Of a stretch of DNA of 64,000 nucleotides, positions 1-64,000 are shown piece by piece. Each line of letters starts with the position of its first letter. Within the stretch, counting starts at the first letter, position 1. Made by a program: the position numbers and the translations under genes. The DNA is from Siphonodentalium dalli (lineage: Eukaryota > Mollusca > Scaphopoda > Gadilida > Siphonodentaliidae): NCBI GenBank assembly GCA_032622095.1, contig CP136069.1:103072278-103136277 (forward strand), read 5' to 3'. Below the pieces are notes generated by a model. It saw only the letters and a program-made list of their open reading frames with translations. It was not told where the DNA came from and did no database searches.

Positions 1-2600
1 ACTTGGGTCCGCCCTTTCCCTGAAGAGTTACCGCCCATAGTTGGCAAACCTCTATTTTATTGTACTCTGTTGTCCTCCCGTATCATTCCAGATAACTGTA
101 TTTGGTTTTTGTAGTCGTGTTGACCGTTGTCAGCTTAGTCCGAGGAAGAAAATTTGACAGGGTTGGACATATATTTTTACACTGGGGTGGGGGCAATATT
201 TTCGCAATTTTTTTTTATTATTGACATTCATCTATTTAAGTATGTAGATTCCCTGAACGAAAACAAACCCATACCGGAAAGGATTTTTGTAATCCGAGAA
301 GAAATGCAAGAGTTACGGGCCCTCAAAGTTTGCAAGTGTCGGTCCCATGTGCTTGTGACCCTATCTCCTCCGAAGATGTCGAACTTTGGATGTCGTCTGA
401 TATCCCAGTGCGTGCGGTCTGAAGAGAGCACGCGATGGGCCAAATTTTGCCAGTGTCGGTTCAGTGTTGTGGGTCAGGGGAGGGGTGGTCCGGGGTACCA
501 ATTTTGTATTCTTCTCCGAATCGGATGAAACTTGGAATATAACATCCATACCGCCAACCGATCTAGAAACTGAAAGAATTTCGAAAATCCAATGAAAAAT
601 GTCAGAGTTGTGGGCCTTCAAACAATGCAAATTTGGCCCCATATGCTTGTGATCACATCTCCTCCGAAGATGTCAAACTTTGGATGTCAACTGATACGCC
701 AATGCGTGCGGTCTGAAGAGAGCACGCGATGAGCCAAATTTTGCCAGTGTCGGTTCAGTGTTGTGGGTCAGGGGAGGGGTGGTCCGGGGTACCAAAATTT
801 ATTTCGTCTCCGAATCATATGAAACTTGATATATAACATATACCATACACGTTGATCATAAAACTGAAAACAGATTGTAAATCCGTTAAAAAATGGCGGA
901 GATTTGGGCCCTCAAACTTTGAATGTGGGCCCGTATTCTTTCCAATAAACAAAATGTTATTCGTCTCTGAATCAGACAAAATTTATAACAAATAATCAAT
1001 GTAAGTAGCTGATCACAATACTCAAAACAATTTTTAAATCCATTGGAAAATAACGGAGTTACGGGCTCTCAAAATTCGCATTTTGGGCCGGGTTTGACTA
1101 TTTCCCAATCCCGTCACCCAATTTCGAGGCAGGGGTGGGGTCACTCCCAAACACTTGAGATCAACCCACACATGTTAAGGGAAAGATATAATCATCCTAA
1201 TTCATATTTTCCGTCCCTTAACTGCGATTTATTGAGCTCATGATTTGCCCTATTATTATACTTCCATGGTGTAACCAAGGAAGTATATTGTTTTTCTACT
1301 GCGGCCGTTTTCTGTTTAATTGGAAATACTCAGAAACTAATGGGAGGAGGACCGCGAAATCTCTAGCGAATGTAGGCATCTAAGGTCTACTAAAAATAAT
1401 GCTATCCGGATGTTGGTCCAATATATTTTGACAGAGTTATGGCCCTTTTTCGATTATTTTTCATTATTATTATTATTATACTGGACACTTTTGCAACCCT
1501 TATTACTCGAAAAGTACCAGGAGTAGCACATTAAAACTTGGTACGTATCTTGGGATCAAAGAGTTGTATGCCATCGTCGCATAACGAATATTGTCCGCGT
1601 TTTCCCCGAGGAGTTATCTCCCTTTATTTGAAAAAATGTCATTTTATTATCTCGGAAATTATAAGAAGCAGAGCATCGAAAATTAGACCGTATGCACATC
1701 TCGATATGCACTACTGCCCACGGGCATAAAAACTTGGGTCCGCCCTTTCCCTGAAGAGTTACCGCCCATAGTTGGCAAACCTCTATTTTATTGTACTCTG
1801 TTGTCCTCCCGTATCATTCCAGATAACTGTATTTGGTTTTTGTAGTCGTGTTGACCGTTGTCAGCTTAGTCCGAGGAAGAAAATTTGACAGGGTTGGACA
1901 TATATTTTTACACTGGGGTGGGGGCAATATTTTCGCAATTTTTTTTTATTATTGACATTCATCTATTTAAGTATGTAGATTCCCTGAACGAAAACAAACC
2001 CATACCGGAAAGGATTTTTGTAATCCGAGAAGAAATGCAAGAGTTACGGGCCCTCAAAGTTTGCAAGTGTCGGTCCCATGTGCTTGTGACCCTATCTCCT
2101 CCGAAGATGTCGAACTTTGGATGTCGTCTGATATCCCAGTGCGTGCGGTCTGAAGAGAGCACGCGATGGGCCAAATTTTGCCAGTGTCGGTTCAGTGTTG
2201 TGGGTCAGGGGAGGGGTGGTCCGGGGTACCAATTTTGTATTCTTCTCCGAATCGGATGAAACTTGGAATATAACATCCATACCGCCAACCGATCTAGAAA
2301 CTGAAAGAATTTCGAAAATCCAATGAAAAATGTCAGAGTTGTGGGCCTTCAAACAATGCAAATTTGGCCCCATATGCTTGTGATCACATCTCCTCCGAAG
2401 ATGTCAAACTTTGGATGTCAACTGATACGCCAATGCGTGCGGTCTGAAGAGAGCACGCGATGAGCCAAATTTTGCCAGTGTCGGTTCAGTGTTGTGGGTC
2501 AGGGGAGGGGTGGTCCGGGGTACCAAAATTTATTTCGTCTCCGAATCATATGAAACTTGATATATAACATATACCATACACGTTGATCATAAAACTGAAA
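1..2600. repeat. Satellite array, type A (about 1,731-bp monomer)
   Basis: Bases 1-869 recur almost exactly from 1,732, giving a 1,731-bp period. One full monomer and about half of a second are present before an assembly gap. Relative to the type B monomer downstream, type A carries an internal duplication of about 295 bp: the block with 'ccaaattttgccagtgtcgg' occurs near 438 and again near 733. Short open frames in it repeat with the array and have no recognisable domain, so I treat them as chance. Confidence 0.95.
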
Positions 2601-2700
2601 NNNNNNNNNNNNNNNNNNNNNNNNNNNNNNNNNNNNNNNNNNNNNNNNNNNNNNNNNNNNNNNNNNNNNNNNNNNNNNNNNNNNNNNNNNNNNNNNNNNN
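2601..2700. other. Assembly gap (100 N)
   Basis: Exactly 100 Ns. The left side is type A satellite and the right side resumes in type B satellite (matching about 4,136 onward). The gap therefore hides the A/B junction and an unknown number of monomers. Confidence 1.
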
Positions 2701-5700
2701 GTTTATGGTTCCATATTTTATTTAGTCTCCGAATCAGATGAAACTTGGAATATAACATCTACCCTACAAACTTATCACGACGCTGAAAACAGATCTCAGA
2801 TCCGTTGGAAAATGGCGGAGATTTGGACCCTCAAAGTTTGAACTTGGGCCCATATGCTTTCCAATAACCGAAATGTTTTTCGTCTCCGATTCAGATGAAA
2901 TGCATTCCATACAATATATGTGAGCAGCAGATCACAAAACTGAAAACAATTTTTAAATCCATTGGAAAATAACGGAGTTACGGGTCTTCAAAATTCGCAT
3001 TTTGAGCCTGGGTTGACAATTTCCCAATCCCGTCACCCAATTTCGAGGCAGGGGTGGGGTCACTTGCAATCACTTGAGATCAACATAAACATGGTAAGGA
3101 CGTGATATAATCATCCTACTTCCTATTTTCCGTCCCTAAACTACGATGTTTTCAGCTCAAGATTCGCCCTATTATTATACTTCCATGGTGTAACCAAGGA
3201 AGTATATATTGTTTTTCTACTGAGGTCGTTTTCCGTTTATTTCGAAATACTCAGAAACTGATTGCAGTAGGAACGCGAAATCTCTAGCGAATGTAGGCAT
3301 CGAAGGTTTACTAGATATAATGGTATCCGGATTTCCGCCCAATGTTTCTTGGCGGAGTTATGGCCCTTTTGCGATTATTTTTCATTGTTATTATTATTAT
3401 ACTTGACACTTTTGTAATCACTATTACTCGAAAAGTACAAGAAGTAGGACACCAAAACTTGGTAAGTAGGTTGGGGTACATGAGTTCTAACCATATGGCC
3501 CATAACGATTTTGTCCGCGCTTTCACCGAGGAGTTATCTCCCTTTATTTGAAAAAATGTCATTTTATTATCTCGGAAATTATAAGAAGCAGAGCATCGAA
3601 AATTAGACCGTATGCACAGCTCGATATGCACTACTGCCCACGGGCATAAAAACTTGTGTCCGCGCTTTCCCTGAAGAGTTACCGCCCATAGTTGGCAAAC
3701 CTCTATTTTATTGTACTCTGTTGTCCTCCCGTATTATTCCAGATAACTGCATTTGGTTTTTATAGTCGTATTGACCGTTGTCAGCTTAGTCCAAGGAAGA
3801 AAATTTGACAGGGTTGGACATATATTTTTACAATAGGATGGGGGTGCCAAATTAAAAAAAAAAATTCGTTACGAAACTCGTCTATTTATGTGTATGGCTT
3901 GACTGTGTAAAGCTGATCAAATACCGCGAAAGATTTTTGAAATCTGAGTAGAAATACCAGAGTTGTGGGCCCTCAAATTTTTTTTTTGGTGGACAATCGG
4001 GTTGTCGCCCTATCTCCTTTAAAACGGACAATCATTGCAAATAGTGACACGCTTCTAAGTATCCAGACTAACTAGTGCTCGGTGTGAGCCAAATTTTGCC
4101 AGTGTCGGTTCAGTATTGTGGTTCTGGGGAGGGGTGGTTTATGGTTCCATATTTTATTTAGTCTCCGAATCAGATGAAACTTGGAATATAACATCTACCC
4201 TACAAACTTATCACGACGCTGAAAACAGATCTCAGATCCGTTGGAAAATGGCGGAGATTTGGACCCTCAAAGTTTGAACTTGGGCCCATATGCTTTCCAA
4301 TAACCGAAATGTTTTTCGTCTCCGATTCAGATGAAATGCATTCCATACAATATATGTGAGCAGCAGATCACAAAACTGAAAACAATTTTTAAATCCATTG
4401 GAAAATAACGGAGTTACGGGTCTTCAAAATTCGCATTTTGAGCCTGGGTTGACAATTTCCCAATCCCGTCACCCAATTTCGAGGCAGGGGTGGGGTCACT
4501 TGCAATCACTTGAGATCAACATAAACATGGTAAGGACGTGATATAATCATCCTACTTCCTATTTTCCGTCCCTAAACTACGATGTTTTCAGCTCAAGATT
4601 CGCCCTATTATTATACTTCCATGGTGTAACCAAGGAAGTATATTGTTTTTCTACTGAGGTCGTTTTCCGTTTATTTCGAAATACTCAGAAACTGATTGCA
4701 GTAGGAACGCGAAATCTCTAGCGAATGTAGGCATCGAAGGTTTACTAGATATAATGGTATCCGGATTTCCGCCCAATGTTTCTTGGCGGAGTTATGGCCC
4801 TTTTGCGATTATTTTTCATTGTTATTATTATTATACTTGACACTTTTGTAATCACTATTACTCGAAAAGTACAAGAAGTAGGACACCAAAACTTGGTAAG
4901 TAGGTTGGGGTACATGAGTTCTAACCATATGGCCCATAACGATTTTGTCCGCGCTTTCACCGAGGAGTTATCTCCCTTTATTTGAAAAAATGTCATTTTA
5001 TTATCTCGGAAATTATAAGAAGCAGAGCATCGAAAATTAGACCGTATGCACATCTCGATATGCACTACTGCCCACGGGCATAAAAACTTGTGTCCGCGCT
5101 TTCCCTGAAGAGTTACCGCCCATAGTTGGCAAACCTCTATTTTATTGTACTCTGTTGTCCTCCCGTATTATTCCAGATAACTGCATTTGGTTTTTATAGT
5201 CGTATTGACCGTTGTCAGCTTAGTCCAAGGAAGAAAATTTGACAGGGTTGGACATATATTTTTACAATAGGATGGGGGTGCCAAATTAAAAAAAAAAAAT
5301 TCGTTACGAAACTCGTCTATTTATGTGTATGGCTTGACTGTGTAAAGCTGATCAAATACCGCGAAAGATTTTTGAAATCTGAGTAGAAATACCAGAGTTG
5401 TGGGCCCTCAATTTTTTTTTTTGGGGGACAATCGGGTTGTCGCCCTATCTCCTTTAAAACGGACAATCATTGCAAATAGTGACACGCTTCTAAGTATCCA
5501 GACTAACTAGTGCTCGGTGTGAGCCAAATTTTGCCAGTGTCGGTTCAGTATTGTGGTTCTGGGGAGGGGTGGTTTATGGTTCCATATTTTATTTAGTCTC
5601 CGAATCAGATGAAACTTGGAATATAACATCTACCCTACAAACTTATCACGACGCTGAAAACAGATCTCAGATCCGTTGGAAAATGGCGGAGATTTGGACC

Positions 5701-8700
5701 CTCAAAGTTTGAACTTGGGCCCATATGCTTTCCAATAACCGAAATGTTTTTCGTCTCCGATTCAGATGAAATGCATTCCATACAATATATGTGAGCAGCA
5801 GATCACAAAACTGAAAACAATTTTTAAATCCATTGGAAAATAACGGAGTTACGGGTCTTCAAAATTCGCATTTTGAGCCTGGGTTGACAATTTCCCAATC
5901 CCGTCACCCAATTTCGAGGCAGGGGTGGGGTCACTTGCAATCACTTGAGATCAACATAAACATGGTAAGGACGTGATATAATCATCCTACTTCCTATTTA
6001 CCGTCCCTAAACTACGATGTTTTCAGCTCAAGATTCGCCCTATTATTATACTTCCATGGTGTAACCAAGGAAGTATATATTGTTTTTCTACTGAGGTCGT
6101 TTTCCGTTTATTTCGAAATACTCAGAAACTGATTGCAGTAGGAACGCGAAATCTCTAGCGAATGTAGGCATCGAAGGTTTACTAGATATAATGGTATCCG
6201 GATTTCCGCCCAATGTTTCTTGGCGGAGTTATGGCCCTTTTGCGATTATTTTTCATTGTTATTATTATTATACTTGACACTTTTGTAATCACTATTACTC
6301 GAAAAGTACAAGAAGTAGGACACCAAAACTTGGTAAGTAGGTTGGGGTACATGAGTTCTAACCATATGGCCCATAACGATTTTGTCCGCGCTTTCACCGA
6401 GGAGTTATCTCCCTTTATTTGAAAAAATGTCATTTTATTATCTCGGAAATTATAAGAAGCAGAGCATCGAAAATTAGACCGTATGCACAGCTCGATATGC
6501 ACTACTGCCCACGGGCATAAAAACTTGTGTCCGCGCTTTCCCTGAAGAGTTACCGCCCATAGTTGGCAAACCTCTATTTTATTGTACTCTGTTGTCCTCC
6601 CGTATTATTCCAGATAACTGCATTTGGTTTTTATAGTCGTATTGACCGTTGTCAGCTTAGTCCAAGGAAGAAAATTTGACAGGGTTGGACATATATTTTT
6701 ACAATAGGATGGGGGTGCCAAATTAAAAAAAAAAAATTCGTTACGAAACTCGTCTATTTATGTGTATGGCTTGACTGTGTAAAGCTGATCAAATACCGCG
6801 AAAGATTTTTGAAATCTGAGTAGAAATACCAGAGTTGTGGGCCCTCAAATTTTTTTTTTGGTGGACAATCGGGTTGTCGCCCTATCTCCTTTAAAACGGA
6901 CAATCATTGCAAATAGTGACACGCTTCTAAGTATCCAGACTAACTAGTGCTCGGTGTGAGCCAAATTTTGCCAGTGTCGGTTCAGTATTGTGGTTCTGGG
7001 GAGGGGTGGTTTATGGTTCCATATTTTATTTAGTCTCCGAATCAGATGAAACTTGGAATATAACATCTACCCTACAAACTTATCACGACGCTGAAAACAG
7101 ATCTCAGATCCGTTGGAAAATGGCGGAGATTTGGACCCTCAAAGTTTGAACTTGGGCCCATATGCTTTCCAATAACCGAAATGTTTTTCGTCTCCGATTC
7201 AGATGAAATGCATTCCATACAATATATGTGAGCAGCAGATCACAAAACTGAAAACAATTTTTAAATCCATTGGAAAATAACGGAGTTACGGGTCTTCAAA
7301 ATTCGCATTTTGAGCCTGGGTTGACAATTTCCCAATCCCGTCACCCAATTTCGAGGCAGGGGTGGGGTCACTTGCAATCACTTGAGATCAACATAAACAT
7401 GGTAAGGACGTGATATAATCATCCTACTTCCTATTTTCCGTCCCTAAACTACGATGTTTTCAGCTCAAGATTCGCCCTATTATTATACTTCCATGGTGTA
7501 ACCAAGGAAGTATATTGTTTTTCTACTGAGGTCGTTTTCCGTTTATTTCGAAATACTCAGAAACTGATTGCAGTAGGAACGCGAAATCTCTAGCGAATGT
7601 AGGCATCGAAGGTTTACTAGATATAATGGTATCCGGATTTCCGCCCAATGTTTCTTGGCGGAGTTATGGCCCTTTTGCGATTATTTTTCATTGTTATTAT
7701 TATTATACTTGACACTTTTGTAATCACTATTACTCGAAAAGTACAAGAAGTAGGACACCAAAACTTGGTAAGTAGGTTGGGGTACATGAGTTCTAACCAT
7801 ATGGCCCATAACGATTTTGTCCGCGCTTTCACCGAGGAGTTATCTCCCTTTATTTGAAAAAATGTCATTTTATTATCTCGGAAATTATAAGAAGCAGAGC
7901 ATCGAAAATTAGACCGTATGCACATCTCGATATGCACTACTGCCCACGGGCATAAAAACTTGTGTCCGCGCTTTCCCTGAAGAGTTACCGCCCATAGTTG
8001 GCAAACCTCTATTTTATTGTACTCTGTTGTCCTCCCGTATTATTCCAGATAACTGCATTTGGTTTTTATAGTCGTATTGACCGTTGTCAGCTTAGTCCAA
8101 GGAAGAAAATTTGACAGGGTTGGACATATATTTTTACAATAGGATGGGGGTGCCAAATTAAAAAAAAAAAATTCGTTACGAAACTCGTCTATTTATGTGT
8201 ATGGATTGACTGTGTAAAGCTGATCAAATACCGCGAAAGATTTTTGAAATCTGAGTAGAAATACCAGAGTTGTGGGCCCTCAAATTTTTTTTTTGGGGGA
8301 CAATCGGGTTGTCGCCCTATCTCCTTTAAAACGGACAATCATTGCAAATAGTGACACGCTTCTAAGTATCCAGACTAACTAGTGCTCGGTGTGAGCCAAA
8401 TTTTGCCAGTGTCGGTTCAGTATTGTGGTTCTGGGGAGGGGTGGTTTATGGTTCCATATTTTATTTAGTCTCCGAATCAGATGAAACTTGGAATATAACA
8501 TCTACCCTACAAACTTATCACGACGCTGAAAACAGATCTCAGATCCGTTGGAAAATGGCGGAGATTTGGACCCTCAAAGTTTGAACTTGGGCCCATATGC
8601 TTTCCAATAACCGAAATGTTTTTCGTCTCCGATTCAGATGAAATGCATTCCATACAATATATGTGAGCAGCAGATCACAAAACTGAAAACAATTTTTAAA

Positions 8701-11700
8701 TCCATTGGAAAATAACGGAGTTACGGGTCTTCAAAATTCGCATTTTGAGCCTGGGTTGACAATTTCCCAATCCCGTCACCCAATTTCGAGGCAGGGGTGG
8801 GGTCACTTGCAATCACTTGAGATCAACATAAACATGGTAAGGACGTGATATAATCATCCTACTTCCTATTTTCCGTCCCTAAACTACGATGTTTTCAGCT
8901 CAAGATTCGCCCTATTATTATACTGCCATGGTGTAACCAAGGAAGTATATTGTTTTTCTACTGAGGTCGTTTTCCGTTTATTTCGAAATACTCAGAAACT
9001 GATTGCAGTAGGAACGCGAAATCTCTAGCGAATGTAGGCATCGAAGGTTTACTAGATATAATGGTATCCGGATTTCCGCCCAATGTTTCTTGGCGGAGTT
9101 ATGGCCCTTTTGCGATTATTTTTCATTGTTATTATTATTATACTTGACACTTTTGTAATCACTATTACTCGAAAAGTACAGAAGTAGGACACCAAAACTT
9201 GGTAAGTAGGTTGGGGTACATGAGTTCTAACCATATGGCCCATAACGATTTTGTCCGCGCTTTCACCGAGGAGTTATCTCCCTTTATTTGAAAAAATGTC
9301 ATTTTATTATCTCGGAAATTATAAGAAGCAGAGCATCGAAAATTAGACCGTATGCACATCTCGATATGCACTACTGCCCACGGGCATAAAAACTTGTGTC
9401 CGCGCTTTCCCTGAAGAGTTACCGCCCATAGTTGGCAAACCTCTATTTTATTGTACTCTGTTGTCCTCCCGTATTATTCCAGATAACTGCATTTGGTTTT
9501 TATAGTCGTATTGACCGTTGTCAGCTTAGTCCAAGGAAGAAAATTTGACAGGGTTGGACATATATTTTTACAATAGGATGGGGGTGCCAAATTAAAAAAA
9601 AAAAATTCGTTACGAAACTCGTCTATTTATGTGTATGGCTTGACTGTGTAAAGCTGATCAAATACCGCGAAAGATTTTTGAAATCTGAGTAGAAATACCA
9701 GAGTTGTGGGCCCTCAAATTTTTTTTTTGGGGGACAATCGGGTTGTCGCCCTATCTCCTTTAAAACGGACAATCATTGCAAATAGTGACACGCTTCTAAG
9801 TATCCAGACTAACTAGTGCTCGGTGTGAGCCAAATTTTGCCAGTGTCGGTTCAGTATTGTGGTTCTGGGGAGGGGTGGTTTATGGTTCCATATTTTATTT
9901 AGTCTCCGAATCAGATGAAACTTGGAATATAACATCTACCCTACAAACTTATCACGACGCTGAAAACAGATCTCAGATCCGTTGGAAAATGGCGGAGATT
10001 TGGACCCTCAAAGTTTGAACTTGGGCCCATATGCTTTCCAATAACCGAAATGTTTTTCGTCTCCGATTCAGATGAAATGCATTCCATACAATATATGTGA
10101 GCAGCAGATCACAAAACTGAAAACAATTTTTAAATCCATTGGAAAATAACGGAGTTACGGGTCTTCAAAATTCGCATTTTGAGCCTGGGTTGACAATTTC
10201 CCAATCCCGTCACCCAATTTCGAGGCAGGGGTGGGGTCACTTGCAATCACTTGAGATCAACATAAACATGGTAAGGACGTGATATAATCATCCTACTTCC
10301 TATTTTCCGTCCCTAAACTACGATGTTTTCAGCTCAAGATTCGCCCTATTATTATACTTCCATGGTGTAACCAAGGAAGTATATTGTTTTTCTACTGAGG
10401 TCGTTTTCCGTTTATTTCGAAATACTCAGAAACTGATTGCAGTAGGAACGCGAAATCTCTAGCGAATGTAGGCATCGAAGGTTTACTAGATATAATGGTA
10501 TCCGGATTTCCGCCCAATGTTTCTTGGCGGAGTTATGGCCCTTTTGCGATTATTTTTCATTGTTATTATTATTATACTTGACACTTTTGTAATCACTATT
10601 ACTCGAAAAGTACAGAAGTAGGACACCAAAACTTGGTAAGTAGGTTGGGGTACATGAGTTCTAACCATATGGCCCATAACGATTTTGTCCGCGCTTTCAC
10701 CGAGGAGTTATCTCCCTTTATTTGAAAAAATGTCATTTTATTATCTCGGAAATTATAAGAAGCAGAGCATCGAAAATTAGACCGTATGCACATCTCGATA
10801 TGCACTACTGCCCACGGGCATAAAAACTTGTGTCCGCGCTTTCCCTGAAGAGTTACCGCCCATAGTTGGCAAACCTCTATTTTATTGTACTCTGTTGTCC
10901 TCCCGTATTATTCCAGATAACTGCATTTGGTTTTTATAGTCGTATTGACCGTTGTCAGCTTAGTCCAAGGAAGAAAATTTGACAGGGTTGGACATATATT
11001 TTTACAATAGGATGGGGGTGCCAAATTAAAAAAAAAAATTCGTTACGAAACTCGTCTATTTATGTGTATGGCTTGACTGTGTAAAGCTGATCAAATACCG
11101 CGAAAGATTTTTGAAATCTGAGTAGAAATACCAGAGTTGTGGGCCCTCAAATTTTTTTTTGGGGGGACAATCGGGTTGTCGCCCTATCTCCTTTAAAACG
11201 GACAATCATTGCAAATAGTGACACGCTTCTAAGTATCCAGACTAACTAGTGCTCGGTGTGAGCCAAATTTTGCCAGTGTCGGTTCAGTATTGTGGTTCTG
11301 GGGAGGGGTGGTTTATGGTTCCATATTTTATTTAGTCTCCGAATCAGATGAAACTTGGAATATAACATCTACCCTACAAACTTATCACGACGCTGAAAAC
11401 AGATCTCAGATCCGTTGGAAAATGGCGGAGATTTGGACCCTCAAAGTTTGAACTTGGGCCCATATGCTTTCCAATAACCGAAGTGTTTTTCGTCTCCGAT
11501 TCAGATGAAATGCATTCCATACAATATATGTGAGCAGCAGATCACAAAACTGAAAACAATTTTTAAATCCATTGGAAAATAACGGAGTTACGGGTCTTCA
11601 AAATTCGCATTTTGAGCCTGGGTTGACAATTTCCCAATCCCGTCACCCAATTTCGAGGCAGGGGTGGGGTCACTTGCAATCACTTGAGATCAACATAAAC

Positions 11701-14700
11701 ATGGTAAGGACGTGATATAATCATCCTACTTCCTATTTTCCGTCCCTAAACTACGATGTTTTCAGCTCAAGATTCGCCCTATTATTATACTTCCATGGTG
11801 TAACCAAGGAAGTATATTGTTTTTCTACTGAGGTCGTTTTCCGTTTATTTCGAAATACTCAGAAACTGATTGCAGTAGGAACGCGAAATCTCTAGCGAAT
11901 GTAGGCATCGAAGGTTTACTAGATATAATGGTATCCGGATTTCCGCCCAATGTTTCTTGGCGGAGTTATGGCCCTTTTGCGATTATTTTTCATTGTTATT
12001 ATTATTATACTTGACACTTTTGTAATCACTATTACTCGAAAAGTACAAGAAGTAGGACACCAAAACTTGGTAAGTAGGTTGGGGTACATGAGTTCTAACC
12101 ATATGGCCCATAACGATTTTGTCCGCGCTTTCACCGAGGAGTTATCTCCCTTTATTTGAAAAAATGTCATTTTATTATCTCGGAAATTATAAGAAGCAGA
12201 GCATCGAAAATTAGACCGTATGCACATCTCGATATGCACTACTGCCCACGGGCATAAAAACTTGTGTCCGCGCTTTCCCTGAAGAGTTACCGCCCATAGT
12301 TGGCAAACCTCTATTTTATTGTACTCTGTTGTCCTCCCGTATTATTCCAGATAACTGCATTTGGTTTTTATAGTCGTATTGACCGTTGTCAGCTTAGTCC
12401 AAGGAAGAAAATTTGACAGGGTTGGACATATATTTTTACAATAGGATGGGGGTGCCAAATTAAAAAAAAAAATTCGTTACGAAACTCGTCTATTTATGTG
12501 TATGGCTTGACTGTGTAAAGCTGATCAAATACCGCGAAAGATTTTTGAAATCTGAGTAGAAATACCAGAGTTGTGGGCCCTCAAATTTTTTTTTTGGGGG
12601 ACAATCGGGTTGTCGCCCTATCTCCTTTAAAACGGACAATCATTGCAAATAGTGACACGCTTCTAAGTATCCAGACTAACTAGTGCTCGGTGTGAGCCAA
12701 ATTTTGCCAGTGTCGGTTCAGTATTGTGGTTCTGGGGAGGGGTGGTTTATGGTTCCATATTTTATTTAGTCTCCGAATCAGATGAAACTTGGAATATAAC
12801 ATCTACCCTACAAACTTATCACGACGCTGAAAACAGATCTCAGATCCGTTGGAAAATGGCGGAGATTTGGACCCTCAAAGTTTGAACTTGGGCCCATATG
12901 CTTTCCAATAACCGAAGTGTTTTTCGTCTCCGATTCAGATGAAATGCATTCCATACAATATATGTGAGCAGCAGATCACAAAACTGAAAACAATTTTTAA
13001 ATCCATTGGAAAATAACGGAGTTACGGGTCTTCAAAATTCGCATTTTGAGCCTGGGTTGACAATTTCCCAATCCCGTCACCCAATTTCGAGGCAGGGGTG
13101 GGGTCACTTGCAATCACTTGAGATCAACATAAACATGGTAAGGACGTGATATAATCATCCTACTTCCTATTTTCCGTCCCTAAACTACGATGTTTTCAGC
13201 TCAAGATTCGCCCTATTATTATACTTCCATGGTGTAACCAAGGAAGTATATTGTTTTTCTACTGAGGTCGTTTTCCGTTTATTTCGAAATACTCAGAAAC
13301 TGATTGCAGTAGGAACGCGAAATCTCTAGCGAATGTAGGCATCGAAGGTTTACTAGATATAATGGTATCCGGATTTCCGCCCAATGTTTCTTGGCGGAGT
13401 TATGGCCCTTTTGCGATTATTTTTCATTGTTATTATTATTATACTTGACACTTTTGTAATCACTATTACTCGAAAAGTACAAGAAGTAGGACACCAAAAC
13501 TTGGTAAGTAGGTTGGGGTACATGAGTTCTAACCATATGGCCCATAACGATTTTGTCCGCGCTTTCACCGAGGAGTTATCTCCCTTTATTTGAAAAAATG
13601 TCATTTTATTATCTCGGAAATTATAAGAAGCAGAGCATCGAAAATTAGACCGTATGCACATCTCGATATGCACTACTGCCCACGGGCATACAAACTTGTG
13701 TCCGCGCTTTCCCTGAAGAGTTACCGCCCATAGTTGGCAAACCTCTATTTTATTGTACTCTGTTGTCCTCCCGTATTATTCCAGATAACTGCATTTGGTT
13801 TTTATAGTCGTATTGACCGTTGTCAGCTTAGTCCAAGGAAGAAAATTTGACAGGGTTGGACATATATTTTTACAATAGGATGGGGGTGCCAAATTAAAAA
13901 AAAAAAATTCGTTACGAAACTCGTCTATTTATGTGTATGGCTTGACTGTGTAAAGCTGATCAAATACCGCGAAAGATTTTTGAAATCTGAGTAGAAATAC
14001 CAGAGTTGTGGGCCCTCAAATTTTTTTTTTGGGGGACAATCGGGTTGTCGCCCTATCTCCTTTAAAACGGACAATCATTGCAAATAGTGACACGCTTCTA
14101 AGTATCCAGACTAACTAGTGCTCGGTGTGAGCCAAATTTTGCCAGTGTCGGTTCAGTATTGTGGTTCTGGGGAGGGGTGGTTTATGGTTCCATATTTTAT
14201 TTAGTCTCCGAATCAGATGAAACTTGGAATATAACATCTACCCTACAAACTTATCACGACGCTGAAAACAGATCTCAGATCCGTTGGAAAATGGCGGAGA
14301 TTTGGACCCTCAAAGTTTGAACTTGGGCCCATATGCTTTCCAATAACCGAAATGTTTTTCGTCTCCGATTCAGATGAAATGCATTCCATACAATATATGT
14401 GAGCAGCAGATCACAAAACTGAAAACAATTTTTAAATCCATTGGAAAATAACGGAGTTACGGGTCTTCAAAATTCGCATTTTGAGCCTGGGTTGACAATT
14501 TCCCAATCCCGTCACCCAATTTCGAGGCAGGGGTGGGGTCACTTGCAATCACTTGAGATCAACATAAACATGGTAAGGACGTGATATAATCATCCTACTT
14601 CCTATTTTCCGTCCCTAAACTACGATGTTTTCAGCTCAAGATTCGCCCTATTATTATACTTCCATGGTGTAACCAAGGAAGTATATTGTTTTTCTACTGA

Positions 14701-15164
14701 GGTCGTTTTCCGTTTATTTCGAAATACTCAGAAACTGATTGCAGTAGGAACGCGAAATCTCTAGCGAATGTAGGCATCGAAGGTTTACTAGATATAATGG
14801 TATCCGGATTTCCGCCCAATGTTTCTTGGCGGAGTTATGGCCCTTTTGCGATTATTTTTCATTGTTATTATTATTATACTTGACACTTTTGTAATCACTA
14901 TTACTCGAAAAGTACAAGAAGTAGGACACCAAAACTTGGTAAGTAGGTTGGGGTACATGAGTTCTAACCATATGGCCCATAACGATTTTGTCCGCGCTTT
15001 CACCGAGGAGTTATCTCCCTTTATTTGAAAAAATGTCATTTTATTATCTCGGAAATTATAAGAAGCAGAGCATCGAAAATTAGACCGTATGCACATCTCG
15101 ATATGCACTACTGCCCACGGGCATAAAAACTTGTGTCCGCGCTTTCCCTGAAGAGTTACTGCCC
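2701..15164. repeat. Satellite array, type B (about 1,434-bp monomer)
   Basis: The phrase 'acttgtgtccgcgctttcc' recurs at about 3,653, 5,087, 6,524, 7,959, 9,394, 10,827, 12,260, 13,695 and 15,130. Spacing is 1,433-1,437 bp, with eight complete monomers and partial ones at both ends. Copies differ only by scattered single bases, so the array is young or homogenised. Each monomer contains older sub-repeats around 'cggagttacgggccctcaaa' (in one monomer near 3,960, 4,250, 4,410 and 4,792). The 69-106 codon frames seen in each monomer overlap on both strands, lack known domains and break with single-base indels, so they are not called genes. The array ends abruptly near 15,164 inside a monomer. 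Confidence 0.97.
4613..4641. repeat. Hairpin in every satellite monomer (example copy)
   Basis: Two 12-base arms (atacttccatgg / ccaaggaagtat, one mismatch) flank a 5-base loop tgtaa. The same hairpin occurs once per monomer, including type A (near 1,258), so it predates the A/B split. Function unknown. Confidence 0.8.
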
Positions 15165-16100
15165 ATAAATAGGGACACACTACACACCAGGATGAATAAA
15201 CCAAGTGTTTTTTGTTTTTTTTTGTTTTTTTTTATAAGTACAGAGCTCTAAACTTTTTATAGCATATTCCGAATTGGACGAGAAATTCGGACTCGAATAT
15301 ACCGCTTAAACATGTTTTTACCCAGGACTTTCCGTGTTACGGGGTACGGAAATATTGCAACTATTTTTCCCGCCAAATCCAAACCGGCTGATTAAAGAGC
15401 AAGATAATGTCGTAGCAGGTACGTTGACATACTTTATGTACGTCCCAGAAGTTTGACGGCTATACTGTAAATGTAACATGCCCAACGGAGAATGCGTGTC
15501 AGGGTGGGTTGAGACATTTGGAAAATTCCACGAAAATTGCAAAGGGGGGAAATTCAAACATCGAGATAAATTTTTTTAACGAGTACATCTGATGGCTAGT
15601 GTTCACGCGCATCTAGAGGGCGATTTTCTAATTTTCAGATGGAACGGTTTACTCGTGACAACACTATATATCATAAATGTGTTTACTTATGTAGTCTATC
15701 ACTAACCGATTTTTAGCCCCAAATCCAAACGGGCTAATGTAGAGCGAGTTTCTCGCAGGCGCATGTAAGCCGGTATACTGTAGGTACGCCTACTAAATTT
15801 GACCGCTCTACTATAAACGCAACCTGCTCAAGGGAGTGTTTGTGTCGAGTGGGTTCAGATTTGGCAAATTCCACCGAAGATCAAATGGGGAAAATTACTC
15901 CGAAAATCAGATATTGAGATACAAACTTTTCGACGAGTGAGTGTGATAAGTAGTATAGAAACGCAAGATTAGGACGCTTTTTAAAGATTTAGATTGGACG
16001 GTTTAACCCTGGTAGCGTTTAACGTTGTAACGGGTGATATATAATACTCAAATTCAAACCCTCTCTTCATGACGCAAATTCAAACGGACTTGTCTAAAAG
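15165..16100. repeat. Diverged tandem repeat, about 345-bp period
   Basis: Related phrases around 'cgctctactataaa' with 'aacctg' following occur near 15,460, 15,800 and 16,150. Each is followed by a similar stretch containing 'aaattcca'. These are old, strongly diverged tandem copies. No coding sequence is supported here. Confidence 0.55.
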
Positions 16101-16109
16101 CAAGGCAAA

Positions 16110-16577
16110 TGCATGAACATGCTCACCGATATACTATACAGGTATGTCCGCTCTACTATAAAAGTAACCTATTGTTACGATTTGACCTGTCCAAAACACT
16201 CCCCGGACAAAAGTTTTCCTAGGTATCAAATTTTGTCGAAATCCGTTCGTTTTACCCGATTTGACCTTGAACTGACCATTTCGAAGGTCAATGTTAGGTC
16301 GGGCCACAATTGGACCCACCCAAAAGACTCCCCGGATAAAAGTACCCCTAGGTATCAAATTTCGTTGAAATCAGTCTGTTTTGCCCTATTTGACCTTGGA
16401 TTTACATTTTTGAACGCCAAGGTCAGGTCGGGGGTCGCGATTTGACCCGTCCGAAACACTCCATGAATAAAAGTACCCATATTTATCAAAGTTTGTCAAA
16501 ATCCGTCCAGCAGTTTTCCCGGTCATAGCTAACAGACAAACAAACAGACAGACAGAAGTCCCAAAATATATATTAAA
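16110..16577 (-). repeat. 127-131-bp tandem repeat, probably the internal part of a Helitron-like element
   Basis: Three copies of a unit containing 'ccaaaacactccccgga' and 'tatcaaatttcgt' occur near 16,182, 16,309 and 16,440. The unit ends with a GACA-type microsatellite and 'cccaaaatatatatta'. Read on the minus strand this is a 5' start resembling the Helitron-like families below. The unit also occurs inside the neighbouring Hel-B copies. Confidence 0.55.
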
Positions 16578-17328
16578 CTAGCAGGTGGACCCGACTTCGA
16601 CCGAGCTCTTTCCCCTTTGGTTTTCGGCGAATTGCGCGATTTGACCTTGAATTGTCAATTTTGAAGGTCAATGTAAGGTGGAGTCACGATTTGACCCGTC
16701 CAAAACACTGCCCGGAAAAAAGTACCCGACAGAAGTACCCGTCGAAATCCATCCTGTTTTACCCGATTTGACCTTGAAGTGATCACTTTGAAGGTCAAGG
16801 TCGGGTCGGGGTCACGATATAACCCGTCCAAAACACCCAGTGGACAAACGTAACCATAGGTATCAAATTTCATGGAAATCCCATCAAAATTCCCGATTTT
16901 ACCTTGAATTGACCCGATTTAAAGGTCACGTCGCACGGGCAAATGAATAGGCGTATGAGACTCCCCATACTAAAGTATCCCTAGACACTAATTTTAATTG
17001 AAATCCACGGCGTTTGACCTTGAAGTGACCCGATTTCAAGGTCAATGTCACGTCGCACGGGCAAATTAATAGGCATATGCCACTCCCCGGCCGTATGTAC
17101 CCCCACATACCAAGTTTCATCAAAATCCCGTGATATTCCGGCGTTTGACCTTGAAATGACCCGATTTCAATGTCAAGGTCACGTCGCACGGGCAAATTAA
17201 TATGCCTATGCCACTCCCCGACCGAAAGTACCTCCACATACCAAGTTTCATCGATATCGGTTCGGCCGTTTTCGAGTTCATCGCGATCACACACACACAC
17301 ACCCTGATCTTCCAAAATGGATAATAGA
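16578..17328 (-). mobile_element. Complete Helitron-like non-autonomous element (Hel-B copy 1)
   Basis: Read on the minus strand it starts TCTATTATCCATTTTGGAAG and ends in CTAG, preceded by an imperfect hairpin (GTCGAAGTCGGG region) and a short spacer. It is flanked by A on the 5' side and T on the 3' side with no target duplication. A 5' TC, 3' CTRR with subterminal hairpin and an AT target are the hallmarks of Helitrons. Inside are about 130-bp tandem repeats ('tttgaccttgaa', 'caaggtcacgtcgcacgggc'). There is no Rep/helicase gene, so any mobility would be in trans. Confidence 0.6.
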
Positions 17329-18700
17329 TTTAGAAATGACAATGCAAGTGCACCATCGGATCAAAAGGCACCAATATGCATTCGTATAAAGAGGAACACA
17401 TACACACGCATAACACTCACATGGGATGGGATGGGATGGGATACCATGGAAGTATATCTGATTCCATGGAATCTGACCTCTAGTTATAATTGTTGTTAGA
17501 GTGAACATGGCAGTAAAGTTGCCGCATTCGTTACCTAACGGGTGTGTAGTGGTTGCTATGGACATACCCACATTTGAAAGCATACCATATGTATGAGTTT
17601 CTGGTAATTTAACTGATATAACTGTTTCATGATATGGTATGAGTTTTGGGAAATTTGCATGATATAATTGTTTCATAATATGTCATATTATGCTCATATT
17701 GACAATAATACATAACTAAAGGTTGTTGTGTTGTGTACTGACGCATTCTCGTGTGGCAAATTGGTATTGAGGTTTCATTGTTGCTAGGTAACCACCTACC
17801 ATTGACAAATCTTCTTTAAACTGACAGACTGTTCAGTTAGTTTTATCAGAATCACATACCTGTGTGGAGTTTACTATTGTTTCTTCCATGATTCGATTTT
17901 TGGAATACATTTTGATGAGACATGTAAAAATATTGACCCACATTTATGTCGATACCACCTGAACCCCCTCCATGGAATCCGACATTTGCACTACATTTGA
18001 CAATGGCATCAATGCAGAACACTCTATCACGGTGTGGTAGAATCCGCATACCAGTTGCTATACGGTATGAACTAACTGTGTTTCTTTCATATCCATGCCA
18101 TAACTACATATATGTCAATACATGGTCATGAGTCATTTACAAGTCTATAGGAGCTCGTACATGAGCGTGGACTATATATTTCAGATTGAGATACCATGAA
18201 CTACCCTTTGGAACCGGTGACTAATACCCATTTACATGGGTAGCCATGGGCCCATTACCAACCCACAGTTACTAAGGAACAGCACCCAATGACGTGTCTT
18301 AACTACTGTGTCCATGTCATAGAAAGGGGCCTGGGCCGATGATATACTATTTAGGGTTCGTTCTATTGATTTGCCTGGGTACATGTCATGTGTACATAAC
18401 TATAGACACTTGTGTATTTGCACTACATGTGGTGTTACTTTAAACATATTTTATTTGTAATAATACAAAGTGGATTGGGGCACAAGTTACATAACTTAAT
18501 GAGCCCCTCTCCAGTATACATTGTTACAAAATTACATAATTGACAAAGTGGCACAATAAGTAACTTATTTACAGCTGTGTGGAATGTGAGAGAATGGTGA
18601 CTGGTGAATGATGATCTTGCGGATCGTTAGGAAAGGATGATGTAAGGTGGTGGGGGTGCCAACGTCGATTGTGTTTATTTAAAACATTGTTATGGCCGAG
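17329..18700. other. No gene seen; short local repeats
   Basis: The sequence is AT-rich. It contains gggat repeated four times near 17,425 and a diverged duplication of about 50 bp around 'gatataactgtttcat' (17,600-17,690). Open frames are short and unrecognised. Confidence 0.5.
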
Positions 18701-18764
18701 CAAGTACCAGGTCGAAAAAAACAATAAACAACAATAAACTTATTAATTAAGTTAATATCATTTG

Positions 18765-19421
18765 TCAGAAACGTTTAGTTTCCGTAATAAAATGTTGTAC
18801 TATTTTGAACAATTTCACATTTTGTTTTATATCTATGTTTTGGATGCCAGAAAGTAAATCATTCATATGTGTTAATTTGAGTCCTTCTCTGTGTAGCGAA
18901 TGATACATTTCTATTCGTTCTGATTGGTACAGGGAACACATGAAAAGGTAATGATATGCATCTTCGCATTGGTTGCCGCATGCGCAACGTGGGCTGTCAG
19001 ATATGTAGTTTTGGAATTTATCAGACTTTAGATCACTGCAATAGTTCCGTAATTTTGCGTGAAGTACGTTACATTGCCTGCGTCCCGTGTAGAAATACCT
19101 CGGGGGTCTAGTGACGGGGTCAATTATTCTAAGATACGTTTTGAAATCTGAAATTGTGGGGGCATCCGTTATTACGGACGGCATGTCATTCCACGCTTTT
19201 ATGGTTGAAGGGAAAAATGACTTTTTGTAATTCTCAGTGTTACTGAAATATGTGTAGAATTTTTCGGGATATCTGAATTCATACTCTGATATGTCAGCTA
19301 TTCTGGGTGGTAATATGTTTGTGAGATAAATAGGGGCATTCCGATTGATAATGTTGTACATAGTTTGTAATTTGTGTAATTCACGCCTCCTTCTCAGTGG
19401 GGGCCAGCCATTGTGTTTATA
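18765..19421 (-). pseudogene. 3' end of a non-LTR retrotransposon (LINE) ORF2, 5'-truncated
   Basis: A minus-strand frame stays open from 19,421 to a stop at 18,765; the first in-frame Met (19,361) begins a 198-residue stretch. It resembles the tail of jockey/CR1-type LINE polyproteins, beyond the reverse transcriptase fingers/palm. An arginine-rich thumb-like stretch lies upstream of the Met, then WNDMP (residues 57-61), a 'RYFYTGRRQCNVLHAKLRNY' block (88-107), and a Cys/His cluster C126-x-C128...H137...C142 typical of the C-terminal nucleic-acid-binding region. The RT catalytic core is absent: an in-frame stop lies just upstream and no RT motif follows. It is therefore a dead 5'-truncated insertion, as usual for LINEs. 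Clade assignment is tentative; the truncated-LINE call is fairly firm. Confidence 0.75.
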
Positions 19422-19439
19422 TCAGAGACTGTGGTGTTC

Positions 19440-20560
19440 ATATGGGTCCATAGCGTATGCGTGGCTGTGGTTATAACATAGATAGTCATGGCACATGTAC
19501 ATTCATGGGATGGGTTCATGTTTTACATATAAATGTCTTGTAATAAAGTCATAACTAAATCAGCCTGGATACATGGGCTGTCCATAGTGGCCCGTCTCAA
19601 TTTCCTACCTATATGAGCCTGGGTCCATAGCCAAGCTATGGTGGTGCACACGACCAATCGATAGGGACCTTCATGCTATAGGGCGTTGGTCGAATGGCTG
19701 AAAACGGACGTACGTATACGGTATTCATATAGTATAGAGACGTGGATCCATGCACCAGCATATATGTGAATCTATGAAATGATTGATAACGCCGGTGCGT
19801 AGCTTTTATTTAGGGACATGTGGCCATGTCCTACATATAGGCACCTGTATCACTGCATACATCATAATAGTCACTTGTGTATTAACACTATTTAAACTTG
19901 CCTGGGTCTTTGGTGTAGATATATCACGTACGAGGGGTGGGTCCATATCCTACATATAGACAAACACCTGCTTATGCCTGGGTATAATTCAATATGGCAT
20001 ACATATATCGGCATTGGTCCATGGCCTACACGTATGGATATGTGTCCATGGCCAACATACAGTGCCATATGTGTATGGGCTATTTATAAGGCCCCCCCCC
20101 CATCCTTAACTTTCGTCTATGTGGCATCGGTCCAATATCTATATATAGGTTGGTCTGTCATAAAACTGTCTCATATGTTCATACCATATATAGGTTCCTG
20201 AAGCCATGGTGCACTAATCTATTGTGCATCGGGCTTGGTCTATGGTATCTTAGTACATGGTCTATCTGTGGGCACTTGGTTATTTGCACCATGTAACAGT
20301 GTCATGGTCATGATCATAGATATCATACATGTATGGTTATATGAAGCGGTCTGGTTCATGGACTATACATATCCTACGTACATAGCATATATGTATGGAC
20401 ATGGGTCCTGTGAGTATATATGTGCCTGGGTTCCTAACCTAACTATTGTAGGCTAGGGCCATGGCTAACATATTGGTGGCTGACCCTAGCTATGTTCTTC
20501 ATATATAGTAGAGTTGGTCCGTGACTTACATTATATAACTAGCTGTCTGGGTCTATGGCT
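19440..20560. repeat. Degenerate minisatellite-like region
   Basis: Variants of 'gggtccatggcctacatata' recur every few tens of bases through this stretch, too diverged to define one period. Similar phrases begin near 18,130. No coding evidence. Confidence 0.5.
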
Positions 20561-21170
20561 TATATAACTATTATGGCCATGCCTCATATTAAATATAAGC
20601 AACAACTTTTCAACTCTCACTTTGAATTCCCGATATCTAAACTGATGGACCACAACGGATAAGTGTACCCATATTCTGGTTAGACTCACACTAACAACAT
20701 TTATAATTGTTTTCACCATAAAAACGTTAATACTACCATAATATCAGTCATATGTGCATGTTTGTATTTCGGGTGTGACCCTGGCAACAGTTACCACTCA
20801 TATAAGTAAGAATTATATGGGGTTTTTTCCAGCCATCTCAACTCTAACAAGAACTATTCTAATTGCTTTCAACACAAAAGTGCTATTAGGTGTAGTTTAG
20901 TTTGTTAAAGCTACCATAATATCAGTCATATGTGCATTTTTAGATTGTGTGTGCGTCCCTAGCAACCGCCACCCATTGTAAGTAAGTAATATGGCAATTT
21001 GTCAGTCAGGTCAAAACTGACAACAAATATGTTCACCATAAACATGCTACACGACGTAGTTTAGTTTGTTAGAACACGTATAATATCAGTCATATGCATT
21101 AATCCGATGCCGGGTAGTTGCCTAGCAACCGTTGCTAAGAAGAGCCTGTTGCAAATGACGCCACATGTGA
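20560..21170. repeat. Three diverged copies of an about 170-bp repeat with X-box-like motifs
   Basis: The phrase 'ataatatcagtcatatg' occurs near 20,737, 20,913 and 21,080. Each is followed by a variant of 'cctagcaaccg'. The third copy has gttgcctagcaacc, which matches the RFX X-box palindrome pattern. This may be coincidence within a repeat. Confidence 0.5.
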
Positions 21171-23060
21171 AAATGAGCAGTAGCGTATAAGGAACATATG
21201 TGTCAAGTTTCATGCTTGTATTGCCCTTTTCACAGTTGGTGTGTTTTCTACAACAAGCACTTGGGCTAGCGGAAGGACAAAATGTGACGAGAGCCAGTTT
21301 AGGGGATAGGGTTATTTTTTACAAGTATTGACCACTTATCATAGGTATAGTTGCTAATCCCGCATATTATGTTGGAGGAGTGATATCTGTGCAGTTTTTT
21401 AAACAAATTGCTTGCGCCTACGTAATGAATAGCCCGAGAAATTTGACATCGAATAATACAGATTGTCTGAAAAAATTGTCATTTTTTGGGTTCATTATGT
21501 TATTTTATATCCATATCTGCGAAATTCATTCAAATCCCCCCGTTGAATTTGTATCTCTGGTTCGAGAATTGTGTATTGAACAATATTGAGTACATTTGGT
21601 ATATGTTTCGGCTGAAAAATTGTTATAACATCCCATTATTCCTATGATTGTGAAAAATATATAAGTTTTTATTTTTTTATGAAAAAAATAGGTTAACTCC
21701 GAAAGCTCAACTCCGATTTTAGGGGACTTTTCGTGACGCATCCGCGATGTTATGGCCTAAATAATATTAAAAAAAATCAGCTTTCCGGGATTTATTTCCT
21801 TACTTTTCCCCTTTCACGCCTAATGTGCCTGGACTATACACCTTTCAATAGCAAGGGAATGATTACTTACTCTCATGCGCGTAAATATTGTACGGTCAGT
21901 TTGGGAAGGATTGTGGATAAGGTTGGTTCTAACTCGAAGTTTCGTTTGAAACGGCTTTTTCTCTCCAGATTTCGAAGTTCTACCAAGCATCTGACCCGAA
22001 AATCTTCAACATGGTTTGTCTAGAGCTGTCTTTTGAATTAAATGAGAGTAGTAAGAAGAACGCCACTACTCTGACCTCTAGGATTTTGAAGTTTGAGTAC
22101 CAGTTTTTCCGCTATATGTTGTTCAAAGACCACGTCTTGTAATAAACTGCTCGTGCAACATGAGGAAATTTTAAAAGCGTAGAAAGCCATTCTATACAAA
22201 GCGTAAATATATAACGGATATATAGCTTCCTAGTTCAGATCGGACAGCATTATTAAATGCATATTTTCCAACTCCAAGAATATCTTTGCAATGTGATATA
22301 CATGAACTTTTTCACACGAATAAAGTTCTTTACTGTGTTTAGTTATTCCTGTTGCCCAAATTTCATTTCCGTTTTAGAGGATGGGTTTAATTAATTTATC
22401 ACATAATTAGCCCCTAAACCCGACCTCGTATTTTTAGTGAGACACGCGTGTATTATCGGAACGTGCAGTGCATTATCCGAACGCGCAGTAATGCCGGAAA
22501 TTTTTCAGTTCTGATTATTAGAATATAATTATGTGTTGGGTTATTTAGTTTTGACTGTGAGATAAACATGGGCTGATCAATTTTAAATTGAACTATACTT
22601 TTTCTTGCAGGTGTCTTTACTTCGTCCTTGGTTGTGATAAGGAAATCAATGTTAATTGTTTTAAAAACCCCAGCCGTTTCGAGACCGATTTTCCTTGCTG
22701 AAATATGATTATGTGATAATTCTCTCTCAAATTCGTCGCAAATTATACGAAATTTATTAACCTCATCTGCTAAATTCGATTCGATCCTCGCTAAAGTTCG
22801 GTCGAATCGAATTTAGTGCACTCGGTTAATAAATGTCGTATGGGGGTTGCGGTTTCAATTTATGGTATATTGAATTAATAAAATTAATTACTTAACAACA
22901 AAATACCATCAATAACACAGAACATGGCATTCGGAAAATAAAATGACACAATGCATGTACTTTACCCTAATTTCAAAAGGCACAGTATGTATCTACAATG
23001 TGCAGCGGCATTTTTATAATTGATTTGATTGGTTGGGGTTTAGCGTCGTTTTAGCAACAA
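21171..23060. other. Anonymous AT-rich DNA, no gene seen
   Basis: Open frames up to 96 codons (21,733-22,023) show no recognisable domain or intron structure. The only structured item is the hairpin at 22,745-22,841. Confidence 0.5.
22745..22841. repeat. Large imperfect hairpin
   Basis: Arms pair in two blocks: atacgaaatttattaacc with ggttaataaatgtcgtat (one mismatch), and taaattcgattcga with its exact complement tcgaatcgaattta. An 8-base internal loop lies on each side between the blocks, with a terminal loop of about 17 bases. It is possibly a miniature transposon remnant. Confidence 0.75.
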
Positions 23061-23099
23061 AGCCATATCACGACGCGGCAGTTTTAACATAGTGAAAAC

Positions 23100-23345
23100 T
23101 ATTATTGTGATGATGACAGTGACTATGGTGATGAATATGCGACGATGATGATTTATGATGGTGATTATGTTGGTGACGATGACGAGAGCGAAGATAATAC
23201 GATGGTGGTGACGACGACAAAGGCGACTGCCATTGACGGCGATGATAACGACGATGATGATGATGGTGACGACTATGAGGATGGTGATATGGAGTATGAC
23301 AACAATTATGGTGATGTATAATGGTTATAATGATGAGAATAATAG
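23100..23345. repeat. GAT/GAC-rich low-complexity tract
   Basis: Impure runs of gatgat, gacgac and ggtgat. The minus strand reads as a His-rich open frame (23,068-23,358), which is an artefact of the trinucleotide composition. Confidence 0.85.
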
Positions 23346-25011
23346 TAAAAATGGGCACCCCATTACCATAAGAAAATGCAAGCCACCAAACAGTGGCCCC
23401 GTTTTGTAAATAAATGTATATATGTTACTTATTACTCTGTGTTCGCCCCTCAATTGTGGCGTTGAGTTAAATAAACATTAAAATTCACGTGGGATTTCTG
23501 AAGAAATCCACTTAGTATGTCATCAAGAAATGAATGTAAATATTCGCTATTATAGATTTCGTTATTTACCTGTTATCCTTCGCTGCTCTAGAAATTAAAC
23601 ACATCCAGACGAATGACATCTTGATAAGGAAAAAGGTGGTATATAATCGAGACAATGCTATTTCCTCATCGGTAATGGGTTGGGTATTTTTTACAAGGAA
23701 GCGAGCACGCGACGTCCTTATGATTCCGGCTAAACTTCCACAAATGCGTGTGTTGAAGCATGCTGGCCTTTGTGATTGAACGGCATAGCTTTAACTCTCT
23801 TTCTGCCGCTATCGCCAGTTCGTTGGCGGTCCTTTGTGTGCATGTGCGCAAAAAATAAATTAGATGTAGTGCGGGATTTCATACACGACAATCAGGTTCA
23901 TCATGTGTGGTACAGTTGTTCATTGATTCGTGTATATATTATTTAAATACAAAACCGCACACACACGACCCCGCCCATTCATATTCGCCAGTCTGGACTA
24001 TTTAATAATCCGGAAAGCTTTTGTTAGAGTGTTTGGCAATTAGAGGTTATTACTTGGTTAAATACCGGCCGTGATATCAGCCAGAGATAAATTCATAGCA
24101 GACTGAGACCGGGGCCATATTCGCCGACTTGTTCTATTTCACAAGTTCTGGTCCGCCTCAATACTATTGACACACAGTTAGTGGTTAAGAATCAACAAAC
24201 ACGGACGATTAGTGCAATGATCGCATGAAAAAAAAAACCCACTTTCTGTTGTCTTCGACTCTTAGCGAGTATATATAAAAAGGATAACTTGAGTTCTTTA
24301 TAGCGCGTCCGACTTGTAATGGTGTCAACTCACTAGCATTAATTCACCGCCCTCCATGCAGAAGATTAGTGAGTCTCACGTAACAGTGGCTTGGTTGATT
24401 AAGCGATATCTGGCTGTTCTCACCTGGACGCGAAATAGGAACCTAGCGTGTTGGGCAAGCGAATATATATTTCTGGACGACACCCCCGTGTGCTTTGCTT
24501 TTGCTCACTCAATTTTTCGAGAACATCACCCACTAGTATATATAGTTCCTGGCATTCCACGCTGAAAAAACATATGCCGGTATATAGTAGAAAATGTCAA
24601 TGAAGCATATAGGATTGAACAGAATTTAAAATAAAATCAGTGTCATTCTCAATATGCTCGCGATATGGAGGGACCACTGTCGGTCAAAATCGAGGACCAA
24701 GATGTCACTAAAAGCGGACAGTGCAGTAAATATGCGTAGCACGTAAGGAATTATGATGAGTTTTCGCGTGTATTTATATGTATCTGAGACTGATCAATTG
24801 GACTGCAAATGTCATCTGAAATATGAATCCATAACATGTTCGAAATAGCGTGTACATATCTATTCTGAACCGATTTTAATTTAAATTAATTCAACATCCA
24901 TCTCAGCATTCAAATTTGCGATTCCAAAAAGGTGAATTTCAAAGGTGATAACGTGATGCCATGCAGCAACCGGATATTCGTTTAGTATTAACATATATAT
25001 ATATATATATA
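23346..25011. other. Anonymous DNA, no gene seen
   Basis: Only short unrecognised open frames occur. A short (TA)n run at about 24,992-25,010 abuts the next Helitron-like element. Confidence 0.5.
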
Positions 25012-25729
25012 CTAGAAGGTGACCCGACTTCGTCCGGGCTTTGACCTTGAATTGACTATTTTGAAGGTCAAGGTCAGGTGGGGTCAAACACCAACACCCC
25101 AAAAATGGTGGAAATCGGCCCAGCGGATACCGGGAAATCGGCCCAGCGGATACCGAGATACCGTATGCATCAAATTTCGTCCGTAAAAATCCGCCAGTTT
25201 AACCCGATTTGATTTCCATTCAAGTATATAAACGCGCCTCATATACACACGCTCATTAATTATTAAGTTTCAACGTAAAGATAAATTACCATCGGTGCCC
25301 GAGATATCGCCAAGACGTCTGAAACAGTCAAATGCATCGGCCGGTTAAGCGTTAACGTGATCTAACGTTATGACCTCTAACGACGTCATAGAAGTTACGC
25401 ATTGTTTTTATCCTGATGGAAGCTATAGTACCACTTCTTCTTGATAATTGAGGCAGATAACTAAAACGGATACATACGCATCATATATCGTTGGAAAGAG
25501 GAAACACGAAAGATTCTCACAGTCCCGTAACACAGCGTAAAAACAGATTTGACCTCGGCGCGTGAAAAGTTGACCTCGGATCTGAAAATTAATATGCCTA
25601 TGTCACCCCCGGCCGAAAATACACCCACATACCAAGTTTCATCGAAATCGGTTCTGCCGTTTTCGAGTCCATCGATTACAGACAGACAGACATATATACA
25701 CCCCCCACACACACCCCGATCTATATATA
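25012..25729 (-). mobile_element. Helitron-like element, Hel-B copy 2 (5' end truncated)
   Basis: On the minus strand the 3' end is a hairpin formed by CCCGGAC-GAA-GTCGGG followed by TCACCTTCTAG at 25,012. The interior includes a segment shared with 31,590-31,900 and with 37,561-38,000 ('gccaagacgtctgaaaca', 'cgatttaacc'-type sequences). The 5' start lacks the usual TCTATTATATATTTTGGA and abuts the next copy. Confidence 0.6.
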
Positions 25730-27655
<1,926 letters not shown>

Positions 27656-29379
27656 GGATTCGTCATCTCAGGTTTAAACCTCCGAGTTTAAACCTGGTTT
27701 AAACCTACATTGGCGGTCCAGCCAAACCGGGTCTAAGGGGGCGTTTTTGTCGTTCAGTTTCCAGCCAATTGACAACTCGAGTCGGTGATATGAGCAAGCA
27801 GTCAAACTACCCTCTTACCAATCGGTCAAAAAGACAAGCCGATATAATGGTTATTGACATGTCATAAATGATCACTTGCACGCTCAATGGATTTATTCAT
27901 TGAGAAATGAGTATCGCTCCTGGACCATTAATCCGATCTCTTTGTGGGTTTAAATCATCTGACAAAGGGCATGTCTATCAGCACGAGTTTCACGCACTGT
28001 TTATCACTTTGTTTGTGATAGAATTTCTACACGATGCTTTACCCGCAAAGACAAACTTTGGTGTATTTGCATTTATATCTGTATATATTAAAGTGTATAG
28101 GAGCTGTATGTCCGTTTGTCTGTTCGCAACTGGTATACAACTGATTTGAAAATAAGACAATTTAATTTGTTTAAAATGAAAAAAATTGTGTTGTTAAATT
28201 GAGTAAGGAGTTGTATCTAACAAGAAACAATATTAAAAATATATAGTAATAACTGTTTGTTTTAAATTTAATTAAATATTTTTTTAAATTAAAATGTTCA
28301 AATGATCAAAAGTGCGTAAATTTGACGCAGGCTCCTTTCGCACGAAGGGGCCGCAGGCCCCTCTCACGCCGAATAAAGTCTCCATAATCGAGTCAATACT
28401 GGACCAAGAGGTCAGTCAAGTAAAAGCAATTTGCTTATGTGTGCACACCAGAAGCGGCATCTGAACTGTTTGAAGTGGGCAACCATATTGCATGCGTTGC
28501 TTTTTTTTTCAATGTAATAAATTTTCCATCGTCCAGAAAATCAACAAGTTCCCAGGTTTTGAACTGGTGGAATATTATAGGAATCTACATCAAAATATGT
28601 TATCAAATTTGACTCGTATAGCAATATAAGTTTAGGATTGCAAACTATGTGCATAGCATATCTGGTCATGGAGTAGCATGGTTTTGGTGCAAAATTAAAA
28701 CGTTGAACCATTCAAATTAATTCGTAGAAACACCAGTATTTGTGATTGCCACAAGCCAAAAAAAAATAAATTAAATGAACATGTCCGTATCTGAGCAAAG
28801 CTAGTGTGCGAATGAATCAACTGTGACATGGTAACACCAGTCGGCAGCCGCCACTTAGACACGCCCCCACTCGAGATAATTTACAGCTCCACCCTTTGAT
28901 TGATTGTTGACAATTCTAAACCGCGATGAAGAAAAGACGGATTCGTCATCTCAAGTTTAGCCTTGGTAAAGCTGGTTTAGCTGGACCGCCGATTTAGATG
29001 GTTTAGTTGGCGGTTTAAGCTTATAAAACGCAAACAAAATATCGAAATTGACAAAAACTTATCCCCACATGCTTTATAGGTGTGAGTGCTTCTCGCTTAT
29101 AAATTTCCAATCAAAATATGGTCGCTGTCGTAATTATTGATTTTCGCAATCAATAAAATGAGGCGGTCCGCATTAGGAAAGTACGATTATTTATCTCGAA
29201 GATACAGAAACATTACTGCTACACCACCAGTCTGGCTAGACCAGGTTTAAACCAGAGATGACGAATGCGTCACTTAGACCTGCGGTCGCGGGTTTAAACC
29301 ACGGATTTTGCTGACTCACGGCGGTTTAAACCTAGAGGTTTACGTAGACCAGGTTTAAACCTGAGATGACGAATCGGGC
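27656..29379. mobile_element. Non-autonomous DNA transposon with GATTCGTCATCTC inverted termini
   Basis: The left end reads gattcgtcatctcaggttta and the right end (29,353-29,379) is its reverse complement ending gagatgacgaatc, followed by gggcc. The left flank also has gggcc just before the terminus, a possible 5-bp target duplication. Subterminal regions are loaded with the palindrome GGTTTAAACC. A second pair of related termini (28,939 and about 29,246-29,270) lies inside, so one copy may be nested in another. No transposase is present. Confidence 0.6.
28346..28362. repeat. GC-rich 7-bp hairpin
   Basis: AGGGGCC-GCA-GGCCCCT is a perfect stem in AT-rich surroundings, followed by gaataaag. 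It lies inside the transposon above. Role unknown. Confidence 0.6.
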
Positions 29380-29384
29380 CATGA

Positions 29385-31585
29385 TGTACACTGATTTAAT
29401 GTTTCCATTCGTTGTACAGTTCCGGGCCTATACTGACGAATAACACAGAATAGCATATACTATTAATATGACAGTAGCACATAAAACACAACAAACATAC
29501 ACGTTTTCGCCCTTGCACTTGCACCCTCACCCTAAAGATGGTCCATGCGCCGGCCTGTCCGAATGATAACGGGGATATTTTCAAGCAGAAACAATCAAAA
29601 TGCGAAGTATATCATCCTCATCTTTGACATCCCAAATCCGGTTTGGCGACATCTCATCGCAGGATCGATCCGCGGCTTTGACACATATATATATATTTCA
29701 CCTCACCCGGAAATGCCGTCTTCTGATTGTCCGAGAGCTATGTCAACAGAGAGCTATGTGGTGTAGTATTGTGCTGAATTTAGCCCCCACTGCACCAAAC
29801 TCGCATGCTAAAATCAATGAACAGATGAAACAATCTCGAGAGTCGAGAACATACATGTATATACAGAAATGTGTCTACCAATTTAAGCGTATCTGAATGA
29901 AATTAAAACATTAAAGTGTTTTGACAGGAACGACGTCAACTTGCGACTTGGCAACATTCGGTTCAATTCACATTGTGGTACAGTTTCGGGTTTTCGTGCA
30001 TTCAAACCTAAACCGAAATACTGCGCGATTCGGTTTTATGAAATATATTTCAACACATTATGTTTATTGAAAAGTGGATAATCGTATTTGTTCTCAGTAA
30101 AACGAGTAGTACTTTTTAAAATTTCTGTTAAAGTCTTATGAAGGATATTTGAACAGTCCAGGAATTGGTGTTTGTAGGATATACGGTTATGTAGTATGCA
30201 TGCTACAAATTCGAATTGTTCGGTGAAATATAATAAATAGAGCATTTTCTGTCATTAACTATAGGCTTCGCGTCGTGAACTATACACACCACGCCACAGG
30301 CACTATATCCCGCGTAGTAAACTACAAGCCATGCCCTATTTAATAAATATATTTGGTCAAAGAATCTATACCTTTATCTCTAAATATACACCACGCATGT
30401 GTCATGCGATAATTTATATTATTTGAATTGTATTAATTATATTACTCTGTATGCCAATATACGACAATGAGTTATACAATATATTAAAATTGAATTGAAT
30501 TGGCAACGAATTAGTTATTTCGTGGCCAAGAAATAAAAAAAAACCAGTTCCCTATGTCAAAACCAACCCCCGTATAAACCAGCCACCGTAGTGTATTAGC
30601 ATGTCTCCAGTTGAATAATATAAGACATATATAGTTGCAGCCATGCAAATGTTAATTTGACCCCTCTAGATTATATTCAGACATGGACTTGGGTGAAGGC
30701 GTGTGCAACCAAATCAAAAACATAACTAAGTGAGATTACATTTACGCCCCACTCCTCTGATTGAACTTTTGTAGCCAGTATATCAAGGTTTTCAACTGTT
30801 GAAAATTTGTAACCTGATGCCTGCTATCTTTGGAAAATTTCTAACTGATCCCTTTCAATACCAAAATTTGACGAAAACTTGGAAAATATTCGAAAAGTTG
30901 GTCTAAAACTAAATATTTCACACTACCAGAACAATTCCAACATATTTTCCGCCTGAAATTTCCAACTGATACATTTTGTGTCATGTATGGAATTTCCAAA
31001 TTATGAACATTTTGACCAAAGCTGTAGTATGACACTCCCACCCCCTGTCGTCCATATCTTCTTCATATCCGCGTCGAATTCAGAGACGAATGATAAAAAA
31101 CTACATAGATATGATCAACGCGCCGTATAGTATAATCAATTACTATGATACCAAATGAAATCAATCAATGTGGCTGCAATGAACTAATTGTTATACATTG
31201 TGCCCGACTCACTCGTTATTGCCACAACGCATATAACACCATGCGACATTGCATATTATGGAGTATAACGTTACTTTTGACAAATTGCTTGGGCATGTAT
31301 GCCAAAATGTATGATTTACCGGTGTCACACGTTTAAGATTTATTATGCATGCATGAGCAGCACTCGACCGGGGGAGGGGTGTTAGTAAAACAATTGCAGT
31401 AAGGTATGCCGTTTTTTTAGGGAATCTGGGAGTTTTGGAAACCCACCACCTGCAAGCCTTTAAAAAATTACACCTGCAACGCACATTTCACTAACTACTG
31501 AGTGCAGTATATATATATATATGCTCCCACGTGTAGAGCTCAGTCGCATGGGGAACGATTCTTAGCAGCAAAACAGCAGATATGT
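29385..31585. other. Anonymous AT-rich DNA, no gene seen
   Basis: Frames of 60-98 codons lack recognisable domains. Nothing else is supported. Confidence 0.45.
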
Positions 31586-31589
31586 GATT

Positions 31590-31954
31590 TCTACATTTAT
31601 CGATTGAGATGAAAATCGGGACCGAGGTATGCATTTGACTGTTTCAGACGTCTTGGCGATATCTCGGACACCAATGGTAATTTATCTTTACGTTGAAACT
31701 TGATAATTAATGAGCGTGTGTATATGAGGCGCGTTTATATACTTGAGTGGAATTCAAATCGGGTTAAACTGGCGGATTTTTACGGACGAAATTTGATGCA
31801 TAGGGTATCTCGGTGTCCGCTGGGCCGATTTCCCGGTATCCGCTGGGCCGATTTTCACCATTTTTGGGGTGTTGGTGTTTGACCCCACCTGACCTTGACC
31901 TTCAAAATGGTCAATTCAAGGTCAAAGCCCGGACGAAGTCGGGTCACCTTCTAA
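31590..31954 (+). mobile_element. Helitron-like element, Hel-B copy 4 (3' part only)
   Basis: Homologous in opposite orientation to 25,012-25,330. It ends in the hairpin CCCGGACGAAGTCGGG, then TCACCTTCTAA: the 3' terminus is CTAA rather than CTAG, still CTRR. It is 5'-truncated and runs into (TA)n. Confidence 0.6.
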
Positions 31955-31989
31955 TATATATATATATCTATATATATATATATATATAT

Positions 31990-32781
31990 GGCTGCTTTCA
32001 GCATTAGGCAGACATGACCATATTACCATCATTAGGCAGACATATACAAAAAACTTTTAAACCGCTCAATTTTAAACACGCTTTCTCTAGTTTTGTTCTA
32101 AATGTGACCACCAAGCTGTGATCAATTGGAATTTGTGATTCCTCAAGTAATATGAAATATACAAATTCTCAGGTCTGCCTAATTCTAAGAGGACCATCAT
32201 TAGGCAGACTGTGACATTATGCAGACCAAATCCGGTCTGCCTATTTTTTACATGTCAGTCACAACTAGTTATCTGGTGCTTTAATTGTTAACACCTCTCC
32301 TTGTTCTACCGATTTAGGTTGTCTTTTGTCTATAAAAGGATGGGATTGAAAAAAAAAAATTGTTAAAGGCATTTCAGCCCCGTTAGTTTTGAGACATGTA
32401 TATTCTGTCGATATATAATTTCATCATTGTGTGGTCGAAACATCCACAGCGGTCTTGAAAAATAAACTTTTCTGGTTTTTGCATTTTTATGTATAGGATG
32501 CAGCAGAAAAGAAGATAACAGCTCAAATGTCATTAAAACATCGAAAAATCTGGTGTATACATCGAAATTAAGTACAAATTTCGGGATTGAAAAAATACCG
32601 CACAATGATGAAACTGTATATCGATCGAATATACATGTCTCAAAATTATCGGGGCGGAAATGCCCTTAACAACATTTTTTTCAATCCCATCATTTTATAA
32701 ACAAAAGACAACCTAAATCCGTTGAACAAGGAGAGGTGTTAACAATTAAATCGCAATATAACTAGTTGTGACAGGATTGCA

Positions 32782-32785
<4 letters not shown>
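31990..32785. mobile_element. Foldback element with attaggcagac repeats (copy 1)
   Basis: The phrase attaggcagac or its complement gtctgcctaa(t) occurs repeatedly. A central palindrome of several hundred bases per arm pairs 'cacctctccttgttc...gatttaggttgtcttttgt' (32,291-32,335) with its complement (32,705-32,745). The right end is lost into (TA)n. The short frame 32,363-32,605 is part of the arm, not a gene. Confidence 0.65.
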
Positions 32786-32829
<44 letters not shown>

Positions 32830-32856
32830 CTATATATATATATATATATATATATA
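32786..32856. repeat. (TA)n microsatellite at the Penelope insertion
   Basis: About 70 bp of TA with one AGCT. The Penelope composite begins directly after it and is followed on its other side by 'aatatataa', suggesting insertion into TA-rich DNA. Confidence 0.9.
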
Positions 32857-33813
32857 TTGTCCAAGAATAACATAAGACATGTCTATAGAAAATTAATTAA
32901 TTAAAATAAAATGTCTATAGGCCTTTCGTGGCATTGCCACTTTTCAATAGACGATAAATTGAATTATGACGTCATAGTGTCAAGGGAGATAACTCAGCTT
33001 CACACAACGTCATTTCCTGGGGGCATTTAGCTTGCTTCGGAAGTGATCAATGTAGAAATCTTCCTTCCGGGTTCGGCGTATTCTGTTTGCTGAGAACAGT
33101 TTTTGGAATGGGAAGATCGAATATTCATTCTTTCCACATTCATCCAAATGTTCACTCAGTGCAATTTTGCGATATTCTGGTTGCTTTATCTGTTGTCTAT
33201 GGATCCGCGTTCTTTCTCGTAATTTATTGCCTGTTTCTCCGATATAACTTTCCGAACATCCATGACAGACAATACAATATATAATATCTTCCGAGTTACA
33301 GTCCATAGATATATTCGGATAGATTGTCATTCCATTTTTTAATGTCAGTGACCCTCCAGTGTGAAGATAATTGCACGTGTCACACCGTTTGTCACCACAT
33401 TTACTGACTATGTGATTTGGAATCCCATCAGTTGTGAACTTTGCTTTGGTCAATATTTTTTTCAGATTTTTCGGTTGGCGTTTGCTAGGTAGAATGTCAT
33501 CTGATTTTATTATAGAATTCATTTTTTCCACTTTTCTGTATGATGGGGAAGAGCTGTTTTGCAACTGTAGCCATATTAGGATGGTGAGGATTATGTGTGG
33601 AAATAATCGGAATTGGGTCTGGCTTTGGTTCTGGTGACCTCTCTGCGCGTAGCTCCGCGATTGGAATGGCTCTAGCGCGTTTTATGCCATCCTGTATTAG
33701 TTTCTGCGTATAGTTTTTTTTTTTTAAACAAAACATTTAGTTCAGAGAGTCTGTGATCACGTTGCTTGTTTTGGCTGACAATTGTGCATACACGTCTTGC
33801 AAGACAGTAAGGA
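32857..33813 (-). mobile_element. Inverted partial copy of the Penelope-like element
   Basis: This stretch is the reverse complement of 35,348-36,300, including the extreme end 'ttgtccaagaataac'. It joins the full-length copy head-on at about 33,813. Inverted 5'-truncated partner copies of this kind are typical of Penelope-like element insertions. It is a few percent diverged from its partner and keeps some positions the main copy has lost. Confidence 0.85.
33010..33564 (-). pseudogene. Penelope-like GIY-YIG endonuclease (inverted copy)
   Basis: An open frame of 184 residues encodes the C-terminal third of a Penelope-like polyprotein. It has a linker, a Cys cluster (C56-x4-C61-x2-C64), then a GIY-YIG endonuclease: YCIVC at 96-100, SYIGET at 106-111 and the conserved R-x-R-x-x-x-H stretch near 118-124. 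This nuclease nicks target DNA to prime reverse transcription. Upstream, the reading continues in another frame (33,497-33,736) because of a one-base insertion near 33,530, so this copy is also broken and lacks the RT. No host role is suggested. Confidence 0.85.
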
Positions 33814-36300
33814 ACAAGTAGCTAGCGTCGACCACAAAACGGACAAAACAATAGAGCAAACCGTTTTTATGACAAGGCTACTCTCAGGTCACAAGGATCA
33901 AACAAAACAGAATGTATCAAGCAAAGAACCAATATGCGGCATACATATAGATCCTAAAATAATAAACCTATCAAACAGAACACTGACTGAAGTCGAAATT
34001 AAGGTTCTTGAACGTGGCTTAAAATTCACCCCAACACCAAAGAAAGATACAAGAGAATTTGAAACAGATGTCTTGGAATTTGGTAGAAAATTACGACTTA
34101 TTGAATACCATAATGGAAAGGAATTCACATCAGATGGATCATAAGTTCGTAATAAATCAAACAGAACACCGTCAAAAGGACGTGACCCCCATCTAGATGG
34201 GTACATAGAAACATTGGCTAAAATTCCCCCTACGGAAATAACTGTGAAGCAAAATATCTCAAAAAGAGAAAACGATGCTTTAAAATGCTTACAACAGGAC
34301 AAAACCATCATAATCAAGGAGGCGGATAAAGGGGGAGCCATAGTCATCATGAACACAATATATTATCAACATCTAATAGAAGAATTACTCCAAAACAAAG
34401 AATTCTACGTAGAAAATAATGAAAATATCGACAAACGAACGATTAAAAAAATAAAGAATCTTCTAAGAACATTTCCAAATTGTACAACAGAAAAAGAAAG
34501 AGACTATCTCATAAAATTTGAATACCACAGCAGTATCATATACGGTCTTCCAAAAATACACAAGAGTAAACAAATACAAGAAGCCATCAAACTTCAGAAC
34601 AACTCCTATGTCAAAATGGAAGAACCGACAGATCTCAAATTACGACCCATAATCGCTGGGTCATCGTGCCCAACAAATCGTTTGAGTAACTTTGTAGAAA
34701 TTATCCTCAAACCCCTCGGTGGAAAATTACCGAGCTTCCTCAGAGATGACATGGACTTTATCCGTAAATTACCACGTGAAATAAAAGAAGGGTCGAAACT
34801 AGTGAGCTGTGATGTTACAAATTTATATTCATTCACTTGGAAAGGACGCACTTATAATTTGGATGAAGGAACATAATGACATACTGGACCATCGCTTCAG
34901 TGAGGATTTTATTCTAAACGCAGTGAACATCGTTTTAGAAAATAATAATTTTTTCTTTGATGAGCGATATTTCCTCCAAGTTAAAGGTACTGCTATGGGT
35001 ACAAAAATGGCCCCAACCTACTCAAATTTAGTGATGGGATATCTCGAACACCAACTGTATATACACACAAAGGAAACTTTCCCGACTAACATCAGTGACC
35101 ATATTATCCACACCTGGAAAAGATATCTGGATGACTGCTTTATTATTTGGGAAGAATCTGAACTTTTGAATTCACTTCATCCATCAATCAAATTCACATC
35201 AGAACGGGGCCGTGAGAAATTGCCCTATCTAGATGTACTTGTTTTGGCTGACAAAAACAAATTACAAACGGATATATTCTACAAAATAACAGATACACAT
35301 CAATATCTAGACTTCCGTTCGTGTCACCCGTCGCATACTAAGCGCAACATTCCTTACTGTCTTGCAAGACGTGTATGCACAATTGTCAGCCAAAACAAGC
35401 AACGTGATCACAGACTCTCTGAACTAAATGTTTTCTAAAAAAAAAAAAACTATACGCAGAAACTAATACAGGATGGCATAAAACGCGCTAGAGCCATTCC
35501 AATCGCGGAGCTACGCGCAGAGAGGTCACCAGAACCAAAGCCAGACCCAATTCCGATGATTTCCACACACAACGCTCACCATCCTAATATAGCTACAGTT
35601 GCAAAACAGCTCTTCCCCATCATACAGAAAAGTGAAAAAATGAATTCTATAATAAAATCAGATGACATTCTACCTAGCAAATGCGAACCGAAAAATCTGA
35701 AAAAAATATTGACCAAAGCAAAGTTCACAACTGATGGGATTCCAAATCACATAGTCAGTAAATGTGGTGACAAACGGTGTGGCACATGCAATTACCTTCA
35801 CACTGGAGGGTCACTGACATTAAAAATGGAATGACAATCTATCCGAATATATCTATGGACTGTAACTCGGAAGATATTATATATTGTCTGTCATGGATGT
35901 TCGGAAAGTTATATCGGAGAAACAGGCAATAAATTACGAGAAAGAACGCGGATCCATAGACAACAGATAAAGCAACCAGAATATCGCAAAATTGCACTGA
36001 GTGAACATTTGGATGAATGTGGAAGGAATGAATATTCGATCTACCCATTCCAAAAACTGTTCTCAGCAAACAGAATACGCCGAACCCGGAAGGAAGATTT
36101 CTACATTGATCACTTCCGAAGCAAGCTAAATGCGCCCAGGAAATGACGTTGTGTGAAGCTGAGTTATCTCCCATGACACTATGACGTCATAATTCAATTT
36201 ATCGTCTATTGAAAAGTGGCAATGCCACGAAAGGCCTATAGACATTTTATTTAAATTAATTAATTTTCTATAGACATGTCTTATGTTATTCTTGGACAAT
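33814..36300 (+). mobile_element. Penelope-like retroelement, nearly full length
   Basis: The order is N-terminal region, reverse transcriptase, linker, GIY-YIG endonuclease, then a 3' end 'gttattcttggaca' that mirrors the start of the inverted partner. RT followed by C-terminal endonuclease is the canonical arrangement. No LTRs or integrase are present. A hairpin with 5-bp stem (gtggc-aat-gccac) followed by gaaa lies near 36,220 and in the mirrored end. Confidence 0.88.
33860..36146 (+). pseudogene. Penelope-like RT/GIY-YIG polyprotein, multiply disrupted
   Basis: The N-terminal block 'INLSNRTLTEVEIKVLERGL' lies near 33,960-34,020. RT motifs follow: KEADKGGAIV near 34,315, YGLPKIHK near 34,540, LRPIIAG near 34,640, CDVTNLY near 34,806, KGTAMGTKMAP near 34,983 and the catalytic YLDD at 35,124-35,135. 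Conserved HTKRNIPYCLARR follows the RT at about 35,336. The endonuclease Cys cluster and GIY-YIG region end near 36,146. Damage: in-frame TAA at 34,142; frameshift near 34,833; in-frame TAA at 35,436; one-base loss in an A-run near 35,826; and a 5-base loss near 35,883 (compared with the inverted copy). In life this enzyme copies its RNA at a nicked chromosomal target. This copy cannot make an intact protein. Confidence 0.88.
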
Positions 36301-36370
36301 ATATAATACTGTGCACACGTTACTTTAAACTGTGAAGAAAAAAAAAAAAAATATATATATATATATATAT

Positions 36371-36806
36371 TCTCATATATATTTTGAAGACCTCTGTCTG
36401 TATGTATGTTTGTTTGTTTGTTTGTTTGTTTGTCTGTCTGTCTGTCATTTATACAAATCTACGATTCTCGACCGATCGGGACGAAACTTGGTACGTGTGT
36501 GGAGTTTGACCAGGCGGTGAACGTTGTCGTATTGGCGAGTCCGTGCGGCGCCCGCTTCGCGCATGCGCAGACGAGATCTCGGAAACGGGTGGAGCTATCG
36601 ACTTGAAATTTGCTATGTGAATGTATCTTGCCCCGGATACGAATTTTATCGGGTCGCCGAGCCCGTGCGACGCCAGCTTCGCGCATGCGCAGACCAGATC
36701 TCGGAAACGGGTAGAGCTATCGACTTGAAATCGTCGGGCTGGGTAGAGCTATCGACTTGAAATTTGGTTTTTGAATAGCCCGGACAACGTCGGGCTCATC
36801 GGCTAG
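36371..36806 (+). mobile_element. Helitron-like element, Hel-C
   Basis: Starts TCTCATATATATTTTGAAGA with TTTG/TCTG microsatellites and ends CCCGGACAACGTCGGG, a short spacer, then CTAG at 36,803-36,806. The 5' start and 3' hairpin resemble Hel-B, but the interior differs (repeated 'tctcggaaacgggt.gagc'). No protein is supported. Confidence 0.5.
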
Positions 36807-37532
36807 TCTATTATATATTTTTGGAAGATCTGTCTGTGTGTGTGGTGTGTGTGTGTGTGTGTTCGCGATGAACTCGAAAACGGCCGACCCGATTTCGATG
36901 AAACTTCGTATGTGAGGTTACTATCGGTCGGGAAGTGGCATAGGCATATTAATTTTCAGATCCGAGGTCAACTTTTCACGTGCCGAGGTCAAATCTGTTT
37001 TTACGCCGTTTTGCGCTAATATATTTCAGTTCGGTGCTCACAAATCGATTCGATATAGCGCGAATAATAAATTGCCAGTCATATAATTTGCACGGTTATA
37101 ATCTGTGGCGCTTCCTCTTTCCAATGATGTATCACACGCCTGTGTACGTTTAAAGTTTCTACCTTAATTATCGGGAAGAACGCAGGACCATGCCTCGCTC
37201 ATCGAAAAACATTCTGTAAATATATTACGCCGTCAACAGATCGTGACGTGATCGCGTTTAACTCTTATCCGGCCGATGTCGCGTTAACTCATCACCGGCC
37301 GAGGTATCCGCAAATGACATTGGGCAATATATATATCTCGGAAACGGGTGGAGCTATCGACTTGAAATTTGGTATGTGAATGTATCTTGCCCCGGATACG
37401 AATTTTATCGGGTCGCCGAGCCCGTGCGACGCCAACTTCGCGCATGCGCAGACCAGATCTCGGAAACGGGTGGAGCTATCGACTTGAAATTTGGTTTTTG
37501 AATAGCCCGGACGAAGTCGGGTCACCTTCTAG
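36807..37532 (+). mobile_element. Helitron-like element, Hel-B/Hel-C chimera (Hel-B copy 5)
   Basis: The 5' part (TCTATTATATATTTTTGGAA...) is Hel-B. From about 37,335 the interior is Hel-C-like ('tctcggaaacgggtggagct'). The 3' end is the Hel-B hairpin and CTTCTAG. It starts immediately after the CTAG of the previous element. Confidence 0.6.
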
Positions 37533-37560
37533 TATATATATATATATATATATATATATA

Positions 37561-38328
37561 CTAGAAGGTGACCCGACTTCGTCCGGGCTTTGACCTTGAA
37601 TTGACCATTTTGAAGGTCAAGGTCAGGTGGGATCAAACACCAACACCCCAAAAATGGTGGAAATCGGCCCAGCGGATACCGGGAAATCGTCCAGCGGATA
37701 CCGAGATACCCTATGCATCAAATTTCGTCCGTAAAAATCCGCCAGTTTAACCCGATTTGATTTCCACTCAAGTATATAAACGCGCCTCATATACACACGC
37801 TCATTAATTATCAACTTTCAACGTAAAGATAAATTACCATCGGTGCCCGAGATATCGCCAAGACGTCTGAAACAGCCAAATGCATCGGTCGGTTAAGCGT
37901 TAACGTGATCTAACGTTATGACCTCTAACGACGTCCTGATGGAAGATAGTACCACTTCTTCTTGATAATTGAGGCAGATAACTAAAACGGATACATACGC
38001 ATTATATATCGTTGGAAAGAGGAAACACGAAAGATTCTCACAGTGTCATTATTATGACTGACATTTCATTATTCGCGCTGTTTCGAATCGATTTGTAAGC
38101 ACCGAACTCAAATGAAAGTCCCGTAACACAGCGTAAAAACAGATTTGACCTCGGTACGTGAAAAGTTGACATCGGATCTGAAAATTAATATGCCTATGCC
38201 ACTTCCCCACCGATAGTACCCTCACATACGAAGTTTCATCGAAATCGGGTCGGCCGTTTTCGAGTTCATCGCGAACACACAGACAGACACACCACACACA
38301 GACAGATCTTCCAAAAATATATAATAGA
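37561..38328 (-). mobile_element. Helitron-like element, Hel-B copy 6
   Basis: Minus strand: TCTATTATATATTTTTGGAA at 38,328 (preceded by A) to CTAG at 37,561. The interior matches 25,012-25,620 with small indels. Only a 28-bp TA run separates its 3' end from that of copy 5, so the two converge tail to tail. Confidence 0.65.
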
Positions 38329-38340
38329 TAGCTATGTAGA

Positions 38341-39163
38341 GTAAGCATTAGGAGGACCATTGACCATCATTAGGCAGACTGCGACTTTATGCAGACGAAA
38401 TCCTGTCTGCCTAATTTTTGCATGTCATTCACAACTAGTTATCTTGCGCTTTAATTGTTAACACCTCTCCTTGTTCAAGCGATTTAGGTTGTCTTTTGTC
38501 TATAAAATGATGGGATTAAAAAAAATTGTTGTTAAGGGCATTTCCGCCCCGATAATTTTGAGACACGTATATTCGATCGATATATAGTTTCATCATTGTG
38601 CGGTCTTTTTTTAATCCCGAAATTTGTACTCAATTTCGATGTATACACCAGATTTCTCGATGTTTTAATGACATTTGGCCAGCTATCTTCTTTTTTGCTG
38701 CATCCTATACATACAAAACGCAAAACCAGAAAAGTAGATTTTTTCAAGACCGCTGTGGATGTTTCGACCGCACAATCATGAAACTATATATATCGACAGA
38801 ATATACAAGTCTCAAAATTATCGGGGCTGAAATACCCTTAAAAAAAATCGGTCGAACAAGGAGAGGTGTTAACAATTAAAACACCAGATAACTAGTTGTG
38901 ACTGGTATGCAAAAAATAGGCACACCGGATTTGGTCTGCATAATGTCGCAGTCTGCCTAATGATGATCAATGGTCCTCCTAATATTAGGCAGACCTGAGA
39001 ATTTGTATATTTCATATTACTTGAGGAATCACAAATTCCCATTGATCATATCTTGGTGGTCACATTTATAACAACACTAGAGAAAGAGTTTTTAAAATTG
39101 AGCAGTTTTAAAGTTTTTTGTATATGTCTGCCTAATGATGGTATTAGGGTCATGTCTGCCTTA
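38341..39163. mobile_element. Foldback element with attaggcagac repeats (copy 2, more complete)
   Basis: Two arms of about 380 bp pair across a centre near 38,620 ('ccattgaccatcattaggcagactgcgac' on the left against its complement near 38,940-38,975). A further tail repeats gtctgcctaa near 38,991 and 39,125-39,160. It is related in reverse orientation to copy 1 at 31,990. The frames at 38,532-38,879 are arm sequence. No transposase. Confidence 0.65.
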
Positions 39164-40038
39164 TATATATATATATTTATTTTTTTGAGACTTCCGTATA
39201 TATATGTATATATGTGTGTATATATATATGTGGGTACTTTATAGAATCGAAACGACTGTTCGGATCCAGCTCAAACTTCGTATATAAGTGTAAAATCCCA
39301 CGAACACCGTCGTGGTCGCGTTTTGGAGAAGCTCAGAGCACCTCTTCTCCCTTCCCAATCATCAAAATCACCGCAAGCGCCACTTCGGGGGTTAAGGCAT
39401 CAACGATCTTTATATTGACCATATTCGGAGGTGTTAAGGATTAACGCTCTTTATTGCAATGGACGTGGCTAAACGACTGACCCCATGCGTCCGAAATACG
39501 TATGCGCGACGAAATGCAATCATCTCGATTAAAAAGGCAGAATTGATCTAAGCAGCGTTTGTTTACAATTCAACGCAACGCTATCGCTCGAAATATTATG
39601 CAGAGAGATTTCACGACGGGATTAATTGACTGTCCTCTCTTTTCGGGGAGACGGGTACCATGAATTAACTCATTGAAAAACAAACAATGCGTTGTCTGTC
39701 GTTCCTAGGAAGGGGGGGGGGTTTCATCGGGTCAATTCGGGGACTAATCTGGGAACGGGGATGTTTAGGACGGGTACCATGAATTATCTCATTGAAAAAC
39801 AAACAATGGGTTGTCTTTCGTTCCTAGGAAGGGGGGATTTCATCGGGTCAAATTTTCCGCCAGAAACAAAAAAATCATTTAAAAAATTAATTAAAACAAT
39901 TTAAAATTAAAAACAATTTAAAAATAATTTATTAAATTTAAAAAAACATTAAATTAATATATATAAAAAAAACAAAAACAAAATTAAAAAAATGTCATGT
40001 CTCTGACCAACCACGCCAGTGGCGGGCTAACCTGCTAG
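39164..40038 (+). mobile_element. Helitron-like element, Hel-A copy 1
   Basis: Starts near ttttttgagacttccgtata and ends 'gccagtggcgggctaacctg' then CTAG at 40,035-40,038. The 3' end has a small hairpin (CGCC-agt-GGCG) about a dozen bases before CTAG. Inside, a block of about 120 bp with 'acgggtaccatgaatta' is duplicated (39,650 and 39,771), including a run of ten Gs. Confidence 0.55.
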
Positions 40039-40142
40039 TATATATATATATTTTGAGACTTCCGTGCACAATTAACTGATTGAAAAGCGAAAAAAAAGTC
40101 ATGTTTCGGACCAACGCCGCCAGTGGCGGGCTAACCTGCTAG
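40039..40142 (+). mobile_element. Helitron-like element, Hel-A copy 2 (104-bp internal deletion form)
   Basis: Retains only the 5' phrase ttttgagacttccgt and the last 85 bases ending CTAG. It shows that the two ends are the conserved units of this family. Confidence 0.55.
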
Positions 40143-40785
40143 TCTATCTACTATATATTCTGAGAACTCCGTATATATATATGTGTGTGTATATATGTGT
40201 GTATGTGGGTACTTCATAGAATCGAAAACGGCTGCGCGGATTGAGCTCAAACTTCCTATCTAAGGGTCAAAACCCACGGGAATCGTCGTCGTCGCGTTTT
40301 GGACAAGCTCTGAGCACTCATTCTTCACTCCCAATCATCAAAATCACCGCAATCGGCACTTCGGGGTTAATCGCGTTGATAGTTAAAGAACGTTCCTATC
40401 CGCAGTGTAGTTGATAAAGAGCGTATGTGCGTAAATGTGATACTTACGTCTGGGTCTGGGCATGTGCGTCATTATACAGACATGAGCATTTTGTGTGATT
40501 CTTTTAGGGCTTCGTAGGAACGCGGATCGGGTCAGTTTTTCCGCCCTAGGTGATCTTCACCTTGAAACGGGTACCCACAAATGATATATATGTGTGTGTC
40601 CTTTATAGACTGGAACCGGTTGAGCTCAAACTTGCTACCTACGGGATGTGTCATGGACGGGTTAAATTGTGACCCCGACCTGACCTTGACCTTGAAAATG
40701 ATCAATTCAAGGTCAAATCGGGTAAAATATTGAAAAACCAAAAATTAATTCAAAAATATAAACAAAATATAAACAAAAAATAAGA
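40143..40785 (+). mobile_element. Helitron-like element, Hel-A copy 3 (3' end lost)
   Basis: Starts TCTATCTACTATATATTCTG directly after the previous CTAG. It matches 62,210-62,500 up to the A-rich stretch near 40,780, after which the Ginger-like element begins. The terminal 50-60 bases are missing. Confidence 0.55.
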
Positions 40786-42022
40786 TGTTTAAATCATCAT
40801 CAATGTTCCTGTTTTTCTCGATTTTTTAAATGGAAATATACCAGTTACAAATTTAGTTGCACTTTTTTGTAGACAAAACAGAAGCACGGATGATTTTCAC
40901 TTAGCTCAATACAAACTCATCATCTACTTGTTTTTACATGTTGGGCTGTTGTGACATGGTGAATTACATTTCAATTGAGCCTTGAAACATTTACATTTGG
41001 CAGTCATGCATGTCCCCTTACAATTACATTTCTTAAATCCTTGACCACCTGTTGCAGATTGGTCCCTGACTGCAGAGCATAGAGGGAGAATCTTTGTTTG
41101 GCAGATGTGATCGGTAGTCAAAAGTATCTCCGGGCACAAATCAAATTGGTTGCGAGAATACTTTTCGCTCAGAATGCCTGATTTGACAGCGATTGTGTAT
41201 AAGTCTCTGTCGAGGTTGGCAACGATGTGCCGGACAGGCCAATCCGAGCTTCACAGCCGAATACAGCTGAATAAGGCGAACATTTAATGCCAGAATGATG
41301 AGCTGAATTCTTCTGGAACTGAATAAACTTCAAACCGTTAGGCCAGTCTGTTGTTTCATTGTCAGCGAGCCAAGCCACTAGCATATCCTTGATATCACCA
41401 TTGGCCCTTTCAACTGAACCTTGGCTTTGGGGGTGTCGTGGTTTTCCGTGAACCATGGTCAACTCTGGCCACATATCCTTCAGATCTTTGATGACATTAG
41501 CCGTGAACTCGGAACTCGGATCCATTGTCACTCTGCAGAATGGCTGGTGCTCCGAACATAAGGAAGATATCCAGAAGCTGGAAGGCTACCTCCGTTGCTC
41601 TTTTGCTTTTTAACGGTCTCAGTATACAGAATTTGGTGAGGTGGTCTTGATACACCATTATCCTCTTATAGTCGGAGACTGCTAGGGATTGCATATCAAT
41701 CAAATCCACATGACATCGACTCGTAAACTCTTTCGTCAGAATTGGTCGCACCACCACCCCTTTCGTCTTCGGCCGAACCCTCTTTTTCTGGCACTCCATA
41801 CACAACGATTTGAAGAGCTCTAGAGCTTTTGTTGAGATGTTTGCGTATTTTTTCTGTAATTCTTTTATCATTCTGTCGCGGCCGCCATGACCAGTAGCGA
41901 GGTGAGCTCGTTGAATGACATCAAACGTTTCTTCCATTGTGACGAAATATAGAATAGGTTCCTCGGGGTTGCTACGTCGTTTGATCAGTTTCTCGACATC
42001 ACCGCACTGCATGATTTCATAT

Positions 42023-42246
42023 CTGTAATGACAAACATACGGGTCATTAATTTAAAGAAAATGTGATACTGGCATGCAAATTTTGATATATAATATTATA
42101 AATTAGACAATAACTATTCGAATTATTAACTTTTATATTAAAAACAAAACATAATTATGTTGTTAGTAATCTGCAATTACATGTAGCTATCAATGTGCAA
42201 TAAGGACTACTATGCAGTTAAAAAATTAACTATAAAATTTACTTAC
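42023..42246 (-). other. Predicted intron (224 bp) of the Ginger/KRBA2-like gene
   Basis: Bounded by GTAAGT at 42,246 and a TTACAG acceptor at 42,028-42,023. It is very AT-rich compared with the exons. The clean reading across the junction supports it. Confidence 0.65.
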
Positions 42247-42419
42247 TTGCTCAGCAAATAGTAAGCGTTCCTATCCTTGGTTTTAGAATTTTCACTAGCT
42301 AATTTCAGTTGAGTAATAACTTTAGAATATTCCGATTTCTGAAAGAGATTATTACTCCACAGCTCATATTGCATAAACAATTCATTTTTAAACCTCTCCT
42401 CCTTGTTATCGGACGCCAT
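42247..42419 (-). CDS. Exon 1 of the Ginger/KRBA2-like gene
   Basis: A 173-nt exon begins with ATG at 42,419. It encodes an acidic/polar start (MASDNKEERFK) and ends ...AYYLLS plus two bases before GTAAGT. Spliced to 42,022 the split codon becomes Lys and the reading continues YEIMQCGD without a stop. It is too short to stand out as an ORF by itself. Confidence 0.7.
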
Positions 42420-42689
42420 TTCTGAATGAAGATGAATGTATAGAAAACAACCCAGTATTTATAGTAATGAGCAGCTATTAATTTTAGTATCACTCAAATG
42501 ATTAACATAAACAACTTCCATAATAGCACTTAGCTGTTAAATTATAATAATGCCAACAGAGAAGCTAATTAGTCATTGAGATAACTTTTCTGGACTTATA
42601 TTGTGTAAAGTAGCAAATGTGACTCTTAAAATCCATCACACTAATTTACTGAAATCTGACCAGTAAGAATGTGTAAAATCAATTAACAC

Positions 42690-42845
42690 ATTTCAGTGAT
42701 TACGCGTAATCCCTAGCCACTTTTAGTGATTTCATGAAATCCCTGACACATTCAGTAATTACGTGTAACCACGGACCATGTTTAGTGGTTTCATGTAATC
42801 CCTAGGGATTTCGCGTAATTACTAATTTCACTGATTTACTGTAAC
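42690..42845. repeat. Subterminal 30-bp palindrome array of the Ginger-like element
   Basis: Palindromic cores sit every 29-30 bp: GATTACGCGTAATC at 42,698, GATTTCATGAAATC at 42,728, aattacgtgtaac at 42,757 and ggtttcatgtaatcc at 42,787, then ggatttcgcgtaatt at 42,806. The first two are perfect 14-bp palindromes. These are plausible transposase-binding sites near the right terminus. Confidence 0.7.
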
Positions 42846-43931
42846 ATATATATGTGTGTACTTCATAGAATCGAAAACGGTTCGCTCGATTGAGTTCAAA
42901 CTTCCCATCTAAATGTAAAAACCCACGGGAATCGTCGTCGCGGCGTTTTGGAGAAGCTCAGAGCACGCGTTCTCAACTCTCAGTCACAAAAAACGGCACT
43001 GCGGTGGTTAATAGCGTTGATAGTTAAAGAGCGTTCGTGTCCGCAGTGTGTTGATAAAGAGCGTATGTGTTTAATGTGAATCTTACGTCTGGGTCTCGGC
43101 ATGAGCGTGTAAGACTGTATCCAGACATGAGCGTGTTGTGTGACGACATTCCCAACACCTAACAGGGACAAATATCCATTAGTCACCATCAAGGCGAGTA
43201 ACGACATTCCCAACACCTAACAGGGACAAATATCTATTAGCCACCATCAAGGCGAGTATTGCGACGTATTAATTCAAATGCTTTCGATCAAACAATATTC
43301 TTTGTCGCACTCATATTTCGTCATCTCTACGAAAGCAGCACATGTCGCGTTGGTGATGGGGTGCGCGGCGGGATTAATTTAAATATGTCATGTTGGTAAC
43401 AATATCTAGCCGAGAATTCCTCAGACCTACAGACGAATGCGACCAGCAAATTTCAAAATTGGTCACTCGACCTCCCCATGAATATCTCCTGGAAAATGCC
43501 AGGGAATGCGTGTCCATTATCGGGCCATTGTGTGTGTCGCGGTCGCGCAATTTGAACACTTTCGATGTAAATACACGTGGTTGTGAATTATGTCACGCCA
43601 CGTGGATCCAGGCGGAAGTTAAACTGACCCTTCCAATGCCACATACGTTAGTGATACTGGAGTTATAGCGTGCGCGTTATGTTTTTTGACTGACCACAGT
43701 GCCCGATCCGCCGAATGTGAGCATGTTATCACCTGTTACGGCAGTCCGTGGTCCACGGCAGTCAATTGTCGTGTCGAATATTAAAGCCTACTGATCAATT
43801 CAAGGTCAAATCGGGTAAAACTCGCTGTTTTCGACGAAAGTCTACACCTAGGTGCAGCATGTATACGTGTCTCGGAAGCTGTTGCAATTGCTTTTTCGAA
43901 CAAAGCCACGAGACGAACCACGCCATGCTAG
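42846..43931 (+). mobile_element. Helitron-like element, Hel-A copy 4 (5' tip missing)
   Basis: Begins at 'tatatatgtgtgtacttcat', lacking the first 25 bases or so, and ends 'cgccatg' CTAG at 43,928-43,931. It includes a 58-bp perfect-to-near-perfect tandem duplication (43,143-43,200 and 43,201-43,258, 'acgacattcccaacacc') that is single in copy 7. Short frames within are unrecognised. Confidence 0.55.
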
Positions 43932-45017
43932 TCTATATATATATTTTGAGACTTCCGTATATATATATGTGTTTGTGGGTACTTCATAGAATCGAAAACA
44001 GCTGCGCGGATCGAGCTCAAATTTCGTATATAAGTGTAAAAACACACGGGGATCGTCGACGTCGCAGTTTGGACAAGCTATGGGCTCTCCTTGGCCCTTA
44101 AAGGGCGACCTTCGTTTCGATACGGTGGGTTTCGCTATCGATTCGCTCGCGATCCAAGAGGCGTAACTCTACATTTTTTATATCTGTATATGTATATTTT
44201 TATATCCATATTCACTCCACACTGATAAACCCGTTGAGCCAAAACTTGCTAATACCTTCCAAAATATAGAATTTATATTTTCTGATATATACATTTCTTG
44301 TTACGGCTGAAAATCTTAGTCTATTTTCGATACATTCATATAAACAAGCTATAAACATACACCCCTCAAATCGTGCTAACTCACGCAGCTTATATGGCTG
44401 CTGAAATTCAGTAAATACCAGGCAGTGCGATACGTCCCCGAATCTGACGGGACTTCCACTGCCTTCTCCTTTGACTATCTCGTAAAGGTGGGGGGTCAAT
44501 CCCAAGCCGTGAATGCCAACAACAACGACATTGTTAGCGAGAAAATAATTAATAAAATTAATAAATCCACACAATGCTAATTTTCTCTTTACGGCAATGT
44601 GAGAATCTTCGGGCGAAAATTTTCGGGTGGCCACCAAGCCGTGAATGCCAACAACAACGACATCGTTGGCATTCCTCTTTTAGGGACGGGTATCAACAGA
44701 ATTAACTCATTAAAAAATGCGTGTTGCCCCAAGCCGTGAATGCCAATGACAACGACATCGTTGGCATACCTCTTTTACGGACGGGTATCATAATTCCTCT
44801 TGATTAAAAAGACAGAATTAACTCATTGAAAAATGCGTGTTGTGTGATTCTTATGTCTGGTGAAATTTTCATCGGGTCAGTTTGTACCTTAAGTCATACC
44901 TCTTTTAGGGATGGGTACCATAATTCCTCTTGGTTAAAAAGTCACAATTAACTCATTGAAAAGCCAAAAAATGTCATGTTTCGGACCAACGCCACCAGTG
45001 GCGGGCTAACCTGCTAG
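43932..45017 (+). mobile_element. Helitron-like element, Hel-A copy 5 (1,086 bp, complete)
   Basis: Starts TCTATATATATATTTTGAGA directly after a CTAG and ends with the hairpin (ccaccagtggcgg) and CTAG at 45,014-45,017. A phrase 'aagccgtgaatgccaa' is repeated at about 44,506, 44,637 and 44,734. This is the best length standard for the family. Confidence 0.6.
44212..44637 (-). CDS. Unrecognised 141-residue open frame inside Hel-A copy 5
   Basis: A fairly long frame opposite to the element's orientation. It includes 'NVVVVGIHGLGLTPHLYEI' and 'LRELARFEGCMFIACLYECI'. I do not recognise a family. It is absent from the other Hel-A copies in this window, so it could be a captured host fragment, or chance. 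Start codon uncertain. Confidence 0.2.
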   Translation of the reverse strand: MVATRKFSPEDSHIAVKRKLALCGFINFINYFLANNVVVVGIHGLGLTPHLYEIVKGEGSGSPVRFGDVSHCLVFTEFQQPYKLRELARFEGCMFIACLYECIENRLRFSAVTRNVYIRKYKFYILEGISKFWLNGFISVE

Positions 45018-45543
45018 TCTATACTATATATTTTGAGACTTCCGTATATCTATATATATATATATATATAGCTATAGCTATATATATATATATATATGTA
45101 CTTTATAGAATCGAAAACGGCTGGCTCGATTGAGTTCAAACTTCCCATCTAAGGGTAAAAACCCACGAATACCGTAGTTGTCGCGTTTTGGAGAAGCTCT
45201 GAGCACCCTTTATCCACTCCCAAATCACCGCAAAGGCACGGCGCGTGGGTTAATCAAGTGATTATTTAATGAGCGTTTGTTTTTGACGCATCGCTATAAA
45301 GAGCGTCTGTTTACCATTCAACTTATTAGCATCTGCAGAGAGATATACGGGAACATTGAGTGGTTTCCTATGCGGGGAGATTTATTGGATGCCATAGTAC
45401 TCTTACAACATCATTGTTATAGTATGTATGACACTTAGGTCAGGGCTTAGGGGGGGGGGTAGTTATAGGCATAATGCTTCTCAGAAATCCCGGTTAAAAA
45501 CCAACACTCACAATTTCGTATTTACGCAAAGGTATACGGGAAC
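45018..45543 (+). mobile_element. Helitron-like element, Hel-A copy 6, left part
   Basis: Starts TCTATACTATATATTTTGAG after the previous CTAG and is interrupted at 45,543 by the giant palindromic element. Its right part is 61,897-62,540, ending CTAG. Removing the insert and one 6-bp duplicate leaves about 1,164 bp, in line with copy 5. Contains a (TA)n tract near 45,050-45,097. Confidence 0.6.
45538..45543. repeat. Target-site duplication GGGAAC (left)
   Basis: GGGAAC precedes AGCAGC at the left end of the palindromic element and follows GCTGCT at its right end (61,897-61,902). The phrase 'atatacgggaaca' also occurs just upstream at about 45,344-45,356, showing it is native host-repeat sequence. 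Confidence 0.85.
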
Positions 45544-45681
45544 AGCAGCGTGATTGTGACTGTGGGTCATGTATGTGTGGGACCCCTTTTCCTATAGGAC
45601 TATGGCTCCATAGTATGTCAACGCCCCCTTTCCTATGCTTTGTATGTGTATATATGGCCCCATGGTATGGTAACGCCCCCT

Positions 45682-45921
45682 TTAATTATTATATATCGCT
45701 CCTCCTTCCCACGTAATTTCTGGAACATTTTTATTGTTCTGGAAAATTCTGGAACATTTTTTTTGTTCTGGAACATTTTTATTGTTCTGGAACAATCTGG
45801 AACATTTTTTTTCTAGTAAAATCCATAATGTATTCGTGTAATAAAATTTATATTTGTCTACGGCCTCTTTAAAATTATACAACTGTAAAGTCCCAATGTT
45901 AATTTCACACGGTACACACAT
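45682..45921 (-). CDS. Small 79-residue ORF near the left end, repeat-containing
   Basis: ATG at 45,921; its counterpart in the right arm is 61,519-61,758 with one Lys/Glu difference. The C-terminal half has a tandem peptide, KKCSRLFQNNKNVPEQ then KKCSRIFQNNKNVPE, encoded by repeated 'tctggaacatttttattgt' DNA. A splice-acceptor-like TTTACAG lies inside, so it may be an exon rather than a free ORF. Not recognised. Confidence 0.25.
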   Translation of the reverse strand: MCVPCEINIGTLQLYNFKEAVDKYKFYYTNTLWILLEKKCSRLFQNNKNVPEQKKCSRIFQNNKNVPEITWEGGAIYNN

Positions 45922-46158
45922 TGGGTATCATAGCATCTATCTATTTACCGTTCTCCACGCATAGAATATAGGCAGTTAAAATCATTTATTTTTGTCTTCT
46001 ACAACATTCTAGTAAATCCATAATGTATTCGTGTAAGACACTTCATACTCGCATATGGCCATTTAAACTAACAAGGCTGAAGGCAGACGCACCTTTGTCT
46101 GTTAATTAACTTCTAAGCACGGGGGAACACAATGCACCTACTGCAGGGCACAGAGCTC

Positions 46159-46446
46159 TCAAGCTAATAACACAACATATAACCATTCTGGAACATTCTC
46201 CATACCGACGGGGATAAAGCGGTGAAACAGATTAATGAGATTATGCATTATACCACTAGGTGATAAAACATTTAAGCCTTTGAATAAATCCATACCGATG
46301 GGGATAAAGCGGTGAAACAGATTAATGAGATTATGCATACCACTAGGTGATAAAACATTTAAGCCTGCACTAATTTGAATAAAAAAACATTCAGGGTGAA
46401 TTTGCACATATTGGTTAGGAAAAATAAAATGCCTTTCTAGCTGCCT
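46159..46446 (-). CDS. Exon-like open frame with two internal 25-residue repeats (left arm)
   Basis: Follows a good splice acceptor (pyrimidine-rich tract then TTTCAG at 46,449-46,447) and runs open to a TGA at 46,159. The block GLNVLSPSG(I)MHNLINLFH and then RFIPVGM is present twice, and the frame ends ENVPEW... The NVPE motif is shared with the adjacent small ORF, so the two could be exons of one outward-facing gene. Family unknown. Confidence 0.3.
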   Translation of the reverse strand, partial: RQLERHFIFPNQYVQIHPECFFIQISAGLNVLSPSGMHNLINLFHRFIPIGMDLFKGLNVLSPSGIMHNLINLFHRFIPVGMENVPEWLYVVLLA

Positions 46447-47019
46447 CTGAAACAATTAATAAAATTAAAATAATCTACAAAGTTCTCAGCACGTGGGAGA
46501 CCATCTAGGTATTAAATACACATCTAACTCCAAGCAGCCAACATATGCTTACAGAGCATAACCCATGCAATTTAACTCTCACAAAAGTTATACCGCTAGC
46601 GGAATGAACCCTGAATACATACTGACTCCCCATTATGTATCCCTCCTAATGGTCAACTGTTATGGTACAATTGATTAAATCATCACTAACATTAGTTAAG
46701 CTTTTTCTCTAAATACCCCTTTAATATCTGTAATCGAACTATTAGGAATCAATCAACGCCTTGCCAATAGATATTTGAACATTTCAAATAAAGTAAATCC
46801 TACACACAATATCTCGAAGATTCGTAATTAAACACATGTTTAAGTTATTTAATGCCACGATAGGTCTTTCATTCAAATGCATGCTCCTAATGGCTTCTGC
46901 ATCTGTGGAGACTGAGAGATAAACAAAATTAATGTTTCTGTAGAAATTAAGGTTTTCTAGTGTGTCACTACTTCAGATATGGTTCAAATAGCATACAAAT
47001 CACCGCATTTTGGTCACAT

Positions 47020-48860
47020 ACCTTAAAGGTACACGTCATTTGTGCATTTAAACCTAATTCCGCGTATACATCAATAAAAACGCTCTTTATTTTCCAAATA
47101 GTTTGAATGTACCTAGTTTTAACAAACATTTATGCAATCTACATGCTTTCATTCATATAAAATTTACGAAATGTATCTTAAACGACAACAACATTGTAAC
47201 AGACTGGCCACTTACCTTCAATTTATAGGTCATATTAGCCTGTACATTTATGGGAGACAGACATACATAATATAATGCATTGGCACAGTGTTAGTGATAA
47301 TAATAAGGTGTCATTACTTCAGAAATGGTTCATATAGCATACTATTGTACCCGTGGTCACGTACATTAAATGAACACGTCACTTAAGCATTTAAACCTAA
47401 CTCAGTGTATCTATCAATAAAACGCTCTTTATTTTCAAATTTGTCTGAATTGTACTAAATTTACATTTAAAATCAAGCATTTAAACCTAGTTCCGTCTAT
47501 CCGTAAATAAAAAACGCTCTTTATTTTCAAAATTTGTCTTAATGTCCATCGTTTACTAAATTTATATTTAAAATTAAGCATTTAAACCTAATTCCGTCTA
47601 TCCGTAAATAAAAAACGCTCTTTATTTTCAAAATTTGTCTTAATGTCCATCGTATACTAAATTTATATTTAAAATTAAGCATTTAAACATAATTCATCGT
47701 ATCTATCAATAAAACGCTCTTTATTTTCAAAAACGTCCATAGTTTTAACAAAGATTTTGCAATCTACATGCTTTAATTCATATAAAATTACCCAGTGTGT
47801 GTTAGACAACAAAATTATAACATATTGGCTTTCAAGTTACATATGCATGTACATTCGATGCACGAGGAAACATTGTAGGAAATGAAGGTATTGATGTGTC
47901 ACTACTTCAGAAATTGTTCATACAATTGACCGTATTTTGATCACATACCTTAAAGGTACACGTCACTTTGTCTATAAACAGACAATACATTACACGTAGG
48001 GTTAAACATGTCCATCGTAGTAAGCTTATTTACTTCAGAAATGGTTCATATAGCATACTATGCACCCGTGGTCACATACCTTAAAGGAACACGTCACTTA
48101 GGCATTTAAACATAACTCAGTGTATCTATCAATAAAACGCTCTTTATTTTCAAAATTGTCTTAATTGTACTAAATTTACATTTAAAATCAAGCATTTAAA
48201 CCTAATTCCGTCTATCCGTAAATAAAACACACTCTTTATTTTCAAAATTTGTCTTAATGTCCATCGTTTACTAAATTTATATTTAAAATTAAGCATTTAA
48301 ACATAATTCATCGTATCCATAAATAAAAAACGCTCTTTATTTTCAAAAACGTCCATAGTTTTAATAAAGATTTTTGCAATCTACATGCTTTCATTCATAT
48401 AAAATTACCCAGTGTGTGTTAGACAACAACATTATAACATATTGGCTTTCAAGTTACATATGCATGTGCATTCGATGCACGAGACAACATTGTAGGAAAT
48501 GAAGGCATTGATGTGTCATTACTTCAGAAATTGTTCATACAATTGACCGTATTTTGATCACACACCTTAAAGGTACACGTCACTTTTGTCTATAATCACA
48601 CAAAACATTACACATATAGGGTTCAACATGTCCACCGTAGTAAGCTTATTTACTTCAGAAATGGTTCCAATAACATAGTATTGTACCGGTGGTATCACAT
48701 ACCTTAAAGGTACACGTCACTTTTGTCTATAATCAGACAATAAATTACACGTAGGGTTAAACATGTCCACCGTAGTAAACTTATTTACTTCAGAAATGGT
48801 TCCAATAGCATAGTATTATACCCGCGGGGTCACATACCTTAAAGGTACACGTCATTTGTG
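47020..48860. repeat. Iterated regulatory-looking block, left arm
   Basis: Modular repeats. Eight sites have AATAAA and TTTATT 5-9 bases apart (consensus AATAAAACGCTCTTTATT) at about 47,073, 47,416, 47,507, 47,607, 47,708, 48,131, 48,221 and 48,322. Six clear sites of ACCTTAAAGGTACACGTCA lie at about 47,019, 47,947, 48,078, 48,573, 48,711 and 48,836, plus a degenerate one near 47,364. Around them two longer modules alternate ('tctataatcagacaa...' and 'atttaaacctaattcc...'). No coding frame of note. Confidence 0.8.
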
Positions 48861-50097
48861 TCTATAATCAGACAATACATTACGCATAGGGTTCAACATG
48901 GTCACCGAAGCAAACTAATCCAAAAGCAACGAACACCCATTACTGAGTCCCGCTGTTACACACAACACAATTACTCGGGATTAAGGTCTTCTAGTAATGA
49001 GTTATGGTTGTATACTTTAGAAATGGTACCTATAGCATAATATTGTACCCCATTGATGCACATCACGTTTCATGTGAATTACATGAGCAGGTAACTCAAT
49101 TCTCTGCATATTATATACAGTGTTATTTAGCTTAGAAATGGTTGTTATTTTATATCAATATACCAGTTTATGTCACAGACAAAATGCGTACTCACTCTTC
49201 ACATATACTAATATGTAAGCATTTGTATCATTTAGAATGTCAAAATATGGTCTACGTCAGTCGTATTAGCTATATATGGCCACTTACCGTTCAAGTTATA
49301 ACCCCATTAAAACTATGCTTCAAATGTAAATTATATGTAACTTGAATATGATCGGTCCCCAGGCCCTTTTTAGGTCATAGGTTCTAACCGACCATCGTTC
49401 ATACTCGAACGCGTGTGTATATGATAGCTATGGTAATGGTAGAGAAATCTAGAGAGCTACGTAGACCCACTGCCTACATCAATATATATATACGATATAC
49501 ATGCACTGGTCGCAATGGGTTCCCGTTACTAGCCTATAGACATGAAGTATTAAAGTTATACACCTTCATCAGCGCGCTCTTAATGAGTTTTGAATTGGCA
49601 TATGGGTACGAATCCAAACCATTCCGATGTAATTTATCGGAATGCCAATCATAACCATCTGCACAGAGAAAGCTAGTGGGGACGATACACACTGTTTGCG
49701 TAATTGACTAGACACATTGAGGTAAAGAAGCACCCTGATGTATCAAAGGTATATTTCAAGGATTTTTAATCGGCAGCCATTATTGAATATATCTTTGTTG
49801 GGCATGGTCATATGCACCACTGTGTTTCATATAAAACAAAGAACTAGTGGGTGGTGAAATCACCGAAGGCCAATATTCCCGATGGTAAGTTAATTTTAGG
49901 ATATGGGATACATTTATGACTAAATCGGTTATAGGAAATGAGGTAAATTGCACTTTATTATTTAAAAGGAATAACGCTATACAAGCTTAAACACACAAAC
50001 CATGAGTTTTATCAACTTATTACGTATAGCATATTTGGAGTTTAGTTATGTTCATCAAACACCGGTACTTGACACCTCTGTCTGTATATTTTTGTTA
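48861..50097. other. Left-arm segment without a supported gene
   Basis: Small frames (60-79 codons) exist here and in the mirror arm but lack recognisable features. A TTTATT at 49,954-49,959 is a poly(A) signal (AATAAA) for the minus-strand ORF at 50,098-50,694. Confidence 0.5.
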
Positions 50098-50694
50098 TTA
50101 CGATTGGGTCCCGTGTTCACCCTTTTTAGTTGTAAGCGAATAGTCTCCATAGCTCCAAATCGTTCCGAATGTCCAAACTAATTCACTATCTAATTCTGAA
50201 ATAGGTTTAGTTGTGCTTACAATGTAATCCAAAACTAGTTGTTCATTGAACATCTTTTCAATCGTGAAAATAGGACAAGGTTCCCTCATAATAATGTAAC
50301 CATAAATTGATGTAACTTCTTCGAATTCCAAACTATAGTCATTAAAAACCGTGCTACGGTATTCAGCGAAGCGGGAAAAGTTATCACCGATAAGTACACG
50401 AATCTCATATATGTCTTTTTTAGTAATACCACTAAATATCCAACACTCAGAAAACAGTTGATCCAAAGTATCCAGTAAGATATCTGTTTCAAATTCTGAT
50501 CTCTCCATCAAAGCATTCAATCTCTTTCTACCATCATCAAAATTTCCTTCTAGAAGTTCCGTAATTATTAATTTACTCTCCCTTAAGAACCATGTATGTT
50601 GTAATTCTGTTTTCATGTCTCCATGTATCGTTGACGCGTTAACTAACTCCTTGTAAATTTTCTCAAGCATTTCTGTGGGTAATATTTCCTCCAT
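50098..50694 (-). CDS. F-box-like 198-residue protein of the palindromic element (intact copy)
   Basis: ATG at 50,694, stop at 50,098. The N-terminus MEEILPTEMLEKIYKEL fits the start of an F-box (LPxE-xLxxIxxxL), a domain that docks on SKP1 in ubiquitin ligases. The remainder is acidic and leucine-rich (for example KLIITELLEGNFDDG and ETDILLDTLDQLF), with no known domain that I can name. A TATA-like tatttataa with an adjacent CCAAT lies at 50,861-50,874, about 170 bp upstream, and AATAAA lies about 140 bp downstream. It is the only sizeable intact ORF in the element. The F-box call rests on a short motif and could be chance. Confidence 0.55.
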   Translation of the reverse strand: MEEILPTEMLEKIYKELVNASTIHGDMKTELQHTWFLRESKLIITELLEGNFDDGRKRLNALMERSEFETDILLDTLDQLFSECWIFSGITKKDIYEIRVLIGDNFSRFAEYRSTVFNDYSLEFEEVTSIYGYIIMREPCPIFTIEKMFNEQLVLDYIVSTTKPISELDSELVWTFGTIWSYGDYSLTTKKGEHGTQS

Positions 50695-52740
50695 AATTCC
50701 TAATTTACAAAACCATCTGTTTATTCGAGTAAATCCGCTAACTCACATGTCATTGGCCATGAGTTCCTCATATAATTAACACAATCGGTTGTTCGTACCC
50801 ATACCTAGTGAGCTTTTGATCTATAATAGCTATCGGTAAAGTATTTAGTTCTTATTATAATATTTATAACCAATCAAAATCCGTTGCTGAATTTAGCTAT
50901 ACGAGGACAAACGGAATGATAACATCCGTTCAACAACTTGGTATTCCAGTCATAGTCATAGTTCATTTCATATTATTACTCTAAAATCTCCATTACATGG
51001 AGAAAATAAAGAGCCCATCTGATGTAAACTAGTATATAAGTACTTAGTGATTTATTTTCATCAATTATATGTATTGTTACTCCTATAAATATAGTCTGTT
51101 ATACAGAGGATACATCGCCCACGTGACAGTATCGTGTCGCGAAAGGTCTATACAAGTATATAAATGCGCGTCAGGTTTATGTATATGTCCCTGTTTCTTA
51201 AAGCAAATCCAGTACATATACGTGCGTTAAGACACGTGCAATTGCCACTAGTAAATCACGTATAAAATCTCTTTACTGCATAGTTAAACTGTTGAGTTTT
51301 CACACGTATTCTATGTCGTTTTTTATGGACTATATACGTGGTATATGTCAGTATATACACGAATGTAATGTATAATCACGTATTAATTTCATATATTCTT
51401 CTCAAAACAACTCAGCACAACGCATCAATTCTGATGACTATGGCGGTTCAAACAGTGTACACTTTCAGTGTTGTTACAGTTTAATGCATACCATACTCAT
51501 TTATGCATAATAACGCGGGTCTACATCGTTGCTATATACCTATATACGTCCATATTTCTTAAAGTATAGTATCTATACGTACATCATGGCGTATATTAAA
51601 CCCCCTTTCACTGGTAAATCACGTATAAACGCTCTTTATTGTATAGTCAACTAACCATTTCGACATACACGCTGCTCTGTGGTGGTCTGTTGTGTCTTAC
51701 CATTATACCATTATATGTAGAAGGTAATGTGGTCAAATATGTATAAGTCTGATTTTGTGTCAATGTGCCTGTTATTAATCTCATCAATTGGGTCGTTTAT
51801 AAGTCGTCAAACATGATGATTTCTAATCATCTAATAGGTATTATAAAAAATGCCTACTTCACAAATATTTTGAGTGCATTTCAGTGTATGTTTCGTGCTC
51901 TGTAAAAACGTGATTTGACCGCTAGTGATGTAGTGAAATAACGTATTTTATAGTTGTCAAATACGTACTAAAAATATTGTCAATTTATGACTCATCTAAT
52001 GAATTTTCCACACCTAGTGTCTACAATATGTTTATATATTGTGACTCATTACTACGATTGCAGTATGTCCACGTATGTCAGATATTACATAACCTTGATA
52101 ACTATGTTTAGAAATACCTGGTATATGAGATCATATTGTAGCTTACAGAGACTGGAATGCGACTTGCATCTACCATCACGTGCGTTCGAATGAAGTTACA
52201 TGTACGATATGAGCCATTATATGTGTCGATGAGGTGTTATATCAGTATATTCATGCAATATTCGTAAATGACAGCAACATATCTTTTCCCTCCCATTATC
52301 AAGCGAGATTTTGTGGTTAGCTGACAAACATGGCATTTTCGAATATATATAGCCTATTGGACACTTACTTCAAATGCTAAAATTGCCTCTTCAAAATAGT
52401 TAAAAGTACACATTTTTATTTCGAATTTCATTGTTTACGGTTAATTTCCTGTTATGAAATTGGTCCTTTTATAAATGCTTAATACGCAGTTACAAAAAGC
52501 CCTAATTGACAAACATTTTAAGCGCTATTATGACTATATTTGACGAATAAAAAAAACGCCATTTGACGTAGTACAACAACGTGAAATGACTACTTTTTTA
52601 AACGCGAATTTGAAACAAAACTAATATACAAAAGAATTTTAAATTAAAATAATAAGTTTGGTTGATGTATAGTTTGGTTGACAGCATTTTCACACACAGA
52701 AGCGTTATGATACAGTTTCACCACTCACACAGAAGCGATC
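50695..52740. other. Left arm, inner noncoding part with diverged repeats
   Basis: Contains two related sites 'taaatcacgtataaa' followed by 'ctcttta' (near 51,255 and 51,615). These sit in longer diverged units that also share 'tttcttaaag'. No protein is supported. Confidence 0.5.
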
Positions 52741-52877
52741 TTATACGGTGTAGCGGTATGTTACAGAGTTATCGTTCTTTTCGAGGCTAAAAAAAGCGCA
52801 GGCCGGCCCCCTCCCTCTCCCCCGTTTTAAAAGGGGCGGTGTTAAGGGGAGCGATCGAGCGTCACGAAAAAATGTCA
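52741..52877. promoter_or_regulatory. GC-rich inner edge of the left arm
   Basis: An abrupt GC-rich island in AT-rich arms, with ggggcggtg (GC-box-like), gcgatcgagcgtcacg and a C-rich run. The mirrored copy is 54,565-54,701. It could hold divergent promoters or an origin. Function inferred from composition only. Confidence 0.4.
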
Positions 52878-54564
52878 TAGAAGAAAAGTATAAGGCAGAG
52901 GAAATGGATGGGGGAAACGACACAGTATGAGGGGTAATGGGGTGTGGGAAATGGGGATGTGATGATATGACCGTGTATTAATTGGAGATGATAATGGATT
53001 AGGTAGTGTACACTGTTCATGGTTTTTAATATATGAATTAACATATAGTGAAGAGCTTAGGAGGCTAGGAAAAGCCACTCAATATAGGTTTATACATGTA
53101 GATGGTGCAAAAAGGGGGAGGAGATGGGGAGAGCGAGAGGCAAGAAATTGGGGGGAAGGGTATAATTTGGAGAAAACATTGAGGTGTAAGCCTTACTTTC
53201 CTAGGAAAACATTGGGATTGTTGTGGGTAGAACAGAGGTAAAATAAGAGTTGTATAAAATGGAAAAGGGAGACATGAAAAGAATGAAAGGTGCTTATGGG
53301 AAAAAGGGTAAAGGGGCAGTGGGAGAGTGTACAGCGGTGTATAGCGAAGAGTATAGGAGGCTAAGAAAAGCCACTCAATATAGGTTTATACATGTAGATG
53401 GTGCAAAAAGGGGAAGGAAATGGGGAGAGCGAGAGGCAAGAAATTGGGGCAGAAGGGTATAATTTGGAGAAAACATTGAGGTGTAAGCCTTACTTTCCTA
53501 GGAAAACATTGGGATTGTTGTGGGTAGAACAGAGGTAAAATAAGAGTTGTATAAAATGGAAAAGGGAGACATGAAAAGAATGAAAGGTGCTTATGTGAAA
53601 AGGGTAAAGGGGCAGTGGGAGAGTGTATAGAGGTGTATAGCGAAGAGTATAGGAGGCTAAGAAAAGCCACTCAACAGAGGTTTATACATGTGTAAAAAGG
53701 GGAAGGCGATGGGGAGAGTGAGATGCAAGTAAATGGGAGCAGAAGGGTTTAATTTGGAGAAAACATTGAGTAGTAAGCATTACTTTCCTAGGAAAACATT
53801 GGGATTGTTGTGGGAAGAACAAAGTGTTTAGAGGTACAAAAGGGGAAGGTAAAAAAGAATGAAAGGTGGTTATGTGGAGAAAGGTAAATGGGGTATAGGG
53901 TAAAATAAATAGAGGTGTATAGCAGAGAGCTGGGGTGGGGAACATGTACATAATTAAAGTAGATGAGATAAGAATAATCATTGAGTATATACCTAAATCA
54001 TATGAAATGTGGGGGTTTTGCGTTGGAAGGAGAGGGGTAACCATGATTGCAGACAGTAATTAGGGGGTAAGAGCCGGCAATGGGGCTTAAATGGTATAGA
54101 AAATAAAATGGCACCAGGTAGAGGAAAGCAGAGGGAGTGAGAGAAGAGGGCCATAGGGGTAAAAGTATAACTAAATCATATGAACTGGGGTGGAGAGGAG
54201 AAGAGATGGGTAAAAGGGGACATATATACATATATATAATTTAGGTGTAAGCAGTTGGTCGAAAACATAGGGGATGTAACGCGACAAAAGAGTAAACATA
54301 AAGCAGAGAATGAATGGAAAGTATTACGTATATGTGTATGAACTTGGGGGTTTGTGTATTAAGGATACAGTAGTAAAAAGGAGAACACATGCAAAATGGT
54401 GTAAACTTATAGGAAATGACAGGGACATAGGGCAAAGAACATGAATGATGCACAAAGTAGCATAAAGATGATGGCTAAGAAGTTCGGAAGAGAGGGGGTT
54501 ATATTGGGTAAGGGTAAAAGTAGAATTGTGGTAAATATGTAGAAGGGTTATGTGTAAAATAGGG
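52878..54564 (+). other. Unique purine-rich centre of the palindromic element (1,687 bp)
   Basis: Plus strand is strongly G+A-rich and C-poor throughout. It contains three copies of an about 296-bp repeat starting near 53,047, 53,343 and 53,639 ('ggaggcta.gaaaagccactca'). Three open strips without ATG starts lie on the plus strand: 52,966-53,241 (91 codons, ending ...LGLLWVEQR), 53,923-54,063 and 54,280-54,444. The C/T-rich complement also gives open frames, so coding is not established. They may be short exons or decayed genes. Confidence 0.6.
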
Positions 54565-56571
54565 TGACATTTTTTCGTGACGCTCGATCGCTCCCCTTAA
54601 CACCGCCCCTTTTAAAACGGGGGAGAGGGAGGGGGCCGGCCTGCGCTTTTTTTAGCCTCGAAAAGAACGATAACTCTGTAACATACCGCTACACCGTATA
54701 AGATCGCTTCTGTGTGAGTGGTGAAACTGTATCATAACGCTTCTGTGTGTGAAAATGCTGTCAACCAAACTATACATCAACCAAACTTATTATTTTAATT
54801 TAAAATTCTTTTGTATATTAGTTTTGTTTCAAATTCGCGTTTAAAAAGTAGTCATTTCACGTTGTTGTACTACGTCAAATGGCGTTTTTTTTATTCGTCA
54901 AATATAGTCATAATAGCGCTTAAAATGTTTGTCAATTAGGGCTTTTTGTAACTGCGTATTAAGCATTTATAAAAGGACCAATTTCATAACAGGAAATTAA
55001 CCGTAAACAATGAAATTCGAAATAAAAATGTGTACTTTTAACTATTTTGAAGAGGCAATTTTAGCATTTGAAGTAAGTGTCCAATAGGCTATATATATTC
55101 GAAAATGCCATGTTTGTCAGCTAACCACAAAATCTCGCTTGATAATGGGAGGGAAAAGATATGTTGCTGTCATTTACGAATATTGCATGAATATACTGAT
55201 ATAACACCTCATCGACACATATAATGGCTCATATCGTACATGTAACTTCATTCGAACGCACGTGATGGTAGATGCAAGTCGCATTCCAGTCTCTGTAAGC
55301 TACAATATGATCTCATATACCAGGTATTTCTAAACATAGTTATCAAGGTTATGTAATATCTGACATACGTGGACATACTGCAATCGTAGTAATGAGTCAC
55401 AATATATAAACATATTGTAGACACTAGGTGTGGAAAATTCATTAGATGAGTCATAAATTGACAATATTTTTAGTACGTATTTGACAACTATAAAATACGT
55501 TATTTCACTACATCACTAGCGGTCAAATCACGTTTTTACAGAGCACGAAACATACACTGAAATGCACTCAAAATATTTGTGAAGTAGGCATTTTTTATAA
55601 TACCTATTAGATGATTAGAAATCATCATGTTTGACGACTTATAAACGACCCAATTGATGAGATTAATAACAGGCACATTGACACAAAATCAGACTTATAC
55701 ATATTTGACCACATTACCTTCTACATATAATGGTATAATGGTAAGACACAACAGACCACCACAGAGCAGCGTGTATGTCGAAATGGTTAGTTGACTATAC
55801 AATAAAGAGCGTTTATACGTGATTTACCAGTGAAAGGGGGTTTAATATACGCCATGATGTACGTATAGATACTATACTTTAAGAAATATGGACGTATATA
55901 GGTATATAGCAACGATGTAGACCCGCGTTATTATGCATAAATGAGTATGGTATGCATTAAACTGTAACAACACTGAAAGTGTACACTGTTTGAACCGCCA
56001 TAGACATCAGAATTGATGCGTTGTGCTGAGTTGTTTTGAGAAGAATATATGAAATTAATACGTGATTATACATTACATTCGTGTATATACTGACATATAC
56101 CACGTATATAGTCCATAAAAAACGACATAGAATACGTGTGAAAACTCAACAGTTTAACTATGCAGTAAAGAGATTTTATACGTGATTTACTAGTGGCAAT
56201 TGCACGTGTCTTAACGCACGTATATGTACTGGATTTGCTTTAAGAAACAGGGACATATACATAAACCTGACGCGCATTTATATACTTGTATAGACCTTTC
56301 GCGACACGATACTGTCACGTGGGCGATGTATCCTCTGTATAACAGACTATATTTATAGGAGTAACAATACATATAATTGATGAAAATAAATCACTAAGTA
56401 CTTATATACTAGTTTACATCAGATGGGCTCTTTATTTTCTCCATGTAATGGAGATTTTAGAGTAATAATATGAAATGAACTATGACTATGACTGGAATAC
56501 CAAGTTGTTGAACGGATGTTATCATTCCGTTTGTCCTCGTATAGCTAAATTCAGCAACGGATTTTGATTGG

Positions 56572-56580
56572 TTATAAATA
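56572..56580 (+). promoter_or_regulatory. TATA-like box upstream of the F-box-like ORF (right arm)
   Basis: ttataaata lies just downstream of gattgg (reverse CCAAT), 167 bp before the ATG at 56,747. The mirrored left-arm copy is conserved. Confidence 0.4.
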
Positions 56581-56746
56581 TTATAATAAGAACTAAATAC
56601 TTTACCGATAGCTATTATAGATCAAAAGCTCACTAGGTATGGGTACGAACAACCGATTGTGTTAATTATATGAGGAACTCATGGCCAATGACATGTGAGT
56701 TAGCGGATTTACTCGAATAAACAGATGGTTTTGTAAATTAGGAATT

Positions 56747-57342
56747 ATGGAGGAAATATTACCCACAGAAATGCTTGAGAAAATTTACAAGGAGTTAGTT
56801 AACGCGTCAACGATACATGGAGACATGAAAACAGAATTACAACATACATGGTTCTTAAGGGAGAGTAAATTAATAATTACGGAACTTCTAGAAGGAAATT
56901 TTGATGATGGTAGAAAGAGATTGAATGCTTTGATGGAGAGATCAGAATTTGAAACAGATATCTTACTGGATACTTTGGATCAACTGTTTTCTGAGTGTTG
57001 GATATTTAGTGGTATTACTAAAAAAGACATATATGAGATTCGTGTACTTATCGGTGATAACTTTTCAGCTTCGCTGAATACCGTAGCATGGTTTTTAATG
57101 ACTATAGTTTGGAATTCGAAGAAGTTACATCAATTTATGGTTACATTATTATGAGGGAACCTTGTCCTATTTTCACGATTGAAAAGATGTTCAATGAACA
57201 ACTAGTTTTGGATTACATTGTAAGCACAACTAAACCTATTTCAGAATTAGATAGTGAATTAGTTTGGACATTCGGAACGATTTGGAGCTATGGAGACTAT
57301 TCGCTTACAACTAAAAAGGGTGAACACGGGACCCAATCGTAA
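56747..57342 (+). pseudogene. F-box-like ORF, frameshifted right-arm copy
   Basis: Same gene as 50,098-50,694 read outward on the plus strand. Near 57,066 it reads ttttcagcttcg where the left arm has ttttcccgcttcg. This one-base loss truncates the protein after about 135 residues; the remaining C-terminal part stays open in the next frame (57,088-57,342). Otherwise the two are nearly identical. Either arm could hold the derived state, but the longer uninterrupted frame suggests this one is damaged. Confidence 0.6.
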
Positions 57343-57480
57343 TAACAAAAATATACAGACAGAGGTGTCAAGTACCGGTGTTTGATGAACATAACTAAAC
57401 TCCAAATATGCTACACGTAATAAGTTGATAAAACTCATGGTTGGTGTGTTTAAGCTTGTATAGCGTTATTCCTTTTAAAT

Positions 57481-57486
57481 AATAAA
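57481..57486 (+). terminator. Poly(A) signal AATAAA
   Basis: Lies 139 bp after the stop of the F-box-like ORF in the right arm. Conserved in mirror at 49,954-49,959. Confidence 0.4.
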
Positions 57487-58579
57487 GTGCAATTTACCTC
57501 ATTTCCTATAACCGATTTAGTCATAAATGTATCCCATATGCTAAAATTAACTTACCATCGGGAATATTGGCCTTCGGTGATTTCACCACCCACTAGTTCT
57601 TTGTTTTATATGAAACACAGTGGTGCATATGACCATGCCCAACAAAGATATATTCAATAATGGCTGCCGATTAAAAATCCTTGAAATATACCTTTGATAC
57701 ATCAGGGTGCTTCTTTACCTCAATGTGTCTAGTCAATTACGAAAACAGTGTGTATCGTCCCCACTAGCTTTCTCTGTGCAGATGGTTATGATTGGCATTC
57801 CGATAAATTACATCGGAATGGTTTGGATTCGTACCCATATGCCAATTCAAAACTCATTAAGAGCGCGCTGATGAAGGTGTATAACTTTAATACTTCATGT
57901 CTATAGGCTAGTAACGGGAACCCATTGCGACCAGTGCATGTATATCGTATATATATATTGATGTAGGCAGTGGGTCTACGTAGCTCTCTAGATTTCTCTA
58001 CCATTACCATAGCTATCATATACACACGCGTTCGAGTATGAACGATGGTCGGTTAGAACCTATGACCTAAAAAGGGCCTGGGGACCGATCATATTCAAGT
58101 TACATATAATTTACATTTGAAGCATAGTTTTAATGGGGTTATAACTTGAACGGTAAGTGGCCATATATAGCTAATACGACTGACTTAGACCATATTTTGA
58201 CATTCTAAATGATACAAATGCTTACATATTAGTATATGTGAAGAGTGAGTACGCATTTTGTCAGTGACATAAACTGGTATATTGATATAAAATAACAACC
58301 ATTTCTAAGCTAAATAACACTGTATATAATATGCAGAGAATTGAGTTACCTGCTCATGTAATTCACATGAAACGTGATGTGCATCAATGGGGTACAATAT
58401 TATGCTATAGGTACCATTTCTAAAGTATACAACCATAACTCATTACTAGAAGACCTTAATCCCGAGTAATTGTGTTGTGTGTAACAGCGGGACTCAGTAA
58501 TGGGTGTTCGTTGCTTTTGGATTAGTTTGCTTCGGTGACCATGTTGAACCCTATGCGTAATGTATTGTCTGATTATAGA

Positions 58580-60420
58580 CACAAATGACGTGTACCTTTA
58601 AGGTATGTGACCCCGCGGGTATAATACTATGCTATTGGAACCATTTCTGAAGTAAATAAGTTTACTACGGTGGACATGTTTAACCCTACGTGTAATGTAT
58701 TGTCTGATTATAGACAAAAGTGACGTGTACCTTTAAGGTATGTGATACCACCGGTACAATACTATGTTATTGGAACCATTTCTGAAGTAAATAAGCTTAC
58801 TACGGTGGACATGTTGAACCCTATATGTGTAATGTTTTGTGTGATTATAGACAAAAGTGACGTGTACCTTTAAGGTGTGTGATCAAAATACGGTCAATTG
58901 TATGAACAATTTCTGAAGTAATGACACATCAATGCCTTCATTTCCTACAATGTTGTCTCGTGCATCGAATGCACATGCATATGTATCTTGAAAGCCAATA
59001 TGTTATAATGTTGTTGTCTAACACACACTGGGTAATTTTATATGAATGAAAGCATGTAGATTGCAAAAATCTTTATTAAAACTATGGACGTTTTTGAAAA
59101 TAAAGAGCGTTTTTTATTTATGGATACGATGAATTATGTTTAAATGCTTAATTTTAAATATAAATTTAGTAAACGATGGACATTAAGACAAATTTTGAAA
59201 ATAAAGAGTGTGTTTTATTTACGGATAGACGGAATTAGGTTTAAATGCTTGATTTTAAATGTAAATTTAGTACAATTAAGACAATTTTGAAAATAAAGAG
59301 CGTTTTATTGATAGATACACTGAGTTATGTTTAAATGCCTAAGTGACGTGTTCCTTTAAGGTATGTGACCACGGGTGCATAGTATGCTATATGAACCATT
59401 TCTGAAGTAAATAAGCTTACTACGATGGACATGTTTAACCCTACGTGTAATGTATTGTCTGTTTATAGACAAAGTGACGTGTACCTTTAATGTATGTGAT
59501 CAAAATACGGTCAATTGTATGAACAATTTCTGAAGTAGTGACACATCAATACCTTCATTTCCTACAATGTTTCCTCGTGCATCGAATGTACATGCATATG
59601 TAACTTGAAAGCCAATATGTTATAATGTTGTTGTCTAACACACACTGGGTAATTTTATATGAATTAAAGCATGTAGATTGCAAAATCTTTGTTAAAACTA
59701 TGGACGTTTTTGAAAATAAAGAGCGTTTTATTGATAGATACGATGAATTATGTTTAAATGCTTAATTTTAAATATAAATTTAGTATACGATGGACATTAA
59801 GACAAATTTTGAAAATAAAGAGCGTTTTTTATTTACGGATAGACGGAATTAGGTTTAAATGCTTAATTTTAAATATAAATTTAGTAAACGATGGACATTA
59901 AGACAAATTTTGAAAATAAAGAGCGTTTTTTATTTACGGATAGACGGAACTAGGTTTAAATGCTTGATTTTAAATGTAAATTTAGTACAATTCAGACAAA
60001 TTTGAAAATAAAGAGCGTTTTATTGATAGATACACTGAGTTAGGTTTAAATGCTTAAGTGACGTGTTCATTTAATGTACGTGACCACGGGTACAATAGTA
60101 TGCTATATGAACCATTTCTGAAGTAATGACACCTTATTATTATCACTAACACTGTGCCAATGCATTATATTATGTATGTCTGTCTCCCATAAATGTACAG
60201 GCTAATATGACCTATAAATTGAAGGTAAGTGGCCAGTCTGTTACAATGTTGTTGTCGTTTAAGATACATTTCGTAAATTTTATATGAATGAAAGCATGTA
60301 GATTGCATAAATCTTTGTTAAAACTAGGTACATTCAAACTATTTGGAAAATAAAGAGCGTTTTTATTGATGTATACGCGGAATTAGGTTTAAATGCACAA
60401 ATGACGTGTACCTTTAAGGT
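58580..60420. repeat. Iterated regulatory-looking block, right arm
   Basis: Mirror of 47,020-48,860, with 'aataaagagcgttttatt' sites and 'tgacgtgtacctttaaggta' sites in matching order. Confidence 0.8.
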
Positions 60421-60993
60421 ATGTGACCAAAATGCGGTGATTTGTATGCTATTTGAACCATATCTGAAGTAGTGACACACTAGAAAACCTTAATTTCTAC
60501 AGAAACATTAATTTTGTTTATCTCTCAGTCTCCACAGATGCAGAAGCCATTAGGAGCATGCATTTGAATGAAAGACCTATCGTGGCATTAAATAACTTAA
60601 ACATGTGTTTAATTACGAAGCTTCGAGATATTGTGTGTAGGATTTACTTTATTTGAAATGTTCAAATATCTATTGGCAAGGCGTTGATTGATTCCTAATA
60701 GTTCGATTACAGATATTAAAGGGGTATTTAGAGAAAAAGCTTAACTAATGTTAGTGATGATTTAATCAATTGTACCATAACAGTTGACCATTAGGAGGGA
60801 TACATAATGGGGAGTCAGTATGTATTCAGGGTTCATTCCGCTAGCGGTATAACTTTTGTGAGAGTTAAATTGCATGGGTTATGCTCTGTAAGCATATGTT
60901 GGCTGCTTGGAGTTAGATGTGTATTTAATACCTAGATGGTCTCCCACGTGCTGAGAACTTTGTAGATTATTTTAATTTTATTAATTGTTTCAG

Positions 60994-61281
60994 AGGCAGC
61001 TAGAAAGGCATTTTATTTTTCCTAACCAATATGTGCAAATTCACCCTGAATGTTTTTTTATTCAAATTAGTGCAGGCTTAAATGTTTTATCACCTAGTGG
61101 TATGCATAATCTCATTAATCTGTTTCACCGCTTTATCCCCGTCGGTATGGATTTATTCAAAGGCTTAAATGTTTTATCACCTAGTGGTATAATGCATAAT
61201 CTCATTAATCTGTTTCACCGCTTTATCCCCGTCGGTATGGAGAATGTTCCAGAATGGTTATATGTTGTGTTATTAGCTTGA
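60994..61281 (+). CDS. Exon-like open frame with two internal 25-residue repeats (right arm)
   Basis: Mirror of 46,159-46,446: acceptor TTTCAG at 60,988-60,993, open to TGA at 61,279. It has a Val where the left copy has Ile, and no disabling differences. Conservation here is expected simply from arm identity, so it does not prove function. Confidence 0.3.
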   Translation, partial: RQLERHFIFPNQYVQIHPECFFIQISAGLNVLSPSGMHNLINLFHRFIPVGMDLFKGLNVLSPSGIMHNLINLFHRFIPVGMENVPEWLYVVLLA

Positions 61282-61518
61282 GAGCTCTGTGCCCTGCAGT
61301 AGGTGCATTGTGTTCCCCCGTGCTTAGAAGTTAATTAACAGACAAAGGTGCGTCTGCCTTCAGCCTTGTTAGTTTAAATGGCCATATGCGAGTATGAAGT
61401 GTCTTACACGAATACATTATGGATTTACTAGAATGTTGTAGAAGACAAAAATAAATGATTTTAACTGCCTATATTCTATGCGTGGAGAACGGTAAATAGA
61501 TAGATGCTATGATACCCA

Positions 61519-61758
61519 ATGTGTGTACCGTGTGAAATTAACATTGGGACTTTACAGTTATATAATTTTAAAGAGGCTGTAGACAAATATGAATTTTATT
61601 ACACGAATACATTATGGATTTTACTAGAAAAAAAATGTTCCAGATTGTTCCAGAACAATAAAAATGTTCCAGAACAAAAAAAATGTTCCAGAATTTTCCA
61701 GAACAATAAAAATGTTCCAGAAATTACGTGGGAAGGAGGAGCGATATATAATAATTAA
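61519..61758 (+). CDS. Small 79-residue repeat-containing ORF (right arm)
   Basis: Mirror of 45,682-45,921, one residue different. Tandem KKCSR(L/I)FQNNKNVPE peptide. Function unknown. Confidence 0.25.
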   Translation: MCVPCEINIGTLQLYNFKEAVDKYEFYYTNTLWILLEKKCSRLFQNNKNVPEQKKCSRIFQNNKNVPEITWEGGAIYNN

Positions 61759-61896
61759 AGGGGGCGTTACCATACCATGGGGCCATATATACACATACAA
61801 AGCATAGGAAAGGGGGCGTTGACATACTATGGAGCCATAGTCCTAAAGGAAAAGGGGTCCCACACATACATGACCCACAGTCACAATCATGCTGCT

Positions 61897-62540
61897 GGGA
61901 ACAAGTGCTTTCCTATTTTTAGAACGCAACACATGATACCAAACAAAATTACGTCGCGTTGGTGATGGCGTTCACGACGGGATTAATTGACTGTCCGCTC
62001 TTTGCGAGGATGGGGTTCACGACGGGATTAACTTTGCAAGGACTATTGACCATCTCGTAAGGGTGGACAACCTCTGTCAGGGGCTGCTTAATGGCCACGG
62101 GCAGGTTAAAAAAAAGCATACCTCTTCTGGGTCTGGGCGTGTATAGACATGAGCGTGTTGTGTTCCTAAGAACGCGGAGCGTGTTGTGTTCCTAAGAACG
62201 CGGATCGGGTAAGTTTTTCCGCCCTAGGTGAGCTCAAACTTCGTATATAAGTGTAAAAACACACGGGGATCGTCCACTTCGCATTGTGTGAAACATTCTT
62301 ATGTCTGTCGTTCCTAGGAACGGGGGAATTTTTCATCGGGTCAGTCTTAACCTTCAAACGGGTACCCACAAATGATATATTGTGACCCCGACATGACATT
62401 GACCTTGAAAATTATCAATTCAAGGTCAAATCGGGTAAAATATTGAAAAACCCAATATTAACTCATTGAAAAACACAAACAAAACATAAAACATTGTCAT
62501 GTTTCTGACCAAGCACGCCAGTGGCGGGCTAACCTGCTAG
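61897..62540 (+). mobile_element. Helitron-like element, Hel-A copy 6, right part
   Basis: Begins with the second GGGAAC (61,897-61,902) and continues the Hel-A copy interrupted at 45,543. It ends 'ccagtggcgggctaacctg' CTAG at 62,537-62,540. Confidence 0.6.
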
Positions 62541-63126
62541 TACTATATATTTTGCGACTTCCGTATATATATATGTGTGTACTTTATAGAATCGAAAACG
62601 ACAGCACCCATCGAGCTCATTCCCATCTAAGGTTAAAAACCCACGGGAATGGTCGTCGCGGCGTTTTGGAAAAGCTCTGAGCACCCGTTCTTCACTCCCA
62701 ATCATCAAAATCACCGTCAACGGCACTGTGGGGGTTAATCCGGTTGATAGTTAAAGAGCGTTCCTATCCGCAGTGTAGTTGATAAAGAGCGTATGTGCGT
62801 AATGTGATTTTTACGTCTGGGTCTGGGCGTGTGCGTGTAAGACTGTATCCAGACATGCGCGTGTTGTGTGACGACATTCCCAACACCTAGCAGGGACAAA
62901 TATATATTAGCCAGTATCAAGGCGAGTTTTGTGACGTATTAATTCAAATGCTTTCGATCAAACAATATTCTCTGTCGCGCTCATATTTCGTCATCTCTAC
63001 GAATCCACTGCAATCGACCTATTTTTAGAACGCAACACATGTCGCGTTGGAGATGGGGGTGCACGGCGGGATTAACTTAAATATGTCATGTTGGTAACAA
63101 TATCTAGCCGAGAATTCCTCAGACCT
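62541..63126 (+). mobile_element. Helitron-like element, Hel-A copy 7 (3' truncated)
   Basis: Starts tactatatattttgcgacttc directly after CTAG and follows copy 4 to 'cctcagaccta', where the Penelope fragment begins. Contains 'gttaaagagcgttc' and 'gataaagagcgtatg' as in copies 3 and 4. Confidence 0.55.
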
Positions 63127-63366
63127 ATGTGTAACCTCAAAAGGAATGAGATCGGGATTGCATTCTTTAGTTTTGTCTGTGCGGAGCTCTATGAGAGGAA
63201 TTTTCTTGGCTTCAACAATACCATTATCAATTAGTTTTTTCGGGTATTCTTGTGCCAAGAGGAATGTCCGGAGTTCCTCCAGTCGGATGTTTCTCTGAGC
63301 GATATCGTCCACAATGGTACAAACCCACCGTGCGAGGCAATACGGAACATTCCGTTTGGTGTGTTT
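63127..63366 (-). pseudogene. Penelope-like element 2, post-RT segment (inverted half)
   Basis: Minus-strand open frame of 80 residues starting KHTKRNVPYCLARWVCTIV, the conserved block after the RT domain of Penelope-like elements. It ends NPDLIPFEVTH. The next residues of the polyprotein are found in the opposite orientation at 63,490, so the element has been split by an inversion. Confidence 0.75.
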
Positions 63367-63489
63367 TATATATATATAGTAGCAGGTTAGCCCGCCACGG
63401 GCGTGGTTCGTCTCATGGCTTTGTTCGAAAAAGCAATTGCAACAGCTTCCGAGACACGTATGCTGCACCTACCTTGAATTGATCAGTAT
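63367..63489 (-). mobile_element. Hel-A-related fragment between the two Penelope halves
   Basis: Reverse complement of 43,795-43,931 ('gtgtctcggaagctgttgca'), including an end like cctgcta at about 63,381. It lies exactly at the break of the Penelope polyprotein. Confidence 0.55.
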
Positions 63490-64000
63490 CACAATCCTCG
63501 CCATCCAAATGTTATGCAAACGGCTAAATCATTGATACCAATGCTTCACAAAAGTCCAAAGATGAAGCAATTGGTAAAACTGATCACTTACTACAGAGCA
63601 AGCGACAGCCTTGGAATATAAAACGAGCCAAGTTTGACAGTGGCGAAAAACGAGATAAAGAAATCACCAAATGTGGCGACCCCAGATGCGGGACATGTTT
63701 CTGTATATTAACCGGGACACACTTCCTATTAAAGAATGGACAAGATGTTCGCCCCAATGAAGACATGGACTGCAATTCCCAAAATCTAATTTATGTTATA
63801 ATATGTTCGGGGTGGAGGGAATTCTATGTTGGAGAGACGAGAAATTCCCTTGTGGAAAGAACACGGATCCACCGCTCGCAGATCAAACATCCGGCATTAC
63901 GGATGATTCCCTTAAATGGACATCTCGATGACTGTGGCGGTAAATCCTTCCGGATTTTCCCAGTACACAAGATGGTGGAAGTTAGCAGATTCAAAATACT
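63490..64000 (+). pseudogene. Penelope-like element 2, GIY-YIG endonuclease half (runs off window)
   Basis: Begins HNPRHPNVMQTAKSL, the expected continuation of the inverted half. A one-base shift near 63,571 changes frame. After that it stays open to the window end, with the Cys cluster KCGDPRCGTC (near 63,668) and the GIY-YIG region YVIICSGWREFYVGET (near 63,792-63,839), then ERTRIHRSQIKH. It is distinct in sequence from the element at 33,814-36,300, so a second family. No RT portion lies in this window. Confidence 0.8.

Follow-up and report, generated by a model that had tools for sequence, protein, structure and literature searches.

What kind of genetic element forms a 16-kb unit that is almost all inverted repeat, and how could such a unit have come to lie in a eukaryotic chromosome? 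Here, we analysed a palindromic unit of 16,353 bp that occupies positions 45544–61896 of the window, that is, the whole 64,000-nucleotide stretch of DNA under study (Table 1). Its two arms align with 99.686% identity over 7,335 columns (BLAST), the 23 differences in the alignment comprising 21 substitutions and 2 one-base gaps, and they enclose a centre that, on the + strand, contains only 7.5% C and 70% purine and includes a 296-bp tandem repeat in 2.6 copies. This re-measurement confirms the palindromic unit described in the original prediction, namely, two near-identical 7.33-kb inverted arms around a unique centre of 1,687 bp. Neither the left arm nor the centre has copies of note elsewhere in the window (8 BLAST matches of 19–30 nt, E 0.04–0.49), and no Rfam family reached its gathering score within the window.

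Table 1. Coordinates of the palindromic unit, its features and its insertion site (positions in the window)
Feature	Position	Strand	Remarks
Helitron-like repeat, left half	45035..45543	+	pieces common to siblings at 39187-40039 and 43948-45018; start approximate (shared motif)
Left target duplication GGGAAC	45538..45543	.	exact match to 61897-61902
Terminal doubled trinucleotide (AGC)2	45544..45549	+	same form as (AGT)2 or (AG)3 of the vertebrate Mavericks described in PMC8097293
Left arm	45544..52877	+	7,334 bp; 99.69% identical to the reverse complement of 54565-61896
Heat-shock-element-like cluster	45718..45792	+	five TTCTGGAA units; two overlapping perfect trimers within 45737-45754
Further heat-shock-element-like site, perfect trimer	46186..46198	+	pattern search
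Repetitive left-arm part	47453..48916	+	101-bp and 135-bp tandem arrays, overlapping two ~620-bp duplicated blocks
Orphan ORF, left-arm copy	50098..50694	-	198 aa, intact
Unique centre	52878..54564	.	1,687 bp
Right arm	54565..61896	-	7,332 bp
Orphan ORF, right-arm copy	56747..57154	+	frame-shifted, 135 aa open
Mirror heat-shock-element-like trimers	61242..61703	.	at 61242-61254 and 61686-61703
Terminal (GCT)2	61891..61896	+	sequence GCTGCT
Right target duplication GGGAAC	61897..61902	.	exact match to 45538-45543
Helitron-like repeat, right half	61903..62541	+	ends in GGCGGGCTAACCTGCTAGT

The ends of the unit are the best clue to its nature. As had been predicted, the termini read AGCAGC...GCTGCT, with GGGAAC on either side. 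An exact 6-bp repeat abutting both arm ends is unlikely to have arisen by chance because two random 6-mers are identical with a frequency of only ~5e-4 (for the window from base 2701 on). When the first A of the element is included, the direct repeat can be read as 7 bp (GGGAACA), the symmetry of the inverted ends being our sole ground for preferring 6 bp. A doubled motif such as (AGC)2//(GCT)2 is to be expected where replication is protein-primed and uses “jumping-back”; protein-priming systems in general are described as sliding or jumping back at the ends, adenovirus being an instance of jumping-back (PMC3480470). A 28-nt pattern built on the ends found zero exact matches in IMG/VR.

The flanks, in turn, look like a single interrupted copy of a Helitron-like repeat. 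Joined together (45035–45543 and 61903–62541), they span 1,148 bp between end motifs, and their pieces keep the same order in sibling copies, which supports the earlier claim of an insertion inside a Hel-A repeat; some pieces occur out of order in the siblings, as expected because the repeat family is internally repetitive. Furthermore, 28 nt across the joined site match positions 45341–45371 of the same copy (26 identical, one 3-nt gap), and this match, searched for within the nearby 8.7 kb, scores 37 compared with a maximum of 28 in 200 letter shuffles. The accompanying claim that the remainder of the repeat, put at ~1,164 bp, fits its siblings holds approximately only, given that the three siblings delimited by end motifs measure 853, 89 (truncated) and 1,071 bp.

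The unit brings no recognizable means of its own mobility: a transposase, integrase or polymerase was found in none of the 57 ORFs of at least 48 aa in the left arm and centre. The Pfam scan, which at E<=0.5 covered these ORFs, detected no PolB or rve integrase family in any of the 57, and no packaging ATPase, protease or capsid genes; we regarded its weak matches to 12 families (a single member per family, lowest E 0.0046 across the 57 ORFs) as chance. Given that no mobility gene was found among the 57 ORFs, a helper is implied. Thus, the predicted absence of recognizable transposition genes stands for the scanned ORFs, but each arm contains one ORF, intact on the left only, that is longer than expected by chance. 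This 198-aa ORF looks real: measured from stop to stop, the left-arm copy spans 214 codons and exceeds the longest ORF in all 300 Markov resamples drawn from the left arm (maximum 187), the three arm windows with the highest period-3 signal overlap it, and AATAAA is located ~138 nt beyond its stop codon. The protein has no credible relative in Pfam (single match with E 0.08, under the family cut-off) or PHROGs (single match, E 0.038), no match in NCBIfam, none among PDB sequences at E <= 10 and none among phages at E <= 1. The search of 5.8 billion proteins yielded 91 candidates, 0 of them at E <= 1, and neither the 3 pattern stretches in IMG/VR nor the 63 in prokaryote genomes were confirmed. 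The AlphaFold model, built from the single sequence, is too poor for use (mean pLDDT 43.9).

Taking the ends and the gene content together, we propose, with close to but less than even confidence, that the unit is a palindromic (“snap-back”) satellite, non-autonomous and dependent in trans on a self-synthesizing element of the Polinton/Maverick type for both copying and integration, a reading that rests on one copy and on a likeness of the ends noticed after the fact. Vertebrate Maverick/Polinton elements, as described in PMC8097293, end in (AGT)2//(ACT)2, (AG)3//(CT)3 or, in one species, (AC)3A//T(GT)3, generate 6-bp duplications and measure 16,862 +/- 1,678 bp. The unit shares with Polintons/Mavericks (Polintoviricetes; adintoviruses) the 6-bp duplication (with the 7-bp reading possible), AG...CT ends that consist of a short tandem motif, a length of ~16 kb and inverted terminal repeats. 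Conversely, its arms are five times as long as the longest terminal inverted repeat of the intact vertebrate Mavericks (range 46–1,447 bp), and its AGC doublet, as opposed to AGT, is absent from the three motifs given in that source (PMC8097293). Among the eukaryotic groups described in PMC10045372, the 6-bp duplication characterizes Polintons; it is found in IS3EU/GingerRoot elements too, but these have TA..TA or sometimes TG..CA ends, unlike the AGCAGC...GCTGCT observed here, and LTR elements have duplications of 3–6 bp. Duplications of 6 bp are typical of rve-type integrases (PMC12220804), and the endogenous Polinton-like viruses of cryptophytes described in the same source have inverted repeats that measure hundreds to thousands of bp, such duplications being typical where an rve integrase is used; between these repeats, however, lie capsid and other core genes, whereas the unit is almost all repeat. 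Titles and abstract openings among the literature matches listed mention no palindromic, snap-back or long-TIR Polinton-like elements. As a Polinton proper the unit fails, PolB, integrase and capsid genes, like the ATPase and protease genes, not being found in the ORFs scanned. The original interpretation, a Polinton relative or a new foldback or linear class, is partly supported: the idea of a gene-poor Polinton relative mobilized in trans gains from the doubled-trinucleotide ends and from a length near the Maverick mean, but the likeness is one of form, with no Polinton gene in the scanned ORFs and no relative with shared ends in IMG/VR.

In form, the unit also resembles the symmetric palindromic defective genomes of adenoviruses, which are linear, protein-primed molecules with a central loop that are replicated by a helper. 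To our knowledge, these genomes, unlike the unit, are not integrated with a target duplication. On the proposed scenario, the unit would at times exist as linear double-stranded DNA, the (AGC)2 ends of which could be copied by the protein-primed polymerase of the helper, with the repeated trinucleotide presumably serving for jumping-back. The retroviral-type integrase of the helper would then recognize the ends and insert the unit with a 6-bp stagger. The palindrome itself might have formed by self-priming of a displaced single strand after it had folded back, or else by the copying of one end onto the other, and the 1.69-kb purine-rich centre may have been left as the loop of the fold-back. 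The 198-aa protein and the heat-shock-element-like clusters would be accessory, perhaps linking activity to stress. That the unit stands for a whole class of gene-poor palindromic satellites, protein-primed and integrase-inserted, the integrated equivalent in a eukaryote of a snap-back defective adenovirus genome, is possible although doubtful.

Alternatively, the unit could be a foldback transposon, that is, a cut-and-paste element the inverted repeats of which grew by internal duplication and which, having lost its transposase, is moved in trans by a DDE transposase with 6–7-bp duplications. Duplications of this length are also made by Dada elements, which insert in multicopy small-RNA genes; the length would fit, and the target here is a Helitron-like repeat. 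Arms that are long and rich in internal arrays and duplicated blocks are equally typical of foldbacks, the direct repeat is readable as 7 bp, and FB, Galileo and Tetris, as described, share with the unit the long, internally repetitive inverted arms, non-coding middle and non-autonomous copies, the combination of a non-coding centre with no transposase found being known from Tetris and others (PMC4079207). However, Tetris has duplications of 8–10 bp, as against the 6 (or 7) bp observed here, the majority of foldbacks are assigned to Mutator, and doubled-trinucleotide ends are not among the foldback traits described in the same source (PMC4079207). We consider this origin rather unlikely. An improbable possibility is a new autonomous linear replicon or virus-like class, with the 198-aa orphan or an unrecognized protein as the mobility or replication factor. 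The coding signals of the left-arm ORF (its length beyond the Markov maximum, period-3 overlap and downstream AATAAA) and its isolation in the large protein search would agree with this, but a replicase or integrase of 198 aa would be a small one, structure prediction gave no usable fold and the copy in the right arm has a frame shift.

Large DNA viruses can have long inverted repeats along with regulatory-looking repeats, and an integrated fragment of a larger DNA virus with long inverted repeats in its genome is a further, highly improbable source of the unit. Teratorn, a virus-transposon (herpesvirus/piggyBac) hybrid, resembles the unit in being a very large mobile element with long inverted repeats but, as described in PMC6431247, measures 41–182 kb and, unlike the unit, has an active piggyBac-like transposase and herpesvirus genes. 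Against a viral fragment, the unit is complete, having inverted ends and a copy of the target duplication on each side, and neither the PHROGs search of the 198-aa ORF nor the Pfam scan of the 57 ORFs revealed a viral gene. Near-identical inverted arms are also the classic form of a fold-back read artefact, in which a chimeric read is joined into the contig. An artefact is barely credible here: the flanks differ on the two sides yet resemble the two halves of one Helitron-like repeat once joined, which counts against it, as do the target duplication exactly at the arm ends, the asymmetry of the 1.69-kb centre and the 23 arm differences.

If the satellite class is real, the replicating form of Polinton-type elements in living hosts would be linear DNA capped by terminal proteins, and defective derivatives would act as parasites of the elements from which they arose, possibly with control by heat shock. 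A palindromic derivative with the ends as its sole constant features would isolate the cis-acting sequences for copying and integration, and would constitute direct genomic evidence of a strand-displacement, fold-back step in the replication of Mavericks, elements for which viral particles had not been observed as of 2021 (PMC8097293). Even with another transposon as helper, a 16-kb unit with 7.3-kb arms would probably be an unusual source of fragile sites and long double-stranded RNA.

The differences between the arms are unevenly distributed: the outer 350 bp contain 5 of the 21 substitutions (p = 0.003), the inner 2,477 bp only 1 (p = 0.002). This pattern, more suggestive of gene conversion at a later time than of one fold-back event, counts against the proposed reading. 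Two independent head-to-head insertions of 7.3 kb were rejected by eye because neither arm by itself shows inverted ends and the duplication encloses the unit as a whole; likewise, the borders of the centre, inspected by eye for a mobile element in the middle of a perfect palindrome, lack inverted ends and duplication. The transition to transversion ratio of the arms (7:14, hand count) was dropped as a signal: in this window, transversions also predominate among the variants of the 1.43-kb satellite (1:8), and four other repeat pairs vary (9:8, 9:2, 18:19 and 19:20, the last two within the element).

The two heat-shock-element patterns searched for are reverse complements of each other and so amount to one test; heat-shock-element-like clusters are located near both ends of the unit.

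A single very large inverted pair emerged when the window was compared with itself, 45543-52877 against 61897-54565 (99.686% identity over 7,335 columns), the outermost C/G pair of which is part of the flanking duplication and not of the element. The arms (7,334 and 7,332 bp), which differ by 21 substitutions and 2 one-base gaps and contain 101-bp and 135-bp tandem arrays as well as duplicated blocks of ~620 bp, enclose a 1,687-bp centre in a unit of 16,353 bp that starts with AGCAGC, ends with GCTGCT and is bordered immediately outside, on both sides, by GGGAAC. Self-comparison and alignment thus recovered the arms, centre, ends and flanks of the original prediction. Two random 6-mers from the window would be identical with a probability of ~5e-4. 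The direct repeat extends to 7 bp (GGGAACA) when the first A of the element is included, and the symmetry of the ends favours the 6-bp reading of the target duplication.

Coordinates of the palindromic element and associated features
Feature	Position	Strand	Remarks
Target duplication	45538-45543 and 61897-61902		GGGAAC
Left arm	45544-52877	+	
Centre	52878-54564		strongly strand-asymmetric; 296-bp tandem repeat inside
Right arm	54565-61896	-	
198-aa ORF	50098-50694	-	214 codons stop to stop
Helitron-like repeat cluster	39187-45018 and 62541-64000		four end in GGCGGGCTAACCTGCTAGT; several nested or truncated
TTCTGGAA heat-shock-element-like unit clusters	45718-45792 and 61646-61722		~175-250 bp from each element end; right cluster defined from tandem array and perfect trimers

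Also in line with the prediction, no recognisable transposition genes were detected: a Pfam scan of the 57 stop-to-stop ORFs in the left arm and centre that are 48 aa or longer found no Polinton polymerase, integrase, capsid or transposase family, the weak matches comprising 12 families at E <= 0.5, with one ORF apiece and a best E of 0.0046. The most gene-like feature is a 198-aa ORF, whose 214 codons exceed the longest ORF (at most 187 codons) in any of 300 second-order Markov resamples of the left arm. Its period-3 signal is 2.21 against a left-arm median of 0.94 (windows every 60 bp), and the top three windows of the arm (2.30-2.52; next best, 2.16) overlap it; purines occupy 64% of first codon positions, and an AATAAA lies ~138 nt beyond the stop. 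The sequence and profile databases searched yielded no credible relatives, and in the right-arm copy the frame is disrupted by the loss of one base, with a substitution next to it.

Intact vertebrate Mavericks (Polintons) are described as having 6-bp duplications, a mean length of 16.9 kb, terminal inverted repeats (TIRs) of up to 1,447 bp and ends that in most cases consist of a tandem motif of six bases, (AGT)2//(ACT)2 or (AG)3//(CT)3 (PMC8097293). The ends of the element, (AGC)2//(GCT)2, take the same form, a likeness that was noticed after the fact and concerns one copy of the element. End regeneration by sliding or jumping back is described as general to protein-priming systems, with jumping back in adenovirus (PMC3480470). 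IS3EU/GingerRoot elements, reported with 6-bp duplications and TA..TA or TG..CA ends (PMC10045372), do not fit the ends observed here. Taken together, the Maverick-like ends, protein-primed end regeneration and the IS3EU/GingerRoot misfit suggest that, most likely, the element DNA would be copied and inserted in trans by a Polinton-type helper encoding both PolB and an rve-type integrase and would pass through a linear intermediate, the palindrome being a putative snap-back or end-duplication derivative. A foldback transposon origin is a real rival to this scenario. Because the scan of the 57 ORFs turned up none of the genes by which Polintons are defined, we do not call the element a Polinton but propose that it works in the manner of a Polinton satellite. 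In cryptophytes, Polinton-like viruses were selected with a filter that admitted TIRs from 100 bp to 8 kb (PMC12220804), so that TIRs of kilobase size are in themselves no novelty in that group; the unusual part is that this element is almost entirely TIR and has no core gene.

A fold-back assembly artefact, as another potential source of the palindrome, is unlikely, because the flanks appear to have once been contiguous and the centre is asymmetric. When joined, the flanks form one Helitron-like repeat (so labelled from its 3' end, not from any database match) of ~1,148 bp from the common start motif to the end GGCGGGCTAACCTGCTAGT, with the left and right pieces in the same order as in sibling copies such as A (starting near 39,150) and E (starting near 43,920), as expected of the predicted insertion within a Helitron-type repeat. 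These two siblings also carry out-of-order pieces, and hence the family is internally repetitive; siblings delimited by the start and end motifs measure 853, 89 (truncated) and 1,071 bp. A 28-nt stretch spanning the joined junction matches 45341-45371 (26 identical, one 3-nt gap), a segment of this copy's own left flank, and scores 37 against a mean of 20.75 and a maximum of 28 in 200 letter shuffles (8.7 kb around the element searched). The junction match and the piece order together indicate that the flanks most likely formed one contiguous stretch before insertion. On the + strand, the centre contains 7.5% C and 70% purine, compared with 47 to 56% purine in 1,687-bp stretches taken in 200-bp steps between 2.7 and 43 kb, and GC skew is +0.62 over the kilobase 53001-54000; the sole explanation we offer is a possible role as a single-stranded loop.

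Differences between the arms are denser toward the outer ends: the outer 350 bp hold 5 of the 21 substitutions (p = 0.003) and the inner 2,477 bp only 1 (p = 0.002), both cut-offs having been picked after the list of differences was seen, and the mean position is displaced outward (p = 0.014). This pattern fits homogenisation from the loop outward, by gene conversion or fold-back copying, and matches a uniform mutation clock less well.

All 6 perfect trimeric heat-shock-element matches in the window fall within the arms, three per arm with two overlapping; a total of six was reached in 0 of 100 shuffles. The two trimer patterns are reverse complements and so count as one test, and since each arm duplicates the other, the independent sites number three. 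Dimeric sites reach 1.50 per kb in the left arm, 6 of its 11 lying within the first 300 bp, whereas the 44,935 bp beyond the element have 0.45 per kb. Judging from these motifs, HSF might bind the sites; such elements within transposons are already known, e.g., in Helitrons of Caenorhabditis (PMC6927752).

Elsewhere in the window, a tandem array (2701-15167) holds ~8.7 nearly identical copies of a ~1,435-bp unit, with 13 variants among the 8 full units compared, and adjoins a 100-N assembly gap (2601-2700); a relative lies at 730-1924 (87-88% identity). An exact 869-bp direct repeat (1-869 and 1732-2600), ending at the gap, represents either one more unit of the array or an overlap from the assembly. 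Retroelement ORFs at 32847-36308, which we take to be Penelope-like, include an RT-like stretch, which matches the group II intron RT model far under the cut-off (E 1.3e-6), and, just under its cut-off, a GIY-YIG-like domain (E 2.6e-4), and their latter part has an inverted second copy (97%). Finally, an integrase gene fragment (41169-42051, - strand) resembles an H2C2 zinc finger and rve core, both under the cut-off, and also IS481 transposases (E 9.9e-9, under the cut-off); because Polinton integrases are said to be without a zinc finger (PMC2836005), the fragment looks Ginger/Gypsy-type rather than Polinton.
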